Under the pieces are notes generated by a model, which was not told where the DNA came from, made no database searches, and saw only the letters and a program-made list of their open reading frames with translations. A DNA stretch of 64,000 bases from Alphaproteobacteria bacterium (GTDB lineage: Bacteria; Pseudomonadota; Alphaproteobacteria; UBA9219; RFNS01). The translations under genes and the position numbers were made by a program. Location: the NCBI GenBank assembly GCA_016124955.1, contig WGMR01000007.1, positions 218,103 through 282,102 on the forward strand, in the 5' to 3' direction. This document shows, one piece after another, positions 1 to 64,000 of this stretch (the stretch's first letter is position 1; each line of letters opens with the position of its first letter).

Positions 1-1
1 G

Positions 2-691
2 CGCAGCCCGCCGCACAAAGCAATTCTGATGCTCATCGGCGGCGGCCTGCTGCTTTCGCTGCCTGAAGTCGTCAGTTGGGCAATTCAGTCGATGTTCGGC
101 TATGGCGCCGGCGGCGCTTTCTATTGCCAGCCCGGCGGCGGTACGACCGATGGCGGCGGCGACCTTGCCGCGATGATGGTCAACTTCATCGAAGACATAA
201 AGCAGCCCATTATCGCCGGCGTTGCTGCCATCGCTTTCCTTTTGGGCGTTTTCTATATCGCGCGCGGACTGTTCAAGATCACCCGCTTCGGGCAGGATCC
301 GCGCACGCATTCCATGCATATTATCGTTTCCCAGCTGGTGTTCGGCACCATTCTTGTGGTGTTGTCGCAATCGCTCGGCGGAATGCTGCAAACGATTTTC
401 GGGCAGTCCGAAGTTGCGACCTTTGCCGGGATCGATTGGTCGTCGATCGGCGTTTCAGGTGACACAACCCGCGCCGATGAAGCGATCCGGGCCGCAATTA
501 TCTTTTTCCAGCTTGTTGGGCTGATTGCCTTTCTGCGCGGCTGGGTTATGGTCAAGCATGCGGTCGAAGGCGTGGGCCAGCAAACCATCGGGCAGGGGTT
601 GACGCATGTGATCGGCGGCGCCATTGCCGTAAATATTCCGCTGTTCCTTTATGCCGCGGAGCGGACCTTCGGGGTCAGTTTCGTGGTTTAG
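2..691 (+). CDS. icmC: Type IVB secretion inner-membrane protein IcmC/DotE family (5' partial)
   Basis: Hydrophobic protein of the Dot/Icm (type IVB) apparatus. The reading frame is open from the first base of the window (nine codons before the first ATG at 29), so the true start probably lies upstream and this is a 5'-truncated copy. At least three membrane segments are visible, numbered from the ATG at 29: about residues 58-80, 98-118 and 155-172, plus a hydrophobic stretch near the C-terminus. The assignment rests mainly on synteny: the next three genes are icmD, icmJ and icmB, the exact icmC-D-J-B order of Legionella. In the IncI plasmid the equivalent position holds a Tra membrane protein. 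Family identity is inferred from order, size and topology rather than a diagnostic motif. Confidence 0.7.
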   Translation, partial: RSPPHKAILMLIGGGLLLSLPEVVSWAIQSMFGYGAGGAFYCQPGGGTTDGGGDLAAMMVNFIEDIKQPIIAGVAAIAFLLGVFYIARGLFKITRFGQDPRTHSMHIIVSQLVFGTILVVLSQSLGGMLQTIFGQSEVATFAGIDWSSIGVSGDTTRADEAIRAAIIFFQLVGLIAFLRGWVMVKHAVEGVGQQTIGQGLTHVIGGAIAVNIPLFLYAAERTFGVSFVV

Positions 692-757
692 GGACGCGCG
701 TACGGGTTGTGGTATAATGGTGGGTAAATCGAACAACGATGGAAGAAGGAGGCAAAC

Positions 758-1138
758 ATGAGTAAGCAATTCACCCAAGACCTCGTCGCGGGTGCCCTGA
801 TCGCGGTTACGCTTGGTATGGCGTTTCCGGAAATCTCGCTGGCGCAGGTGACCGACCTGTCCGGCTTCGCGAACCAGACCCAAACTCAGATGGGTACGGT
901 TCCGGGCATCATCACTATGATCCTGTTTGTGGTTGGCGTTTTGTTCGTCGGCCTTGGCATCATCGACCTCAAGAAGCACGCGGATAACCCGAACGGCACG
1001 CCGCTCAAGAACGGCATCGCCAAGACGCTTGCCGGCGGCGCCATGGTCGGCCTGCCTGCGCTGACCGGGTTCTTCAAGAACACGCTCGGCATGTCGGGCA
1101 GCGGTGCGGGTGTCGATGTGGGCGCCCTGAACTTCTAG
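758..1138 (+). CDS. icmD: Type IVB secretion protein IcmD/DotP (TraQ-like)
   Basis: A small membrane protein of 126 aa, close to the roughly 130 aa usual for IcmD. An N-terminal hydrophobic signal (residues 9-30, ending near SLAQ) is followed by a second membrane segment at about 48-68 and a short hydrophobic stretch near 88-105. The start is supported by an excellent ribosome site (AGAAGGAGG) just ahead of the ATG. It lies between the icmC-like gene and icmJ, as in Legionella. IcmD is required for the Dot/Icm machine, but its molecular role is not settled. Confidence 0.82.
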   Translation: MSKQFTQDLVAGALIAVTLGMAFPEISLAQVTDLSGFANQTQTQMGTVPGIITMILFVVGVLFVGLGIIDLKKHADNPNGTPLKNGIAKTLAGGAMVGLPALTGFFKNTLGMSGSGAGVDVGALNF

Positions 1139-1145
1139 GAGCCCT

Positions 1146-1844
1146 ATGACCTTCTCCATCACGCTCGGCGTCAAGCGCAAGCTTGACGCCGGGCAGCCTT
1201 CCCCCGTTCGCAAAAAATCTCCGCCGCCTCGCGTCAATGCCGAGGCGATTTTGCGTCGTGATGACTATACCTGCCAATATTGCGGCTTCCGTTCCAGCCG
1301 CTTTCAGCGCGTAATCCCGCGCGACTGGGCGGCGGCCGATACCAGTGCGAGCAACCTGGTGACGGCCTGCACATTCTGCGAACAATGTTTCGCACTCGAA
1401 ACGGTCACTGCGATGGGCTCCGGCTCTCTGCTTTGGCTGCCTGAAATTTCTCAGGCCGATCTCAATCACATCGCGCGCGCCATCTATGTCGCCAAGGCCG
1501 AGGATAGCGGCCTGGCGACGGCCGCCGACAGCGCGCTTGAAGCCCTGAAGGCCCGCCGCAGCGATATCAAGCGCCGCATCGGCGGCGACGACCCCATGAT
1601 TCTCGCCACCGTGCTTTTGGAAAACCTTGAAGACGACGAATACCGCAAGCGCGGCGAAAAGCTTGATGGCGTGCGGCTTTTGCCGCTCGATAAGCGCGTC
1701 GTGGCCGGGCGGACCGGCGATATCAACCAGTTTCCCGCCATGCTGAACTATTGGCGCAGCGCGGACGGCCCCTTCGGCCAGATCCCCAGCGACAGCTGGC
1801 AGGAAATGCTGCACGCCACCACCGAAACGATCGGCAAGGCCTAG
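1146..1844 (+). CDS. icmJ: IcmJ/DotN, zinc-binding coupling-complex protein
   Basis: IcmJ/DotN is a cytoplasmic zinc-binding protein with an HNH-like fold that joins the type IV coupling complex by binding the DotL tail. Here a Cys-x2-Cys pair at residues 43/46 (CQYCGF) and a second at 75/78 (CTFC), with a further Cys81, give the expected metal site. The protein is 232 aa, slightly longer than the Legionella protein, with a basic Pro-rich extension over residues 10-30. It starts 7 bp after icmD and precedes icmB, the conserved order. Its presence next to icmO and icmP suggests the DotL-DotM-DotN core of the coupling complex is conserved. Confidence 0.85.
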   Translation: MTFSITLGVKRKLDAGQPSPVRKKSPPPRVNAEAILRRDDYTCQYCGFRSSRFQRVIPRDWAAADTSASNLVTACTFCEQCFALETVTAMGSGSLLWLPEISQADLNHIARAIYVAKAEDSGLATAADSALEALKARRSDIKRRIGGDDPMILATVLLENLEDDEYRKRGEKLDGVRLLPLDKRVVAGRTGDINQFPAMLNYWRSADGPFGQIPSDSWQEMLHATTETIGKA

Positions 1845-1909
1845 GCCGCCAACCTTCTTCCGCCTGGCTGCGCTGCTTGCCCGCTCCCCGCCGCCCCTTC
1901 AACCTTGTG

Positions 1910-1924
1910 TTAATAATCTTTTGA
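1910..1924 (+). promoter_or_regulatory. TTAA-N7-TTGA motif in the icmB leader region
   Basis: The 155-bp gap between icmJ and icmB contains an AT-rich patch. TTAA at 1910-1913 is followed after 7 bp by TTGA, one mismatch from the TTAA-N7-TTAA consensus known for the alphaproteobacterial cell-cycle regulator CtrA. Similar arrangements occur at 11819 and 19854. Function is inferred only. Confidence 0.25.
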
Positions 1925-1999
1925 TTTGTTTGGCTGATTCAGTCATTTTGTCTGGGTAGCCCCGTTGTTTCCACCCCGAAGGATTTCCCGGTCCGGCGC

Positions 2000-4981
2000 A
2001 TGCTGAATTTTCTGGACGAATTGTTTGCCGCAGGCCTGCTGGCGGTCCGCCAGCCGGTGGAGGCGTTCATCCAGCTTGAAACCGCCGATGACGAGCGCAC
2101 GCTGGTTACGGCCGACGGTTCGCTGATGACGCTGGTGCGCGTCCATGGCGCAAAACAGATTATCGGCGACAGCGAATATCAATGGATTGTGGATCAGGCG
2201 AGCGTAAAGCTCGGCGCACGCTTCGACCGGCCCGGTCATGCGATGCAATTCTATTTCTTGCGCGACCCCGGTGCGGTCTGGCACGAACTCGACCGCAACA
2301 TGAAGCCAAACCGGCAGGCCGCCAAGGCGGTACAGCTCGATCTCGATGATTTGCTTGGCGAACGCCGCCGTAATCTTGCGCGCTTTCTGGCGCACGAAGA
2401 TATCTATCTGGCATTATGGACGCGGCCCACCGCGGTGCCTGCCGCGGATATGAAAAAGGCGTTCGAAGAGCGCGGCAAGAAGAAGTGGGTCAAAGCCACG
2501 CAGGCCCAGCATCCGCATGCCGCGCTGGAACCGCTCCGGGTGCGCCATAAAAGCTACGTTTCCGCCTCGCTGGCCGCGTTCGAAGATGTCGGGATCAAGG
2601 TCGGCGCCATGGAAGTGCACGAAGCGCTGGCCGCGATCCGGACCAGCATCTATCCTCAGCTGCGCAACGACCAGTGGCGCGCGAACCTGCCGGGCGATCC
2701 GCTTATGCCGCGCTTGCCGAAAAAATCGCGCGATTTTTCCGATGTGCTGTGGCCGCCGCTGCGCCAGCAATTGTCAACGGGCGACGCCAAGATCATTTCC
2801 CCCACCGTTGCCCGGATCGGCGATACGCTTTGGGGCGCGCTGGATCTAACGCTTGCGCCGGCGGAACCTTCGCCCTTCACCCAGTTGCTCGCGCGCCTGA
2901 TCGATAGCGACACGCCCTTCCGCATGTCCTTCCTGATCGAAGGCGGCGGCATGCAGGGCGAAGGGTTCAAGAAATTCATTTCCTCCGTGCTCGCTTTTTC
3001 GAGCGACGTGAACAAATCCATCAAACGTTCGCTCGACGCGCTGCAACATCTTTCGCAGAGCGAACCGATCGTGAAGCTGCGCATTTCCTTTGCAACCTTC
3101 GCCCCCGCCGGGGAAGAGCGGCTGATCGAAACGCGGCTCGCTTCGCTGACGCAGGCGGTCGAATCATGGGGCTATTGCCAGGCTTCCAGCGCAGGCGGCG
3201 ACCCGCTGGAATGCGTGATGTCGTCGGCGCTCGGCGTCGCCTGCGCTTCGACCGCGCCGACCGCGATCGCGCCCTTGCGCGAAGTTGTAAAGCTGCTGCC
3301 GTGGCAGCGCGCCTGCTCGCCGTTCGATGAAGGCTCGGTGCTGTTCCGTACCGCCGATGGCCGTACATGGCCCTACCAGATGGGTACGACGCTCACCACC
3401 ACATGGTTCGATCTGATTTTCGCACAACCCGGCGCCGGTAAATCGGTGCTGATGAACGCGCTCAACCTCGGCACCTGTCTTTCGGCCGGTATCGCGCGCT
3501 TGCCCTTCATCGCCGTGCTCGATATCGGGCCATCTTCCTCCGGCCTTATATCGCTGCTGCGCGATGCGCTGCCGCCCGAACGGCGCTATGAAGCGATGCA
3601 TTTCAAGCTGCGCATGACGCCGGAATATTCGGTCAATCCGTTCGACACCCAGCTCGGCTGCCGCTACCCGATGCCGGATGAGCGTTCCTATCTTGGCGAA
3701 TTGCTGGTGCTGCTCTGCACGCCGCCGGGGCAGGAACAGCCCTATGACGGCATGACGCAACTTGTCGGCTTTGTGGTCGATGAAATGTACCGTTGGCGCG
3801 ACGACAGCGGCGCGAATACGGAAGCGCGCCCCTATCTCGCGCGCGTCGAGGCGGATGTGGACGAAGCCATACAGAAACACGATCTGCGCCTGCCGCCCGA
3901 ACCGTACTGGTGGGAAGTTGTGGATGCGCTGCACGAACGCGAACTGTTCCACGAAGCGATGCTGGCGCAGCGCCACGCCGTGCCGACGCTGGTCGATGCC
4001 GTGACGGCGGCGCGCCGCCCGCAAATTCGTACATTGCTCGAAGAAACCCAGATCGGCGGTTCGGCCGAAGGCGTGATCCACGCGTTCGAGCGCATGATCG
4101 CTTCGGCGGTGCGCGAATTCCCGATCCTCGCTTCGATCACGCGGTTCGATATCGGCGGCGCCCGGGTGTGCGCGGTCGATTTGCAGGATGTGGCGCCGCA
4201 GGGCGACGATAACGCCGACAGGCAGACCGCGATCATGTATATGCTCGCGCGGCATGCGCTGGTGCGGCATTGGTGGATGGGGCCGGATGCGCTGCGCTCG
4301 ATTCCTGAAAAATACCGTGCCTATCACGAGCAGCGCATCCGCGAGATCCGGGAAAGCCCGAAGCGTATTTGCTACGACGAATTCCACCGCACCAGCAAGA
4401 CACCCGCCGTGCGCTCGCAGGTCGTGCGCGACGTGCGCGAAGGCCGTAAATGGGGCGTGCAGATCGTGCTCGCATCCCAATTGCTTGAGGATTTTTCCAG
4501 CGACATGGTCGATCTTGCGACCGGCGTATGGATCTGCGGTACGGCCGTGAGCGAACGCGCGATCAACGCGACCGCGCAATGTTTCGGCCTTTCCGATACC
4601 GCGCGCTGGGTGATGCGTTACCGGCTGACCGGTCCGCGGCCTTCGGGCGCCCCGGTGCTGATGCTGCTCAGCACCAACGAGGGACGTTATGAACAGCATC
4701 TGATCAACACGCTGGGCCCCATTGAGCTGTGGGCGCTTTCGACATCGGCCGAAGACGTGACGCTGCGTACGCGCCTTTACGAAAAACTCGGTGCCGCCCG
4801 CGCCAGGCAGGTGCTGGCGCAGAACTTCCCCGGCGGCAGCGCGCGGCAGGAAATCCGCCGTCGCGTGATCATGCGCACCGAAAGCGGCGAGGTCGAAAGC
4901 GGTGCTTCGACCGTTGTTGTGCAGGAGCTGGTCGATGAGCTGGCGGCTCAGGTGCTGGGCCATGGGGCCGAGCAAACATGA
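2000..4981 (+). CDS. icmB: IcmB/DotO type IVB secretion ATPase (TraU-like)
   Basis: VirB4-type cytoplasmic ATPase that energises assembly and secretion of the Dot/Icm apparatus; in Legionella it forms a hexamer that docks DotB. The protein is 993 aa, close to the roughly 1009 aa of Legionella IcmB. The Walker A motif is AQPGAGKS at residues 475-482. A later motif, KRICYDEFH near residues 788-796, fits the Walker B region, followed by QIVLASQL about 30 residues on. The N-terminus (LETADDERTLVTADGSL) matches the IcmB opening. The ribosome site ahead of the ATG is weak (AAGGA about 17 bp upstream). It follows icmJ and is followed by icmP. Confidence 0.93.
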   Translation: MLNFLDELFAAGLLAVRQPVEAFIQLETADDERTLVTADGSLMTLVRVHGAKQIIGDSEYQWIVDQASVKLGARFDRPGHAMQFYFLRDPGAVWHELDRNMKPNRQAAKAVQLDLDDLLGERRRNLARFLAHEDIYLALWTRPTAVPAADMKKAFEERGKKKWVKATQAQHPHAALEPLRVRHKSYVSASLAAFEDVGIKVGAMEVHEALAAIRTSIYPQLRNDQWRANLPGDPLMPRLPKKSRDFSDVLWPPLRQQLSTGDAKIISPTVARIGDTLWGALDLTLAPAEPSPFTQLLARLIDSDTPFRMSFLIEGGGMQGEGFKKFISSVLAFSSDVNKSIKRSLDALQHLSQSEPIVKLRISFATFAPAGEERLIETRLASLTQAVESWGYCQASSAGGDPLECVMSSALGVACASTAPTAIAPLREVVKLLPWQRACSPFDEGSVLFRTADGRTWPYQMGTTLTTTWFDLIFAQPGAGKSVLMNALNLGTCLSAGIARLPFIAVLDIGPSSSGLISLLRDALPPERRYEAMHFKLRMTPEYSVNPFDTQLGCRYPMPDERSYLGELLVLLCTPPGQEQPYDGMTQLVGFVVDEMYRWRDDSGANTEARPYLARVEADVDEAIQKHDLRLPPEPYWWEVVDALHERELFHEAMLAQRHAVPTLVDAVTAARRPQIRTLLEETQIGGSAEGVIHAFERMIASAVREFPILASITRFDIGGARVCAVDLQDVAPQGDDNADRQTAIMYMLARHALVRHWWMGPDALRSIPEKYRAYHEQRIREIRESPKRICYDEFHRTSKTPAVRSQVVRDVREGRKWGVQIVLASQLLEDFSSDMVDLATGVWICGTAVSERAINATAQCFGLSDTARWVMRYRLTGPRPSGAPVLMLLSTNEGRYEQHLINTLGPIELWALSTSAEDVTLRTRLYEKLGAARARQVLAQNFPGGSARQEIRRRVIMRTESGEVESGASTVVVQELVDELAAQVLGHGAEQT

Positions 4982-5051
4982 GAGACGGGATGACGGGCGC
5001 GCCGAAAGGCGCTAGGTTGCGGCATGCAAGCATGGCATACGGGGTGAAGCA

Positions 5052-6236
5052 ATGAGCGGCGGAGGCGGCGGAGGCAGGGACGACAGTTCAACGGCATTCT
5101 TCTTCCTGCTGATTTTTCTGTTCGTGGTCGGGGCGCTGGCCTGGTATTTCCTCGGCGTTTATTTCATGGAAGCCATGCGCTGGCTGCGTGTCGGCGAACT
5201 GAGCATCATCAATGGCCTGACCGGCAACCATGGCGACTGGCTCGAATTCATCAAGAATGCGACCGCCGCCAAGGAACAGACGGTGCCGCCAACCCGCTTC
5301 ACCAGCGATGTTTCGGCGCAGGTCAACGGTATCGTGATGTACTATATCAAGTGGCCGGCGGTGCTGGTCATTGGCGGAATCGGCGTCTATGCCGCCTTTT
5401 TCTCCAATCGCGTCGGCTTTACCCACAACTTTAATCTTGAAACGCTGATCAAATACCAGGCCAAGGTGTGGCCGGTGATCAACCCGATCGTCGATTTCGA
5501 TCCGATCAATTCCAGCGCCCGCAATTACAATACGCCCGTGCCCAGCACGCTGCCGCTGTTTGCCGAAGCGCTGGCGCCGGAAGAATGGATCGCCTTTCAC
5601 CGCATCAAGGTCGTGAACGGCATCCCCGAACGCGAAGCCACCCGGCGCGCCTTTACCCAGCAACTCGGCCCGCGCTGGAACGGCTTCGGCAACGTGCCGA
5701 TCCACATCAAGGCGTTGATTGCGGCTTTCGCGGTCAAGGGCGCGCAGCGCCGCGAGGAGGCCGAGGAATTGCTGGGCGAGATCGCGATGTGCTGGTCGCA
5801 CAAGGCCGGGCTGGTGGTGACAGATAAATTACGCGAGAAAATCGAGAAAATTTTACGCGATCCGGAGCTGGGCGGGACGATCGAGCCCGTCGCGGCGCGT
5901 TATGCGTGGCGCACGACCGCGATGATCGGCATGCTGAAATGGGCGCGCGCCATGGGCGGCGTGCTCGCGCCCGCACAATTTCTGTGGTTGCGCGGCGCCG
6001 ACCGCGATCTTTGGTACCCGCTCAACAATTTCGGCCGCCGGGCGTTCCATAGCGAAGGCGCCGGCGCCATGGCGCATTTCATGGCCGAGGAGATTGCGCA
6101 AAAGCCCTTGCCCATACCGCGCATCGATACCGCGATCGTGACGCTGAACCAGTATCTTGCCAATACGCAGGCCAAGATTCCGCCGCTTGCGGAAAACGGA
6201 AAAGCTGGCAAAGTAGGACGTTCGAAGGCAAAGTAA
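5052..6236 (+). CDS. icmP: IcmP/DotM coupling-complex membrane protein (TrbA-like)
   Basis: DotM is an inner-membrane partner of the DotL coupling ATPase and helps recruit effectors through its cytoplasmic domain. This 394-aa protein (Legionella about 376 aa) begins with a Gly-rich stretch, has a membrane segment at residues 15-35, a second hydrophobic segment at about 97-115, and a large cytoplasmic region rich in helices. The ribosome site GGGGTGAAG is well placed before the ATG. It sits upstream of icmO with one small gene between them; in Legionella icmP and icmO are adjacent. Confidence 0.88.
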   Translation: MSGGGGGGRDDSSTAFFFLLIFLFVVGALAWYFLGVYFMEAMRWLRVGELSIINGLTGNHGDWLEFIKNATAAKEQTVPPTRFTSDVSAQVNGIVMYYIKWPAVLVIGGIGVYAAFFSNRVGFTHNFNLETLIKYQAKVWPVINPIVDFDPINSSARNYNTPVPSTLPLFAEALAPEEWIAFHRIKVVNGIPEREATRRAFTQQLGPRWNGFGNVPIHIKALIAAFAVKGAQRREEAEELLGEIAMCWSHKAGLVVTDKLREKIEKILRDPELGGTIEPVAARYAWRTTAMIGMLKWARAMGGVLAPAQFLWLRGADRDLWYPLNNFGRRAFHSEGAGAMAHFMAEEIAQKPLPIPRIDTAIVTLNQYLANTQAKIPPLAENGKAGKVGRSKAK

Positions 6237-6257
6237 AAGAAAGGTGAAGGGGGAAAC

Positions 6258-6731
6258 ATGATGGTTGCAACCAAGGCCACGATCAACGAACGGGCGCTTG
6301 TTGCGCTGTTCCGCGATAGCAACCCGCCGACCGTTTGGCGCATGGATCTCGATAAAAATCACAGCTTTGCCGTCGCCATTCAGGGCAAGGAAGGCGAATG
6401 GGAACTCGGGATCATGTCGTCGCGCGGTGAATTTACCGTGGTGGCGCGCTTCGCCACGCGGGAAGAGGTTGATACCGCCTTCGCATGCGTGCAGCGCGCG
6501 CTTATGTCCTCGCCCTCCAGCTTGCTGAACAAAGTGATCCGCACCGCCGCCATCACCGCGACGATCACGGTCATTTTGCTGATCGGCGCTGTTGCGCTTA
6601 ACGGTGTTTCAAGCGGCGATGCTGGCGGCAAAATCGGCGTAGCGCAAATCCAGCCGGGACAAGTGGCGTTACCGGCGCCGACACCTTCGGGCATTCCCTT
6701 GTCGGCCGACGAAGTGCTGCAGGCGCCGTAA
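6258..6731 (+). CDS. Unknown single-span membrane protein between icmP and icmO
   Basis: A 157-aa protein with a good ribosome site (AGGGGGAA) 21 bp after icmP. Residues 1-90 form a mixed soluble region with several Trp and acidic residues, then one membrane segment lies at about 95-117, and the C-terminal 40 residues are Pro/Ala-rich and presumably periplasmic. I do not recognise the family. Its place inside the icmP-icmO block suggests a component or adaptor of the coupling complex. In IncI plasmids a thioredoxin-like gene (trbB) sits between the dotM and dotL homologues; this protein has no CxxC and is not that gene. Confidence 0.7.
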   Translation: MMVATKATINERALVALFRDSNPPTVWRMDLDKNHSFAVAIQGKEGEWELGIMSSRGEFTVVARFATREEVDTAFACVQRALMSSPSSLLNKVIRTAAITATITVILLIGAVALNGVSSGDAGGKIGVAQIQPGQVALPAPTPSGIPLSADEVLQAP

Positions 6732-6898
6732 GTGCCTGAAATGCATGAAGCCGGCGTTTGCGCGCCGGAGGGCGTTGGTGGCAGAGGGACAGGAAAGACA
6801 AGATTTTTGCGGCGTTTTAAGGTATATTAACCGTCCAATCGTAAGGCATGGATGGGGTTGTTTGCAGCCCCGTTTTGGCAAGACAGCGGAAGAGCAGC

Positions 6899-9430
6899 AT
6901 GGTTACGCCAGTCCAAGACATGCAAATGAAGGAAGCCTATTGGTACCGGGATATAAGCCCGTTATCATCGCGCTTCTTGCTGTTCATGAGCAAGATGGAG
7001 CATTGCGGGCTGATCATGATCGGCCTCGCGCTCTCCCTCGCTCTTTCGCCCGAATTCTCGACGCTTGCGGATTTCGTCCTGCTCTTCGGGTTGCTGTATT
7101 ACCGCTGGGTGCTGAAAAGCCCGTTCAAACTTCCCTTTAAATTGCCGGCCTATGCGGGCCGCAAGATCCGCGATCCCAACAACCCTGTGCCGGGCACCGG
7201 CGCTCCGGGCAAGGCCGAAGGCATCCTTTTCATCGGCAACGAAAACCCCACCGGCAAGGAAGCCTGGGTAACCAATAGCGATGCGCGCACGCACTTCCTG
7301 TATATCGGCACCACCGGCGCCGGTAAGACGGAAGGGCTTAAATCGCTTGTCACCAATTCGCTGACTTGGGGTTCGGGCTACGTTTACGTTGACGGCAAGG
7401 CGGACACCGATTTGTGGGCCGATTTGTATTCCGTCGCCCGCCGTTTCGGCCGCGATGACGACGTGCTGATTTTGAATTACATGACCGGCAACTCGGACGA
7501 CGGCGCGGTTTCCAATTCGATGAACCCGTTTTCGAACGGTTCGGCTTCCTATCTCAGCAACATGATCGTCAGCCTGATGCCGGATGCGGGCGGCGATAAC
7601 GCGATGTGGAAAGAGCGCGCGGTGGCGCTGATGTTCGCGCTGATGCCCGCGCTGACATGGAAGCGCGACAAGCAGGGTCTTTTGCTCGATGTCGGCGTGG
7701 TGCGCGATCATCTCGAGCTCGGGCCCATCATCCGCCTTTCGCGCGATCCCAACATGCCCGAACGCGTGGTGCGCGGCTTGCAGGGCTATTTGAATACGCT
7801 GCCGGGCTTCGTTGACGAAGCGTTCGATGACGAAGGCCATGAGCGCCCGCCTTCGCCCGACCAGCCGATGTACGATTTGCAGGTCGCGCGCCAGCAACAC
7901 GGCTATCTTTCGATGCAATATACCCGCGCGCTGCAATCGCTGGCCGACGAATACGGCTATATCTTCAAGGCGCAGCTGGCGGATATCGACGTGCTCGATG
8001 TCGTGCTCAACCGCCGCATCCTGATCGCGCTGATCCCGGCTTTGGAAAAATCGGGCGATGAAGCCGCCAACCTCGGTAAAATCATCGCCGCCTGCCTGAA
8101 GGGTATGATGGGCATGACGCTCGGCAACACGGTCGAAGGCACGTGGGAAGCTGCGATCGGCGCCAAGCAGGCGAAATCGATGGCATCTTTCATGACGGTG
8201 TTCGACGAAGTTGGCTACTATACCGCGCCCGGCATGGCGGTGATGGCGGCGCAGGCGCGTTCATTGGGGTTCTCGATGGTGTTCGCGGCGCAGGATATTC
8301 CGGCCATGGAAAAACGCGTGAAGCAGGAAGCGCGCTCGATCCTCGGCAACTGTAACATCAAGATGTTCGGCAAGATCGAAGACCCGCTCGATACCAAGAA
8401 ATTCTATATGGACCAGGTGGGCGACGAATACATGGCGGTCGCTTCGAACTTCAGCGTGCCGACCGGCAGCATCGGCAGCCTGTTTTCCGATACCGCCTTC
8501 GTCGATACCAAACAGACGGGCAAGTTCGAGCTTCGGCCCCGCACCACTTTCGATAAGGCGCGCAAATTGCGCGAAGGCGAAGTGTTTATCTTCTATTACG
8601 AATTTTTCTCGAAGCTGCGGTTGCTGCACATCAAGCCGCCAAAGGTAAGAGCGTTGCGCGTGCACAAATTCCTTCCGGTTCCCGGCACCACGTCATCAAC
8701 TGGCGCGCGCGAACGCGCGATGCATGATCTGACCGCAAGCCTGAAAGATCCGGACTGGAAGGCGGAAGATGCCTCGCAGCCCGCCAAGGTCACGCCGGAG
8801 CTGACCGCGCTTGCGGTCAATTACGAAACCGCGAAAAGCGCGGGCAAAACGCCGGTCGAGGCCGGCGCGATTGCGGTCGCATCGCTGGCCGAACTTGCGG
8901 CCGGTATCGGCGGCGATGATGCGGAAACGCCCGTCGCCCGCGAAACCGCCGGTGACGGCACGGGTGCGCCGCCCGCCCGCCCGGCGCCGCAAGAAGCGAA
9001 GCCGGAACCCGAAAGCGCGCCCGCGGCTCCGCAACAAACGGCCCCGGTGCAGGCCCGCCAAGCTGCGCCAGAACAGGAATTCCGCGAAGTGCCGCCGCTG
9101 CGCGCGGGCGACGAAAGCGCTGTGCCGGTTGGTGCGGGCGCCGTGCCGGGTGCCGCGCCGCCATTGCGGCAAGGCGATGAAGGCGTGGTGCCAGGCGGCG
9201 GGCATCAGGAAACCCCCGGCGTCGGCGGCCCGCCGCGCAAAATGGGCGGCGGCGCGGGCGATTTCAGCGTCGTGACCAAAAGCGGCGATGTGCAGATAAG
9301 CGAAAAGGATCTTGTTTTGCCGAGCGATGTTGCCGATGTCGTGCGCAAGAGCGCGAACGCGCTCAGCCGCGGCCTGTTCGGTGCGAATAAGGGCGCGGGC
9401 GGTGCGGCGGGCACCGACGACGCGGAATAG
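6899..9430 (+). CDS. icmO: IcmO/DotL type IV coupling ATPase (TrbC-like)
   Basis: Coupling protein that receives substrates and feeds them to the type IVB channel. Two hydrophobic segments at about residues 27-60 are followed by a VirD4/FtsK-type ATPase with Walker A GTTGAGKT (137-144) and an F-x-D-E Walker B (VFDEVGYY, near residue 437). The start at 6899 has a ribosome site (GCGGAAGAG); an in-frame ATG at 6848 would add 17 residues but has poor spacing. The 843-aa protein is longer than Legionella DotL because of a Pro/Ala/Gly-rich tail after about residue 680. This tail holds a 22-residue-period repeat (PPLRxGDExxVPxG at 731-747 and 753-768). In Legionella the DotL tail binds DotN and the IcmS/IcmW adaptors. 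Confidence 0.92.
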   Translation: MVTPVQDMQMKEAYWYRDISPLSSRFLLFMSKMEHCGLIMIGLALSLALSPEFSTLADFVLLFGLLYYRWVLKSPFKLPFKLPAYAGRKIRDPNNPVPGTGAPGKAEGILFIGNENPTGKEAWVTNSDARTHFLYIGTTGAGKTEGLKSLVTNSLTWGSGYVYVDGKADTDLWADLYSVARRFGRDDDVLILNYMTGNSDDGAVSNSMNPFSNGSASYLSNMIVSLMPDAGGDNAMWKERAVALMFALMPALTWKRDKQGLLLDVGVVRDHLELGPIIRLSRDPNMPERVVRGLQGYLNTLPGFVDEAFDDEGHERPPSPDQPMYDLQVARQQHGYLSMQYTRALQSLADEYGYIFKAQLADIDVLDVVLNRRILIALIPALEKSGDEAANLGKIIAACLKGMMGMTLGNTVEGTWEAAIGAKQAKSMASFMTVFDEVGYYTAPGMAVMAAQARSLGFSMVFAAQDIPAMEKRVKQEARSILGNCNIKMFGKIEDPLDTKKFYMDQVGDEYMAVASNFSVPTGSIGSLFSDTAFVDTKQTGKFELRPRTTFDKARKLREGEVFIFYYEFFSKLRLLHIKPPKVRALRVHKFLPVPGTTSSTGARERAMHDLTASLKDPDWKAEDASQPAKVTPELTALAVNYETAKSAGKTPVEAGAIAVASLAELAAGIGGDDAETPVARETAGDGTGAPPARPAPQEAKPEPESAPAAPQQTAPVQARQAAPEQEFREVPPLRAGDESAVPVGAGAVPGAAPPLRQGDEGVVPGGGHQETPGVGGPPRKMGGGAGDFSVVTKSGDVQISEKDLVLPSDVADVVRKSANALSRGLFGANKGAGGAAGTDDAE

Positions 9431-9474
9431 CCGGCCGCCTTCCGGCCCGTTGCTTTCTCTGATATCTGTTCGGC

Positions 9475-10524
9475 ATGCTGATTCTCCATATCATGGCCAG
9501 CAAGGGCAACGGCGGGGCCGAAACCTATTTCGCCGATCTTGTCCTGCACTTGCACCGCGACGGGGTGGAACAGGCCGTTGTGTGCAGCGAACGACACCAA
9601 TGTTTTCCCGTGTTGCGGGCCGCGGGGGTAAAAATTTATCCCGGTCCGCTGCGCTGGCCGCTGGCTTTTTTGCAGCGCGCCGCTATTCGCCGGCTCGTGC
9701 TGCAGCTACGCCCGGCCATTGTGCATAGCTGGATGCGCCGCGGCGCTGCGTTGGCGCCGCGCGTGCCGGGCATGGCGCTGATCGGCTGGTTTGGCGGTTA
9801 TTACGATGTAAAATATTTCAGAGCCTGCACGCATTTCATCGGCGTTACCGCCGATATCGCCGCGCATATAAAGCGGGGTCTTGGAAAGCTCGGTATTCCG
9901 GAAAACCGGGCATCGCTGCAAACGACCTTCGCAAACATCGTTGATGGCGGCGCTTCCGCCGAAGCCATGCCGATTATTCCCGCCGGCGCCAAAGTGTTGC
10001 TGGCGCTTTCGCGGCTGCATCCCAAGAAAGGGCTCGATACGCTGTTGCAGGCCTTGCGCGATCTGCCCGATTGCCACGCGTGGCTGGCGGGGGACGGGCC
10101 GCTTGAAGCCGAGCTGAAGGCGCAAGCGCAGAAGCTCGGCGTTGCCGGGCGTGCGCATTTTCTCGGTTGGCGCAACGATCGCGGCGCGCTCATTCGCGCT
10201 GCCGATATCGTCGTGATGCCTTCGCGCTACGAACCGTTCGGCACCGTGGTGCTTGAAGGGTGGGCGGCGGGCAAACCGGTGATCGCGGCCCGCGCGACAG
10301 GGCCCGCGGCGACAATCAGCGATGGTGAGGATGGCTTGCTGGTCCCGGTCGATGATGCGACGGCGCTGGCAGGCGCGGTGCGCCGCGTGCTGGACGAGCC
10401 GGGCCTTGCGGAAAAGCTTGTCGCCAGCGCGGCGCGCAAACACGGGGAAGTTTATTCCCCCGCCGCCAGCACGGCGCGCATGATCGCGCTTTACCGCGCC
10501 ATAAGCCATGATATGAATGTGTAG
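9475..10524 (+). CDS. Family 4 glycosyltransferase
   Basis: A retaining GT-B glycosyltransferase (349 aa). The N-terminal Rossmann half opens with LHIMASKGNGGAET, the acceptor-side glycine-rich loop of GT4 enzymes. The C-terminal donor half has LSRLHPKKGLDTLL and the sugar-nucleotide motif MPSRYEPFGTVVLEGWAAG, containing the E-x7-E pair. The sugar and acceptor cannot be read from sequence. It lies inside the secretion locus, 44 bp after icmO, and is followed by an O-antigen-ligase-like gene, so the two may act on one glycan, either lipopolysaccharide or a surface protein such as the pilins. Confidence 0.88.
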   Translation: MLILHIMASKGNGGAETYFADLVLHLHRDGVEQAVVCSERHQCFPVLRAAGVKIYPGPLRWPLAFLQRAAIRRLVLQLRPAIVHSWMRRGAALAPRVPGMALIGWFGGYYDVKYFRACTHFIGVTADIAAHIKRGLGKLGIPENRASLQTTFANIVDGGASAEAMPIIPAGAKVLLALSRLHPKKGLDTLLQALRDLPDCHAWLAGDGPLEAELKAQAQKLGVAGRAHFLGWRNDRGALIRAADIVVMPSRYEPFGTVVLEGWAAGKPVIAARATGPAATISDGEDGLLVPVDDATALAGAVRRVLDEPGLAEKLVASAARKHGEVYSPAASTARMIALYRAISHDMNV

Positions 10525-10566
10525 CTGCGGCTGCATTTATCCAACCCCGCCGCGACGGTGACTGCC

Positions 10567-11784
10567 ATGCGCATGCAAACACTCGGTTCGCTTTGGTCTG
10601 CCTATCTTTTGCCGCGCGCAGTTATGTTCGTGCTTACGCTTGCGGTGACGCTTGGCGCGCTCAAGGGCGGCGCGATGGCTGCGGTCGGTATCGGCGGCGC
10701 GCTTTTGCTTTATGGCCTGGCGACATGGTCGCGGCACCGGTTTCCGGCGCCCGATAGAAGCCTTGGGTTTCTGCTGGCCGCTTTTCTTTTGCTCGCCGGG
10801 CTTTCGGCGCTGCATAGCATGGACCCCGCCGTTTCGTGGCATACGGTGCTCGAACTTATCAGCATCATGGTGCCGCTCTGGCTTTTGACGGCGGTGCCGG
10901 AAGAGGCCGGGCCGCCATTCGTGTGGTATAAATGGATGGCGGGCGCAGTGCTGCTTTTGCTGCTTTTGTTCTGGTGCGAATTCATGGCCGACGGGCCGGT
11001 GTTGCGCCTGTTCGGTTTTACGGAAGACCCGGCGGCGCCGCTTTCAAGCATTTTGAACTATTACAATCGCGGGTTTTGTTATCTTTCGGTGCTGATCTGG
11101 CCGCTTCTGGCCGGGCTGGCCGCCGCCCGGTACAAACAAACGGCGCTGACACTTTTTGGCGTCACGCTTTTCGTTGCCTTGTTCGGCGAATCCAGCACCG
11201 TGGTGCTTTCCCTGCTTGTCGGCGGCGCGGTCTTTCTGCTCGCGCATGCGTGGCCGCGCCTGATCGCGGCCGGGCTCGGCGCAGGCTTCGCGATTTACGG
11301 CATCGGGTGGCCCTTTGCTGCGCGCATTTTGTTTGCAAATTACGCGGAGCAGATTTCCCGCTTTCCACCTTCATGGCAACACAGGATGGAGATATGGGAT
11401 TACGTCGCCGCCCGTATCCTTGATCGCCCGCTAACCGGATGGGGCGCCGGCACCAGCGGTCAGCTCGATACCGCTTCGACGCATGCCGCGCTCTATCATA
11501 TTGTGCAGGGCCCGGCTTCGCATACGCATAACGCGCTGATGCAGGCTTGGGTGGAACTTGGCCCGCTCGGGCTTCTGGTCGGGCTTGTTTTTGCGCTCCT
11601 GCTCCTGGCGCGGGCGGCGGGAAGCATTATGTTCCGGCCCTATATGCTGGCCGCCTGGGCCGCCGCTACCGCCATGGCGCTGCTGGCTTTCGATGCATGG
11701 GCAGATTCGCTCTGGGCCACGTTTGCGCTGGCCTGCTTCTGGTTTGCCCGCCTGCGGGGCCAAACGGTGCCGAATGGCCAATAG
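10567..11784 (+). CDS. O-antigen ligase/polymerase family membrane protein (Wzy_C)
   Basis: A polytopic inner-membrane protein (405 aa) with about ten to eleven hydrophobic segments. The large periplasmic loop carries GWGAGTSGQLD and, some 25 residues later, HTHNALMQAWVELGPLGLL, the conserved Wzy_C motif of WaaL ligases, Wzy polymerases and PglL-type O-oligosaccharyltransferases. Its length fits WaaL better than PglL (usually above 500 aa). The start is uncertain: GTG at 10558, ATG at 10567 or ATG at 10573. It follows a GT4 gene and is embedded in a type IVB secretion/pilus locus, so a role in glycan transfer to surface structures is plausible but inferred. Confidence 0.85.
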   Translation: MRMQTLGSLWSAYLLPRAVMFVLTLAVTLGALKGGAMAAVGIGGALLLYGLATWSRHRFPAPDRSLGFLLAAFLLLAGLSALHSMDPAVSWHTVLELISIMVPLWLLTAVPEEAGPPFVWYKWMAGAVLLLLLLFWCEFMADGPVLRLFGFTEDPAAPLSSILNYYNRGFCYLSVLIWPLLAGLAAARYKQTALTLFGVTLFVALFGESSTVVLSLLVGGAVFLLAHAWPRLIAAGLGAGFAIYGIGWPFAARILFANYAEQISRFPPSWQHRMEIWDYVAARILDRPLTGWGAGTSGQLDTASTHAALYHIVQGPASHTHNALMQAWVELGPLGLLVGLVFALLLLARAAGSIMFRPYMLAAWAAATAMALLAFDAWADSLWATFALACFWFARLRGQTVPNGQ

Positions 11785-11818
11785 CCAACCCTATGATTCA
11801 GCATAAAGTCGCGTGTTA

Positions 11819-11833
11819 TTAACTTTTCACTAA
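11819..11833 (+). promoter_or_regulatory. TTAA-N7-CTAA motif upstream of the secreted-protein module
   Basis: The 158-bp gap after the O-antigen-ligase gene contains TTAA at 11819-11822 and CTAA at 11830-11833, one mismatch from TTAA-N7-TTAA (CtrA-like). It precedes the unit starting at 11943, a plausible promoter region. No clear -35/-10 pair was chosen. Confidence 0.25.
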
Positions 11834-11942
11834 GGTTTCCTGCAATATCATTAAAATGTTTAGGATTGAGTGTAGCGACGGGCGGGGCCGCATGGCCCGG
11901 CGGTCGCATCGGCATTATGAACGTGTTTGCAGGGATGGGGCA

Positions 11943-12485
11943 ATGAAGCAGATGGTCGAACGGTTCTCGCTGCTGCCGCTTGCGCTTTGCGCCCTTTTTC
12001 TGCCCGCCATGGCGATAAGCGCGAAGCCTGCGGCGGCCGAGACCTTGACCACCGTAGAATGCCCGCAAGGCTGCACCGAAGAAGATTGTCAGGCCATAGA
12101 ACGCGCCAGACGCGAAGCCGTGATGGCCCGCACCCGCGCCGCGCTTTGTCCGCAACCGCCGAGCCCCAATACCGACAGCATGTTCGGCATCCGGAATTTG
12201 CTTGGCCAGTATTATACGCTTTCCGATATTTCCGACCCGAACGCTTTTGCCAGCGCCGTGGCGACGCAGGCCGTGCGGCTTGGCATCAACGCGGCCAAAA
12301 GCGCCATTCGCCAGGCGGCTGGCGCCGTATGCGGCGGGGATATCAATCTTTATGGACTGCAGCGGCCGAGCCTGAATATGCCGGATTGCGGCGATCTGCA
12401 AAGCTATATGTCGTCATTGGCCGGTTTCGTGATCCGCGATGTGCAGGATTACTGTCTTGAACCGCAGATGGTGAACATACCATGA
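11943..12485 (+). CDS. Secreted cysteine-rich protein, unknown
   Basis: Reading from the ATG at 11943 (ribosome site AGGGA just upstream) gives 180 aa with a clear signal peptide (residues 1-30, cleaving near KPAAA). In-frame codons upstream back to 11856 would bury this signal, so the internal ATG is preferred. The mature protein holds seven cysteines, including the cluster CPQGCTEEDC shortly after the signal, and probably forms disulfides in the periplasm. No family is recognised. It overlaps the next gene by 4 bp (ATGA), so the two are translationally coupled. A DsbC-like isomerase lies 3 kb downstream in the same run of genes, a fitting partner for such a protein. Confidence 0.75.
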   Translation: MKQMVERFSLLPLALCALFLPAMAISAKPAAAETLTTVECPQGCTEEDCQAIERARREAVMARTRAALCPQPPSPNTDSMFGIRNLLGQYYTLSDISDPNAFASAVATQAVRLGINAAKSAIRQAAGAVCGGDINLYGLQRPSLNMPDCGDLQSYMSSLAGFVIRDVQDYCLEPQMVNIP

Positions 12486-14062
12486 GAAAGACAGACATGA
12501 AGGGTATGATCTGGCAAAGGATCAAGAAGGTTATCGGCGCTGCGGCGCTTGCCCTTGCGCTGGCCATGCCGATGACAGTTGCCGCGCCGCAACCCGCCGC
12601 CGCCCAGATGATTGTGTTTGATCCCGTTGCGGTCGGGAAAAATATTGTTGAATTCGCGCAGCAGGCCATCCGCTTTGCGCTGACACAAGGACAATGGATT
12701 CTTGAGAATATTCAGCGTGCGTTTCATGCCGTTTCAGGCGTGCTTCAGGGGCTTATAGGGCAGGAAGCGGACAGCGCAAGGGAAGATGCGGCCGCAGGCC
12801 ATGCCCGCGCCACCGAAATGGGGGGCACGGTCGGCGCGCAGCTGGCTGAATACGCCCCGAATACCCTGAGCCGAACCTGTCAAACACGCTTGCTTGGGCA
12901 AGCCAGCCATGCCGGGGGTGCGCTGGCGCGTAGCGGTGCGATCGCATCTGCCAGGTCTGGTGTAGATGCCGAAGGACGCAAGCCAGAAGACGGCCCCACG
13001 GGCACAAAACAAATGACTTGGGATTACATGTTCGCGTGCCGTGCCGGTTTCCGCCGCCAGCCTTCCGATATGTCGCCCGAGGTGTTCACTAAGCTTAATT
13101 GCGTCACCGATGGCGAAGAAGGGCTTGATCAAAACGTGGCCGGGATTTTCCAGAAATACCTTTGTCTGCAAAGGCCAACCCAAACCAAGCTGAACGCAAT
13201 CCTTACATCCCGCGATGGTGCTGCGGCCGCGCAGAAGTTCCGGGATCTGTCGCCCGAACAGCAGCGTTATGTGCTTGCGATTCTGTGGCGCAAGAACGTT
13301 ATCGGCCCCACCGCGGCAATGCCGAACAACAGCACGCTTTCACCTGCGGATATCTCGGCCGGTGCGGTTAATTCGCGCGTGCGGTTGAAGAAGAACGGCG
13401 TATCTTTTACGATTGACCTCGCGATCGGCCTGAAAACCTCGTACGAAAACCCAAGCGAGACCCCGGCCGCCGAAAGCCTGCAAACGTTACGCGAAGGGAT
13501 CAACGAACTGATTGAGGATCATAAGCTCAATGAGCCGCCATATGACCCGGAGATCAAGGAGTTCGCAGAAGGTAAACCGCTTTGCATGTATGCGATTAAC
13601 GAAATCAAGGCGCTGACGTTTGAATCGGAAACAACCATGGAAGAACTGGGCTCCATGCCAACCGCCGACCAATTGCCGGCACGGGCGGAACTTGTTCAGG
13701 CCGCCGCTACTACGAGGCGCCCGAACGAGGAAGCCATGGACGGCGTGCAGCGTGTTGCGCTGACAACCATAGGCAGTGGCGCCGAGCCAAGTATTGAAGG
13801 TGACCGGGCGTTGTTGGACGACAAGACCATGATGTCGCCGCGACAGGTTGCGGAAATGACCGGCGAGCCGGTAGCGGTTGTCGAGGCGCGTTTCAAGAAA
13901 TGGGATGAAAAACGCCTTACCGAAATTGCCAAGCGCGCAAAGGAAAAGCGCGAAGCCGCGCAAGATGGCAAAGATGGCACGCCGACCGCAAGCACCGTGA
14001 CGCCGGTGCCGGGCAAGCAAAGCTCGGTTACCGGAGGGCTGTTGCGCCTGTCAGGCCAATAG
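12482..14062 (+). CDS. Secreted protein of the type IVB locus, unknown (weakly VirB5/TrbJ-like start)
   Basis: A 526-aa exported protein. A signal peptide spans about residues 18-42 (AALALALAMPM...AAAQ). The mature N-terminus (IVFDPVAVGKNIVEF) resembles the opening of conjugative VirB5/TrbJ-type proteins, but the rest does not and the protein is far longer. The middle contains scattered cysteines (six or more), and the C-terminal quarter is charged and helical with a low-complexity end. It overlaps the preceding cysteine-rich gene by 4 bp. I infer a periplasmic or surface component of the secretion or pilus machinery. No enzymatic motif is visible. Confidence 0.75.
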   Translation: MRKTDMKGMIWQRIKKVIGAAALALALAMPMTVAAPQPAAAQMIVFDPVAVGKNIVEFAQQAIRFALTQGQWILENIQRAFHAVSGVLQGLIGQEADSAREDAAAGHARATEMGGTVGAQLAEYAPNTLSRTCQTRLLGQASHAGGALARSGAIASARSGVDAEGRKPEDGPTGTKQMTWDYMFACRAGFRRQPSDMSPEVFTKLNCVTDGEEGLDQNVAGIFQKYLCLQRPTQTKLNAILTSRDGAAAAQKFRDLSPEQQRYVLAILWRKNVIGPTAAMPNNSTLSPADISAGAVNSRVRLKKNGVSFTIDLAIGLKTSYENPSETPAAESLQTLREGINELIEDHKLNEPPYDPEIKEFAEGKPLCMYAINEIKALTFESETTMEELGSMPTADQLPARAELVQAAATTRRPNEEAMDGVQRVALTTIGSGAEPSIEGDRALLDDKTMMSPRQVAEMTGEPVAVVEARFKKWDEKRLTEIAKRAKEKREAAQDGKDGTPTASTVTPVPGKQSSVTGGLLRLSGQ

Positions 14063-14309
14063 CGCCACCCGCAAATCCCCGAATATTCAGGTTACACCGG
14101 GTTTTCTTGGGGTTTTATGCATGTTTGCGTTGCAAGAATTTTAACTTTTTCTGGCCATTGTGGGCTGTGTTGAGTTAAACGCCTGTTTCCGCCCGTATTT
14201 TCCGTGGCTGCTTTCCCGTTCGGGCAAAACCGGCTATTGCTTGTATCCCTTCGTGAATCAGTTTCCCTGCTTTTTCAACAGCCCCGAGAATTAACGAGTT
14301 TCTGCGCCC

Positions 14310-15200
14310 ATGGCCGACGGTTCGACATCATCAGGCACAAATTCGCCCGGCGCACCGGAAGGCGGGGCGGCCGATCAGCGCCTTGCTGCACTGGTTGCCA
14401 CCATTCGCAACGTTGGCGCGCCGCTGCTTGGCGCGGTGACCGAAGTTGCCGGCGTTGCCGCCAAGGAAGCCGCCAAGAACAACCTGCCCCACGATAAGGC
14501 CAAGGATGCCGAGGTACTGGCGGCGCTGATCGACAGCACGGTCGATGTCGCGCACGCGATGGTGGATGGCGGGCTTGGCGAGAAGATCGATCAGGAATGG
14601 GTGCGCTGGGCGGTTGCCGCGAGCGCGAGCCAGATGGTGGCGGCACATTACCGTGCCACCGGCCGCGCCATGACGCCGGATGAAGCGATGCCGCTTTTGC
14701 AGCATGTCGCGGGCCTTGCGGAAAAGTTCAAATCGCTTGCGCCGCGCGATCAGGAGCCGGTCGCGAATTCGATCGCCACTTTCCACGCCAAGACGATCGA
14801 GGCCTTGGTGCCGGTCGTGAACGCGGTCGCACAATATTCCTTTGGCCGTGCCGAACATTCCCTGGTGGCTGACGTGGCCGAGCGGCTTGTGAAAACCGCA
14901 GATCAGATCACGCGTTCGCTTGCGCCTGCCGGCGCCAGCCCGGGCGAATGGCGCATTCTTTGCTGGTCTGTGCTGCGCGCTGCCGGCCAAGTTTATGCCG
15001 ACAGCCATTATGCCGAAGCCGACCGCCTGCTTTATATGGATGAGGCCGCGAGGGCCGAATATTTTGCCAAAAACGAGCAAAAACCGCCTCTGGGGCCGGT
15101 GTGGCAGAATTTTAACCAACGTATGGGTATGCTGGCTACATTGGCTGCCTACCTGGAAGTACCGGCCTCTGCGCGGCTTGACGCGCAGGGCTGGCAATAA
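14310..15200 (+). CDS. Unknown soluble helical protein in the type IVB locus
   Basis: A 296-aa, largely alpha-helical, Ala-rich protein with no signal peptide and no convincing membrane span, so probably cytoplasmic. I recognise no domain. A 247-bp AT-enriched gap precedes it, so it may begin a new transcript; the ribosome site is poor. It is followed 8 bp later by a lytic transglycosylase and then a DsbC-like gene, which places it in the accessory part of the secretion system. An effector, a chaperone or a structural accessory are all possible. Confidence 0.65.
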   Translation: MADGSTSSGTNSPGAPEGGAADQRLAALVATIRNVGAPLLGAVTEVAGVAAKEAAKNNLPHDKAKDAEVLAALIDSTVDVAHAMVDGGLGEKIDQEWVRWAVAASASQMVAAHYRATGRAMTPDEAMPLLQHVAGLAEKFKSLAPRDQEPVANSIATFHAKTIEALVPVVNAVAQYSFGRAEHSLVADVAERLVKTADQITRSLAPAGASPGEWRILCWSVLRAAGQVYADSHYAEADRLLYMDEAARAEYFAKNEQKPPLGPVWQNFNQRMGMLATLAAYLEVPASARLDAQGWQ

Positions 15201-15208
15201 GGAGAGGC

Positions 15209-15670
15209 ATGATGATTACGGCAAAGGCCCTTGCTGCCTGTTTGATGATCGCGGCGCAATCCTATCAGGTGCCGCCCGCGGTGCTGATCGGCATTATGCA
15301 TGTCGAGGGCGGGCGTGTCGGCCAGCAGGTTATGAACACCAACGGCTCCTATGATCTTGGTCCGATGCAGGTCAATACGCTTTGGCTGCCGCAGCTGCAA
15401 AAGCTGTGGCGCGTTGACCGCCGCACCGCGCATCACTGGGTGCGCGACGACGGCTGCGTCAATGTGCATGTCGCGGCATGGATCCTGAAACAGAAGATCA
15501 TGGAAGGCGGCTCGCTTTACCGCGGGATCGCGCGCTATCATTCGGGCACGCCGTGGCGCGGCCAGAGTTATGCGGAGAAGGTCGTGGCGGTTCTGGAACG
15601 CAAAGGCCTGATCGACCATGGCCAAAGCTTGAAAACCGCGCGGGTTGTCCAACTGGCGCGCGCCGAATAA
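15209..15670 (+). CDS. VirB1-like lytic transglycosylase
   Basis: A short (153 aa) SLT-family peptidoglycan lytic transglycosylase. The catalytic glutamate is in IMHVEGG (Glu33), followed by NTNGSYDLGPMQVNTLW, the family motif corresponding to G-x-x-Q-V/I-N, and the later GIARYHSGT. The N-terminus is weakly hydrophobic rather than a standard signal peptide. Start may be at 15209 or the adjacent ATG at 15212. The ribosome site AAGGAGAGG is strong. Such enzymes open the cell wall for type IV secretion channels or pili. In the R64 system PilT plays this part for the thin pilus; here the gene is in the secretion block. Confidence 0.88.
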   Translation: MMITAKALAACLMIAAQSYQVPPAVLIGIMHVEGGRVGQQVMNTNGSYDLGPMQVNTLWLPQLQKLWRVDRRTAHHWVRDDGCVNVHVAAWILKQKIMEGGSLYRGIARYHSGTPWRGQSYAEKVVAVLERKGLIDHGQSLKTARVVQLARAE

Positions 15671-15694
15671 CGCATGATCCCATATGGCATAACG

Positions 15695-16576
15695 ATGAAA
15701 AAACCCGCACTGTTTCTGCCGTTGCTTGCGCTGCTGCTTGCGTTGTTCGCGCCCGCCCCCGCCCCGGCGGCCGAGCCTGACATTGCAAAAATGCCGATGA
15801 TCAAGGCGATGCAGGATTCGGGGACGAAGTTTTATTATCTCGGTGAGCATTCCGGGCTGCATGGCTGGCTGATTTTAAACAACGGCCGGCTGAACGTGCT
15901 GTATCTGACGCCCGACAAGACCGGGTTTATCTTCAGCGGCTCGATCATTTCTGGCGATGGCGGCAATATTACTCAACTGCAGATTGCTTCCGCGATAACG
16001 AAAAACGATGATCTGAAGGCCCGCGTCGAAGGTTTGGCCGCAGGCAAGGGCGCGCCGCCGCCGGCCGTCAGCATAGAGAAAGAGGGCATGCCGGTTCCGG
16101 GCGGTGCGATAAGCCCGGGCGAACAGTTGATCGCCGACATGGAAAGTGCTGCGGGCATGACCGTGGGCGAAGCGACCGCTCCCTTGCTTATGATGGTTGT
16201 CGATCCGCGCTGTCCCTATTGCAAGGAGACATGGCGGGCGCTGCGGGATGTGGTTTCGGTTGGCGGCTTGCGCGTCAAACTCATTCCGATCGGCGCACAG
16301 GGCAGCGAGAACGAGCGTGAAGCCGCGGTGTTTTTGCGCGCCGAAACCCCGCTGGCAACGTGGAACGCATTCATAGACGACGATAAATCGGTGCTGGCCG
16401 GTGAAGCGACGGACCGTGCGATACAACAAGTGCGCGCCAATGGCGGCATTGTCCTTCGCTGGAAAATCGAGCACACGCCCTATCTGGTTTATCGTGACGC
16501 CAGCGGCAAGGTGAAGATCGTTGTCGGTCAGCCTGACAATATGGCCGCCGTGCTCGATGATCTGGTGGCACGCTAG
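15695..16576 (+). CDS. DsbC/DsbG-like thiol:disulfide isomerase (TrbB-like)
   Basis: A periplasmic thioredoxin-fold protein with a signal peptide (MKKPALFLPLLALLLAL..., cleaving near PAPAAEP). The N-terminal region (about residues 25-90) resembles the DsbC dimerisation domain. The catalytic motif CPYC at Cys173/Cys176 is preceded by MMVVDPRCPYC, and the cis-Pro loop is TPYL near residue 262. An in-frame ATG at 15674 would add seven residues. IncI plasmids encode a thioredoxin-fold protein, TrbB, near their dotM/dotL homologues, so this is probably its counterpart. The likely job is to form or correct disulfides in secretion or pilus proteins, several of which here are cysteine-rich. Confidence 0.87.
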   Translation: MKKPALFLPLLALLLALFAPAPAPAAEPDIAKMPMIKAMQDSGTKFYYLGEHSGLHGWLILNNGRLNVLYLTPDKTGFIFSGSIISGDGGNITQLQIASAITKNDDLKARVEGLAAGKGAPPPAVSIEKEGMPVPGGAISPGEQLIADMESAAGMTVGEATAPLLMMVVDPRCPYCKETWRALRDVVSVGGLRVKLIPIGAQGSENEREAAVFLRAETPLATWNAFIDDDKSVLAGEATDRAIQQVRANGGIVLRWKIEHTPYLVYRDASGKVKIVVGQPDNMAAVLDDLVAR

Positions 16577-16588
16577 GGGATCCGCGGA

Positions 16589-16885
16589 ATGTTCGATAAA
16601 TTCCTTCCCAAGAAACCTTCCGGCCGGGCCGTCGCGAAGGCGCCAGGTAACAACATGACGCAGCGCCCGCCCGGCGGGCAATTGAGCCGCATGTTCCATG
16701 GCGTCAACAACAAGAGCGGCCGCCTGCCGCCCGCGGCGTTGATCTATGGCCTCGGCTCCAGCGCTATTTTTGTGATTTCGCTCTTTACGTTGTTCGCGGG
16801 CAGCTGGTTCACGGGCACGATATTGCTGGTCGTATCCTTCATATTACTGGGCTATGCGCTGCACTTTATTAAGACGAGCCAATAG
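16589..16885 (+). CDS. Small two-span membrane protein, unknown
   Basis: 98 aa. The first 50 residues are basic and Pro-rich (cytoplasmic), followed by two hydrophobic segments at about 52-70 and 73-92 with a short turn. It begins 13 bp after the DsbC-like gene and ends 73 bp before dotD, on the same strand, so it is probably cotranscribed with the secretion genes. I do not recognise the family. Confidence 0.65.
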   Translation: MFDKFLPKKPSGRAVAKAPGNNMTQRPPGGQLSRMFHGVNNKSGRLPPAALIYGLGSSAIFVISLFTLFAGSWFTGTILLVVSFILLGYALHFIKTSQ

Positions 16886-16957
16886 GATAGGATTGTGCTT
16901 TCGGCCTTCTGGCCGTATATCCTTAAGGCCAAAGGGGCGAATCAGGTGTCATTAGCC

Positions 16958-17446
16958 ATGCCGAAATCGAAATACGCTTTTCTGCTGGCGCTGGCCATGT
17001 TGCTGGCGGCCTGCGCACAGGAAACCACACTGACCCCCGTGGTTGCGGAAAACGACCCCGTTACCGTACGTCTAGCCAAAGCCGCCGAAAAGGCTGCAAA
17101 TGCGCTGGATGACATTGCTGCTGTCGAAAGCAACCGTTCCCCCGCCGTTGTTGTGCAGGATTTTTCGGGCGCGCCCGACAATCTGCAGCAACCCACAACC
17201 ATTACATGGCATGGCCCGGTTGAGCAGATTGTGGAAACGCTTGCGTCGCGCGCGGGCTACCGCTTCAACCTTGCCGGCAAGGCGCCGCCGGTGCCTGTGG
17301 TCGTGACGCTGAATGTCTTTGAAAAGCCGCTTATCAAGGTATTGCAGGATATTGGCATGCAGCTTGGCCAGCGGGCCGATCTCGCGGTCGATGCCGAGCG
17401 CGGGCTGGTCGAGGTGCAGTATGCTGCCGCGCATCCCAAAGGCTGA
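16958..17446 (+). CDS. dotD: DotD outer-membrane lipoprotein (TraH-like)
   Basis: DotD is a lipoprotein of the outer-membrane core of the type IVB channel, with a C-terminal domain like the N0 domain of secretins. Starting at the ATG at 16958 gives 162 aa, essentially the length of Legionella DotD (163 aa), and a perfect lipoprotein signal with LLAAC (Cys19). A GTG at 16895 is preceded by AGGATAGG but would hide the signal 21 residues inside the protein. The C-terminal domain (about residues 75-155) fits the DotD/TcpQ fold. Its end overlaps dotC by 26 bp. The order dotD-dotC-dotB is conserved in Legionella and IncI plasmids. Confidence 0.9.
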   Translation: MPKSKYAFLLALAMLLAACAQETTLTPVVAENDPVTVRLAKAAEKAANALDDIAAVESNRSPAVVVQDFSGAPDNLQQPTTITWHGPVEQIVETLASRAGYRFNLAGKAPPVPVVVTLNVFEKPLIKVLQDIGMQLGQRADLAVDAERGLVEVQYAAAHPKG

Positions 17447-18284
17447 CCCTGCACGCACGCTTGCCGCCGCAGCATTCGCTCTGGTCGCGCTGTGGCCCGC
17501 TCTGCTATGTCCCCGCCCTGCGATGGCGGAAGACGAAGATTTCTCCCCCCCGCCCCCCGCGCTAACCGAGCTGCAGGAACAATCGACGGGCGAAGAAGTC
17601 AAGGCCATGGAAATGGGCCTGCAGATCCGGCAGGACGCGCTGCGTGAAGCCGCGCTTTCCTATGGCGCGCGTGGCGGCCTCGCCATGCGGACCTTCGAAA
17701 TCCAGCGCCGCCTTACAGAACAGGATGGAAGTCTTTCCGGCACGTTCGGTTTCAAGCGCCTGCTTATCTCCGCCCCTTCCGGCCTGCTTATTGAACCGCC
17801 TATCGTTTCGGAAGCGGAACGCGCAGTGATCGTGGCGGGCGGAGGCCAGCAAGCGGCGGTGGCCGATAAAATCTATCGTATCAACCGCGGGGCGCGGATC
17901 GTGACGGCGGCGCGCGACTGGCGCCTGTATCTCGAGCGCGATTGGGGCAAGGTCGATCCCCCGCCGGGCCTGCTTTTGCCTTCGACCGATGAAGAGCGCG
18001 CGGAATGGCGCGATTGGGTAAAGGAAGGCTGGGATGCCGGCGTCGAACAGGCGGACGATATTTTCCAGGCCGACCTTGATCGCATGACCAACGATTTCAT
18101 CGGCATGGTGCGCTACCGCGAATTGTTGGCGCAGAACATGATCTCGCCGCCCTATGCGGCGCATGAAGATCGCGGCGTGACCGGCGGCGGCACGGAAATG
18201 CGCATTGGCGACCGCGGCGTGACCATCACGGGCCAGTCCGCGCTCATTCCACGGAGTAAATCGTGGACGCCAACGATACGCTGA
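17421..18284 (+). CDS. dotC: DotC outer-membrane core protein (TraI-like)
   Basis: DotC works with DotD to place the secretin-like DotH in the outer membrane. This copy has 287 aa (Legionella 303 aa) when started at the ATG at 17421, which has GAGGTG upstream and overlaps dotD. The N-terminus is a signal peptide ending in PAMA before EDED. The only nearby cysteine, in PALLCPR, lacks a small residue at -1, so a lipobox is not convincing, unlike Legionella DotC. The central region (FEIQRRL...FGFKRLL...LIEPPIV) and the W-rich part near residues 170-215 are typical of the family. It overlaps the downstream dotB start by 22 bp. Confidence 0.9.
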   Translation: MLPRIPKADPARTLAAAAFALVALWPALLCPRPAMAEDEDFSPPPPALTELQEQSTGEEVKAMEMGLQIRQDALREAALSYGARGGLAMRTFEIQRRLTEQDGSLSGTFGFKRLLISAPSGLLIEPPIVSEAERAVIVAGGGQQAAVADKIYRINRGARIVTAARDWRLYLERDWGKVDPPPGLLLPSTDEERAEWRDWVKEGWDAGVEQADDIFQADLDRMTNDFIGMVRYRELLAQNMISPPYAAHEDRGVTGGGTEMRIGDRGVTITGQSALIPRSKSWTPTIR

Positions 18285-19456
18285 AAGACGCAGACAAGCT
18301 CGCGGCTGATATCGGGACATGGCCCGAAGAGCCGCTCCGGATCCGCGAAGAGCATGTGGACGATCTTCTGATATGGTGCGTTCTGCGCCGCGCTTCCGAT
18401 ATCACCATCCAGACCGACAGGCCGGTCTATATCGAAGTTGACGGCATTTTGTTCCCGATTATCCGGCGCAGCATCGACACCGCCGATATGGCGAATATCC
18501 TGAACAAGATCTATGGTCCGGATGCGCTGGCCAAGCTTGCTGCCGGCAAAGATCTCGATCTGTCGCATGAAGTGCGGCCCGATCGCAACACGCGCTACCG
18601 TTTCCGCGTCAACATCACGGCCATACTCAGCAAGGGCCGCGACAGCGTGCAGATCACGATGCGTTCGTTGCCCAACTTGCCGCCGACGATGCAGGATCTG
18701 GGTATCGAGGAAAAGATCATCGACAATTGGGCGCCGCGGCAAGGCATGGTGCTGGTCACCGGCCCGACCGGTTCGGGCAAATCCACGCTGCTGGCGGCGG
18801 GTTGCCGCATGCTGGTCGAGCGCGAACACGGCTGCGGCAAGATGCTGACTTACGAAGCGCCGATCGAATATGTGTACGACCAGGTGACAGGACAGCGTTC
18901 GCTGGTTGCGCAATCGGAAATTCCACGCCATCTGCCAAGCTTCGCCGCCGGCGTGCGCAACGCGCTGCGCCGCAAACCCAACATCATCCTGGTTGGCGAA
19001 TCGCGCGACCGTGAAACGGTTTCTGCCTCGATCGAAGCGGGCCAGACCGGTCACTGCGTTTATTCCACGGTGCATACGGTGGGTGTTGCCGCCACCATCC
19101 GCCGCATGATCAGCGTGTTCGAACCGGGCGAGCGCACCGAGCGCGCCTTTGCGCTGATGGAAACCCTGCGCATGGTGGTGACGCAGGCGCTGGTGCCGAA
19201 AAAGGGCGGCGGCCGTATCGGCATCCGCGAATTCATGGTGTTCGACGACAACGTGCGCGAACTGATGCTCGATATGCCGATCGAGCGCTGGACCACGGAA
19301 ACCCAGCGCCTGCTGGAGCGCTACGGCCAGACCATGCAGCAGGCCGCGACCCGCGCCTTCAAGGCCGGGCAGATCGAGCGCCGTTGGTATCTGTTGCTTA
19401 CCAAGGGCTTCTCGGGCGATGAAGCCGTTAAGGAAGACGCAACGGTTGAGGAATAA
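18263..19456 (+). CDS. dotB: DotB secretion ATPase (TraJ-like)
   Basis: Hexameric cytoplasmic ATPase of the PilT/VirB11 superfamily that docks onto DotO to drive type IVB secretion. The protein has 397 aa (Legionella 377 aa) with an N-terminal PAS-like domain, Walker A GPTGSGKS at residues 167-174, an Asp box, the Walker B region IILVGESRD, and the His box GQTGHCVYSTVHT. Start is GTG at 18263, with GGAG 7 bp upstream and 22 bp of overlap with dotC. It lies between dotC and icmT, matching IncI traI-traJ-traK. Confidence 0.94.
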   Translation: MDANDTLKDADKLAADIGTWPEEPLRIREEHVDDLLIWCVLRRASDITIQTDRPVYIEVDGILFPIIRRSIDTADMANILNKIYGPDALAKLAAGKDLDLSHEVRPDRNTRYRFRVNITAILSKGRDSVQITMRSLPNLPPTMQDLGIEEKIIDNWAPRQGMVLVTGPTGSGKSTLLAAGCRMLVEREHGCGKMLTYEAPIEYVYDQVTGQRSLVAQSEIPRHLPSFAAGVRNALRRKPNIILVGESRDRETVSASIEAGQTGHCVYSTVHTVGVAATIRRMISVFEPGERTERAFALMETLRMVVTQALVPKKGGGRIGIREFMVFDDNVRELMLDMPIERWTTETQRLLERYGQTMQQAATRAFKAGQIERRWYLLLTKGFSGDEAVKEDATVEE

Positions 19457-19465
19457 ACTGATCCC

Positions 19466-19738
19466 ATGGCAGCACATTGGCGCGATAGTCAGAAAATAGC
19501 GCGGTTCTTCTTCCTCGATGCCCGCGTGTTCCTTGTTTTGCTTGTGGCCATGCTGCATATCAGGCCATGGACTGCGATTACGGCTACGCTTGTCGTTGCC
19601 CTGTTTTGGGTGCTGGAGCGGCGCGGGCTGACCTTCGAAGCGGCGCTAAGGGCCTTCAGGGCGTGGATTTTAGGCCATAACAGGCCCGCCACCAGCCGTT
19701 TGCTGCGCCGCCGCTGGATCGATAACGGCGCGCAATAA
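19466..19738 (+). CDS. icmT: IcmT, small type IVB secretion membrane protein (TraK-like)
   Basis: 90 aa, the size of IcmT (about 86 aa). The N-terminus AHWRDSQKIARFFFLDARV and the segment LHIRPWT are the recognisable IcmT signature, with two hydrophobic stretches at about residues 18-32 and 36-50. Placed 9 bp after dotB as in IncI plasmids (traJ-traK), whereas in Legionella icmT neighbours icmS. No icmS follows here. In Legionella, IcmT is needed for Dot/Icm function and egress from host cells. Confidence 0.88.
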   Translation: MAAHWRDSQKIARFFFLDARVFLVLLVAMLHIRPWTAITATLVVALFWVLERRGLTFEAALRAFRAWILGHNRPATSRLLRRRWIDNGAQ

Positions 19739-20032
19739 AGGGCCTTACGCGTTTACCGGCTTGCCGCAGGCCAGCGCGGCGCATGAATTTCCCCGCCAGC
19801 CAACCCCGTTTCCACTAAGCCCTTGCAACTTCTGCATGAAATAGCTATGGGTGTTAACTGAAATTTTAAGTTCCTGCGGTTATCTCACCCTCTATCGACA
19901 TCGAGCTTTCCTTGTTGCAAACCGATCACAACCAGCCAGTCAGTAGGCCTATTCACGGCCCCTTGATTGGCGCGCAGCAAAACTTTGCCTAAGATAGCGA
20001 ATCGCTTCAAGAAGGGACCAACGGCGCGCATC
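19739..20032 (+). promoter_or_regulatory. Intergenic region between secretion and pilus blocks, TTAA-N7-TTTA motif
   Basis: A 294-bp non-coding stretch separating icmT from the pilus operon, with lower GC in its middle. TTAA at 19854-19857 followed after 7 bp by TTTA (19865-19868) is one mismatch from the CtrA-type TTAA-N7-TTAA site. It probably contains the promoter of the pil operon. No clear hairpin terminator for icmT was found. Confidence 0.35.
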
Positions 20033-21064
20033 ATGATCCACCACCGAGCCCATCTATCTGCTTTCCCGACCTTGCCTCTTCCGGCTGTTGCCCTGGCCTT
20101 CTTCGCTGCGTTGACGCTATCCGCGCAACCCGCGCAGGCAGCCTTCAAGCAGGTCGGGTTCAAATGGGTCGCGCCGGTTGAACAATCACAGCCGCCCGTC
20201 ATCATCGGCAATGACGCACCGAGCGTTTATGTTCCGCCCGGCGATTACGGCTATGAAAACGAATCCCTTCCCCCGCTCGTGATCGAAGGCAATGATCGCA
20301 GCCAGATGCCTTCCGTCAGTTCGCTGCCCGCGCAAGGCAGCAGCGGCGTGCTCGAAGGCTTTGCCGATAATGTTCCGCTGCAGGTCGCGTTGCGCCAGAT
20401 CGTGCCGGCGGGCTATGCCGTCGCTCCCGAAGCGAATGTCGATATGGGCGTGCTTGTGAACTGGCGCGGCGGCCGCCCGTGGCAGGATGTTTTGCAGGGG
20501 ATGCTGAACGGCGTCGGGCTTGAAAGCAATGTTAGCGGCCAGACCGTGAAGATCGCGCTTTCACAAAACCGGATGGCCCCCGTCGGGCTTGAGCCGTTGC
20601 CGCAGCAAGAGGATGCGCTGGCGCCGCTGCCGGCCACCACGGTCGGCGAAGCCACGGTGATGGAGCCGATGACGCCGATGCAATCGATGCCGATGACCGA
20701 GCCGGCAATGCCCGCCGCGCCAGCGCAGACGGGCATGATGCGGGGCGGCGTGGGGCAAGTTGTGGTTCCCCAGCTTCCCTCCGACATCGCTGCAACCTGG
20801 ACCGCCGAGCGCGGCAAAAGCCTGCATGACGTGATCGAGGAATGGTGCCGCCGCGACGGGGTCGAGCTTGTGTGGTCGGCGGAATATGATTATCCGCTGC
20901 AAGCCTCGCTTTCTTTCACCGGCACGTTCGAAGATGCGCTGCGTGGCGCGCTGGGTGCTTTTGCCCGTGTCAAACCGCAGCCTTTCGGCAGGCTGCACAG
21001 CAATTCCGATGCGGGTCAGCGCGTTCTCGTCGTAGAGGCGCGGGGCAACAATTATGGCGAATAA
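20033..21064 (+). CDS. PilL-like thin-pilus protein with TcpQ/N0-type domains
   Basis: A 343-aa exported protein; the ATG at 20033 gives a signal peptide (residues 1-37, ending SAQPAQA), while an in-frame TTG at 19967 would extend it needlessly. Two similar domains can be seen: residues about 105-190 (VLEGFADNVPLQVALRQIVP...) and about 250-340 (WTAERGKSLHDVIEEWCRR...). Both have the N0/STN pattern of TcpQ and PilL C-termini, separated by a Met/Pro/Ala-rich linker. It sits directly upstream of the secretin, as PilL does in R64, and probably helps secretin assembly. The same fold occurs in DotD. Confidence 0.78.
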   Translation: MIHHRAHLSAFPTLPLPAVALAFFAALTLSAQPAQAAFKQVGFKWVAPVEQSQPPVIIGNDAPSVYVPPGDYGYENESLPPLVIEGNDRSQMPSVSSLPAQGSSGVLEGFADNVPLQVALRQIVPAGYAVAPEANVDMGVLVNWRGGRPWQDVLQGMLNGVGLESNVSGQTVKIALSQNRMAPVGLEPLPQQEDALAPLPATTVGEATVMEPMTPMQSMPMTEPAMPAAPAQTGMMRGGVGQVVVPQLPSDIAATWTAERGKSLHDVIEEWCRRDGVELVWSAEYDYPLQASLSFTGTFEDALRGALGAFARVKPQPFGRLHSNSDAGQRVLVVEARGNNYGE

Positions 21065-21074
21065 GAGGGATATG

Positions 21075-22631
21075 ATGACGGCACGAAAGTTCATCACGCT
21101 TTGCGTCGCGGCTGTGCTGATTGCAAGCTGCAGCACGCAGGAAAAGCGTGATCTGATCGAAAGCCGTACCGAACAGGCGCAACAAGGCCTCGATCGCGCC
21201 CGGCTGCCCGCGCCGCCGTTAAAGCATGAATCGCTGGTGGTGACCGATGAAGTCTGGGGCGGCAACCGCTCCATCCGTATGCGCCGCGGCCAGCCTTTGC
21301 CGAAGAAATTCGAGCAGCCGCGCGCGGTTACGCTGATCGCGGCCGAGCCGATGACGCTGGGCGAGATTTTGAACATTCTTTCGGCGCAGACCGGTCTTCC
21401 GATGCGTTCGGGCGGCGAATTGGGCAGCGATAGCGAAGGCGGCGGCGGTACGGCCGGCACTTCGTCCTCGACGCCGATGCAGGTAACCTACGAAGGAACG
21501 CTTTCCGGCCTGCTCGAACAGGTCGCCAACTTCTATGGCATGAACTGGCATTTCGATGGCGTTGCCGTGACGTTCATGCGCTATGAAACGCGTATGTTCG
21601 TGATCGAAGCATTGCCGGGCCGCACCAAGACATCGGACAGCATCAACGCCGATCAGGGCGGTCAGAACACGGGCTCGAATACCACCGGCTCTACGCAGAC
21701 CAACGCGCTCGAACAGGAAAACCAGACCGAAAGCGAGTTCGATTTCTGGAAGGAAATCACCGCCGGCGTGAATTCGCTGCTCGGCGGCGTCGGCACGGCC
21801 GTTGTTTCGCAATCGACCGGTACGATCACCGTCACGACCTCAAGCGAGGTCATGAAGACGGTGGCCGATTTCCTGGAACAGCAGAACGGGCTGCTTTCGA
21901 AGCAGATCTCGATCAATGTCGAGGTTTATACGGTCGATCTTGATAACAGCGACAGCTTTACGGTCAGCCTCGAGACCGCGTTGAAGCGTATCGCGCCCTT
22001 CACCTTCGATATCAGCGGCGCCGAACCCTTCTCGCTCTCGAGCGCGGGCAGCTTCGCCGTCAGCATCATCGATAACCGCAACTATGGCCGTGTCGATACG
22101 ATCGCAAACGCGCTTTCGTCGGTCGGCAACACGGTGCGCGTGGCGCAGTTCCCGATGACCACGCTCAACAACCGGCCGGTTTCGCGCCGCATCGGCCGTG
22201 ACCGCACCTATCTTGCGCAGGTGCAGACCAACACGTCGCAGACTTTCCAGGATACCACGCTCACGCCGGGCACGATCCGCGAAGGTTTCTCGCTGCAGCT
22301 GACGCCGCGTATCCTCGCGGACGGCAGAATGCTGCTGCAATATTCGTTGAACCTGACCGACATCGTCACGATCCGGGATTTCACCAGCGGCGGCAATACC
22401 GTGCAGCTGCCTGAAACCACCAACCGCATATTCGTGCAGCAATCGTTGCTCAAGAGCGGCTCGACGCTCATTCTGGCCGGCTTCAACCAGGATCAGAATG
22501 GACAAAGCTCGCGCGGCATCGGCGATGCGTTCAATTACCTTCTCGGCGGCGGCGTGCAGAATACAGAGATACGGCAAATGCTGTTCATCGCCATCACGCC
22601 GCAGGAAATTGACATTCCGCGGGCGGAGTAA
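21075..22631 (+). CDS. pilN: PilN secretin lipoprotein of the thin type IV pilus
   Basis: Outer-membrane secretin through which the thin pilus is extruded. The ATG at 21075 has AGAGGG at good spacing (ATGs at 21054 and 21072 are alternatives) and gives 518 aa with a lipoprotein signal LIASC. The N-terminal half contains an STN/N0 domain (MTLGEILNILSAQTGLPM); the C-terminal half is the secretin beta-barrel domain, with the N-terminal beta-domain motif VTTSSEVMKTVADFLEQ and the closing segment STLILAGFNQD. The Gly/Ser/Thr/Asn-rich stretch near residues 198-220 is a linker. Order PilL-N-O-P-Q-R matches plasmid R64. Confidence 0.92.
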   Translation: MTARKFITLCVAAVLIASCSTQEKRDLIESRTEQAQQGLDRARLPAPPLKHESLVVTDEVWGGNRSIRMRRGQPLPKKFEQPRAVTLIAAEPMTLGEILNILSAQTGLPMRSGGELGSDSEGGGGTAGTSSSTPMQVTYEGTLSGLLEQVANFYGMNWHFDGVAVTFMRYETRMFVIEALPGRTKTSDSINADQGGQNTGSNTTGSTQTNALEQENQTESEFDFWKEITAGVNSLLGGVGTAVVSQSTGTITVTTSSEVMKTVADFLEQQNGLLSKQISINVEVYTVDLDNSDSFTVSLETALKRIAPFTFDISGAEPFSLSSAGSFAVSIIDNRNYGRVDTIANALSSVGNTVRVAQFPMTTLNNRPVSRRIGRDRTYLAQVQTNTSQTFQDTTLTPGTIREGFSLQLTPRILADGRMLLQYSLNLTDIVTIRDFTSGGNTVQLPETTNRIFVQQSLLKSGSTLILAGFNQDQNGQSSRGIGDAFNYLLGGGVQNTEIRQMLFIAITPQEIDIPRAE

Positions 22632-22636
22632 CCCGC

Positions 22637-23896
22637 ATGGGCAACGGCGTAGCAACGATAGGCAGGCGCAAATACGCCACCGGCCTTTACTGGCAGATAT
22701 CGCCTTCCGGCCGTATCGTGGTAGCCGCCAAGGAAGCGGCGCGCCAGCCCGGGCAATATTCTGACTTTTTCTCCATCCGCCCCGGCAACAAGACCGGGCG
22801 CGTCGGGCAATTCGGCCTCGGCACATCTGAATCGGGCCATCGCGCAGGCATGCCGACGCTGGCCGCCACGTTGGCCAACCGTCAGCCGGGTTCGTGGGCC
22901 GGGGCGTTCAAGATTCGCGAAGGGGTTTATGTCGTTATCGTCCGCGACGATCTGATCGCGCCTGACGGCGATCAGCTTTACGCCGACGAAGCCGAAGCGC
23001 GGAACCGGCTCTACCAGGAAATCAATCTCGGCGGCTTGCAACGTGTCTATGCGCCTGAAGCATGGGCCATTCCCGGCTCGGACGGCATGTCGCTCGCGCT
23101 TTTGCTGCAGGACCGGGCGGAATTTCCGCTGCGCCCCGTCGTGTTGCCGCGCAGCCTTATCGTCGGCGGCGTTATCGGGGCCGTTCTGCTTGCCGTGCTG
23201 CTTGCGGGCGGGCTTTACTGGCAGCACATGCAGGCCGAGCAGGAACGCGAACGCATGCTTTTGCAGGAAGCGCAAAAGCGTGCGCAGGCGCAAGCCAACC
23301 AGCAATTGCCGTCGCAGCTACAGCCGGTGCAGATCAACTATCCGCCGCCCGTCCGGTACTGGGAAAAGGAACCGGGGCCGCTTGAGCTGGTTGAAGCGTG
23401 CCGTGTTGCCATGTCGCAGGTTTCGATGGCGCAGGTCGGATGGGATATGTCGGAAGTGCGATGCAACCGCGGCGGGCTTACCGTAACGTGGGCGCGCCTT
23501 CCCGGCTTCGCGGCCGATATCAAGGGCGCTATCGTCGATGTGACCGGCCGCGCCGCCGTTACGAATATAGAGCTGACGGGGATACAGGACCGCGGCGACC
23601 AGAATCTTGCCGCGCCCACCTTCGTGACCCGCAAATTCTTAACGGAAAGCTGGGATGGTACGCTTAACCGCGATGTGGATGATCCGCCGCCGCCAAGGCC
23701 CCCGGAAATCCCCGCTGAACAGTGGAATCCGCCGCCACCGCCTTGGACAAAGCGGCTTTTCAGCATCGCTGTGGACTCTTTGCCTGGTGAATTATCAAGC
23801 TATTTTGGTAATCTGCCCGGAGTCATTATAAGATCATTAACCTTTAACGGTGGAAATTGGACAGTCGAGGGAGTGATCTATGAAAATCGCGAGTAA
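22637..23896 (+). CDS. pilO: PilO thin-pilus assembly protein
   Basis: A 419-aa bitopic inner-membrane protein: cytoplasmic N-terminal domain (1-172), membrane segment at about 174-194 (LIVGGVIGAVLLAVLLAGGL), a short charged helix (QAEQERERMLLQEAQKRAQA), then a periplasmic domain. This topology and the length match R64 PilO, the pilin accessory protein that forms the inner-membrane platform. It follows the secretin by 5 bp (GGAG ribosome site) and overlaps pilP by 17 bp. Partner proteins are PilP, PilQ and PilR. Confidence 0.85.
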   Translation: MGNGVATIGRRKYATGLYWQISPSGRIVVAAKEAARQPGQYSDFFSIRPGNKTGRVGQFGLGTSESGHRAGMPTLAATLANRQPGSWAGAFKIREGVYVVIVRDDLIAPDGDQLYADEAEARNRLYQEINLGGLQRVYAPEAWAIPGSDGMSLALLLQDRAEFPLRPVVLPRSLIVGGVIGAVLLAVLLAGGLYWQHMQAEQERERMLLQEAQKRAQAQANQQLPSQLQPVQINYPPPVRYWEKEPGPLELVEACRVAMSQVSMAQVGWDMSEVRCNRGGLTVTWARLPGFAADIKGAIVDVTGRAAVTNIELTGIQDRGDQNLAAPTFVTRKFLTESWDGTLNRDVDDPPPPRPPEIPAEQWNPPPPPWTKRLFSIAVDSLPGELSSYFGNLPGVIIRSLTFNGGNWTVEGVIYENRE

Positions 23897-24695
23897 ATAC
23901 ACCAGATTCGCTGCCGCATCTGTCGTCGTTCCGGCTATGGCCGGCTTGGCCTTCCTTGTGCTGGCAGCGACAACGCCAATCGCGGCGCAAGATACGGCAG
24001 AGGCAATCGATGGCGGCCCGGTGCTGCCAGATTTCACCTTGCCGCCCCCTGAAATCGATGAACCCGCGCTGCCATCGCCGGAAACCGTGCAAGCGCCGGT
24101 GGTTGCACCTGTCGCTGCGCCAGATAAGCCGGCATCGCCCAAGAAAAAGGCCGCGAGCGGCGGAGCACTGCCCAACCTTTCGACCGAGCCGGTCCATGAC
24201 GTGCTTGAAAAACTTTCCAGCGATCCGGAAAGCGACGCCACGATCGAAGATATGAACCAGGCTCGCGCGGCGCTGGCACGGCTTGAGCTGATGGTGGATA
24301 TCGAACAGAAGCTGTCTGACCTTGACGAAGTGCGCCGCAAGCGCGGCGAAGGCGGCATGGGCGCCATGATTCCCTCGAGCGCGCTCGGCATGCCCGGAAA
24401 TGGCGGCGATATGGGCGGTATCGGCATGGGCATGCCCATGCAACAGCAACAGCCGGTTTTCACAAGCTATGAAGTTTCGCGCATCGTCGGCACCGAAGGG
24501 ACTTACAGCGCGGTTGTGAATGTCGGCAACGGCCGGATGATCAGCGTGCGACCGGGCGACCAGTTGCCGGACGGCAGTACGGTGCGCGCCATTACTTCGG
24601 GCGGCGTGAATATCACCAGCGCCAAGGGCAAGGAAAAGACCATTCGCGTCAATTCCGTTGGTTTGCCCGCGACGGTCATGCAGGGCCATCGCTAG
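23880..24695 (+). CDS. pilP: PilP thin-pilus biogenesis protein
   Basis: A 271-aa exported protein with an N-terminal hydrophobic signal (residues 10-38). A Pro-rich region and a helix at about 98-150 follow, then a Gly/Met/Gln-rich linker, then a C-terminal domain (about 195-270) with the pattern VGTEGTYSAVVNVGNGRM...VRPGDQLPDGSTVRAITSGG. This is the PilP/GspC-HR-like beta fold that contacts the secretin periplasmic domains. It is longer than R64 PilP (about 150 aa) because of the central part. It overlaps the end of pilO. Confidence 0.85.
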   Translation: MKIASKYTRFAAASVVVPAMAGLAFLVLAATTPIAAQDTAEAIDGGPVLPDFTLPPPEIDEPALPSPETVQAPVVAPVAAPDKPASPKKKAASGGALPNLSTEPVHDVLEKLSSDPESDATIEDMNQARAALARLELMVDIEQKLSDLDEVRRKRGEGGMGAMIPSSALGMPGNGGDMGGIGMGMPMQQQQPVFTSYEVSRIVGTEGTYSAVVNVGNGRMISVRPGDQLPDGSTVRAITSGGVNITSAKGKEKTIRVNSVGLPATVMQGHR

Positions 24696-24818
24696 GCGCG
24701 GTTGGAAAGGGATTTTCCGCCTTGCTCTGCGAAGGGCATGTGCGGGTAAAGGTTTGTGTACGCAAGGGCGGCCCAGGAACGATCTTCCGGTCAGGAGGGC
24801 ATAGCGGAAAGCACGGCG

Positions 24819-26603
24819 ATGGATAAATCACCCTCTGATAGCACAGCGTCAACGCAACAGTCGGCCGCTGCATCGCTCAAGGTTGAGGATGACCGCAGCA
24901 TTGCTATGTCGGGCGCCGCCCTGACCTTCGAAGGCGTGTTGCTTACGGCTGAAAATGGCGCGCTCAAGATCCCGCAGGAATCGCGCAACCTTTGCGCCCT
25001 GTTTGATAGCGGCATGTGGCTGGTCAGCGCTACGCACCGCAATTCCCCGCTCGTGACCTCGGTCGCGCAATCGGCGCGCCGCCAGGGTTATAAGGTTGAC
25101 GAACCGCGCTACGTCACGCCCAACATCATCCAGCAGGCCTATAGCTATTCCAACCGGCAGGTATCGTTAACCCGGCTCGATGAAAACGCGGTGCGCCGCC
25201 GCGTGGTCGAAACGCTGCAAAAGGCGGTCGAACTCGGCACCAACGACGTGCATATTGAAGCTTCGGGCGGTCGTACCAAGGTTGAATTCCGCATCGACGG
25301 TTCGCTGCGCCAATGGGAAACATGGACCCAGCGCGAAGGCGAACATGTGTTGTCGGCGGTTTATTCGCATTCGATCGGCCAATCGGGCGCCACCGCCAAC
25401 TGGCTCGAACCGCAGGCGGCGATGCTGACGCCGGGCGGCGGCGCCGACACGATCCAGCTCCCCGAAGGCGTGATCAGCGTACGCTGCCAATGGGTGCCGT
25501 TGGCCGACGGCGGCCGCTATCTCGATATGCGCCTGCAATACGACAGCGCGCATCTGTTCGGCGAAAACTTTGTCATGGCCGATGTGGACAGTCTCGGCTT
25601 TTCGCAAGAACAGCTGCGGGTGATCCAGCAGCTGCGCGCGGTGCCCGGCGGCATGCGGGTGTTTTCCGGCCCGGTCAACCAGGGCAAAACCACCACGTTG
25701 CGCGTCATGCTTAACCGGCGCATGGCGGAAACAAATTTCCAGCTGAACTGCCTGATGATCGAAGATCCGCCCGAAGGCGGCGTCATCGGCGCGCGCCAGA
25801 TCGGCGTTTCGGCCTCGGTCAAAGATGACCAGCGCGAACGCACCTTCGCTGAAATCATGCGTTGTGCGCTGCGCCTCGATCCCGATATCGTGATGCTCGG
25901 TGAAACGCGCGATTTACAGACCGCGAAATTCTCGTTCCGCCTCGCGCTCACCGGTCGCCAGGTCTATACCACGCTGCACGTCTATTCGGCACTTGCGGTG
26001 CCGCAACGTCTGCGCGATCTCGGGCTCGAACCCTATCTGGTGTACGATCACCAGCTGGTGCGCGGCATGATCTGTCAACGCCTGCTGCGCGGCATGTGCG
26101 AACATTGCCGTATTCCGCTGCTTAAATCGCCGCAGGAACTGGGGCTGGATTATTATGACGTGGTCAAGCGCGTGCGCGCCGGCTTCAGCATGATGGATGC
26201 GTACCGCAACCCTGCCGGGCAGGACAGGCCGATCACGGAACGCTTGAAGGAGCCCGATATAAGCAACGTTTTCGTAGCCAACCCCGAAGGCTGCAAACAT
26301 TGTTATAAGGGCCGCAGCGGCCGCACCGTGTGCGCCGAGGTGATTGAAACCGACGCGAAGCTGATGGAGCTTTTGTCCGAAAACAAAATGGCGGAAGCCG
26401 AGCATTACTGGCTTTCCCCACACGGCCAGAACGGTATTACCATGTTGTGGCACGCGCTGGAGAAAATCCGGCGCGGCGAGGTTTCGCCTGTGGATGCCGA
26501 GTTTGAAGTGGGCCCGGTTGCGCGCGAACGCGATATACTGGATGTTGAACAGGTGCTGGGCGTTCTGCCCGGAAGCGCCCCCGGAACGGATGTGCCCGCA
26601 TGA
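24819..26603 (+). CDS. pilQ: PilQ thin-pilus assembly ATPase (GspE/PilB family)
   Basis: Cytoplasmic hexameric ATPase powering thin-pilus extension. Start at the ATG at 24819 (CGGAAAG upstream) gives 594 aa; a GTG at 24756 would add 21 residues. Walker A is GPVNQGKT at 284-291, an unusual spelling of GPTGSGKT that keeps G-x4-GKT. The Asp box region contains LMIEDPPE, Walker B is LDPDIVMLGETRD, and the His box VYTTLHVYSAL. A four-cysteine zinc-type site is formed by MCEHC and GCKHC near residues 427-430 and 496-499, typical of GspE/PilB. Its stop overlaps the pilR start. Confidence 0.92.
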   Translation: MDKSPSDSTASTQQSAAASLKVEDDRSIAMSGAALTFEGVLLTAENGALKIPQESRNLCALFDSGMWLVSATHRNSPLVTSVAQSARRQGYKVDEPRYVTPNIIQQAYSYSNRQVSLTRLDENAVRRRVVETLQKAVELGTNDVHIEASGGRTKVEFRIDGSLRQWETWTQREGEHVLSAVYSHSIGQSGATANWLEPQAAMLTPGGGADTIQLPEGVISVRCQWVPLADGGRYLDMRLQYDSAHLFGENFVMADVDSLGFSQEQLRVIQQLRAVPGGMRVFSGPVNQGKTTTLRVMLNRRMAETNFQLNCLMIEDPPEGGVIGARQIGVSASVKDDQRERTFAEIMRCALRLDPDIVMLGETRDLQTAKFSFRLALTGRQVYTTLHVYSALAVPQRLRDLGLEPYLVYDHQLVRGMICQRLLRGMCEHCRIPLLKSPQELGLDYYDVVKRVRAGFSMMDAYRNPAGQDRPITERLKEPDISNVFVANPEGCKHCYKGRSGRTVCAEVIETDAKLMELLSENKMAEAEHYWLSPHGQNGITMLWHALEKIRRGEVSPVDAEFEVGPVARERDILDVEQVLGVLPGSAPGTDVPA

Positions 26604-27697
26604 ATCTGAATTTTGACGAATATAAGCTGCCGATGGCGCAATGGCGTTTCCGCAACAACCGCAACCAGCGTTTCCGTATCTATCGCAAGTTGCAGGGCAT
26701 GCTGGCGATGAACGAGGCGCTTTCGCGGGCACTTGAGCGGCTATGGTACAACGTTTCCGAAATGGGCAAATATCCCAACCGCCCGGCGGCGATTGCGCTG
26801 CGCGAATGGCTGCGGCGCGATCGCGGCGGCGAAAGCTTTTCCGAAGCGCTGGCGGGCTGGGTGCCTTCGGCCGAACTTTATATGATCCGCGCGGGCGAAG
26901 AATCCGGCACCGTCGCCAAATCGCTCGGCGCGATCCAGAGCATGGGCGAAAGCGCGCGCGAAATGCGGCAGGCGGTGATGTATGCCATGTCGTACCCGGT
27001 TTTCATGCTTTTGCTCGTGGCCGGCGTTTTGTGGATGTTCGGCGTCAACCTGATCCAGAATATGCGCAAGAACGCGCCGCCCGAAGTGGTCGAAAGCATG
27101 GGCGGGCTTGCCTCCATGTCCGATTTCATCATGGCCTGGGGCATTCCCATCATGTTGGCGCTGGTCGTGCTGGGCATACTTGTATTCGTCACGCTGCCGT
27201 TCTGGCGCGGCATGATCCGATCAAAGTTCGATATGGTGCCGCCATGGTCATGGTACCGCATATGGCAAGGAAGCGGCTTCATGCTCGGTCTTTCTTCCCT
27301 GCTCGGCGCGCAGGTGCCGTTGCGCCGGGCGCTTGAAATTCTTGAGGAACAGGGCAATCCGTGGATCCGCGAACGTATCATGGCGGCGCGCGAAGAAGTG
27401 CTGCGCGGGCGCAACCTTGGCGAAGCGCTGCGCACCGGCAACATGAACTTCCCGGATCCCCAGGTCGCGATCGACCTTGAAATTTTGTCGGAACGCGCCG
27501 ACGTCGGCATCGTGATCGAACAGATCACCGAAGAATGGATCCGCGAACAGGTGGACAACCTGAAGACCCAGTCGATGGTGATCCGCAATATCGGGCTGGT
27601 GATCGTCGGCACCGTAATTGCCTTCGCCATGCTTTCGATCCTGCACATCACAACCGTGATCACAAGCCAGTCCACCCGGACCGGCGGCGGGTTTTAG
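26600..27697 (+). CDS. pilR: PilR thin-pilus inner-membrane platform protein (GspF family)
   Basis: A 365-aa GspF/TadC-type polytopic protein with two repeated helical domains and three membrane segments (about 130-152, 175-200 and 333-355). The repeat signature appears as ALAGWVPSAELYMIRAGEESG in the first half and ALEILEEQ...ILSERAD in the second. It couples the PilQ ATPase to pilin polymerisation. It overlaps pilQ by 4 bp (ATGA) and ends 2 bp before the first prepilin gene, so the whole run is one operon. Confidence 0.92.
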   Translation: MNLNFDEYKLPMAQWRFRNNRNQRFRIYRKLQGMLAMNEALSRALERLWYNVSEMGKYPNRPAAIALREWLRRDRGGESFSEALAGWVPSAELYMIRAGEESGTVAKSLGAIQSMGESAREMRQAVMYAMSYPVFMLLLVAGVLWMFGVNLIQNMRKNAPPEVVESMGGLASMSDFIMAWGIPIMLALVVLGILVFVTLPFWRGMIRSKFDMVPPWSWYRIWQGSGFMLGLSSLLGAQVPLRRALEILEEQGNPWIRERIMAAREEVLRGRNLGEALRTGNMNFPDPQVAIDLEILSERADVGIVIEQITEEWIREQVDNLKTQSMVIRNIGLVIVGTVIAFAMLSILHITTVITSQSTRTGGGF

Positions 27698-27699
27698 CC

Positions 27700-28320
27700 G
27701 TGAACCGGGCTCCGTGCCGCGCCTTCACGCTGACCGAAGCGGCGATCGTGCTGCTGATTGTCGGGCTTATCACCGGCGCGCTATGGGCGGCGGGCAGCGC
27801 GATCCAGAAAAGCGCGCAGGTCAATACCGCGTCCGACCAGATATACGAAATTGCCGCGAACATGCGGGCGCTTTACGCTTCGCGCCAGACCATCACCGGC
27901 GCCGACAACGCTTTTAACATCACGATGGATCAATCGCGCGTCTTTCCGATCGATATGCGGCGCAACCGCGCGGTCGAAGGCGGCCCCGTGGACCATGTTT
28001 GGAACAAAGGCATTACCGGCGGTTCTGTCCAGGTGGCGGGCTATGATCTTGCGGCGGGCACAACCTCTCCGTCCGCGCCGCCCGCGCGCAGCTTCAGGGT
28101 GCAGTTTCTTTCGCTGCCTTCCGATATATGCACGAAGCTTGTGCTGCATGAATTTGTTGCCGACCAGAACACGCGGCTGGAAGCCATCGTAGTGCGCGGC
28201 GGGGCCGCCACCAGCTTCCTTGCCAGCGCAGGCGCGCTGCCGCCTTCTCTGGTTGCCGCCAGCGCGGCCTGCAATTCCAGCACTTCGCCCAGCGTTGACT
28301 GGGTCTTCAGCCTGCATTGA
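27700..28320 (+). CDS. PilS-like prepilin 1 (class III signal with Ala at -1)
   Basis: A 206-aa type IV prepilin starting at a GTG 2 bp after pilR. The processing region reads NRAPCRA/FTLTEAAIVLLIVGL: Phe at +1 and Glu at +5 are kept, but the residue before the cut is Ala instead of the near-invariant Gly. The hydrophobic helix is followed by a PilS-type globular domain, with MRALYASRQTITG, VFPIDMRRN and a C-terminal cysteine (AACNSST). It is probably a minor pilin, or the main pilin if the peptidase accepts Ala. The next prepilin gene follows immediately. Confidence 0.85.
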   Translation: MNRAPCRAFTLTEAAIVLLIVGLITGALWAAGSAIQKSAQVNTASDQIYEIAANMRALYASRQTITGADNAFNITMDQSRVFPIDMRRNRAVEGGPVDHVWNKGITGGSVQVAGYDLAAGTTSPSAPPARSFRVQFLSLPSDICTKLVLHEFVADQNTRLEAIVVRGGAATSFLASAGALPPSLVAASAACNSSTSPSVDWVFSLH

Positions 28321-28328
28321 GGGTTAAA

Positions 28329-28949
28329 ATGCTTGTTTCCGCCATCCGCCGCAGCCGCCGCGGCTTCACCTTGCTCGAACTCGCGATCGTTCTGATCGTT
28401 GCCGGGCTTCTGGTCGCCGGGGTCTGGTTTGCCGCGATCAAGACGCGCGAAAGCATGAATGTCTATACCGCGGAAAAACAGCTGATGGTTCTTGTGCAGA
28501 ATTTGCGCGAAGCGTGGCTGATCCGCAGCACGATCCAGGGCGATTACGCGCAGCTCACGCAATCGCTTGCGCAGCTTGATGTGTTTCCGGCTGAAATGAA
28601 GCGCAACCCCAACATCATTCCGGCCAACTGCGCTACCGGCAACCCCTGTTATTTCGATAGCCCGTGGGATCGAACCTCGACCGGCACGTCGCCTGTGGCG
28701 GTGGCCTCGGTCAACGGCGCGACCGTTGGCGCGGCCGGGCGCTTTTTCCGCGTGCAGTACAGCAATACGCCGGTTTACGCCTGCATCCAGCTCACCACGC
28801 GCTTTTCCGAAGTGGTGGCCGATATCAAGATGACGGCGGCGGTCATCAACGGCACGACCTATGCGGTGCCGATGACGATTGCGCAGGTCACGGCTGCATG
28901 CAACGCTTCTATGAACACGGTCGCATTCCAGTTCGCGATCCGTAGCTGA
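28329..28949 (+). CDS. PilS-like prepilin 2
   Basis: A 206-aa prepilin. The ATG at 28329 has GAGGG at good spacing; a TTG at 28317 is in frame but unlikely. The leader MLVSAIRRSRRG is cut before FTLLELAIVLIVAGL, with Gly at -1, Phe at +1 and Glu at +5. The globular part keeps the PilS features: ENLREAWLIR-like helix (LVQNLREAWLIR), VFPAEMKRN, a disulfide-capable pair CATGNPC, and paired cysteines toward the C-terminus. It is the second of four tandem prepilin genes. Confidence 0.9.
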   Translation: MLVSAIRRSRRGFTLLELAIVLIVAGLLVAGVWFAAIKTRESMNVYTAEKQLMVLVQNLREAWLIRSTIQGDYAQLTQSLAQLDVFPAEMKRNPNIIPANCATGNPCYFDSPWDRTSTGTSPVAVASVNGATVGAAGRFFRVQYSNTPVYACIQLTTRFSEVVADIKMTAAVINGTTYAVPMTIAQVTAACNASMNTVAFQFAIRS

Positions 28950-28960
28950 CGAGGAAGGTC

Positions 28961-29563
28961 ATGAAAAAAGCGAGGCGCGGCAAAAAAGGCTTTACACTGG
29001 TCGAATTGGCGGTTGTGCTTGGCGTGGTCGGGCTCGTGCTTGGCGGCATATGGGTGTTTGCCGGGCGCAGCAACGAATCGGCGCGGACCGAACAATCGCT
29101 CGGTCAGCTTGTGATATTGCTGAACAACATACGGTCATATTACCTGTCGCAGCCGAACATGGCTTCGGGCGATGTCACCACAATTCTTGCCGCCGCCAGC
29201 GTGTTTCCGAGCGAAATGCTGCGCGCAGGCGCGCCTACAATCGTGGACCATCCGTGGGGCGCGCTGCCGCCCGGCGGCGGGCTGCTGGTAAGCGGCACGA
29301 CGGCAAGCGGCGGCGCCAGCACTGGCGGAACCTATTATTTCACGCTGACCTATCGCGGGCTTAAGGCTGAAAGTTGCATCGCCTTTGCGGCGCGCGCGGG
29401 CAGCGGACCGACCGCGAACGGCCTTACCGCCGTAAGCGTTAGCGGCACGCCAATTTCAATGCCGCCGCTTATCGGCGCGCTGGGCGGGCCATGCGCCGTT
29501 GACGGCGGCACGGGCACGGGCGCGAATGTGGCGCTAACCTACCGGCTTCGCCTGCAAAACTAG
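28961..29563 (+). CDS. PilS-like prepilin 3
   Basis: A 200-aa prepilin with a strong ribosome site (GAGGAAGG). Leader MKKARRGKKG precedes FTLVELAVVLGVVGL. The globular domain shows YLSQPNMASGDVTTI, VFPSEMLR, HPWGALP and a cysteine pair (ESCIAFAAR and GPCAVDGG). It ends 183 bp before the fourth prepilin gene, so the pil operon may end or weaken here. Confidence 0.9.
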   Translation: MKKARRGKKGFTLVELAVVLGVVGLVLGGIWVFAGRSNESARTEQSLGQLVILLNNIRSYYLSQPNMASGDVTTILAAASVFPSEMLRAGAPTIVDHPWGALPPGGGLLVSGTTASGGASTGGTYYFTLTYRGLKAESCIAFAARAGSGPTANGLTAVSVSGTPISMPPLIGALGGPCAVDGGTGTGANVALTYRLRLQN

Positions 29564-29746
29564 ATTTATCCACAGCAATACTCCCAGAAACCAGTTGCCA
29601 AGATGCGCGGCGGGCGGTAACTTTTGGCGCCCGTAAGGCACTGTGTTTCTTTCCTTATCACCGCCTGTTGCTGACTTTTTCTTAACCTTTCATGCCCTAT
29701 CTTTTGGGTACCCGCCATCCGGTCCAACAACGCCAAGGGAGTAACC
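29564..29746 (+). promoter_or_regulatory. Leader/promoter region of the fourth prepilin gene
   Basis: 183 bp without a gene ahead of the prepilin at 29747. It is AT-enriched with a pyrimidine-rich tract around 29640-29715 and contains TTAACC at about 29689. A strong ribosome site (AAGGGAG) precedes the ATG. The separate leader plus a strong terminator after the gene suggest an independent, abundant transcript. I could not fix -35/-10 boxes. Confidence 0.35.
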
Positions 29747-30376
29747 ATGATCACCATTTGCGCCGCCCGCCGCCGGCTCTCCGCCAACCGCACCGCCGGT
29801 CGCAGCGGTTTCAACCTGATCGAAGCCGCCATCGTTCTTGGTATCGTCGGGCTCATCGTCGGCGGCATCTGGGTCGCGGCATCGGCGGTCTATGAAAATC
29901 TCCGCACCGGCCGCGCATCGCAGGAATTGCTGCAGATCGCGCAAGCGGTTCGCACGCTGCATGGTTCGCAAACCACAATTGCTTCCGGCAACATCAGCGC
30001 TGCCATGGTAGCCGCGCGCGCTATTCCGAACGATATGATCCTGACGGCAGGCGGCACCCAGCCGCAAAACCCGTGGCAGGGTAATGTCGATATCTATGGC
30101 ATCACCTCGATCAGCGCTTCGGACGGCCCCGGTTTCTGGGTCGTGTTCAACGGCTTGCCGCAGAACGGCTGCGTCGATCTCGCGATCCGCAATTCCGGTT
30201 CGGCGCGCGATATCGGCATGGTGCGCGTTTCGCTTTCAAGCTCGGCGCAGGGCTCCTCGCTCGGCGGCACTTCGGGCGTGGTTCCGCCCGTTACGGTCGT
30301 GCAGGCGGCATCGTCATGCAGCGACAACAGCGCCAACAACAACTCGGCCGCCTTCCTGTTCCGTATCCGCGGCTAA
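29747..30376 (+). CDS. pilS: PilS-like prepilin 4, candidate major pilin
   Basis: A 209-aa prepilin with a 21-residue leader ending GRSG and mature start FNLIEAAIVLGIVGL (Glu at +5). The globular domain has the PilS marks: AVRTLHGSQTTIASG, AIPNDMI, the segment NPWQGNVDIYG, and cysteines in NGCVDL and SSCSDN. It has its own leader region and ribosome site and is followed by a perfect 12-bp-stem terminator, unlike the three prepilins before it. This monocistronic layout makes it the best candidate for the major subunit of the thin pilus; that choice is inference. Confidence 0.88.
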   Translation: MITICAARRRLSANRTAGRSGFNLIEAAIVLGIVGLIVGGIWVAASAVYENLRTGRASQELLQIAQAVRTLHGSQTTIASGNISAAMVAARAIPNDMILTAGGTQPQNPWQGNVDIYGITSISASDGPGFWVVFNGLPQNGCVDLAIRNSGSARDIGMVRVSLSSSAQGSSLGGTSGVVPPVTVVQAASSCSDNSANNNSAAFLFRIRG

Positions 30377-30418
30377 GGGCACCCGCCTGAAGCCGGGCCC
30401 GGCGCGGCAGCGCAGTAC

Positions 30419-30449
30419 AAAGAGGGGGATGCATAATCCCCCTCTTTTT
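30419..30449 (+). terminator. Rho-independent terminator after pilS
   Basis: A perfect 12-bp stem (AAAGAGGGGGAT pairing with ATCCCCCTCTTT) with a 5-base loop, ending in a T run. It lies 43 bp after the candidate major prepilin and before the pilin-like gene at 30470. Confidence 0.9.
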
Positions 30450-30469
30450 CTTTCCGGACTTTTATAGCC

Positions 30470-31084
30470 ATGGCAGCGAAGAAAAAACGACCAGCATACC
30501 CGGATGAAGGCGAGGCCGCCGGCCCCGCCAACCAGCGGCAGTGGCTGCTGATTACGCTCGTGGTTCTGCTTCTGGTGGGCACCGCGCTATGGCTTTCGGT
30601 GCAGGCCGCGTATGAGAACACGAAATTCACCGCCGTGTCGGGGCAGGTCGTGCAATTGCTCGGGCGCCTGCAAAGCATACGGCTCGATCATGCCGACATG
30701 CTGCGGCGGCAGAACACCGACCTCGTGCTCGCGCTGAAAAACGCAGGCGTTTTGCCCGGCACCACCCAGGGCGCAGACGGCATCGAACATATTATCAACC
30801 CTTGGGGCAACCCGGTCACCGGCCGTTTGTTGCAGGGGCCCTATTACCGCTTCACCACCATAGTTCCCGCGCCGGCGTGCGAGCGCATGGCGGATTTTTT
30901 CGCCGCGCAGGAAGCGCTGGAGATTGTGCAGATGCAGATGATCAATGCCGATGGCGGGATGGAAGCGATGCGCGGGCGCAAGCCGGTTGTGTTGAACACA
31001 AGCGGGCTTAACCGCAGGGCAATACCGCCCGCATGCAGCATCGGGCGGCAGATTCTGATGGCTTTGTACTTCAAGGCCGGCTAG
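30470..31084 (+). CDS. Pilin-like protein without a prepilin cleavage site
   Basis: A 204-aa protein related in layout to the PilS proteins. A basic/acidic 24-residue N-terminus leads into one membrane segment (about 25-47), then a PilS-like globular region with LGRLQSIRLDHADMLRRQ, AGVLPGT and INPWGNPVTG. There is no Gly-Phe cut site and no Glu at the +5 position, so it should stay in the inner membrane as an uncleaved, non-polymerising paralogue. It has a weak ribosome site and begins just after the terminator. It could regulate assembly or cap the base of the pilus. Confidence 0.78.
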   Translation: MAAKKKRPAYPDEGEAAGPANQRQWLLITLVVLLLVGTALWLSVQAAYENTKFTAVSGQVVQLLGRLQSIRLDHADMLRRQNTDLVLALKNAGVLPGTTQGADGIEHIINPWGNPVTGRLLQGPYYRFTTIVPAPACERMADFFAAQEALEIVQMQMINADGGMEAMRGRKPVVLNTSGLNRRAIPPACSIGRQILMALYFKAG

Positions 31085-31224
31085 TGGCGGACGAGGGTGT
31101 TTTTTGCAATGGCTAAGTTGCTGAAATACGGCAATATTTGCCATTCTTTAACGATTGCAGAGGAAGTTCTGGTAGGCTTTTGAAAAGGCTGGCTTAATCG
31201 GCTTGAGGGGAAGCACGGCGCCCG
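31085..31224 (+). promoter_or_regulatory. Intergenic region with inverted repeat before the pilM-pilV unit
   Basis: 140 bp between the pilin-like gene and the pilM-like gene. It contains the inverted repeat GGCAA-TAT-TTGCC at 31130-31142 and a TTTAAC stretch near 31147. It may hold a promoter for the pilM-pilV pair; no boxes could be fixed. Confidence 0.25.
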
Positions 31225-31842
31225 ATGTATCTTTTTGTCTTCGTTTTCCTTTTGCTCACCATTATCGGCGTGTTCACGCAGGTGTTCGCGGTGCAGACCG
31301 CGCGCTTCTCAGCCAACCAGGCTGTGGCGGGGCAGCAGATGCTGGCATGGCATTATGCGGCGACGCGGTTTGCGCGCGCGCACCCGACCTATGGCCTTAC
31401 ACAAACGGGTTGCCGTATAACCGGCGGCGCTACGCTGTATAGCGGCCTCACGCTCACGACCGCGTGTTCCACGACCCTTGCCGCTTCGGATTTGCCGACC
31501 GGCTATGTGGTTTCGTACCAGTGGGAATCGATCGTTTTTACAGACCCGGGCACCAGCCAGCGTATGGTTGTCACCTTCGTGCCGCCGGACGCCAATGATG
31601 CGCAAGCCCCGCGCGCTCCGGCCGGGCTGGCGATCAATCAGATCCTGACGCAGCTGCGTAAGGCGCAGCCCGGTTCGATCACATCCGGCAGCATTTCCGG
31701 GGCGTGTCCGGGCTCGATCATGGTTCCGGCCTCGCAGCCCGGCGGCAGCTTCGTGACGCAATACCCCGTACCCAAGAGTGCAGCCGCGCCCGTTACCTGC
31801 TATGTTCCGGTGGGATCGGTCGCGTCCTATACCGTCCTGTAA
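31225..31842 (+). CDS. PilM-like thin-pilus protein
   Basis: A 205-aa protein starting with an uncharged membrane segment (residues 2-22) and no basic leader. It continues into a helix with ARFSANQAVAGQQMLAWHYAATRFARAHP, the layout of R64 PilM, and has a C-terminal region with three cysteines after CRITGG. Longer than R64 PilM (about 145 aa). The gene lies 21 bp before the pilV-like gene, so the two are likely cotranscribed. The role of PilM in thin-pilus assembly is poorly defined. Identification rests on N-terminal pattern and position. Confidence 0.62.
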   Translation: MYLFVFVFLLLTIIGVFTQVFAVQTARFSANQAVAGQQMLAWHYAATRFARAHPTYGLTQTGCRITGGATLYSGLTLTTACSTTLAASDLPTGYVVSYQWESIVFTDPGTSQRMVVTFVPPDANDAQAPRAPAGLAINQILTQLRKAQPGSITSGSISGACPGSIMVPASQPGGSFVTQYPVPKSAAAPVTCYVPVGSVASYTVL

Positions 31843-31863
31843 CGCCAGACAGAAGGATATGCC

Positions 31864-33258
31864 ATGCTGAGAATTCCCAGACGCCGCGCCGGACAAAAGG
31901 GTTTCACGCTGGTCGAACTTGCCATCGTCGTCGCCATCGCGGGCTTGTTGTTCGCGGGGCTGTGGCGGTTGATGTCATCGGGCACGCAACAGCTCGCGGA
32001 ACAGGCGGCGGCCGACCAGATGCAGAAACTGGCCAATGCGGTGAAGGGTTATCTTTCTTCCTCGAACGGGCAGCAATGGCTCGCGACCGCAAGCTGGCAA
32101 AATAACCTTGCCACCGGCACTTTCAATCTTCCGCTTCCCGCCGCCGGCGCGCCCGCAGGCAGCACCAACTGTAAAACCACCGCGCCGATGAGCACGGCTT
32201 CGGCCCCCTCGGCCTCCTCGCTGTGGCGCGATTTCTGTGATTATTTGCCCTCCGGCTTTTCCGCAGCCAGCATCAACCCTTATGGACAGGCCTATGAAAT
32301 CAAGGTGCGGCGCGTTTCCGGCACGCTCGGTTCGGCGCCGACCGCCTATGAATTCATGATCCTCACCAACGATGCGGGCGGTACCAACGTTATTCCCGAT
32401 ACGCAGGGCGGCCGTATCGCCGCGCTTATGGGCGGCGATGGCGGGTTCGTTTATACCAATAACAATGTCTGCGGTTCGCCGCCGGTACAATGGGCCTGCG
32501 GTGCGTTCGGCGGCTTTGCCATCAACATCAATAGCTATAGTTCGGCGTCAAGCTTCACGGCTTCCTCAAGCGGCGGGCGCATCGCTTCGCGCACTTTCGT
32601 AAGTGCGGACAGCAGCACATCTTCGCCCTGGCTGGCGCGTTCTCTGTTGCCGGGCGACAATGCCACGACGCCCGTCTTTAACACCATGAGCACCAGTCTC
32701 GTGCTCGGCGGCCAGCAGGTTTACATGGGCGCGAACACCACGGCGACAACCGGCGGCGGCAACTTCAACGTCGCAGGCGGCGATATCACGGGGCAGGGGC
32801 GTATCGTGCTTGGCGCGACCGCGGGCAAGACCGGCGTTGCGAACTTCAACAATACCGGCGGTACGGGCGCTGCGGTTGTGATTACCGGCACGGGTTCGGG
32901 CGACGCCGCGACGGTAAACAGCGGCGATCTTACGGTCTCGGCCGCCGTCAACGCCAATGCGTTCGTCTATACCTCGGATCGCAACCTGAAGCACGATATC
33001 GTACGGCTCGATGGCACGCTGGACAAGTTGCTGCAGATCGAAGGCGTGAGCTTCCGCTGGAACAGCGACGACAGCGAAAGCATGGGCCTGATCGCGCAGG
33101 ATGTTGAGAAGGTTTATCCCGAGCTGGTCGTGATCAAGGCTGATGGCACCAAGGGGGTGGATTACGGCAAGCTTGTTGGGCCGATTATCGAATCGATCCG
33201 TGCGCTGCACGAAGAAAACGCGGCGCTGCGCCACGAGATCGAAAGGCTGAAACGCTAG
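31864..33258 (+). CDS. pilV: PilV-like tip adhesin with C-terminal peptidase S74 chaperone domain
   Basis: A 464-aa minor prepilin. Leader MLRIPRRRAGQKG precedes FTLVELAIVVAIAGL (Gly -1, Glu +5). Residues about 40-280 resemble the constant region of shufflon PilV proteins, including DYLPSGFSAASINPYGQAYE and GRIAALMGGDGG. Then a Gly/Thr/Asn-rich repetitive stretch (about 285-365) looks like a trimeric phage tail-fibre stalk. The last ~95 residues are a peptidase S74 (endosialidase intramolecular chaperone) domain: SDRNLKHDI with Ser371 and Lys376 in the Ser-x4-Lys spacing of the self-cleaving dyad, then MGLIAQDVEKVYPELV and a closing coiled coil EENAALRHEIERL. Ribosome site AAGGA. No recombinase or inverted segments follow. 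Confidence 0.88.
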   Translation: MLRIPRRRAGQKGFTLVELAIVVAIAGLLFAGLWRLMSSGTQQLAEQAAADQMQKLANAVKGYLSSSNGQQWLATASWQNNLATGTFNLPLPAAGAPAGSTNCKTTAPMSTASAPSASSLWRDFCDYLPSGFSAASINPYGQAYEIKVRRVSGTLGSAPTAYEFMILTNDAGGTNVIPDTQGGRIAALMGGDGGFVYTNNNVCGSPPVQWACGAFGGFAININSYSSASSFTASSSGGRIASRTFVSADSSTSSPWLARSLLPGDNATTPVFNTMSTSLVLGGQQVYMGANTTATTGGGNFNVAGGDITGQGRIVLGATAGKTGVANFNNTGGTGAAVVITGTGSGDAATVNSGDLTVSAAVNANAFVYTSDRNLKHDIVRLDGTLDKLLQIEGVSFRWNSDDSESMGLIAQDVEKVYPELVVIKADGTKGVDYGKLVGPIIESIRALHEENAALRHEIERLKR

Positions 33259-33262
33259 GGAA

Positions 33263-33279
33263 GGGCGGCAACGCCGCCC
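33263..33279. terminator. Hairpin between convergent pilV and a secreted-protein gene
   Basis: GGGCGGC-AAC-GCCGCCC, a perfect 7-bp GC stem in the 27-bp gap between two convergent genes. There is no T run on either strand, so any termination would be weak. Confidence 0.4.
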
Positions 33280-33285
33280 CCGGTA

Positions 33286-33684
33286 TCAGCGCGATACGAA
33301 CAGGAAGCAGGTCAGGCCGCAGCTTTTGTTTGCCTGTTCGCTATAGCAGCAAACCGGCCAGCGGTAGTTGCCGACACTTTCAACCTTCGATGCCTTGTTG
33401 GGAATGACGCACTTTTCGTGCGGCCCTGCGCGCTTGAAATCGCTCATGGAACCGGAAATATTGTAATTCCACTGCACGCATTCATTTGCTTCGGTGACCG
33501 CCATCGTGCTGCTGAGGCCGAGGCAGCCGGTGCTTGCCTTGGTGGCGCAGCTAACCTTGCCGAGCAGGGCGGATGAGCCGTTAAAAGGCGCGGCATCGCG
33601 AACGTTTGCGGACGGGACAGTGTCTTCAGCCATGGAAGGGGCGGCTAGGCACAGGGCCAGAAGCAGGGCAGCTAGAAAACGCAT
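33286..33684 (-). CDS. Small secreted cysteine-rich protein, unknown
   Basis: 132 aa from the ATG at 33684, preceded by the strong ribosome site GGGAGGT. A clear signal peptide (MRFLAALLLALCLAAPSMA) is followed by a mature protein with eight cysteines, several toward the C-terminus (PVCCYS, KSCGLTC). No known family is recognised; the even cysteine count suggests a compact disulfide-bonded fold. It is convergent with pilV and divergent from the rluD-like gene, with its own AT-rich promoter region at 33685-33780. A periplasmic or surface accessory is possible. Confidence 0.72.
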   Translation of the reverse strand: MRFLAALLLALCLAAPSMAEDTVPSANVRDAAPFNGSSALLGKVSCATKASTGCLGLSSTMAVTEANECVQWNYNISGSMSDFKRAGPHEKCVIPNKASKVESVGNYRWPVCCYSEQANKSCGLTCFLFVSR

Positions 33685-33834
33685 GGAACCTCCCAATAGC
33701 TTAAATAGACACGATACAGCAGGAACGTGCCAAAATTTTGACTTTTATACCAGCGAATACAATTAGTTTGTTCCGTTATGCTAAATAAACCCTTAAAACA
33801 GGCCTTAACCCTTGTTTTCCGGATGCCTGCCGCC

Positions 33835-34845
33835 ATGGCCAAAACCCATAGAATCATGATTACGGCCGCGCAAGCGGGCGCGCGGCTGGACCGCGCGCTG
33901 CCTGCCTTGATGACCGAGGCGGGGGCCGATATATCGCGCGCGCGGCTCCAGTCGCTTTTGCGCCAGGGTTTGGTGCGCGGGCCTGACGCGAAAGCGGGGG
34001 GCGATGCGCGGGTGAAAGAGGGCGACAGGTATGAAATAACCGTGCCAGCCGCCACCGCCGCCACACCGCGCGCACAAAAAATTGCGCTTTCGATCGTGCA
34101 TGAAGACAGGGACCTGATCGTGATCAACAAACCGGCGGGCATGGTCGTGCACCCGGCCGCGGGCAACCATGAAGGGACGCTCGTCAATGCGCTGCTCGCG
34201 CATTGCGGCGCGAGCCTGAGCGGCATCGGCGGCGTGGCGCGTCCGGGGATTGTACACCGGCTCGATAAGGATACCAGCGGGCTGATGGTCGTGGCCAAGA
34301 ACGATGCCGCGCATCGCGCGCTTTCGGCGCAGTTCGCGGACCGCACACTAAGTCGCACATACAGCGCGCTTGTATGGGGCGTGCCTGCGCCTGCGAAGGG
34401 CGATATCGATGCGCCTGTCGGGCGGCACCGCATCAACCGCAAGAAAATGGCTGTTGTGCGCGGCGCGGGCAGCCGCGCGGCACTAACGCATTATAAGGTG
34501 CTTGAAAGGTTCGCGGATACGGGAGCGCTGGTGGAATGCAGGCTGGCGACCGGACGCACGCATCAAATCCGCGTGCACATGGCGCATATCGGCCACCCGG
34601 TGGCGGGCGATCAGCTTTACGGGCGCAGCCGCCGTGGCAAGGCCGGGGCGGACGCTGCCAGGGCGGCATTGGCGGCGTTCCCGCGCCAGGCTTTGCATGC
34701 CGCTATGCTGCGATTCGTTCATCCGCGCAGCGGCCGGGTGCGGGAATATGCGGCCCCGCTGCCGCCGGATTTTGCCAAGCTTTTGCGGGATTTACGCAAA
34801 GCCGCGCCGCCTGCCGGGGGCCGAAAAAAAGCAGGCAAGAAATAA
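33835..34845 (+). CDS. rluD: RluD-family 23S rRNA pseudouridine synthase
   Basis: RluA/RluD-type pseudouridine synthase that isomerises uridines in 23S rRNA. An N-terminal S4-like domain (RLDRALPALM...LLRQGLVRG) is followed by the catalytic domain with the motif HRLDKDTSGLMVVAK, containing the catalytic Asp, and the later LATGRTHQIRVH. Length about 336 aa fits the family. Start is uncertain: the ATG at 33835 gives MAKTHRIMI and fits other family members; ATGs at 33778 and 33823 are in frame. The exact uridine target (RluD versus RluC/RluA-like) is not certain. It sits upstream of rpoH, as in many alphaproteobacteria. Confidence 0.87.
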   Translation: MAKTHRIMITAAQAGARLDRALPALMTEAGADISRARLQSLLRQGLVRGPDAKAGGDARVKEGDRYEITVPAATAATPRAQKIALSIVHEDRDLIVINKPAGMVVHPAAGNHEGTLVNALLAHCGASLSGIGGVARPGIVHRLDKDTSGLMVVAKNDAAHRALSAQFADRTLSRTYSALVWGVPAPAKGDIDAPVGRHRINRKKMAVVRGAGSRAALTHYKVLERFADTGALVECRLATGRTHQIRVHMAHIGHPVAGDQLYGRSRRGKAGADAARAALAAFPRQALHAAMLRFVHPRSGRVREYAAPLPPDFAKLLRDLRKAAPPAGGRKKAGKK

Positions 34846-34856
34846 GGCCATATTTT

Positions 34857-34920
34857 TGCCGCATCGCCCGGGTTTTTTGGGGCGTGGTTTCCTGCTATCA
34901 CTGGGATAGCAAACGCGGCA
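34857..34920 (+). promoter_or_regulatory. Structured rpoH leader (nested hairpins)
   Basis: TGCTATC (34893-34899) pairs perfectly with GATAGCA (34905-34911) around a 5-base loop, and an outer TGCCGC/GCGGCA pair (34857-34862 with 34915-34920) can enclose it. It lies between rluD and the rpoH ribosome site, which it does not cover. It may be a weak rluD terminator or an rpoH mRNA structure. Confidence 0.35.
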
Positions 34921-34942
34921 TATATTTGCCGGGAACGGAATA

Positions 34943-35893
34943 ATGAACACGCTGGTCGCCCAAACGCCCGCCCCCCGCATGCCGGCCATTTCGCCGGACG
35001 GCAACCTTGCGCGCTATCTGCAGGAAATCCGCAAATTTCCCATTCTGGAAAAACAGGAAGAATACACGCTCGCAAAATCATGGCGCGACAAGGCGGATAC
35101 GCAGGCGGCGCACAAACTCGTTACGTCGCATCTTCGTCTTGTGGCAAAAATCGCCATGGGGTACCGCGGCTACGGGCTGCCGCTGGCGGAGCTGATCGCC
35201 GAAGGCAATCTGGGCATGATGCAGGCGGTCAAGCGCTTCGACCCCGAGCGCGGCTTCCGGCTTTCCACCTACGCGATGTGGTGGATCAGGGCCGCGATCC
35301 AGGAATATATTTTGCATTCCTGGTCGCTCGTGAAAATCGGCACCACCGCGGCGCAGAAGAAGCTGTTTTTCAACCTGCGCCGTTTGAAAAATGAAATGCG
35401 CGCGATCGATGGCGGGGATCTGACTCCGGATCAGGTTGAGAAGATATCGAAAGACCTTGCGGTTTCGGAAACCGAGGTTGTGAATATGAACCGCCGGCTT
35501 GCGGGCGGCGGCGACCGTTCGCTGAACGCGCCCTTGCGCGAAGACGGCGAGGGCGGAGAATGGCAGGATTGGCTGGCGGACGACAGCGCCGATCAGGAAA
35601 CCGTGCTTTCCCAGCGGCAGGAGCTGACGCAGCGCCAGAAGCTGCTCGGCAACGCCATGCAAGCGCTCAATGCCCGCGAACGCGCGATTATCGAAGCGCG
35701 GCGACTGAGCGAGAGCCCCGCCACGCTCGAAGACCTTTCGCAGAAATTCGGCGTCAGCCGCGAACGGGTACGGCAGATCGAGGGACGCGCGTACGAAAAG
35801 CTTGAAAAGAGCATCAAAATGGAAGCCCGCAGGCAGGGCATGATCGACGGAAGCGAAGGCATCGTGATCGAAGGCAGCGCGCGCCGCGAATAG
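34943..35893 (+). CDS. rpoH: RNA polymerase heat-shock sigma factor RpoH (sigma-32)
   Basis: A 316-aa sigma-70-family factor of the heat-shock group. Region 2 contains ELIAEGNLGMMQAVKRFDPERGFRLSTYAMWWIRAAIQEYIL; the RpoH box QKKLFFNLRRLK is at residues 138-149, which identifies it as RpoH. Region 4 ends with VSRERVRQIEGRAYEKLEKSI. It directs transcription of chaperone and protease genes; ftsH in this window is a typical target in other bacteria. Alphaproteobacteria often have more than one RpoH; I cannot tell which paralogue this is. Confidence 0.95.
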   Translation: MNTLVAQTPAPRMPAISPDGNLARYLQEIRKFPILEKQEEYTLAKSWRDKADTQAAHKLVTSHLRLVAKIAMGYRGYGLPLAELIAEGNLGMMQAVKRFDPERGFRLSTYAMWWIRAAIQEYILHSWSLVKIGTTAAQKKLFFNLRRLKNEMRAIDGGDLTPDQVEKISKDLAVSETEVVNMNRRLAGGGDRSLNAPLREDGEGGEWQDWLADDSADQETVLSQRQELTQRQKLLGNAMQALNARERAIIEARRLSESPATLEDLSQKFGVSRERVRQIEGRAYEKLEKSIKMEARRQGMIDGSEGIVIEGSARRE

Positions 35894-35907
35894 CAGTCAG
35901 TAACGAT

Positions 35908-36405
35908 TTATCCGTTATTCTGTTCGCCGCCCACATCGGCGCCCCAAATTTTCTTTACCGTTTCCTGATTGGCCTTCAGGATCTTGATGCGGCTTTCGGC
36001 ATGCACCGACATAAGGCTCGCGATCATCGCGGGTACGGTCGCATAGATCGCCCAGCCCACGCCCGCCGCGCCATACATGATCAGCCAGTTAAGCGGCTGC
36101 CCCAGAATGGTGAAGGCGCTGTCGAAGCTGTGGCCCATTTTCCACAATTCGATCACCAGCGGCGCGACCCCGGCCGCGTTCATGGCGCTGACGGTGATGC
36201 CGGCGGCCTTTTCCTTATCGCGGTCGCTGATCAGGCATACGAGCGCCGGCAGCATGCCGGGTATGATGATGCATGCCGATGGCGCGAGGATTGCGAGCAT
36301 CACGCACACCAGCATGATCAGCCCGACCGGGCCGCTGCCTTTTTTCTTGGTCCCTGTGGCGCCCGCCGCCGCGGCCGCTGGTGCCTTGCCCTTAGCTTTT
36401 GCCAT
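35908..36405 (-). CDS. Unknown multi-span membrane protein
   Basis: A 165-aa protein with a basic, Ala-rich cytoplasmic N-terminus and hydrophobic segments at about residues 28-62 (probably two spans) and 100-128. A charged C-terminal helix follows (HAESRIKILKANQETVKKIWG). It lies 24 bp downstream of the pseudokinase gene on the same strand, so the pair is probably one operon. It is convergent with rpoH. No family recognised. Confidence 0.7.
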   Translation of the reverse strand: MAKAKGKAPAAAAAGATGTKKKGSGPVGLIMLVCVMLAILAPSACIIIPGMLPALVCLISDRDKEKAAGITVSAMNAAGVAPLVIELWKMGHSFDSAFTILGQPLNWLIMYGAAGVGWAIYATVPAMIASLMSVHAESRIKILKANQETVKKIWGADVGGEQNNG

Positions 36406-36429
36406 TTCGTTCCCCCTTCATGCGCACGC

Positions 36430-38466
36430 CTAGCTATTGAAGGCGCGAAAAATATTGATGATCAGCATGCCCACCGCAATCAGGCAGGCAACATAGGTTG
36501 CGGCAGGCCGGCCATATTTGTCGGCCGTTTCCTTGTGATTTTTAATCTGGCGCTCAAGGGTGCGAATTTCGCGCGCCGCGGCGGCATGCAGCAAAGACGC
36601 GGCTTCAAATTCCTGTTCGTCCTTCTGCACCATGCGCGGATCATCGACCAGTTTGGCGAGCATCGCGAAGCTTCCGCGCTCGGCCGCAAGCTTTAGCTGC
36701 TCGCGCAGGGTTTCCTGCAGCTGGCGGTTATGGAAGCGGTGCACAACCGGTTCGGCCAGCGGGTAGATCCATTGGCTCAGGCCCGGCAGCCGTTCGGGGC
36801 CGTAGCGGCTTTGCATGTCGGCGAACAGATTGATCAGGGCCAGCCCGCGCTGCTGCGGATTATCCGACATACCGAGCGGGGCGAAGGTGCGATCGGTTTT
36901 ACGCGCACGCACGATGCACCATGCGGCGATGTGCCTGTCCATCGGTTCGCGCGGCCGCGCGGAGCTGCGGGATATGCTTTCGAGAGCGGGCAGAAGCTCC
37001 TTCGGCGCCAGCACATATTGCGAAAGAATCATGGGGCTGAGGCAGGGCAAGGCGGGGTTCAATTCATAGGCGGCACGCTCGACCCCGCTGCCGTATGAAT
37101 TTTTCTCGATATGCGGTTTTACCTTTTCGATCGATTGCGAAAGCGGCACCAGTTCGGTCTTCGCTTCTTTCTGCAAATTGACCCAGAAGGTCGCGAGCTG
37201 ATTGCCGATAATTTCCCCAAGCACCTGTACGTTGCCGTTCGTGCGCACGGCGTCGGCGAGCGCCGAGGCGATGCCGCCCGGCATGACATTGACGCCCCGG
37301 TACATGATGGGCGCAATCGGATCAAGCGCCATGGACACGTGTGTGACCAAAAGATCTTCGTAGCGCGGGGTCTTGCCCTTGGCCTTGACGGTTTCGAGCG
37401 CGAAAGCGAGATCGTCCGCGCGCGCTTCGTCGCCCAGGCTGCGGCGCAGCCAGCTATCGAGCGCATCGGTTTCCAGCACCTTGACGGCGGCGGCGATATT
37501 CTGGGTCATGGCGCGGGCGATGGTCTTGGCTTGCGAATATTCCTTGTCGGCGAAGGTGAAGCTGCGCGTGGATTTGCGGCCAAACTCGGCCGGCTTGGGG
37601 GTCAGCCGCCGCCCATTGACCCATTGTTCAAGGTCTTCGATATCCCAGCGTGCGCGCGGGTCGTCGGCCAGCAGACCGCGCAAAAGTTCGGTCAGCGAAC
37701 TGGTCAGGCGGACATTGCCCATGAAGCTGTTGAACGAACCGCGCTCCAGCTTCATCCTCAGCATGGTCTGGTCATCGAGCTGGCGCATCGGATTTTGCCC
37801 CAGCGTCATCAACGCCGCGCATACGCCAAGCCCGTACATGTCGTCACAGGTCTGGGCCGGGCCGCGGTTGGGGGGCGGGCACACCGCCCGTTCGGGCGAT
37901 TCAAACAGCAGCGGCTGCCCGATGCCGCTGGGCACCGAAAGACATTCGCCCAGTTGCGGCGGTGTGCTGCCGCCTTCCTGCCAATAAATGTTGGTCAGCC
38001 GCACCGCGCCGTGGGCCGTGCCTGCCGCTTCGATATCGCTCAGCGCGCTTGTCAGCGGCGCGACGAACTGGCGGCCGACTATATCTTCGTGCAAAGGCTG
38101 GCGCACGCTTTGCAGATCTGTGTAATAGCGCGGCGCAGCCGGGCGTTCGGTCACGAAAGCGTAATAGCGCTTGCCGTCGGGCCACTGCACGACCTGCCCG
38201 TCAATGTTCTTGATGAAGGAGCGGTTGTCGATGGCGCGCAGCATTTGCGCGATATCGCTGCGGGCGGGATAACCGCTGTTGCAGATGTAGCCCAAAAGAT
38301 CAGCCCGGCTTGACCCTTTGAGCCGGGCGGCGAAAGCCGGGCCGCCCGTGCTATCGTGCAGCGGCTGGGGGTAGGAGGGCAATATTTCGCATTTAACGCC
38401 GAGAGCGACCTTGTCGCTGGCGTCTGTAATGGTTGGTACGTCGTCAATAGCGTCGCTAGGCGCCAT
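36430..38466 (-). CDS. Tail-anchored pseudokinase-like protein
   Basis: A 678-aa protein. Residues about 90-290 carry the skeleton of a Ser/Thr protein-kinase C-lobe: AHGAVRLTNIYW (151-162) in place of HRDLKPxNIL, with Ala154 where the catalytic Asp should be; LGE (172-174) in place of DFG; SPER (190-193) like APE; CDDMYGLGVCAALMTLGQNP like the D-x-Y/W-S-L-G helix; and DDPRARWDIEDLEQW like subdomain XI. The catalytic and metal-binding Asp residues are therefore missing. A long helical region follows, then a single C-terminal membrane segment (about 655-675). It is probably a cytoplasmic scaffold or sensor fixed to the inner membrane; its partner may be the 165-aa membrane protein encoded next. 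Confidence 0.72.
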   Translation of the reverse strand: MAPSDAIDDVPTITDASDKVALGVKCEILPSYPQPLHDSTGGPAFAARLKGSSRADLLGYICNSGYPARSDIAQMLRAIDNRSFIKNIDGQVVQWPDGKRYYAFVTERPAAPRYYTDLQSVRQPLHEDIVGRQFVAPLTSALSDIEAAGTAHGAVRLTNIYWQEGGSTPPQLGECLSVPSGIGQPLLFESPERAVCPPPNRGPAQTCDDMYGLGVCAALMTLGQNPMRQLDDQTMLRMKLERGSFNSFMGNVRLTSSLTELLRGLLADDPRARWDIEDLEQWVNGRRLTPKPAEFGRKSTRSFTFADKEYSQAKTIARAMTQNIAAAVKVLETDALDSWLRRSLGDEARADDLAFALETVKAKGKTPRYEDLLVTHVSMALDPIAPIMYRGVNVMPGGIASALADAVRTNGNVQVLGEIIGNQLATFWVNLQKEAKTELVPLSQSIEKVKPHIEKNSYGSGVERAAYELNPALPCLSPMILSQYVLAPKELLPALESISRSSARPREPMDRHIAAWCIVRARKTDRTFAPLGMSDNPQQRGLALINLFADMQSRYGPERLPGLSQWIYPLAEPVVHRFHNRQLQETLREQLKLAAERGSFAMLAKLVDDPRMVQKDEQEFEAASLLHAAAAREIRTLERQIKNHKETADKYGRPAATYVACLIAVGMLIINIFRAFNS

Positions 38467-38557
38467 AGCCGTTATCCTGCGCTATAGGCCACCGGGAATG
38501 GTGATTCGCTAAAAGTTACGTGATTTCCGGGCCTTGGGCTAGGGCCGAAGGGCCACA

Positions 38558-39850
38558 TCAATCCGCAAAAGGGTCCTGCATAAGGATCGTGTCGTCACGC
38601 TCGGGGCTGGTGGAAAGCAGCGTAACCGGGGCTTCGATCAGTTCTTCGATACGGCGGACGTATTTAACCGCGCTTGCGGGCAAATCGGCCCATGAACGGG
38701 CGCCGCGGGTGGTTTCCCGCCATCCGGCATGGGTTTCATAGACCGGCTCGACCTCTTCCTGCGCATGGGCGGCGGCGGGCAGGTAATCGATCTGCTGGCC
38801 GCGCCAGCGGTAGCCGGTACAGATTTTCAGCTCGGGCATTTCATCGAGCACGTCAAGCTTGGTCAGGGCGATGCCGTCGATCCCGCCCAGCTTTACCGCC
38901 TGGCGCACCAACACGGCATCGAACCAGCCGCAGCGGCGCTTGCGGCCCGTGACCACGCCGAATTCCTTGCCGACGCGGCCCAGATGCTCGCCCACCTCAC
39001 CCATATCCTCGGTCGGGAAGGGGCCGGTGCCCACCCGCGTCGTATAGGCCTTGCAGATGCCCAGAATACGGCCCAGACCGCGCAGCGCCATGCCCGACCC
39101 GCTGGCAGCCGCAGCCGCCACGGTGTTGCTGGAGGTTACGTAGGGGTACGTGCCGTGGTCGATATCGAGCATGGCGCCCTGCGCGCCTTCGAACAGAATG
39201 CGTTTGCCTTGTTTGCGGGCATCATCGAGCAACCGCCAGACCGGGGCGGCGTAGGGCACGATCTTGGGCGTGATTTCGGCCAGTTCGGATTCCAGTGTTG
39301 CGACATCGAACAGTTCGGCCCCGAAATGAGCCAGGGCGATGTTGTGGTGTTCGACCAGTTCGCGCAGCTTGCGGCGGACGGTTTCCGGGTCAGCCAGGTC
39401 GCAAAGGCGCAGCGCCCGGCGCGCCACCTTGTCTTCATAGGCGGGGCCGATGCCGCGGCCGGTGGTGCCGATCTTGCGGTCGCCCTTCGCGTTTTCGCGC
39501 GCCTTATCAACCGCGGCATGCAGCGGCAAAATCAGCGGCGCATTTTCCGCGACGCGCAACGTTTCGGGCGTGATACGCACGCCTTTGGCGGCGATCTTGG
39601 AAATTTCTTCAAGCAGTGCCCACGGGTTCACGACCACGCCATTGCCGATCAGCGAAAGCTTGCCTCCCCGCACCACGCCCGAAGGCAGCAGGCTGAGCTT
39701 GTATTCGGTGCCGTCGATGACCAGCGTGTGGCCGGCATTGTGGCCGCCCTGAAAACGCACGACGACATCGGCGCGGCTCGAAAGCCAATCGACGATCTTG
39801 CCCTTGCCCTCGTCGCCCCATTGGGCGCCAACCACCACGACATTGCTCAT
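38558..39850 (-). CDS. purA: Adenylosuccinate synthetase
   Basis: Converts IMP and aspartate to adenylosuccinate with GTP, the first committed step of AMP synthesis. The ATG at 39850 begins [18 protein letters not shown], the hallmark GTP-binding loop (GDEGKGK); an upstream in-frame ATG adds 11 residues not found in the family. Other motifs: [46 protein letters not shown] and [11 protein letters not shown]. 430 aa, the normal length. Confidence 0.97.
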
Positions 39851-40037
39851 GAAACTTTTTCCTTTCCGGCACGGCCCGAACAAGGCGCGGCTGAACGCCG
39901 CGCTTGCATGGCCGCAAGCGGGTCAAACCCGGTTCAATTGGACGCTATGCGATGGAAAGCTATCAGAAAAAAACCGCGGGGGGGAGGGGGAAAAACGCTG
40001 CCCTTGGTAAAAAATATCAACAATAACAATATCTTGA

Positions 40038-40634
40038 TTATTGGCCTGACTCTGGCTTTTCCGTGCCCTTTTCCTCGCCCGGCAGGCTTTCCGAAAGCCA
40101 GTCCCGCCAGGCCTCAAGATGCTGGCGCGCAAGCGGCCGCCGCGATGTGAAACTTGTGGCCTGCGCGCCCGCTTCTTTTTCGGTCTGGCGCACGAGCACG
40201 CCCTGCAGCGGCCCGACGCGCTTGCCCAGATCCCACAGCCTGTCGCTGGTGTCCTGCGCGACGCCGCGCCAGTAAAGGATCTGGTCGCGGCTTTTGCTTA
40301 CGGTGTCCTTCAGGCGGCGAACCTGTTCCTGCCACTGGCGGATTTCATCTTCCTGTTGCACGGAAATATCCTGCAACGCTTCGAACTGGTGCTGCAGCGC
40401 GTTCAGGCGCTGTTCGAGCTGCGCTTGCGTAAGGCCGAGCGCGCGCAAATGTTGCGGGTTTGCTGCGCCCGCGCCCGCGCTGTTGGCGGCTTTATGGGTG
40501 AGATCGGAGAAATTGAGGCCTTCGCGGGCGAGGATTTTCTTGGCGAGGCGCAGGGCGGTGCCCGCTTCCCCCTCTTGCGAGGAATCGATCAAGGCCAGAA
40601 CCTTGGCCAGCCGCTCGGCGTTGCGCGCATCCAT
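40038..40634 (-). CDS. DUF2786-like coiled-coil protein
   Basis: 198 aa. The first 40 residues (ERLAKVLALIDSSQEGEAGTA...) match the pattern of the DUF2786 N-terminal helical module found in many bacterial and phage proteins. Residues 65-125 form a Gln/Glu-rich coiled coil with LEQRLNALQHQFEALQ. No membrane segment or catalytic motif. It stands alone between purA and serA, on their strand. Function unknown. Confidence 0.7.
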   Translation of the reverse strand: MDARNAERLAKVLALIDSSQEGEAGTALRLAKKILAREGLNFSDLTHKAANSAGAGAANPQHLRALGLTQAQLEQRLNALQHQFEALQDISVQQEDEIRQWQEQVRRLKDTVSKSRDQILYWRGVAQDTSDRLWDLGKRVGPLQGVLVRQTEKEAGAQATSFTSRRPLARQHLEAWRDWLSESLPGEEKGTEKPESGQ

Positions 40635-40769
40635 AGATTCGGCGTATCACGGAAGAATCTGATTTGCCTAGGGTTGTCACGCGCAACGCGCGAAAAAACC
40701 GCGATCCGCGCCGCGACTGTGGCGCAAAAGACTCAATGGCTGTTGCGGCCGGGACTCAGGCCGGTGCGA

Positions 40770-42350
40770 TCAGGCGAAGTTCAATACCTTGGCCTTGACG
40801 ACGCCGGGAAGAGCGGAAATCTCCTTCAGCAGCGTATCATCGATCGCGCTATCGATCGCGATGAGCGACATCGCCTGCCCGGCCTTCTGGTTGCGACCAA
40901 GATTGAAGTTGGCGATGTTGATATTGGCCTTGCCGAGCGCGGTGCCAAGCCTGCCGATAAAACCGGGCTTGTCCTCGTTATTGATGAACAGCATGCGCGG
41001 CGTCAATTCGGCTTCGATCACGATTTTATCGACCCGGCAGATGCGCGGCTTGGCGCCCGCCAGCAGCGTGCCGACCACGCGATGCTCGCCCTTGTCGGTT
41101 TCGATGACGACGCGGATCAGTGTCTGGTAGCCTTCCGAAATCTCGCGCTTGGTTTCCGAAACCGTGATGTTGCGTTCGCGCGCGATCACGGGGGCGTTGA
41201 TCATGTTGACGCTTTCCAGAAGCGGCTTGAGCAGGCCCATCAGTACGATGCCGGTCAGCGGCTTGGTGTTCAGCTCCGCCACCTGGCCTTCATATTCGAC
41301 GGTGGCCGATTTGATGCCGTCCGCCACCGTTTGCCCGGCGAAGCTGCCGAGCTGTTCGGCCAGCTTCATGTAGGGCTGGAGCTTCGGCGCATCTTCGGCC
41401 GAAACCGAAGGCATGTTAAGCGCGTTGGTCACTGCGCCGGTGAGCAGGAAATCGGCCATTTGCTCGGCCACCTGCAACGCAACGTTTTCCTGTGCTTCGT
41501 TGGTGGCAGCGCCAAGATGCGGCGTGCAGACCACGTTTTCCATGCCAAAGAGAACATTGTTTTTGGCCGGTTCTTCCGCGAACACATCGAACGCCGCACC
41601 GCCCACCTGACCGCTTTCGAGCGCGGCCTTAAGATCAGCTTCGATAACCAGCCCGCCGCGCGCGCAATTGATGATACGAACGCCCTTCTTGCAATTTGCG
41701 AGCGCCTTGGCATCGAGGATGCCGCGTGTCTTGTCGGTCAACGGCGTATGCAGCGTGATGAAGTCGCTGCGCGCAAGCAGCGCATCAAGCTCGACCTTCT
41801 CGACCCCGATCTGCTTGGCGCGGTCGGCCGACAGGAACGGATCGAACGCGATCACCTTCATTTTGAGCCCGAGCGCGCGGTCGGCGACGATGGCGCCGAT
41901 ATTGCCGCAGCCGATCACGCCCAGCACCTTGCCCGAAAGCTCGACGCCCATAAAACGCTTCTTTTCCCATTTGCCGGCCTGGGTCGAAATGTCGGCGGCG
42001 GGAATCTGGCGGGCGAGCGCGAACATCATGGCGATCGCATGCTCCGCCGTGGTGATGGAATTGCCGAACGGCGTATTCATGACGCAAACGCCACGCGCGG
42101 TGGCGGCGGGGACATCGACGTTATCAACCCCGATACCGGCGCGGCCAACAACCTTGAGCCGCGGCGCGGCCGCCAGCAATTCCTTCGTGACCTTGGTGCT
42201 CGAGCGAATGGCGAGGCCGTCATAATCGGCGATGATCTTGATCAGCTCGTCGGCCTTGATGCCTTCGCGTTCATCGACCTCGACTCCGCGTTCCTTGAAG
42301 ATTTTTACGGCGGCGGGTGAAAGGGCGTCGGGGATAAGGACTTTGGGCAT
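40770..42350 (-). CDS. serA: D-3-phosphoglycerate dehydrogenase
   Basis: First enzyme of serine synthesis, oxidising 3-phosphoglycerate with NAD. The ATG at 42350 gives MPKVLIPDALS and 526 aa, the long form with an extra domain before a C-terminal ACT domain. The NAD-binding Rossmann motif is VLGVIGCGNIGAIVADRA; the catalytic Arg is in INCARGGLV and the His in CTPHLGAATNEA. The ACT domain at about 455-526 (MLFINNEDKPGFIGRLG) is the usual site for serine feedback. serC lies 56 bp upstream on the same strand, so the two form a serine operon. Confidence 0.97.
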   Translation of the reverse strand: MPKVLIPDALSPAAVKIFKERGVEVDEREGIKADELIKIIADYDGLAIRSSTKVTKELLAAAPRLKVVGRAGIGVDNVDVPAATARGVCVMNTPFGNSITTAEHAIAMMFALARQIPAADISTQAGKWEKKRFMGVELSGKVLGVIGCGNIGAIVADRALGLKMKVIAFDPFLSADRAKQIGVEKVELDALLARSDFITLHTPLTDKTRGILDAKALANCKKGVRIINCARGGLVIEADLKAALESGQVGGAAFDVFAEEPAKNNVLFGMENVVCTPHLGAATNEAQENVALQVAEQMADFLLTGAVTNALNMPSVSAEDAPKLQPYMKLAEQLGSFAGQTVADGIKSATVEYEGQVAELNTKPLTGIVLMGLLKPLLESVNMINAPVIARERNITVSETKREISEGYQTLIRVVIETDKGEHRVVGTLLAGAKPRICRVDKIVIEAELTPRMLFINNEDKPGFIGRLGTALGKANINIANFNLGRNQKAGQAMSLIAIDSAIDDTLLKEISALPGVVKAKVLNFA

Positions 42351-42406
42351 GGTCTGTTCTTTCAAAAAAGAGGGATGATGGAAAAGAGGCGCGAACGGCG
42401 CGGGTT

Positions 42407-43612
42407 TCAGGCCGCGGCCTTCAACGTCGCCAGCGTTTGGGCATAGGCCCAACCGATCCAGGGCAGCAGCGCCGCCACATCATCGGGATCGACCGTGCCG
42501 CCGCACCAAAGACGCAGCCCCGGCGGCGCGTCGCGATGGCCGTTGATATCGTGGGCCACGCCTTCCTTATCGAGCAACGCGCCGAGCTTTTTCACGAAAT
42601 CCCACTGCGCTTCGACCGGCTGGCCGGTGATGGCGGGGTCCGCGAATTTGAGCGTGACCGAGGTTGTCGAACGCGCGCGCGGATCGCCGCACATATATTC
42701 GATCCATGGCGTGGCCGCGACCCAGGCCTCGATCGCCTTGCAGCTGGCGGCCGTGCGCTTCATCAGCGCGGGGCGGCCGCCGATGCCGTGGGCCCATTTC
42801 AACGCGTCGATCACATCCTCGATGCACAGCATCGAGATCGTGTTGATGGTTTCGCCCTTGAAGATACCCAGATTGACCTTGCCGTCCTTGGTCATGCGGA
42901 ACAGCTTGGGCAATGGCCATGCGGGCTTGTAGCTTTCAAGCCGTTCGACCGCGCGCGGCGAAAGGATAAGGATGCCGTGCGCGGCTTCGCCGCCCAGCAC
43001 CTTTTGCCACGAATAGGTGACGACATCGAGCTTGGACCAATCCATATCCATCGCCAGAACGGCGGAGGTGGCATCGCAGATCGTCAGGCCCTTGCGATCA
43101 GCCGGGATCCATTCGGCATCCGGCACGCAAACGCCGGCCGTGGTGCCGTTCCATGTGAACACCACGTCATGGTCGCAATCGACCTTCGCAAGATCGGGCA
43201 GCGTGCCATGTTCGGTCTTGAAGGTGCGGACGTTTTCAAGTTTGAGCTGCTTGGTGATATCGGTCAGCCATGTGGCGCCGAAAACATCCCACGCCAGCAC
43301 ATCGACCGGACGCGGGCCCAGCATCGACCACAGCGCCATTTCCACGGCGCCGGTGTTGGAAGCGGGCACAATGCCGATCAGGTAATCATCGGGCAGTCCG
43401 AGCAGCTTGCGCGAAAGGTCAATCGCCTCGGCGATGCGTTCCTTGCACGGCTTGGCGCGGTGCGAACGGCCGAGCAGCGCGCCTTTCAGCGCATCGATGG
43501 TCCAGCCGGGCCGCTTGGCGGCGGGGCCGGATGAAAAGCAGGGATTTTTGGGGCGAAGGGTGGGTTTCGCAGTGTTTGAAGGCGTCTGCGCCGCCTGTTG
43601 CTGTAAAGGCAT
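42407..43612 (-). CDS. serC: Phosphoserine aminotransferase
   Basis: PLP-dependent enzyme converting 3-phosphohydroxypyruvate to phosphoserine with glutamate, the step after SerA. 401 aa from the ATG at 43612 ([11 protein letters not shown]); earlier in-frame starts extend into non-conserved sequence. Motifs: [21 protein letters not shown] near the start, the substrate loop [18 protein letters not shown], and the PLP lysine in [15 protein letters not shown]. It belongs to the form common in alphaproteobacteria, longer than E. coli SerC (about 362 aa). Confidence 0.95.
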
Positions 43613-43705
43613 TGAAAATACTCGCGTACTGTTACGGCTCGTTGGGGAGCCGCGGCCCACCGACTTTCTACGCCCAAATACGGCGCTAATCAACGGCGGA
43701 AAAAC

Positions 43706-44569
43706 CTAGTCGTTATAGGGCTTTGCGAGCGGGCTGAAATATTCGCGCACACCGTATTTATCGAGGATGCGATCGAAGGTGCCGTCGGCCACGATTTCGC
43801 GGATCGCGTGGTCGATCATGGCGTTGAAGCGCGGATCGGCCGGCAGCAGGAAGGCGTTCGCGAAATACAACACGGCTTTGGACAGCGGCTTGATACTGCC
43901 CGGATTGTTTTTGATGAACATGGAGCCGTTGTAAAGATCCCAGACCATGAAATCGGCCTTGCCTGCCGCGACCGCGACCGCATTTTCCGATGTCGCGGTC
44001 AGTTCGGGGAAGGAAACGACCTTGGCTTGCGGGAAGTGCGAACGCACGATCACCTGCGGCGTGGTGCCATCGACATAGCTAACCGTGTAGGCCGGGTCGT
44101 TGAGCATGCCAAGATTTTCGCTGAAGCGGTTATCGTCTGCACGCACGAAAACGCTGATCTTGCTGTAGTTGACCGGCGCGCTGAAATCGACCCGCCGCGC
44201 GCGGCCCGAATTGGGCCACATCAGCGTGCAAACGGCGTCATACTTGCCGCTCGCGACATCCTCGACCGCCGTGCCCCAGCCGACTTCCTGCGCCCATTCG
44301 ATCTGCAGCGACAGGCGCCGCCCGATTTCCTCCATCAGGTCGTAGCCCGTGCCGCTTTGGCCCGATCCGTCGGGCGCGACGATATTGGAAGGTTCCCAAT
44401 GCGCATAGCCGCAGCGGATTTTCCCCGCCGCCATCACCCTGTCATAGACCGGTGTGGCGGATTGCGCTGCGGCGGCGCTTTCGCCCGGCTGCTGCGTGAA
44501 AGACGCGGCGGCCCAGCCCGCGACGGCAGCGACCAGGGCGGCAAGAACGATTGTTCCGGGCGCTTTCAT
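43706..44569 (-). CDS. Family 3 extracellular solute-binding protein, no permease nearby
   Basis: A 287-aa periplasmic binding protein of the amino-acid ABC transporter type. A signal or anchor segment spans residues 7-26, then lobe 1 begins VMAAGKIRCGYAHWEPSN, with ARRVDFSAPVNYSKISVFVRADD as the hinge region and a lobe 2 containing KADFMVWDLYNGSMFI. No permease or ATPase gene is next to it, so the transporter, if any, is elsewhere; it might instead be a ligand sensor. It ends the run of minus-strand genes after glmM with a 4-bp gap, suggesting cotranscription with glmM. Confidence 0.87.
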   Translation of the reverse strand: MKAPGTIVLAALVAAVAGWAAASFTQQPGESAAAAQSATPVYDRVMAAGKIRCGYAHWEPSNIVAPDGSGQSGTGYDLMEEIGRRLSLQIEWAQEVGWGTAVEDVASGKYDAVCTLMWPNSGRARRVDFSAPVNYSKISVFVRADDNRFSENLGMLNDPAYTVSYVDGTTPQVIVRSHFPQAKVVSFPELTATSENAVAVAAGKADFMVWDLYNGSMFIKNNPGSIKPLSKAVLYFANAFLLPADPRFNAMIDHAIREIVADGTFDRILDKYGVREYFSPLAKPYND

Positions 44570-44573
44570 GGGG

Positions 44574-45908
44574 TCAGGCAGCCTTTTCGATCACGGCTGA
44601 AAGTTCATCGACCAGCGCGCGCACAAGCTTTTCATCGTCGCCTTCCGCCATCACGCGCACGACAGGTTCGGTGCCCGAACGGCGGATCAGGATGCGTCCG
44701 TTGCCGTTCAGCTTCACCTCCGCCGCTTCGATCGCGCGCTTCACGGCGGGCATTTCCAGCACTTCGGGCGGCGCGGCGACGTTATGCAATATTTGCGGCA
44801 ACGGCTTGAAAAGATTAAGCGTTTCGCTGGCCTTGCGCCCGCCCTGCCGGATCACGGCCAGAACCTGCAGCGCCGCGATCAGCGCGTCGCCGGTGGTGCA
44901 ATAATCGCTTAGAATCATGTGGCCCGATTGTTCGCCGCCAAGATTGCAGCCGCTGGCGCGCATGTGTTCGGTTACGTACCTGTCGCCCACGGCGGTGCGA
45001 TGCAGCGCGATTTGCTGTTGTTTCAGGAACCGTTCGAGCCCGAGGTTGGACATCACGGTCGCCACGACGGCGTTGCCCTTGAGCCGTCCGACCTTCGCCC
45101 ATGATTGTGCGATCAGCGCCATAAGCTGATCGCCGTCCACGCGCTTGCCGCGTTCGTCCGCCACGATCAAGCGGTCGGCATCGCCGTCAAGCGCGATGCC
45201 GATATCGGCTTCGTGCGCGATCACGGCTTCCTGCATCATTTCCGGCGCGGTGGCACCGCAATTGCTGTTGATGTTGCGGCCGTTGGGCCAGATCGCAATC
45301 GGCACCACTTCGGCCCCCAGCTCCCACAGCACGGCGGGCGCGACCTTATAGGCGGCGCCGTTGGCGCAATCGACCACGATCTTCATGCCGTCAAGCCGCA
45401 GCCCGGGCGGGAAGGTGCCCTTGACCCATTCCACATAGCGGCCGATCGCGTCATCGAGCCTGCTAGCGCGGCCCAGCTGGTCTGATGGCACCGGGGCGGC
45501 CGGGCTTTCGATCAGGGCCTCGATCCGGCTTTCGAGTTCGTCGGAAAGTTTATAGCCGTCGGGCCCGAACAGCTTGATGCCGTTATCTTCAAACGGATTG
45601 TGGGAGGCGGATATCATAACGCCGAGATCGGCGCGCAGGCTGCCCGTGAGCATGGCGACGGCGGGCGTTGGCAGCGGACCGAGCAAAATGACATCCATCC
45701 CCATGCTGATGAACCCGGCCGTAAGCGCGGGTTCGAGCAGATAGCCGGAAAGCCTCGTATCCTTGCCGATCACGACGCGATGGCGGTGTTCGCCGCGCTG
45801 GAACACGGCGCCCGCCGCCTGCGCCACGCGCAGCGCGATTTCAGCCGTCATCGGCGGTTCGTTCGCCTTGCCGCGGATGCCGTCTGTGCCGAAATATTTG
45901 CGGGTCAT
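44574..45908 (-). CDS. glmM: Phosphoglucosamine mutase
   Basis: Converts glucosamine-6-phosphate to glucosamine-1-phosphate for peptidoglycan and lipopolysaccharide synthesis. The opening [14 protein letters not shown], the active-site phosphoserine loop [17 protein letters not shown] (Ser102), the metal-binding loop ALDGDADRL, the sugar loop GGEQSGH and the phosphate-binding [12 protein letters not shown] are all present. 444 aa, the normal length. In alphaproteobacteria glmM commonly lies downstream of ftsH; here several membrane-protein genes intervene. Confidence 0.97.
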
Positions 45909-46021
45909 GCCTGTTCCGTTCCTGGCCGGGTTGCGGGCCTATTTTACGGGGCAAAACCCGCATAAAGCAATGCGGGGATTGTTACGTTTTGTTACCCCCG
46001 GGGAAAGCCCCGCGCTGCCCG

Positions 46022-47905
46022 CTATTTGCCAGCCGGGCGGTAGAGCTTGTAATCGCTGCCTTCGGGCAGCGGCACGGGCTTCAGCCATGCGGGCGGGTCG
46101 CCCGCAGCCAGCCGGGCGGCCAAAGTCGGCTCCGTTTCCGGCACGCCTTCCTGCGTATCGTAGGCGATGCTGTAGTAACGGCAGATCAGCACGAGGTCGG
46201 CCTTGTTATTGAGCAATATGTTGTGCGCCGCCTTATCGTCGATGCTTGAAAAGAAATTGTCGGGCACCAGATTGCCGGCGGTGTTATAGGGCGCGGCGAA
46301 CACGCTGTGTTTCGTGCGATACAGAAGTTCCGCTCCGTCATTGATATCGTTCATGATCAGCATCGGTTTTCCATAGGTTTCTTCAAGATAGCGTGCGACC
46401 GGCGGCAGATTGCAATCGAGCTTCTTGTGGGTCATGGGGAACAACAACACATCAAGCCACGGCCGTTCGCCGCGCGCGGTGGTAGCGCCGAAGGCGATCA
46501 CGACGCCAAGCAGCAGCAGCTTGCCCGTGAAGTAAACGCGCCGCTGCACCGCCGCCTCGCCGTGCGCCAGCGCTTCGCGCAATTGCAGAAGCAGCGCGGT
46601 GGCGGGCACCAGCGCGAACAGGCAAGCGAAGCTGGTGACCCGCATTTGCCAGAAAATTTGCAGCAGGACGGCCGCGCTGGTGAAAAGCGCGAAGAACAGC
46701 CAGATAATCCTGGTGGCGTCGCGCGCCAGAATGTGCCGCCGCCAGCTGATGGCCGCGCCGACCAGCGGGAAAAGGATGAAGGTGCAAAAGCGCGCCAGCA
46801 GGGCCATGACACCCTGCGGATCGTAGGTCGTATGGCTAAGCTGATAGGTGAAGGGCTGCGCTTCGATTACATTTTGCATGATGTGCGCGGCTACCGCGGG
46901 CTTGTAGTCGGCATAAATGCCGTGCCAGGCTTGTGGCAGCGCCAGCGCGACGCCGCAGGCGATCACAATGCCGATTGCCGCGGCACGCAGGAAACGTTTG
47001 CGTATATCGAGCGTGCGGCATGCCACAAATTCGATCCCCGCAAGCCACAGGAACACCGCAAACGCCGCCAGCACATAGGCGGCGGAATACCAGCTGATGC
47101 TCAGCTCCATCAGCATTTCCGGCGGGCGTGCCATCGGCAGCAGCGCAAGGTTGGCAAGGAACAGCGAAGCGCCGAATATGGTGCCGGACCGTTCCATCGC
47201 GAACGGGTCGCTGAGCCGCGCGATGCCGAGGCAGAGCGTGAAAAGCATCAGCCATGGCAGAATTTCGGCCCCGATCCAGAAACCGCAAGCAAAGGTTATG
47301 CCCGCTGCCACCGCCCATTTGATCGCGTACGGGCGTTGCACCAGCCGGATCAGCGCCGCAAGCCCGAACCCGGCGATCAGCAGTTGCCACGCATGGTGAT
47401 CGACCCGCCCGGGCGTGAACTGGAACAGCAATGTGTGGGTGAAGGGCACAAAAAGCGTGACCAGTTTCGCATAATCCTTGCCCGTAACGGGCGCGGCCAT
47501 GACCGGCAGAAGCTTGAGCAGCAGCAGAAAAAGAATCACCGGCACGATCAGCGCGGCATACAGTGCCGCCAGCTTCAGCGGCAAGCCGGAGGCCGCGAAC
47601 AGCGCCGTAAACCCCGCCAGCGGCAGATCAACCAGCCGCGACCATGGCACGACAAAATTTTCCCCGGGGTTCAGTCGCGGCTGGACGGTATCGTACCAGC
47701 CGGCCAGAGGGCCGCCTTCATGTGTCAGCCAGTTCATGACCTGCACCAGCCGGGTGTAATCGTCCGGGTCCTGCAGGCGGCCGGTATGCAGCGGACTCAG
47801 CGAATGGAACAGAAAGCTGGTGACAACAAAAACGAACACAAGCTGCGGCAGCCACGGGTAGGGCGGTTTGAAGAAGCGGTCAAAAAAGCGGGCCGGTGCG
47901 ATCAT
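46022..47905 (-). CDS. GT-C-type integral membrane protein, STT3-like (paralogue 1)
   Basis: A 627-aa polytopic protein with about 11-12 membrane segments and a C-terminal periplasmic domain of about 120 residues. Just after the first membrane segment comes an acidic motif DPDDY (46-50), then GWYDTVQPRLNPG and VPWSRLVDLPLAG. After the next membrane segments comes GRVDHHAWQ (Asp169, His170, His171). Such early acidic and DHH motifs are characteristic of GT-C enzymes including STT3/PglB oligosaccharyltransferases. No WWDYG motif is seen, so an STT3 function is not established. It overlaps the related upstream gene by 4 bp (ATGA), so the two are translationally coupled. Confidence 0.72.
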   Translation of the reverse strand: MIAPARFFDRFFKPPYPWLPQLVFVFVVTSFLFHSLSPLHTGRLQDPDDYTRLVQVMNWLTHEGGPLAGWYDTVQPRLNPGENFVVPWSRLVDLPLAGFTALFAASGLPLKLAALYAALIVPVILFLLLLKLLPVMAAPVTGKDYAKLVTLFVPFTHTLLFQFTPGRVDHHAWQLLIAGFGLAALIRLVQRPYAIKWAVAAGITFACGFWIGAEILPWLMLFTLCLGIARLSDPFAMERSGTIFGASLFLANLALLPMARPPEMLMELSISWYSAAYVLAAFAVFLWLAGIEFVACRTLDIRKRFLRAAAIGIVIACGVALALPQAWHGIYADYKPAVAAHIMQNVIEAQPFTYQLSHTTYDPQGVMALLARFCTFILFPLVGAAISWRRHILARDATRIIWLFFALFTSAAVLLQIFWQMRVTSFACLFALVPATALLLQLREALAHGEAAVQRRVYFTGKLLLLGVVIAFGATTARGERPWLDVLLFPMTHKKLDCNLPPVARYLEETYGKPMLIMNDINDGAELLYRTKHSVFAAPYNTAGNLVPDNFFSSIDDKAAHNILLNNKADLVLICRYYSIAYDTQEGVPETEPTLAARLAAGDPPAWLKPVPLPEGSDYKLYRPAGK

Positions 47906-49854
47906 GGCTTGATTCTATACAAAACATAGTTGGTCTTGAAGGGCAGAACGATACGCTCAAGCCATGGCGGGGCATCCAGCGTCAGCATCCGGCCCAGCAG
48001 TTGCCGCCGCGCCTGCAGCGATGCCGGTACGTCTTTGTGCAGGGTGCGCAGCCGGCCCGCCTCAAGTTCGGCCTGCGCCGCATCGCCCGGCAGCCAGTGG
48101 CTATGCACCGCATTGACGCATAAAAGCGCAAGCGTGGCGCCGCGTTCCCGTGCCATGGCATGGGCCTTTTCGCTGTCGGTGCTGCGCAGGAATTCGTCCA
48201 CGAAGCTGTTGCCTGTCACGTTATAGGGCGCGGCATAGATACCGTGCTGCGTGCGGAACAGGAATTCCGGCCCCGCGCCCATGGTGGTGATGATATTCTG
48301 CTGTTTCGCACCAAGGCCCTTCGGGTCATTCAGCACCTTGACCAAATCACCCGGCGCGCAGGGGTGCGGCGGCATTTGCGCCAGATAAAAAAGGGTGTTG
48401 GGCATCAGCGGGCGCCCGTCGGCGATGGCGGGGATGATCAAAATCGGCAGCGGCCCCAGCCACAAAAGCAAAAGCAGCTGTTTGTAATGCAGCGTGCGGC
48501 CGGAAAAACGCTTCGCATAATTGTGCCAGCACGCCACCCCTGCCCACGCCATGACCGGCAGCGCGAAAAGATGCGCGAAGCTATCGACCCGTGCCTGCCA
48601 GAACATGGTCATGCCCGTGCTGATGGCGAGGAACCATGTGAAAGTTTGCCACAGCAATTGTTGCCGCCCGCGCGTGCGTGTACAGCGTCGCGCGGCGATA
48701 GAAAGCGCCAGCAGCGGCCAAAGGAAATTCCAGGTGATAAAAGGCGTATAGGCGGCAATACCGAGGATATTGAAGCGCAGGCCCCCCAGCCGCTCCAGCA
48801 GCGGCTTTGCTTCGACAACCTTATCGAGGATCAGGCGCGTATTATCCGCGCTCATTTCCGCATAGACGCCGCCCGCCGCCAGCGGCACGAGCTGGAAGAA
48901 GGCCACACCGGCCAGCGCCGCGATAAAAGCCATGATGACGAAACGCACGGCGATATCGCGCGTGCCGCGCGCAGCCAGCCGGAACAGCGCAAGCGCAAGC
49001 GCCGCAAGCGCCGCGAACGCCGCCTGTGCCAGCGACAGGCGGAAGAATTGCAGAACAAGCCATTCGCCCGGCGCGCGCACAAACGGCAACAGGACAAGCA
49101 AACACAGCGTCAGCGCGCCCGCGAACATAGCCGCAAGGCGCGGCCAATTGCGCACATCGTTCGGCCTGCAAACCGCCAGCATGGCGAGCCAGCCGAGCGA
49201 GGCCAGCATCCAAAGCATGCTTTCGGCGCCGACCGCGACGCCAAGCGCGTGGAAGGCCGCCGCGCCGCACAGCCAGCGAACGCTGCCGCGCAGGATGCCG
49301 TGGGACAAACAGGTGAAGGCGATGCCGGCAAGGATGATTTGCCAGCCGTGATGATCGACCCGCATCGGCATCACTTCGCGCACCGCCGGCATGAAGAACA
49401 GCGCCATCGGCGGCACCAGCCACAGCCAGCTGCGCCGCACGAGCAGCCGCGCCATTTCCGACCATGTTCCGATCAGCACGATCAGAAGAAGAAGCGGGAC
49501 GAAAAAACCGGTCAGCAGCGCCGCGCCGAGGCGGCCAAAAAGCGGCGAAAGCAGCGCAACGCCCGCCGCGAGCGGCAGATCGGGCAAGCGCGACCAATCA
49601 AGCACGAAGGGCTGCGCCGCGCCGGGATCGAGCCGGGGCTGGGTAAAATCATACCAGCCCGCCAGCACCCCGCCGGGGTGATCGAGCCAGTTGAACACCT
49701 GCACGAAGCGGGCGTAATCGTCCGGGTCGATAAAATGCCCGTTCAGAAACGGGCTGGCGGGGTTGATGAAATAGCTTGCGCCCACATAAAGCAGGACGAT
49801 CAGCAGGGTTTTTTGCCAAAGCCTGTCGGCGGGCAGGGGGCGCGCATGATGCAT
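47902..49854 (-). CDS. GT-C-type integral membrane protein, STT3-like (paralogue 2)
   Basis: A 650-aa paralogue of the next gene downstream, sharing its plan: first membrane segment, IDPDDY (Asp43, Asp45, Asp46), GWYDFTQPRLDPG, then MRVDHHGWQ (Asp167, His168, His169), about ten further spans, and a C-terminal periplasmic domain with FLFRTQHGIYAAPYN that aligns with LLYRTKHSVFAAPYN of paralogue 1. The start at the ATG at 49854 is preferred over an upstream extension with no hydrophobic character. Substrates are unknown; lipid-linked sugar transfer is the family expectation. Confidence 0.72.
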   Translation of the reverse strand: MHHARPLPADRLWQKTLLIVLLYVGASYFINPASPFLNGHFIDPDDYARFVQVFNWLDHPGGVLAGWYDFTQPRLDPGAAQPFVLDWSRLPDLPLAAGVALLSPLFGRLGAALLTGFFVPLLLLIVLIGTWSEMARLLVRRSWLWLVPPMALFFMPAVREVMPMRVDHHGWQIILAGIAFTCLSHGILRGSVRWLCGAAAFHALGVAVGAESMLWMLASLGWLAMLAVCRPNDVRNWPRLAAMFAGALTLCLLVLLPFVRAPGEWLVLQFFRLSLAQAAFAALAALALALFRLAARGTRDIAVRFVIMAFIAALAGVAFFQLVPLAAGGVYAEMSADNTRLILDKVVEAKPLLERLGGLRFNILGIAAYTPFITWNFLWPLLALSIAARRCTRTRGRQQLLWQTFTWFLAISTGMTMFWQARVDSFAHLFALPVMAWAGVACWHNYAKRFSGRTLHYKQLLLLLWLGPLPILIIPAIADGRPLMPNTLFYLAQMPPHPCAPGDLVKVLNDPKGLGAKQQNIITTMGAGPEFLFRTQHGIYAAPYNVTGNSFVDEFLRSTDSEKAHAMARERGATLALLCVNAVHSHWLPGDAAQAELEAGRLRTLHKDVPASLQARRQLLGRMLTLDAPPWLERIVLPFKTNYVLYRIKP

Positions 49855-49906
49855 GGGCGGGAGGATAAGTGAAGAAGCGCCCGGCGGCAAACCCGGGCTG
49901 CCGGCG

Positions 49907-51139
49907 TTATTGCAGCTGGTTGCGCCTGCGCCACCAGCGGCGGCCTTGCAGGATGGCGACGTCAACGCGCTGGAACAGGCGCATTTTCTGCAAGCTGAAA
50001 AGCCAGAGCGGCGTCGCCATCAGGCTGAGCGATATGACGGCGACGACGTATTTGTAACTGTCGAGGTCGATGGTCTTGACCTCAAGCCCCATGGCGGCGA
50101 GCACGAAGGAAAATTCGCCTATCTGCGCCAGCACCGCGCCTATCCTGCCCGCTTCCTGCCGCTCCATGCCCTGCATATGCAGGATCAGATAGTTCGCCAC
50201 CGTCTTCATGCACATCGCAAAGAACACCAGTGCCAGCACGCTGATAATATGTTCTTTTAGGAACGAAAGATCGATCAAAAGCCCGATCGAGAGGAAGAAC
50301 ACCATGATCATGACTTCGAAGATCGGCTTGGTCTGTTCTTCGAGGCGCTTGCTGTGCCGCGTTTGCCCGAGCGCCAGCCCGGCAAGGAAAGCGCCGTAGG
50401 CGGCCGAAAGACCGAGCAGGCCCGAAAGCGCGGCGGCGGAAAAACAGAAGGCCATGGCCATCAACGCGCCTTGACGTTGCACCGCATCTTCGCGGATATG
50501 ACGGACCTTGCTCCACAGCCAATCGAGCAGGCGCGGACGTTTGAGAAGGACGAACATAATCACGACGATCAGCGCGACCGCGATAAACAGCCGGGCGATG
50601 CCGATATAATTGAAACCTTCATGCGTATTCATGGCGCCGATGATCAGCAGCATCGGGATCACGGCTATATCCTGCGCCACCAGAATGCCGGTGCAGGTTT
50701 CACCCTGCCGCGTGGCCTTGAGCCCCATATCCTCGACGATCTTGAGCGCGACCGCCGTGCTGCTGAGCGAAAGAGCGAAACCGAGCAGGACGGAGCGGCT
50801 GAGCGGCCAATCGAGGAAGAAGCCGAACAGGAACATGGCCGCGAGGCCGATCGCGATTTGCAGCGCGCAGGTGATCAGCGATATACGCGCGATCGACATG
50901 AAGCGTTCGAGGTGAATTTCCATGCCGGCGAGGAAAAGCAGCAGCAGGATGCCGACCTCGGCCATCAGGGATATGCTTTCCTGCCCATGCACGAGCCCGA
51001 GCACATGCGGCCCGAACAGCACGCCGACGAGGATGTAGCCGACCAGCATGGGCTGGCGCAGCCGCTGGAATACGACGCCGCCGATGAACGCAGCCGCCAG
51101 AATGATGGCAAAATGCGTCAGGGAGGTGGTGTGTTCCAC
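49907..51139 (-). CDS. CPA2-family cation:proton antiporter (Kef-like membrane domain)
   Basis: A 410-aa polytopic protein of the monovalent cation:proton antiporter-2 family. Start is GTG at 51139 with AGGAAGG upstream. About 12 membrane segments; the second holds RLRQPMLVGYILVGVLFGP, and a later one FLAGMEIHLERF, both typical of KefB/KefC and related carriers. No RCK/TrkA-N domain follows, so it is the membrane domain alone. The ion (K+ or Na+) cannot be read from sequence. Confidence 0.9.
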   Translation of the reverse strand: MEHTTSLTHFAIILAAAFIGGVVFQRLRQPMLVGYILVGVLFGPHVLGLVHGQESISLMAEVGILLLLFLAGMEIHLERFMSIARISLITCALQIAIGLAAMFLFGFFLDWPLSRSVLLGFALSLSSTAVALKIVEDMGLKATRQGETCTGILVAQDIAVIPMLLIIGAMNTHEGFNYIGIARLFIAVALIVVIMFVLLKRPRLLDWLWSKVRHIREDAVQRQGALMAMAFCFSAAALSGLLGLSAAYGAFLAGLALGQTRHSKRLEEQTKPIFEVMIMVFFLSIGLLIDLSFLKEHIISVLALVFFAMCMKTVANYLILHMQGMERQEAGRIGAVLAQIGEFSFVLAAMGLEVKTIDLDSYKYVVAVISLSLMATPLWLFSLQKMRLFQRVDVAILQGRRWWRRRNQLQ

Positions 51140-51232
51140 GGGTCGGGCCTTCCTATCGGGGGTTACGGGCGGCTCTTTTATTATTATATTGTGGCGGCGC
51201 CGTGGTGAAAGGGCTTTTTGGCCTTGAAACCG

Positions 51233-51454
51233 CTATTTCCGCAGGTGCAGGCAATTTTTTAGCCGGGCCGCGCCGATATAGAGGTATGTCGAAGCCAGCG
51301 AAACCACGAATGCCGTTGCAAGCAAGGCCGGTACGCCTACCCCAAAGCTAAGCAGCATCTTCGCGGCGAAAGAATAGCCGAGCATCTTGGATATGCCCGA
51401 GCCAACCAGCGCGGCAGCTGCAACGGCCATAAGAGAGCGTATGTCAAATCTCAT
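51233..51454 (-). CDS. Small two-span membrane protein, unknown
   Basis: 73 aa with two hydrophobic segments at about residues 8-27 and 42-62 and a basic C-terminus (ARLKNCLHLRK). Its start overlaps the stop of the upstream gene by 4 bp (ATGA), so the two form a coupled pair. No family recognised. Confidence 0.6.
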   Translation of the reverse strand: MRFDIRSLMAVAAAALVGSGISKMLGYSFAAKMLLSFGVGVPALLATAFVVSLASTYLYIGAARLKNCLHLRK

Positions 51455-51822
51455 GAACCCGGCCCCGGAGGCAGATAGCGGTCAAGGCCGGAAAACTGCG
51501 CCCTCACATAATCCGCGTCTCTTGGGCTGAAGTAGAAGTTCTTGACGAGATAGGCCGAAACGACGGCCGAAGCTGCCGTCACGCCAATCAGGAACACAGG
51601 GTCGAGCTGCAGCACAAGGTGGATGAGGTTGCCAATCACCGGCCATGCCGTCGGCAGGGTTGATTCGGGCACGAAAGCCAGCGTGACGGATGCGCCGCCG
51701 AGACCCACCGTCGTGCCGATTGCCGCGGCGCGGCGAAATTGCACGAGTGCCGCGTTGTCGATGCCAATCGAAGCAAGCTGTCGTTCCGTTTCGGGCAGGA
51801 GAGTGATTTCTTGCTCTGCCAT
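51451..51822 (-). CDS. Small membrane protein, unknown
   Basis: 123 aa. An acidic N-terminal 30 residues precede two hydrophobic segments at about 32-52 and 74-92, and the C-terminus is polar and Pro-rich (LDRYLPPGPGS). It is translationally coupled to the 73-aa gene that follows. It starts 134 bp downstream of the ftsH stop and may have its own promoter there. Confidence 0.65.
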   Translation of the reverse strand: MAEQEITLLPETERQLASIGIDNAALVQFRRAAAIGTTVGLGGASVTLAFVPESTLPTAWPVIGNLIHLVLQLDPVFLIGVTAASAVVSAYLVKNFYFSPRDADYVRAQFSGLDRYLPPGPGS

Positions 51823-51956
51823 AGTGCTTCCATAAAAAATACAGTGCCGAATATGGCGATATTAATATGCCTAAACCGATGGCCTTGCAACGCGCATGCA
51901 TCGCGAACCCGCGTTAACCATACAGGGTGTTGTAACGGAAACTTTTTCCAGTAGTG

Positions 51957-53894
<1,938 letters not shown>

Positions 53895-54052
53895 ATTTCA
53901 GTCCTTTCCGGGAAGGCTTGTGCCACTAGCATGGCCCTACTTCTCTTAAGATAGTGCAAATTTGCATAACTACAATGATAAACCGGTAAAAACGGCATGA
54001 GCGGGGCGCATAAATTTTGCTGAAAAAACAACAAGTTCAATTGCTTGGCGGG

Positions 54053-55348
54053 TCAGCGGACAAAGGAGGCCGAAACGGAAATATTTTTTGCTTCCTTTCC
54101 CGGCAGAGGAACCGCCCATAAATCGCCGTCGCGCCACAGCGCGGGCAGCGCCGCGCGCGCCTTGCCGCGTGCAACGGCCTTGCGCAAACCGGGCGCGATT
54201 TCATCAAGCTGTGCATGCGGCTGCGTGCCGAGCGGCCCGACGATAAGCCCTTCGGGCGCTTCGCTGTCATGCAGCGTCACGGTAAAGCGGCCATCCCATA
54301 CGATGGTTTCGCCGCCGCTGATGCCCTGCCTGTCGTTGATCGCGGCGGGTTCGCGCAAAATCGTCAGCATGCCGTTGCATGCGTGCAGTTCGCAGCCATG
54401 CAGCGTGCGCGCCGCTTCGTCTTCGGCAAGCAGCCCGCGCCAAGCCGCCAGCAACGGTTCGTGCTTGGGGCCATACCCGTCCTTGCCCGCAACAAGCTGC
54501 AGCATGGCAGACAGCGCCCGAAGCTGGATTTCAAGCGGTGCCGTGCGCATCGCGGCGATATCGAGCGTGGCGCAACCTGCGGCATCGACCGCAGCGCAGC
54601 GCGCAAGCAATTCCTGCGTGTAATGGGAAAGCGCATCGCTCGCGCTTGCGGCGCGTGCGGCAAGGCCGCGCAGCCTGTCTATATCCAGCCCTTCGGCGGC
54701 CAGTGCCTGCATCGCGCCGCGCAGCCGTCCGCGCGCGAAACGCCCGCTGTTGTTGCCGGGGTCGGTCACATAGTCCTGCCCATGGGCTTCGCAAGTCGCG
54801 ATCAGCCGTTCTTTCGGCACATCGAGCAAGGGGCGCAGAAGATTGATGCCGCCAAGCTTCGTTGCCGCGCGCATGCCAGCAAGCCCGTCGATGCCCGTGC
54901 CCTTTGCAAGGCGCATCAGAAGCGTTTCGGCCTGATCGCCCGCATGGTGCGCGAGCAGAAGGTCGGTAATGCCATGACGGTGGCAGGCTTCGAGCAGCAG
55001 GCGGTAGCGCGCCACGCGCGCGTTTTCCTGTATCGCGCGCGTCACGCCGCCATGTTCCCAGACAAGGATTTCATTTTCCACCCCGGCCGCGCCAAGCCAT
55101 GCGCCGACGCGCGCCGCTTCCCCGGCGCTTTCGGGGCGCAGACGATGATCGACAATAAGCGCGGTCACGCGCCTGCCGTAGGCCCGTGCCCAATCGCGTA
55201 GCAGCAGCGCAAGCGCCATGCTGTCCGGCCCACCGGAAACCGCGACAGCGATGCGCTTGCCGGGTTGTACGGGCAGCATAAGCGCGAGTTCGGCCGCATC
55301 GAGCGGCCGGGCGGTTCGGGGGGCTTCCTGTTTAAGCGTTTTGAACAT
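54053..55348 (-). CDS. tilS: tRNA(Ile)-lysidine synthase
   Basis: Modifies C34 of tRNA-Ile(CAU) to lysidine, changing its codon and amino-acid specificity. 431 aa with the ATP-pyrophosphatase P-loop SGGPDS at residues 38-43, the HHAGDQAETLLMRL motif and GIDGLAGM downstream, followed by a C-terminal domain. It sits between cpoB and ftsH, the conserved alphaproteobacterial order, although an extra membrane-protein gene separates it from cpoB here. Confidence 0.95.
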   Translation of the reverse strand: MFKTLKQEAPRTARPLDAAELALMLPVQPGKRIAVAVSGGPDSMALALLLRDWARAYGRRVTALIVDHRLRPESAGEAARVGAWLGAAGVENEILVWEHGGVTRAIQENARVARYRLLLEACHRHGITDLLLAHHAGDQAETLLMRLAKGTGIDGLAGMRAATKLGGINLLRPLLDVPKERLIATCEAHGQDYVTDPGNNSGRFARGRLRGAMQALAAEGLDIDRLRGLAARAASASDALSHYTQELLARCAAVDAAGCATLDIAAMRTAPLEIQLRALSAMLQLVAGKDGYGPKHEPLLAAWRGLLAEDEAARTLHGCELHACNGMLTILREPAAINDRQGISGGETIVWDGRFTVTLHDSEAPEGLIVGPLGTQPHAQLDEIAPGLRKAVARGKARAALPALWRDGDLWAVPLPGKEAKNISVSASFVR

Positions 55349-55420
55349 GGAACGATTATGACATGGGCGCGTATGTGCAGCAAGGCAGGGTGCGGCGCGC
55401 GCAAACCCAAGCAGGCCCGG

Positions 55421-56710
55421 TTACATGTTTTGCGCAAGCTCGTGCGCGGGTTTGGTGACCGGATTGTGGATCAACGCATGATAGTACAGGTTGATGAATG
55501 CCACGCGCGATGGAGAAACCCACAAAATCGGCGCAGCCCAATACAGCAGGAATGAAAATGCAAAAAGCGTGATCGCGATTGGTTTGGCCAATGGCGCGAA
55601 TGCGATCGCGGGCCGCGGCTCTGTTCGCAGATGCGTGAAAGCGATCACGAACAGGAAGTTTGCAAACCCCGCCACCGACATCATGCGCGATGTATCGAAA
55701 GACAGAAGCAGGCTTGCATACGGAAATCCCAGCATTGCGACGACCATGACAAGTTTTTGCCCCGTCAGATTCGAAGCGAAGCACCAGTATAAAAGCAAAG
55801 GCAGGATGGCAAACGCGGGGTAAAACACGCCGGCAAGCGCGCGCAAGGGATATTCCCGCCACCATAATAAATTCATTTTCAGGTTCGTGAGAGAGGATTG
55901 ATTGAGATAAGAGGTGGCCGCATCGTAATGGTCGGGTGAAATCATGGTGTTTATATAAGCCGTGTTGTCGGCGCCCGGCCGCTTTGTATCCAGATATGTT
56001 TTCATTTCTCCAAAGATTTCTTCGTTGATCAGGACGGACGGCCGGCCGGTCTGTTTCATTTCGTCTATCATTGCCGGCGATATGGGGTTCTGCGAGGCGG
56101 CAAGGATCACACCTGCAAAAATCACCAAGGTTGCTGCCAGCGTCATTCGCGCGGATTTTCCGCCGTTATAGGCTGAGAGTGCGGCCACCGGCAGCAGGAT
56201 CAGGCCTATGACTTCATGCACAAGCATGCCTATCGCAAATAACGCGACAAAAGCCGCCGCCTGCTTGCGAAGCAGGCAGATGAAGGCAAGGGTTGTGATG
56301 CAGAGGACAATAACGTCAACGAACCCGGTCTGGTGCGCCTGATAGGGCAGCAGCGGCGTAACAAGGATGTAGCCTGCGGCCAGAAGGAAGGATGTGCGAT
56401 CCAGAATCCTTTGCGCCCATGCAAGCATTCCGGCCGCCAGCACGATAAACAGCCCGTCAAAGACAGCGCAGGCATTTCTGACAACGCCGCCCATCGAAAC
56501 GGAACTATCAGTCAATGCCGCGGCAATGGTTCCGATAAGGCCGCGCCTGAGAAAACCATGTTCGTAGGTCATGAACCATGGATGGCTCGCCAGCGGGGTA
56601 ATGAATTCGCTAAACGGTGCGCGCAGAAAAGAAAGCAGGGCGACGGCAAAACACAGAAAGAAAAATAAAGCCTGCTTGCCTGTGATGCCGGGGTGCGCTG
56701 TATTTTGCAT
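55421..56710 (-). CDS. Polytopic membrane protein, unknown
   Basis: 429 aa with about ten membrane segments. A conserved-looking element near the start, YEHGFLRRGLIGTIAAAL, is followed by hydrophobic helices and a larger extracytoplasmic loop at about residues 205-275. Such R-R-G-L-I-G motifs occur in membrane proteins linked to surface polysaccharide, but I cannot assign a family. It is inserted between cpoB and tilS on the same strand and has lower GC than its neighbours in places, which may mean recent acquisition. Confidence 0.7.
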   Translation of the reverse strand: MQNTAHPGITGKQALFFFLCFAVALLSFLRAPFSEFITPLASHPWFMTYEHGFLRRGLIGTIAAALTDSSVSMGGVVRNACAVFDGLFIVLAAGMLAWAQRILDRTSFLLAAGYILVTPLLPYQAHQTGFVDVIVLCITTLAFICLLRKQAAAFVALFAIGMLVHEVIGLILLPVAALSAYNGGKSARMTLAATLVIFAGVILAASQNPISPAMIDEMKQTGRPSVLINEEIFGEMKTYLDTKRPGADNTAYINTMISPDHYDAATSYLNQSSLTNLKMNLLWWREYPLRALAGVFYPAFAILPLLLYWCFASNLTGQKLVMVVAMLGFPYASLLLSFDTSRMMSVAGFANFLFVIAFTHLRTEPRPAIAFAPLAKPIAITLFAFSFLLYWAAPILWVSPSRVAFINLYYHALIHNPVTKPAHELAQNM

Positions 56711-56739
56711 AAATTAGGTGCAGCAAAAGCGCTGCGGCG

Positions 56740-57573
56740 CTAGCCGTTCTTTTTCTTTGCGACAGAAGCCTGCCCGCACTTCAGGCGCTGGCGTTCCTGT
56801 TCGGCGCGGTTCTTGACGCTGCCCGAAGCGTTCGGGAATTTGGTGCCAAGCTCGTTCAGCGTGGTGCAGGCGTCCTTGGTGTTCTTGAGCGCGGAAAGCG
56901 ACATTGCCAGCTTCAACAGGCTGTCCGGCGCCTTCACGCCGGTGGGCGCAGCCTGATAGCTTTCGGCGAAGGCGACGGCGGCGTCCTGAAATTTGCTGCG
57001 GACGTAAAAGGTTTCGGCCAGCCAGTATTTGGCGTTATCGACCAGCTTGTCTTCGGAATTGTTGCTGATGAAGGCCTTGAATGCGATTTCGGCGTCGTCG
57101 TAATTCGCTTGCCGCAAAAGGCTGAAGGCCCTGTCATACTGTTCTTGCGGTGTGCCGTCGTTCGAGGATTGCGTAAGATTGTTCTGGGTCGGACGCTGGC
57201 CGTTGAGATTGATGGCGGACGCGCCGGCTTGCGGCGGCGGGCTGCCGGCCAGAATTTCGCTGGCGTCCTGCGCGCTTGCGCTGGCATCGAGGTTGGCGCG
57301 GATGCTCGCCTGCTTTTCAAGCGTGCTAAGGCGCATTTCGGAATCCGATTGCTGGCGTTCAAGCTGCTGGCGCATCTGGCGGTTTGCGAATTCCAGCTGT
57401 TCGACCTTTCCGGTCATCGCGCGCAACTGGGCTTCAAGGTCGGAAATGCGCGTTTCGAAAACCGACGCGGCGGCGGTGGCAGGGGAATAAGCATCGTTGT
57501 TCTGTGCCTGCGCCGGCAGGGCGACGAGCCAGAGGGCGAGTGCGGAAAGGGTGAGGGGACGAAAAGACTGCAT
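56740..57573 (-). CDS. cpoB: Cell division coordinator CpoB (YbgF), Tol-Pal associated
   Basis: Periplasmic protein that links peptidoglycan synthesis with Tol-Pal during constriction. 277 aa from the ATG at 57573, with a signal peptide ending PAQAQ. An N-terminal trimerising coiled coil (FETRISDLEAQLRAMTGKVEQLEF...) is followed by a Gln/Ser-rich linker and a C-terminal TPR domain (YDRAFSLLRQANYDDAEIAFKAFI...). An in-frame upstream ATG at 57762 would add 63 residues and no signal, so it is rejected. It follows pal after a small inserted gene. Confidence 0.92.
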   Translation of the reverse strand: MQSFRPLTLSALALWLVALPAQAQNNDAYSPATAAASVFETRISDLEAQLRAMTGKVEQLEFANRQMRQQLERQQSDSEMRLSTLEKQASIRANLDASASAQDASEILAGSPPPQAGASAINLNGQRPTQNNLTQSSNDGTPQEQYDRAFSLLRQANYDDAEIAFKAFISNNSEDKLVDNAKYWLAETFYVRSKFQDAAVAFAESYQAAPTGVKAPDSLLKLAMSLSALKNTKDACTTLNELGTKFPNASGSVKNRAEQERQRLKCGQASVAKKKNG

Positions 57574-57658
57574 GTTCAGGCCTGCGGCGTTGCGGGGAGC
57601 GGGATAACAAGGTGCCACAACATTATGGCACGCTTGCGACCGATGCAATGGGCGGTCT

Positions 57659-58093
57659 TTATTGCCAGCCGCGCGGCGCGTCCGGGGTTTTGGCGAGGGC
57701 ATGATAGCCGCCGTAAAGCAGCGGCGCCGGCATGGCCGCAAGGCTTCCATACATGCAAGCATGCATAAAACCTTTTATGAGGGGAAAGCCTATGCCGCCC
57801 AGTGCGCCCATATGCAGGACGCCAAGTGCCGTTGCGGCGATTAATGCAAAAGTGGCGGCATGCATGAGGGTGATGCGGGCCGCGGCGCCGAAGCGGCTTC
57901 GGCCTTCTTCCTGTCTTTCTGTTTGGTAATATCTGTAGCTGCCGTAAGCGGCCCAGCCAATATAGCCAGCCAGAAGTGCGGCGGTGATCAGCGGCGGCAT
58001 AAGCGTGGCGGAAAGCATGACGGTGGCGGCGAGGCCGAACTGGGTGAAAATGTAGCCAGCCTTGCCAAGGCCGCCCGAAAGCTTGCTGAACAT
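57659..58093 (-). CDS. Small membrane protein between pal and cpoB, unknown
   Basis: 144 aa with hydrophobic segments at about residues 15-48 (one or two spans), 70-95 and 108-125, separated by a basic stretch (YYQTERQEEGRSRFG). It is on the same strand as pal and cpoB and interrupts the usual pal-cpoB adjacency. It may be transcribed from the AT-rich region after the pal terminator. No family recognised. Confidence 0.65.
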   Translation of the reverse strand: MFSKLSGGLGKAGYIFTQFGLAATVMLSATLMPPLITAALLAGYIGWAAYGSYRYYQTERQEEGRSRFGAAARITLMHAATFALIAATALGVLHMGALGGIGFPLIKGFMHACMYGSLAAMPAPLLYGGYHALAKTPDAPRGWQ

Positions 58094-58215
58094 TACGAGG
58101 GAACCCTTAAAATTATTGCGTAAAAAATAATCATTGTTTTTTTAAACAAAGCAAAACAATCGTGCACCCACTTTTGTTGGTTAATGCCGGAAACCCTGCA
58201 AAACAAGCAAAAGAA

Positions 58216-58245
58216 AAGGCCCGCAACCTTGCGGTTGCGGGCCTT
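58216..58245 (-). terminator. Rho-independent terminator downstream of pal
   Basis: AAGGCCCGCAACC and GGTTGCGGGCCTT form a perfect 13-bp stem around a 4-base loop. On the minus strand it follows the pal stop by about 20 bp and ends in a T-rich tail (TTTTCTTTT). It separates pal from the downstream small membrane-protein gene. Confidence 0.9.
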
Positions 58246-58265
58246 GATATCAAATCAGCTGCCTG

Positions 58266-58742
58266 TTAGCGGCTGCTGACAACCGTGACGGAACGGCGAT
58301 TCTGTGCCCACGAGGCTTCGTTCGAGCCGAGCACGGCCGGACGTTCCTTGCCGTAAGAAATGGTCTGAACGCGGCTGGCATCGACGCCTGCAGCGATCAG
58401 ATAGTTCTTGGCGGCCGAGGCGCGGCGTTCACCGAGCGCAAGGTTGTACTCACGCGTGCCGCGTTCGTCGCAATGGCCTTCGATCGTGACGCTGAGGCTG
58501 CTGTACTTCTTCAGCCAGGTTGCCTGACGACCGAGTGTCGCCTTGGCTTCGCTGGTCAGGTCGGAACGGTCAACGGCGAAAAACACGCGGTCGCCAACAT
58601 TAACAACCAGGTCTTCCTGGGTACCGGGACGTGCGGCACCGCCGGCACCTGCGCCGCCGGCAAGACCGCTACCATCGGGACCGGATTCGCACGCTGCAAC
58701 CAGCATGACAGCCGCCGTCAGGCAAAGAACTTTCTTAAACAT
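58266..58742 (-). CDS. pal: Peptidoglycan-associated lipoprotein Pal
   Basis: Outer-membrane lipoprotein of the Tol-Pal system that binds peptidoglycan and TolB. 158 aa with lipobox LVAAC (Cys18), a Gly/Ala-rich linker and an OmpA-like domain with the motif TIEGHCDERGTREYNLALGERRA. Order tolB-pal is conserved, but here a glycosyltransferase gene on the opposite strand lies between them. A strong terminator follows. Confidence 0.96.
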   Translation of the reverse strand: MFKKVLCLTAAVMLVAACESGPDGSGLAGGAGAGGAARPGTQEDLVVNVGDRVFFAVDRSDLTSEAKATLGRQATWLKKYSSLSVTIEGHCDERGTREYNLALGERRASAAKNYLIAAGVDASRVQTISYGKERPAVLGSNEASWAQNRRSVTVVSSR

Positions 58743-59117
58743 GGTGTAGCCTCCAAGCTCTTGGCAATTCTGGGCGTAGCTGATCCAGGACGACTGTCCC
58801 GAAATTCCAGCCCAAAGGGGGGTGGTGCTGCGAAACTAGCCTTGCACCGGTATTGAATCAAGGGCCGCGCACGGCAGGAAGGCCCAAAAAACCGAGTCAC
58901 AACAAGCGGATGCGGCTATGTTGCAGTTTTGCAACTTAACATGCTGAAAAGACACAAAAAAACCGCAATGCATTTACCTTAAGCCTGGATCGATGGATGC
59001 CGCCAAAAAAATGATTTTTGTTTCTTATAAAAGATAATAATATACCAATTGTAGGTAATTTTACTTACTTAAGAAAAAACAAAACGAGATTACAAAAAAT
59101 CAATTTTGCAGGGTCGC
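58743..59117. promoter_or_regulatory. AT-rich divergent region between pal and the GT2 gene
   Basis: 375 bp without a gene. The half nearest pal is GC-normal and should hold the pal promoter on the minus strand. From about 58930 to 59110 the DNA is far more AT-rich than the rest of the window, with A and T runs. A candidate sigma-70 promoter for the GT2 gene is TTGTTT (59018-59023), 17-bp spacer, TATACC (59041-59046). No hairpins or small genes were seen. Confidence 0.4.
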
Positions 59118-60860
59118 ATGGCCGTGAAATCAGATTTCTCCGTAGTTGTACCCGTGCACATGCGGGCATTCTCAACTCTGAATGATCAGGCAGAAGAAGC
59201 GAGGTGCCTGCGGCAGGCGATTCTAAGCCTCGTGCACCAAACCGAGCCGCCCGCTGAGGTCGTGATTGCCGTTGACGGCCCCATCACGCCGCAACAACGC
59301 GACGAACTTGCGCATTTCGCGCGCCAGAATCTTCCCTTTAAACTGAAGATCGTCGATCCGAAATGGCCGGCAAGCAAAGGCGCCGATGTTGCGCGCGATA
59401 TGGGCGCGCGGCACGCGAGCAGGAAATGGATAGCCTTTCTCGATTCGGACGATATTGCTGCCGCAGAAAGACTGGAGACCGAACGCAAAGCCATTCAAGG
59501 CGCATGGTTCAAACCCGATATCATCAGAGGCCGTGTTCATTTTTTCAGCAACGATCCACAGCACAGTACGCCCGCGCCTAGCGCGTGCAGCCATCATTCA
59601 GCCTTCACAGTCAGGCGCGCAAGTTTGCGCGGCAGGAAGGTTGAACATCTTGCAGCCGATCCCGGCGCAAGAGCGCATGTCATTGATGCGCCGCTGGCAT
59701 GGGTGCGAAGAACCGCGGACTGGATCAAGTTGCATTTGCCGAATGTAACGCTGTTGCGCGAACATGCCGGCATCGCGCCCGCCGTGCTGGCGAACGAACG
59801 GACTCTGTTGGGTGCCAATGCCGGGTCGCCGCCGGAACAGGTGCCGATGTCCGTGCTTATGTGCACATACAATGGCGGCAGCCCGGACGAGCTAAACCAG
59901 TCATTGCTCAGCATCCTGCATCAGGATGTGCCGCCCAAGGAAGTTGTGCTCGTGCTTGATGGGCCTGTAGTGAATGGGCAGCGCGAGGTGATCAGGCGTT
60001 TCGAGGAAGCCCAAAGGCTAGGCATGTTGCCGTTCACGTTCAAGGTTGTGGAAACAGGCTGGGATACAAACCGTGGTATTCCCGCGGCCCTGAACGAAGG
60101 GCTTAAACATTGTACACAGCCGTGGGTCGCGCGCATGGATGCCGACGACATATGCCTTCCCAACCGCTTTATCGCGCAATGGGATGCAATCAGGCGCGCC
60201 GAGGCGCGCGGCGAGCGGCTGGATCTTGTGACATCGTCGATCCAGTATTTCGATAAGGACCCATCGCACACGCACGGTAATGCAATTCTGCCCGAATATC
60301 ATGAAGGCGTTTTCGAACGTTTCCGCTTCCTGCATTCCATCTATCACCCGGCCACAGCCTTCCGGCGCGATGTCGTGCAGAAGCTTGGCGGCTATGATAC
60401 GAGCTTCGACCAGTGCGAGGATTTCGACCTCTGGCAAAGGATGCTGGAAAACGGCAGCCGTTTCGGCGCGGTGCAGGACCCGTTGGTGCTTGTCCGCGCC
60501 AATGCGGCGCAGACGGCGCGCCGCCGCGAAGCCTTTCCGTTCATCATGCGGTGTTTTGATCGTGCGCTGAAAAATGGTTGGCTAACACAGGAAGAGTACG
60601 ACGGTGCGGTAGCTGAACATAAAAAGCGCGTCAACAACACCGATTTCGGATCACGCGTAGAAGCCAGAGGCGGCAAGCTCCAGATTGATTGGCCGTCTGA
60701 ACGCATCAGGGCCGTTCATCCGGCGGTGTTGGAAAATGCCCCTATAGACCCGGAAAATCCGTTCGGTGTTCACCGGGCAATGCCGTTGCCCCGCATAGTG
60801 CAAGACAACAGAAGCTACTTGGTGCGCCGTCGTCGCAACAGGCACTTGCGCCTGACCTAG
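59118..60860 (+). CDS. Tandem-domain family 2 glycosyltransferase
   Basis: A 580-aa protein with two GT2 (GT-A) domains. Domain 1 (about 1-235) opens [12 protein letters not shown] and has FLDSDDI (Asp109, Asp111, Asp112). Domain 2 (about 235-530) opens [13 protein letters not shown] and has RMDADDI (Asp341, Asp343, Asp344), [19 protein letters not shown] being its C-terminal acceptor-binding E/D-D-x-D-L-W motif. Domain 1 lacks a clear version of that last motif and could be inactive. The ATG at 59118 has AGGG upstream. It is inserted on the opposite strand between pal and tolB, ending tail to tail with tolB at a shared CTAG. Substrate unknown. Confidence 0.85.
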
Positions 60861-62197
60861 GGGATCAGCGGCGACCAGGCCGGATCGGACGCATCGAGCG
60901 GGGTGGGGATTTCCCGCTCGTTGTAGCCGGTCAGATCGATCGAATACATGCGCGATATTTTCACGCGCCCGCCGTTGCCCGAAGGACGTTCCTTGAAATA
61001 CATCAGCACGCGGCCGTTCGGCGCCCATGTCGGGCCTTCGACGTGGAACGCTTCAGCGAGCAGCCGTTCGCCCGAACCGTCGGGACGCATGACGCCGACA
61101 TAAAACTGCCCGCTTGCCTGTTTCGTGAAGGCGATCAGATCGCCGCGCGGCGACCATACGGGCGTACTGTAGCGGCCATTGCCGAACGATATACGCTGCG
61201 GGTTGCCGCCGTTTGCGGTCATCACATAAATCTGCTGCGAACCGCTGCGGTCGCTTTCGAACGTGATTTGCCGCCCGTCCGGGGAATAGGAAGGCGAAGT
61301 GTTGATCGAAGGGTGGCTGGTGACGCGTGCGGTGCGGCGTGTGCGCAGATCCATCGTGTAGATATCCGAATTGCCTTCATTGGAAAGCGAAAAGACCACG
61401 CGGTTGCCGTCGGGCGAAAAGCGCGGCGCGAAGGTCATTTTCGGGAAATTACCGAGCATTTCCTGCCGCCCGGTATCGATGTTGAACAGATAGACGCGCG
61501 GTTTGTTGTTATAGAAAGCCATATATGTGATTTCCTGCGCGGTCGGGTTGAAGCGCGGGGTCAGCACCAGCGCGCGCCCGTCGGTCAGGAAGCGGTGATT
61601 CTCGCCGTCCTGATCCATGATCGCAAGCCGCTTCACGCGGTTGTTGCCCGGGCCGGTCTCTGAAACATAGACGATGCGCGTATCAAAATAGCCGTCTTCC
61701 CCGGTAATGCGCTTATAGATCGCGTCGCTGATGATATGCGCGATACGGCGCCAGTTGCCCGGCACCGTGAAGTAAGCGAGGCCTGTCATCTGCTGTTCGG
61801 CGAACACGTCCCACAAGCGGAATTCAACCCGCAAGCGGCCATCGGGCTGCGGATCGACCTTGCCGACCACCAGCGCCTGCGCGTTCAGCACGCGCCAATC
61901 GGGAAAGCGCGGCTGGACCTGCAGCGAGGCGCTATCCTGGATGAAAGTGCGGGGATCTAGCGCGGTAAAGAGCCCGGAGCGCACAAGGTTGTTGCTGATG
62001 ACCTGCGAAATATCGCGCCCGACCTGCTGCGCCTGTGCATTGGTGCCGACAAAGAGCGGGATCGCGATCGGAATGGGTTCGACAACGCCGCGCGTGATAT
62101 CGACCCGCAATTCGGCCCGTGCCGGAACCGCCAGCAGGATGATGGCGAACAGGGTGCCAAGGAAGCGAAGGGCGGGGAAGCGGGCGGGAAGGGGCAT
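60857..62197 (-). CDS. tolB: Tol-Pal periplasmic protein TolB
   Basis: Periplasmic beta-propeller protein that links Pal and the TolQRA inner-membrane complex. The ATG at 62197 gives 446 aa with a signal peptide ending VPARA; earlier in-frame starts lack a signal. The N-terminal domain ([20 protein letters not shown]) is followed by WD-like repeats with the TolB signature SPDG ([33 protein letters not shown]). Its stop codon overlaps the stop of the convergent GT2 gene. Confidence 0.96.
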
Positions 62198-62322
62198 CGG
62201 GAACCTCGCATAGGGTGGGCGCTCATGCCATAGCATAGCCTGAAACATGGCGGTAGTTTGACGTAATATGAAAGCCGCGCCGGGTCAATCTGGGCAGACT
62301 TTTGCGGTCCCTTCCGGGGTGT

Positions 62323-63126
62323 TTAAAGCATGTCCCGCGGATCGAAATTGAAGCGTATGACCCGCCACTGGTTGTATTTGTCCGGCGGCAGCTCGAGCGG
62401 GCTGCATTGCGGGTTGCGCAGTGCCCGCACCGCCGCTTCGGCCGCCGACCGGAAATAGGGGTCTGACAGGCGGCTGCGATCGACGATCTCGACCGTACGG
62501 ACGGTGCGGTCCTGATTAACCTCGATCAGCACCTCGACCACCAGCTTTTCCGCCTCGCGCGCGCCGACGGGCATGTTCCAGCAGCGCGATATCTGTCGGC
62601 GCAGGGCATCTTCTTCCGATATCATAAGCCTGTCGGCCAACGCCGGTGCGTTGCTTACCTGCGCGATCAGCTCGTCCAGCTTTTTGTCCGGCTTTTCGGT
62701 TTTATCCGGCGGCGTTTCCTGTTTTAGCTTGGCGAGGTTCTTGAGCACGCTCGTCAATTTGTCTTCGGGCGGCTTTTCCTCTTTCTTCTTTTCCTTGGGC
62801 TTGTCTTTCTTTTTGATTTCAGCGTCCGGTTTTTCTTCGGGCAGCGCTTCGGCCTCGATATCCTTTTTCTTGATCTCTTCCGGCGGCTTCTTGTTTTCGG
62901 GCGGCGGCGTGGGCTTTGCCTCCTTCTTTTCCTGCTGCGGCTGGGGCGGTTTCTCCTCCTCCTTCTCGCGGATGCGGGTGTTGGTCATCTCGCCCACGGT
63001 CGCGATCTCGACCGGGATGATCATGGGCGGTGGCGGCAGCGGATCCATAAAGCGCGGCAAGCCCACCAGTACGATCAACAGAATGACGACGTGGAGCAGC
63101 GCTGACAGGGTGAGAGAATTGCGCAT
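62323..63126 (-). CDS. tolA: Tol-Pal envelope protein TolA
   Basis: Inner-membrane protein spanning the periplasm and transmitting force from TolQR to Pal/TolB. 267 aa: N-terminal membrane segment (residues 7-25), a long Lys/Glu/Pro-rich region (about 50-150) forming an extended helix, and a C-terminal TonB-like domain (ISRCWNMPVGAREAEKLVVEVLIEVNQD...). Placed between tolR and tolB, the canonical order. Confidence 0.93.
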   Translation of the reverse strand: MRNSLTLSALLHVVILLIVLVGLPRFMDPLPPPPMIIPVEIATVGEMTNTRIREKEEEKPPQPQQEKKEAKPTPPPENKKPPEEIKKKDIEAEALPEEKPDAEIKKKDKPKEKKKEEKPPEDKLTSVLKNLAKLKQETPPDKTEKPDKKLDELIAQVSNAPALADRLMISEEDALRRQISRCWNMPVGAREAEKLVVEVLIEVNQDRTVRTVEIVDRSRLSDPYFRSAAEAAVRALRNPQCSPLELPPDKYNQWRVIRFNFDPRDML

Positions 63127-63150
63127 GGCTGTGAAGGCCCGTCCCCGCTG

Positions 63151-63642
63151 TTACTTGGCCTTGTTCAGCGGGGTCCGGCCGGCCTTGCTGACGCCCGCCG
63201 GCCGCGCACGCGGCAGATCGGCCACCAGCGCGACCTTGCTGTAGCCCGCAGACGTGACCGTGCCCATGACTTCCATGATACGGCCATAGGAAAGATTTTT
63301 ATCGCCGCGCACGAAGATGCGCGCATCCGGGTTGACCCCGGAAACGCCGCGCAAGCGCATGACAAGCGTTTCCAGTTCGACCGGTGTTTCCTGCAAATAA
63401 ATGTTGCCCTTGGTATCGATCGTGATGATCAGCGGCTCTTTGTCCTGCGCGACCGACTTGCCTTGCGTTTTCGGCAGATCGACCGGTACGGAAACGGTGA
63501 GCAGGGGCGCGGTGACCATGAAGACGATCAGCAGCACCAGCATCACGTCAACCAGCGGCGTGACGTTAATTTCAGGGTTGCGCCGCCAGCTGCGCCGCCG
63601 CGATCCGCGCCCGTGGGAGGAAAGCTGGATGTTGCTGCCCAC
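63151..63642 (-). CDS. tolR: Tol-Pal proton-channel subunit TolR
   Basis: ExbD/TolR-type inner-membrane subunit that uses the proton gradient with TolQ. GTG at 63642 is favoured by GAGGGG 7 bp upstream and gives 163 aa; a longer frame to 63696 lacks a ribosome site. The membrane segment carries the essential Asp in PEINVTPLVDVMLVLLIVFM, followed by the periplasmic domain (DARIFVRGDKNLSYGRIMEVMG). The Lys/Arg/Pro-rich end is longer than usual. Confidence 0.95.
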   Translation of the reverse strand: MGSNIQLSSHGRGSRRRSWRRNPEINVTPLVDVMLVLLIVFMVTAPLLTVSVPVDLPKTQGKSVAQDKEPLIITIDTKGNIYLQETPVELETLVMRLRGVSGVNPDARIFVRGDKNLSYGRIMEVMGTVTSAGYSKVALVADLPRARPAGVSKAGRTPLNKAK

Positions 63643-63764
63643 TATTGTCCCCTCAGGCGCCGGGTGCGGGCATGACGCCCGCTTGGACCGCGCCAATCGT
63701 GGTGCGGGCGCTCAGCGCGCTTTCTCGCTTCGCTCGTGGATTGTTTTGTAATGACACACATGGG

Positions 63765-64000
63765 CTAACTGGCCAGCCTTTGCTCTTCAAGGTTACGGGA
63801 AAGCAGCGAGGCAAAATCGGACGCGAAGTTTTCGAGCCGTTCGTTATAGCGCCCCAGCTCGGTCGCGAACTTGTTGTAGGCCGCTGTGGCCGGGATGGCG
63901 GCGACGAGGCCGATCGCGGTTGCCAGCAAGGCTTCGGCGATGCCGGGCGCGACCACGGCGAGCGAGGTGTTTTGCGCGGCGGCGATGCCGACGAAGCTGC
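63765..64000 (-). CDS. tolQ: Tol-Pal proton-channel subunit TolQ (5' partial)
   Basis: The 3' end of tolQ; the frame stays open through the window edge, so the start lies beyond 64000. The visible part reads FVGIAAAQNTSLAVVAPGIAEALLATA and then GLVAAIPATAAYNKFATELGR, the conserved ExbB/TolQ third-helix motif with the A-I-P-A sequence. An internal GTG at 63956 is not the true start. It is the first gene of the tolQRAB operon. Confidence 0.95.
   Translation of the reverse strand, partial: SFVGIAAAQNTSLAVVAPGIAEALLATAIGLVAAIPATAAYNKFATELGRYNERLENFASDFASLLSRNLEEQRLAS

Follow-up and report, generated by a model that had tools for sequence, protein, structure and literature searches.

A PilV-type minor pilin with a C-terminal S74 domain, conserved across an alphaproteobacterial order, as a candidate self-maturing tip of a type IVb pilus

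The final gene of a complete type IVb pilus operon with the gene order of R64 encodes a 464 aa protein, here called PilV-S74, in which a class III prepilin leader and a type IVb pilin body are followed by a stalk of variable length and a Peptidase_S74 domain. It is present as one intact ORF in 28 of the 33 genomes of an alphaproteobacterial order, drawn from three families. PilV-S74 is probably the tip minor pilin of this chromosomal pilus, and its S74 domain would trimerise a stalk resembling that of a phage fibre and then cut itself off.

The pilus operon and the pilin module

The intact ORF was recovered by an ORF scan of the window, the whole 64,000 nucleotide stretch that was analysed, which lies in a host genome of 1.93 Mb in 11 contigs. 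The first-pass annotation of this ORF, as a prepilin carrying an S74 domain, is confirmed. The genes of the operon and the parts of PilV-S74 are as follows.

21054–22631 (+): PilN secretin (TIGR02520, type IVB secretin, 1.8e-79)
22637–23896 (+): PilO-like gene, named from position and cross-genome similarity only
23880–24695 (+): PilP-like gene, also named only from position and cross-genome similarity
24756–26603 (+): PilQ-like assembly ATPase (Pfam T2SSE, 1.8e-54)
26600–27697 (+): PilR-like inner-membrane platform protein (Pfam T2SSF, 4.6e-26)
27535–28320, 28317–28949, 28961–29563 and 29747–30376 (+): four type IVb pilins (Pfam PilS, Bundlin or N_methyl), the start of the first ORF being over-extended
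30470–31084 (+): m204, membrane-anchored pilin-like protein without a class III motif (sub-threshold Bundlin match, E 0.15)
31225–31842 (+): m205, conserved gene directly upstream of pilV, with one TM helix at its N-terminus, a weakly pilin-like fold and no class III leader
31864–33258 (+): PilV-S74, modular type IVb minor pilin and putative tip adhesin (Pfam N_methyl and Peptidase_S74; found in 28 of the order's 33 genomes)
31864–31902 (+): class III leader, residues 1–13, with a predicted prepilin peptidase cut at Gly13/Phe14 and Glu18 as mature Glu5
31903–32703 (+): alpha-1 helix and type IVb pilin body, residues 14–280 (tblastn to plasmid PilV, AF2 pLDDT, and fold matches to TcpA, PilS, TcpB and CofB)
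32704–32973 (+): variable stalk, residues 281–370, expected to form an intertwined trimeric beta fibre (length and identity among homologues, PHROG 8215, monomer pLDDT)
32974–33255 (+): Peptidase_S74 domain or intramolecular chaperone, residues 371–464, with Ser371, Lys376 and a C-terminal helix, and a predicted cut at Thr370/Ser371 (Pfam, fold, and Ser and Lys invariant in 27/27)

PilV-S74 thus sits at the end of an operon of the pilN-O-P-Q-R-S type, as in shufflon PilV loci. The order pilO2-pilP-ATPase-T2SSF-pilin-...-pilV is shared with a plasmid locus in PLSDB, and that of a Bosea locus is closely similar. The host genome includes three prepilin peptidase genes. It has no match to the VirB4 family; hence the pilus is unlikely to serve mating, and a conjugative role was rejected.

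The gene m205 precedes pilV in 19 of the 20 neighbourhoods examined. It matched no Pfam family and no PDB sequence, and its AF2 model (pLDDT 81) is most similar in fold to TcpB (Z 5.5) and Clostridioides difficile PilW (Z 5.3), both weak matches. An identification of m205 as PilM was rejected on these grounds, the fold matches being weak and pilin-like and PilM (3eoi) being absent from them. From its model, m205 is a possible tip partner of PilV-S74. On the other side of pilV and convergent with it, a small secreted Cys-containing protein is encoded at 33286–33696 (-), with only a sub-threshold match to DUF6948; a similar small protein is found at the same place in genome G002 (L042, 9825–10223, -).

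The leader of PilV-S74 reads MLRIPRRRAGQKG followed by FTLVE, and cleavage is expected after Gly13. N_methyl was matched at residues 9–33 (E 7.5e-7), TIGR02532 matches too, and G13, L16 and E18 are invariant in 27/27 homologues, in accord with the class III cleavage site proposed from the sequence. With N_methyl and S74 both matched by Pfam within one ORF, the protein is a modular type IV pilin.

The body had been described as of the shufflon PilV type, and this stands in part. A tblastn search aligns residues 6–286 with proteins that carry the name PilV in plasmid annotations (28 % identity, E 5e-11), but the similarity is weak, and Shufflon_N (PF04917) found no match in a Pfam profile search of the protein or its genome. 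Shufflon_N does match 4 of the 27 homologues (best 4.3e-12), and one homologue that was scored individually reached 26.8 bits, just under the cut-off of 27.5. The AlphaFold (AF2) model is confident in the body (pLDDT mostly 80–95) and in the S74 domain, and comparison of the body with known folds returned TcpA and Salmonella typhi PilS (Z 6.3 each), TcpB (5.4) and CofB (4.2–4.5), modest to moderate scores that lend moderate support to a type IVb pilin fold, though not proof of it. Assignment of the body as a PilV-type type IVb pilin is supported by its homology.

The S74 domain and the stalk

Residues 371–422 match Peptidase_S74 (PF13884) with 57.8 bits, well clear of the curated cut-off of 22 (E 1.4e-15), and the Ser371 and Lys376 of the first-pass annotation are where it had placed them, in the S-x4-K spacing of the motif SDRNLK. 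In an alignment of 27 homologues from 27 genomes, Peptidase_S74 and N_methyl both match every sequence (27/27), and Ser371, Asp372 and Lys376 are invariant (27/27). An architecture in which both domains and both catalytic residues are kept in 27 intact homologues from 27 genomes is far beyond chance. Conservation of the Ser/Lys pair is usual among S74 domains generally and, hence, does not of itself prove that PilV-S74 is cut. In endoNF, the catalytic pair is assisted by a helper residue, Arg897.

The S74 end of the model matches the MyRF ICA domain (7dc3, Z 9.6), the endoNF chaperone (3gw6, Z 8.2), the T5 fibre (4uw8, Z 6.7) and the GA-1 appendage (3gud, Z 6.5) over alignments of 81–108 residues, and the model therefore supports a chaperone fold of the endosialidase, T5 and MyRF type. 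Of the trailing coiled coil that had also been proposed, the monomer AF2 model predicts the helix, at residues 434–463. Ser587 and Lys592 of MyRF correspond to Ser911 and Lys916 of endoNF, each pair is indispensable, and in both proteins cleavage, for which the chaperones have to be trimeric, takes place immediately ahead of the Ser (PMC8326128).

Whether the pairing of a pilin with S74 was already known had been left to a search of domain architectures, and it is indeed catalogued, though Shufflon_N itself is not matched in PilV-S74: a pilin with IPR030392 (S74) is among the 15 most frequent modular-pilin architectures of Raynaud et al. 2021 (PNAS, PMC8179133). Those authors, without functional work, read S74 on pilins as a 'predicted peptidase' and, thus, as a possible pilus function (PMC8179133), and the InterPro name of the module is likewise peptidase. 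That S74 is a working peptidase shown on the pilus and acting on other proteins, as this implies, is nevertheless improbable in the extreme, as the S74 domains that have been characterised cut their own chain, and do so only as trimers (PMC8326128), and the fold match found here is to self-cutting chaperones. Open-access literature yielded no paper pairing 'peptidase S74' with 'type IV pil', and 'peptidase S74' with 'pilin' was paired there apparently in proteomics surveys only. What is new here is the PilV setting, a dyad that stays invariant in a protein conserved across an order, the variable stalk, and the re-reading of the 'peptidase' as a maturation chaperone.

The stalk (residues 281–370) is rich in Gly, Thr, Ala and Asn, a composition that agrees with the Gly/Thr/Asn-rich stalk claimed at first. 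Among phage-protein profiles, PHROG 8215 (baseplate wedge initiator) covers residues 279–462 at 2.3e-37, and since this match reaches beyond the S74 core the stalk too resembles a phage fibre. In the AlphaFold monomer, residues 288–369 fall below pLDDT 50 and, thus, may be disordered. Among the 27 homologues, conservation is lowest and length most variable in the stalk, which ranges from 71 to 161 residues with a mean pairwise identity (gaps counted) of 15 %, compared with 56 % for the alpha-1 region, 32 % for the body and 46 % for the S74 core. The core is almost constant in length, and residues 423–464 vary in length as little as it does. Fixed ends flanking a variable stalk are the expected pattern for a variable binding fibre.

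The constant length of residues 423–464 would also suit a tip that S74 trimerises yet never leaves, with the uncut chaperone and coiled coil capping the pilus and joining in binding. This we consider rather unlikely, as neither catalytic residue varies in any of 27 divergent sequences, and an S74 domain that is conserved while the stalk varies is the reverse of the pattern for an exposed binding part.

No inverted repeats or inversion arms were found around pilV, and the nearest tyrosine recombinase (integrase-family) gene on the contig is approximately 96 kb away; hence, a shufflon is absent, as had been supposed from the lack of visible inverted segments or a recombinase after the gene. A fixed tip in place of a shufflon is supported.

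Distribution and origin of PilV-S74

Of 32 genomes of the order, 27 encode the PilQ ATPase by a match at E <= 1e-60. The one near-complete assembly without PilV-S74, G008, also lacks a PilQ match, which counts in favour of PilV-S74 as a pilin of this pilus. The ORF in G002 (L042, 8099–9822, +) is broken in the stalk, where a stop follows directly on the pilin body and the S74 part continues in another frame, and PilQ was not matched there at 1e-60; the break may reflect either a decaying pilus or a misassembly. The remaining genomes of the order without an intact PilV-S74 are a fragmentary one (G016) and two incomplete assemblies (G022 and G031).

Surveys of 385 genomes sampled from the class and 398 from the phylum, each scored for its few top candidates, yielded no ORF outside the order that combines the body and S74. 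A plasmid-borne fusion was rejected because no plasmid locus covers both parts, and a prophage origin of the whole gene because the pilin body found no match in 50,697 phage records. A prepilin motif search of the distant S74 loci that were fetched revealed no other fusion of a pilin with S74.

The nearest S74 domain among the phages sampled, from Synechococcus phage S-CAM7, is 45 % identical. A phylogenetic analysis of 91 S74 domains rested on 99 columns and left many forks unresolved. Its quick unconstrained search dispersed the PilV-S74 sequences, and a constrained tree grouping all 28 was 52 log units better (p-AU 0.973). Hence, a single origin is not rejected, and the sequences fit one acquisition. 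The relationship to phage tail-fibre S74 domains and the low pLDDT of the stalk in the monomer model are what would be seen were the stalk a flexible linker, the pilin monomeric and S74 an inherited phage fragment of little function. We judge this very unlikely, given that the architecture is intact in 28 of the 33 genomes and three families with an invariant dyad, and that a single-clade origin fits best, which implies that S74 has been kept on PilV since the ancestor.

Other S74 proteins were observed in these genomes. A second family, of giant S74 fibres, adjoins an UppP-like gene (L040, 9949–15819, -, in G000:C4; L089, 3511–13647, +; L094, 1445–6577, +), with sizes of 1956 aa at L040 and 3379 aa in G008. 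Their N-terminus is a hydrophobic segment, GFM(I/L)xPxLYxLA, and in the host genome the fibre includes a pseudopilin-like stretch, DPW...ISAGPNG, but it lacks a Glu5 and matches no Pfam pilin family; possibly it represents another pilin-like protein with S74. The giant fibre gene at L040 is followed downstream (2204–9952, -, G000:C4) by three S74-ended proteins of 1068, 393 and 565 aa with apparent Sec signal peptides and then a Gly-rich protein of 557 aa without S74, the set forming tandem secreted fibres. S74 domains also lie inside open frames of 25,189 codons (G132:C34, near 140643–140966) and 9,801 codons (G002:C1, near 636118–636648), possibly encoding giant fibre proteins.

A proposed route to a trimeric tip

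We infer the trimer, its cleavage and its adhesion, and its position at the tip from homology only. The prepilin would enter the inner membrane and, judging from the motif, be cut after Gly13. Three periplasmic S74 domains would then join at their terminal helices and thread the stalks together as a single beta fibre, a step modelled on S74 proteins with solved structures. After folding, Ser371 and Lys376 would break the chain at Thr370-Ser371 and a chaperone of 94 residues (10.6 kDa) would leave, the product being a kinetically stable trimeric tip of three chains (residues 14–370) of approximately 36 kDa each, a mass computed from residue 13 on. The mature tip would start the pilus, as TcpB and CofB trimers do, and its exposed, fast-diverging stalk would touch surfaces or other cells. 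On this scheme S74 trimerises the tip and then departs and, hence, would be a maturation chaperone rather than an enzyme delivered by the pilus.

According to the authors of the TP114 study, the position of the adhesive pilin is not established for most type IV pili (PMC9045228), and PilV-S74 could on that account be a minor pilin like any other, placed along the shaft and neither priming nor capping the pilus. A bulky, trimeric C-terminal part speaks for the tip, which is where the trimers of CofB and TcpB sit (PMC9565799), and a place along the shaft is thus highly improbable. In CofB (CFA/III) and TcpB (TCP), as in PilV-S74, a type IVb body precedes a long C-terminal part, but those trimers, which tip the pilus, form via beta domains without a cleavable chaperone, and the trimer proposed here is predicted by analogy.

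The PilV proteins of plasmids R64 and TP114 share with PilV-S74 a homologous body, the last place in the same type IVb operon and a variable C-terminal part. Theirs is switched by DNA inversion with Rci, whereas PilV-S74 is chromosomal, in a genome with no VirB4 homologue, and ends in a fixed S74 fibre with no invertible segments. As plasmid PilV works without S74, a pilin of this type can do without trimerisation by S74. The modular pilins of Raynaud et al. 2021 likewise have S74 grafted onto a class III pilin module at the N-terminus, though that study is a domain count only, with no pilus system, alignment or mechanism; PilV-S74 is a type IVb PilV in its operon, found across an order, with an invariant dyad and a variable stalk. 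EndoNF, the T5 L-shaped fibre, the GA-1 neck appendage and the MyRF ICA all carry a C-terminal Ser-x4-Lys chaperone after a trimeric beta stalk; PilV-S74 shares the chaperone, by its sequence and model (fold Z 6.5–9.6), after a stalk expected to form such a trimer. Those chaperones are carried by a phage fibre or, in MyRF, by a eukaryotic transcription factor, whereas the carrier here is a pilin and cleavage is predicted only.

We are evenly divided on the broader proposal that the whole order builds a self-maturing trimeric type IVb tip fibre of phage design, with a cleavable chaperone that folds the tip and is then discarded, and a stalk free to diversify while the pilin base before it and the chaperone after it stay fixed. 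If true, tail-fibre maturation would have a counterpart on the cell surface, and tip specificity could be altered by a means other than the shufflon. If S74 does mature the tip, pilus assembly would involve a discarded folding chaperone, the catalogued proteins combining a pilin with 'peptidase S74' would be self-assembling trimeric tips rather than pilus-borne peptidases, and phage receptor-binding modules and pilus adhesins would share a way to make exchangeable binding ends.

Follow-up and report, generated by a model that had tools for sequence, protein, structure and literature searches.

A tail-anchored pseudokinase and its co-retained membrane partner, a candidate non-catalytic adaptor pair in alphaproteobacteria

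The window (the whole stretch of alphaproteobacterial DNA analysed here, 64,000 nucleotides in length) encodes a pseudokinase, hereafter PK, in which a kinase fold is present and the catalytic residues are missing, together with a small membrane protein, its partner. Genomes almost always have both genes or neither, and the proteins probably act as a non-catalytic, membrane-held adaptor complex, for which the membrane protease FtsH is the leading candidate machine. Pseudokinases are an already known kind of protein and the PK-partner pair is old and widely shared in alphaproteobacteria; PK has been recorded as an ordinary kinase, yet it is without what a normal kinase needs.

A kinase fold lacking its catalytic residues

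Table 1. Coordinates of PK, its partner and the neighbouring genes within the window.
Feature	Position	Strand	Basis or remark
PK (pseudokinase gene), 678 aa	36430..38466	-	ORF, family profile, structure model
PK kinase-like domain, residues 16–286	37609..38421	-	VIA-align
PK catalytic-loop remnant H152-G-A-V-R-L-T-N159	37990..38013	-	Ala154 replaces the HRD Asp and Arg156 the Lys; Asn159 retained
PK L172-G-E-C175	37942..37953	-	Glu174 at DFG Asp position, Cys175 at Phe
PK C-terminal helical domain, residues 290–645	36532..37599	-	structure model
PK C-terminal transmembrane anchor, residues 652–670 of 678	36457..36513	-	hydrophobicity
Partner gene, 165 aa, with roughly three membrane spans	35908..36405	-	ORF, family hydrophobicity
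purA	38558..39847	-	upstream of PK; NCBIfam NF002223, 648.9 bits
rpoH (sigma-32)	34943..35893	+	convergent with the pair; TIGR02392, 364.3 bits
ftsH	51957..53894	-	13.5 kb upstream of PK; TIGR01241, 888.5 bits
tilS-like gene	54053..55348	-	upstream of ftsH; PF01171, name tilS is our reading

Both open reading frames of the pair had been called correctly in an earlier, sequence-only reading of this DNA (Table 1). Searched as a single sequence, PK matched the Pfam kinase model PF00069 with an E-value of 0.0055 (16.6 bits, below the 31.7-bit cut-off). A profile built from 51 PK family members reached kinases in the PDB at E 1.2e-12 over positions 62–300, and the kinase homology of PK thus exceeds chance. 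The structure model of PK (mean pLDDT 92.4, pTM 0.85) gave 1837 Foldseek matches at E ≤ 0.001, the best 50 of which were all kinases or kinase complexes. Superposition by VIA-align yielded a Z of 23.4 with WNK3 (5o21_B; 256 aligned residues, rmsd 2.9) and of 23.1 with PknA (4x3f_B; 262 aligned residues, rmsd 3.6). The aligned range, about residues 16–286 in most comparisons, includes the N-lobe as well as the C-lobe. Hence the kinase C-lobe outline noticed in the earlier reading is real but is not the whole of the fold, and the structure prediction proposed there as a check returned a kinase (pLDDT 92.4, Z 23) rather than an unrelated fold. PK shares this region with WNK3 and with mycobacterial PknA and PknB (Z 21–23), from which it differs in the absence of the catalytic lysine and aspartate and in the possession of a C-terminal helical domain and a tail anchor.

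The state of the active site was scored across 81 aligned PK family members, namely the window and 80 further loci, one per genome, which were picked by us from the hit lists and are not a random sample. None of the 81 has a lysine at columns 59–62, where the β3 lysine is expected; this range was scored because the register is less sure here, the alignment placing the lysine of an active relative (L258, see below) on 59 and motif reading placing it on 61. Position 154, which corresponds to the HRD aspartate and is alanine in the window as the sequence-only reading had stated, is very mixed (A40 S12 G11 N6 C3 R3 E2 Q1 D1 K1 M1). At position 156, arginine is found in 71 of the 81 members and lysine in none. 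Asn159 is kept in 79 and His152 in 78, and Arg69 is invariant in 51 aligned sequences. The structural residues D209 (81/81) and R273 (80/81) are retained, whereas the glutamate of the APE motif, at position 197 in our register, is present in only 4/81, and the Gly-rich loop looks degenerate in our reading of the alignments. Since the catalytic residues are missing across the 81 members, the degeneracy is family-wide and not confined to the PK of the window, from which an absence of phosphotransfer is predicted.

The residues at 172–174 are indeed LGE, as had been noted earlier, but reading them as the counterpart of DFG was a register slip: two alignments with L258, which carries HRDIKPGNLFF and VIADFG, both set Glu174 on the DFG aspartate. 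The acidic residue is therefore kept (E53 D25 Q2 P1, i.e. acidic in 78 of 81), and it is the phenylalanine and glycine that are lost (Phe at 175 in 1/81, Gly at 176 in 0/81). A displaced catalytic aspartate, which the earlier reading had considered as a way for activity to be restored, was not encountered; the sole aspartate at the HRD position among the 81 belongs to L078 (G337; HGDIRPTN), which is likewise without a lysine at 59–62. L106 and L109 have a glutamate at this position. Separately, one PK match (G387:C83:20765-22672) contains five stop codons (three TGA, one TAG and one TAA), which raises a question of decay, assembly or genetic code.

Residues 290–645, modelled alone, gave a confident structure (pLDDT 92.0) composed of helices and two small hairpins. 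Foldseek returned no PDB or viral structure match for this region at E ≤ 0.001, and the best VIA-align Z was only 4.6, so that no solved relative was found, which does not in itself prove a new fold. An internal repeat, considered because the model contains two hairpin-plus-helix units, was unsupported (hhalign E 0.019, probability 2.4). The C-terminal membrane anchor described in the earlier reading holds across the family: a hydrophobic span lies within the last 45 residues in 77 of 80 members (L093, at a contig end, being left out of the count), with 0 to 15 residues beyond it, and three members fall below the tail threshold of 1.6 (1.38–1.60). A further hydrophobic window occurs in 18 family members; the PK of the window has a single span. 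PK is accordingly predicted to be a tail-anchored protein with one C-terminal span and a short tail.

The best PK match outside the class of the window, among 396 genomes of the phylum, is partial (E 3.4e-27) and falls in L258, a 907-residue kinase from another class (genome G435; 3991-6711 of L258). The alignment spans the kinase domain and runs into the post-kinase region, and by our reading hydrophobic stretches lie near the L258 C-terminus. In contrast to PK, L258 has intact HRDIKPGN and ADFG motifs and matches PF00069 with 124.7 bits, and as judged from these sequences it offers a possible picture of the PK ancestor. Two proteins combining kinase, helicase and restriction-endonuclease domains (L259 and L260, matching the PDC-S37, Hhe and MkoA models) resemble PK over the kinase C-lobe and the first part of the post-kinase region; however, they are 2116 and 2380 residues long with helicase-type AAA and endonuclease domains, whereas PK has none and is encoded at a conserved core locus. 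A further bacterial membrane pseudokinase is the mycobacterial MviN, which differs from PK in being fused to a flippase-like protein and in working with an active kinase and FhaA.

Distribution of PK and co-retention of its partner

PK was found in 56 of 96 relatives and in 131 of 387 genomes of the class, about a third (127 of the 378 clean genomes). Among the 396 phylum genomes, matches at E < 1e-60 were restricted to the window's class (20 genomes by our count). Among the matches listed, PK apparently also occurs in two MAGs (L202 and L205) whose labels place them in other classes. The named carriers among the best 80 of 436 relatives include Azospirillum, Skermanella, Niveispirillum, Nitrospirillum, Magnetospirillum and a Micavibrio MAG. 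In two Azospirillum records, PK is annotated as ‘serine/threonine protein kinase’ and the gene after it as ‘hypothetical protein’. Model libraries gave weak kinase-type matches for PK (NCBIfam LanL, with 28.2 bits where the cut-off is 650, and MAD6; PADLOC MkoA and mad6) together with two Pfam models at chance level. No description of the PK or partner family, or of a role for the pair, was found among the titles and abstract openings listed by searches of the open-access literature.

The partner gene follows PK on the same strand after 24 bases. Three hydrophobic spans were counted in 42 of 73 partner sequences and two in 22 of them, and residues P53, N76, G79, G117, P125, W154 and G155 are invariant in 58 sequences. 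Thirteen of the 70 named partner sequences were left out of A4; L187 and L195 (partial), with 11 further named loci that are mostly near-duplicates, were left out of A3. The partner matched no family in Pfam, NCBIfam or PADLOC.

The pairing of PK with a small membrane protein, proposed previously for this one locus, is borne out widely. Examination of the neighbours in relatives, likewise suggested then, placed the partner directly downstream of PK in 73 of 81 loci, the window included (one of the eight misses is a contig end). The named loci, which share genomes with this first set, show the same arrangement in 70 of 80 cases. Furthermore, the presence of the two genes agrees in 383 of 387 class genomes, 130 having both and 253 neither, although co-occurrence was counted without phylogenetic correction and the 130 therefore represent far fewer independent events. 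The single genome with PK only (G390) has a weak match, as do the three with the partner only (E 1.4e-5 to 7.8e-4). Likewise, 55 of the 96 relatives have both genes; one has PK only, in a genome that is 69% complete, and four have the partner only, two of these being weak matches and two lying in genomes that are 75% and 84% complete.

Co-retention persists where the genes have come apart. In ten genomes of genus g8, PK and the partner are found on separate contigs, yet neither has been lost, and the same holds for G301 and G063. Moreover, PK and the partner have been copied jointly in G275, G341, G158 and G329. PK copies outnumber partner copies in some genomes, e.g. G160, G242, G311, G374 and G126, in a count for which at most nine partner candidates were scored per genome. 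The mirror-tree correlation between PK and the partner was 0.50, with a partial correlation of 0.44 given purA (n=28); in a smaller set (n=16) the partial value of 0.45 was not clearly above linked controls (0.43 for PK and rluD). Co-retention, co-duplication and gene order together suggest that PK and the partner form a two-part membrane complex.

G046 and G171 each contain three extra partner copies without PK (L217–L219 and L221–L223). No neighbour is common to the three loci and none of the copies is beside ftsH; the copy in L217 lies beside a long gene that we read as sensor-kinase-like and another that we read as response-regulator-like.

The chromosomal setting and ftsH

On the minus strand of the window the order is tilS-like gene, ftsH, an exchanger gene, a couple of membrane-protein genes, glmM, a gene for a solute-binding protein, serC, serA, a 198-aa gene, purA, PK and the partner, after which rpoH and rluD come next on the opposite strand (the names tilS, serA, serC, glmM and rluD are our reading of the sequences). 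Of the 81 loci, the window included, 50 have purA upstream of PK in the same orientation, 47 of them within 3 kb, and 38 have a convergent rpoH; because the loci differ in length, a neighbour that is missing may reflect a contig end or distance. The purA-PK-partner arrangement convergent with rpoH is old. The 198-aa gene (40038-40634) has weak coiled-coil matches only; it recurs beside purA in several relatives and beside the partner in genus g8. In a single case, G014, the partner is followed by clpS. No RNA family was found at the gathering threshold within 33000-43000.

A different arrangement is seen in genus g8, where the partner lies directly behind ftsH in nine of ten genomes, at a distance of 5–12 bases in eight and 199 in one; three of these ftsH genes, when tested, scored 872–879 bits with TIGR01241. 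In the tenth genome, G007, the partner is not beside ftsH. PK in this genus is directly behind tilS in all eight loci examined. Across the whole taxonomic order, 30 ftsH loci divide into 15 with tilS before ftsH, nine with the partner behind ftsH and six with neither within the flank. The combination of tilS-PK and ftsH-partner in genus g8, as against tilS-ftsH and PK-partner elsewhere, implies that PK and ftsH swapped places (the loci concerned are L231–L239, L062, L065–L067, L070 and L073).

The tight ftsH-partner pair in nine species is the best hint to function, and the ftsH link provides a first testable idea on the role of the pair. It suggests, tentatively and with a greater chance of being wrong than right, that PK and the partner could be an accessory of FtsH, acting as a membrane-bound client adaptor that would feed or shield FtsH substrates, perhaps RpoH, the heat-shock sigma factor encoded beside the pair. 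HflK/HflC and YccA are membrane proteins that act on FtsH; the partner is likewise a membrane protein and is directly behind ftsH in one genus, but it matched no family and its link to FtsH is one of gene order. Moreover, ftsH, glmM, purA, PK and the partner are clustered together both in the window and at five other loci (L103, L105, L109, L112 and L119), so that duplication or loss inside a shared cluster could have set ftsH beside the partner without any functional meaning. The FtsH reading is slightly weakened by G007 and by G301, where PK and the partner are apart and the partner is again not beside ftsH.

Proposed role and alternatives

In the mechanism that we favour, the dead Hanks-type kinase domain and the helical domain of PK would be held at the inner membrane by the C-terminal anchor, and PK would join the partner, with its about three spans, in a two-part complex working without catalysis. 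The kinase fold and helical domain would probably lie on the cytoplasmic side, where they would bind either a client or a further machine, FtsH being the leading candidate for the latter, while the partner may hold or gate client binding at the membrane. A non-catalytic binding complex is the simplest reading because the catalytic residues are gone and because in 44 of the 56 relatives with PK, the genome of the window among them, nothing else scores above the PF00069 cut-off. The remaining 12 have one, in a tally that was made by hand and covers PF00069 matches only. PK is thus kept where Hanks-kinase signalling is unseen, a clean case of a kinase fold retained for another use. Of the earlier suggestion of a signalling scaffold or activity sensor, the non-catalytic part stands; the sensing or relaying of Hanks-kinase activity does not fit these 44 carriers.

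The same counts bear on the idea that PK allosterically activates or inhibits a working Hanks-type kinase. Allosteric control of kinases is a common pseudokinase role, and the 12 relatives with a second PF00069 match would accommodate it; with no such match in the other 44, however, and none at E ≤ 1e-5 in the genome of the window itself, this is highly improbable, and a function as helper of a Hanks kinase was rejected. A better, though still small, chance attaches to PK being a non-canonical enzyme on the kinase fold, as SelO and SidJ are, which would bind a nucleotide or metal through Asn159 and Glu/Asp174, have other residues stand in for the missing lysine and aspartate, and transfer AMP or another group. 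With Asn159 and an acidic residue at 174 retained, PK could still bind a metal or nucleotide and so have some activity, and the conservation of His152, Arg156 and Arg69 is in keeping with it. Against this, the β3 lysine and HRD aspartate are gone, the glutamate at 197 is rare, the Gly-rich loop looks degenerate and position 154 varies in a manner unlike a catalytic site. The decay of the nucleotide-binding residues also weighs on a role as purine-nucleotide sensor tied to purA, to which the frequent position of purA just upstream would otherwise point; moreover, many pair-bearing loci showed no purA in the vicinity of PK (e.g. L057, L063, L064, L078 and L079) and core-gene neighbours can be neutral, which leaves this reading improbable. 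A defence function was rejected, as PADLOC gave partial kinase matches only (MkoA over PK residues 93–347, E 1.8e-9) and the pair occupies a conserved core locus; Mokosh-type defence kinases have helicase/nuclease domains joined to the kinase, and Pfam found no such domains in PK at E ≤ 10.

There is, finally, the secretion locus beside which the sequence-only reading had placed the pair. The cluster, which ends at 33258, encodes DotM, a coupling ATPase, a T4SS_TraI family protein, T2SSE-type ATPases, TcpQ, a secretin, PilO and an S74 protein, and PK could in principle be part of this Dot/Icm-type secretion and thin-pilus locus. The adjacency holds in the window, where rluD and rpoH separate the pair from the cluster, but a functional tie does not follow from it. 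When 17 secretion/pilus proteins of the window were searched by tblastn against 160 loci, matches were confined to L063/L147 and L073/L149 (two genomes), with DotB/PilQ-like ATPase or S74 genes near PK in L073 and L063; in L056 (11328-13847, G032) a gene of the DotA/TraY family extends over the partner gene's end. Secretion genes are thus near PK in three of the 80 further loci, each from the taxonomic order to which the window belongs, and were not found, with the window proteins as the only tblastn queries, in the other 77, while the pair is spread over the whole class, usually with purA or rpoH close by. The secretion and pilus genes next to the pair consequently look incidental; a tie as a general feature was rejected and membership of PK in the secretion locus is given very little credence. 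The region itself (2000-33258) joins a Dot/Icm-like secretion cluster to a thin-pilus-like cluster, and its last pilin-like protein (31864-33258) combines a pilin-type N-terminus with an S74 endosialidase-chaperone domain at its end.
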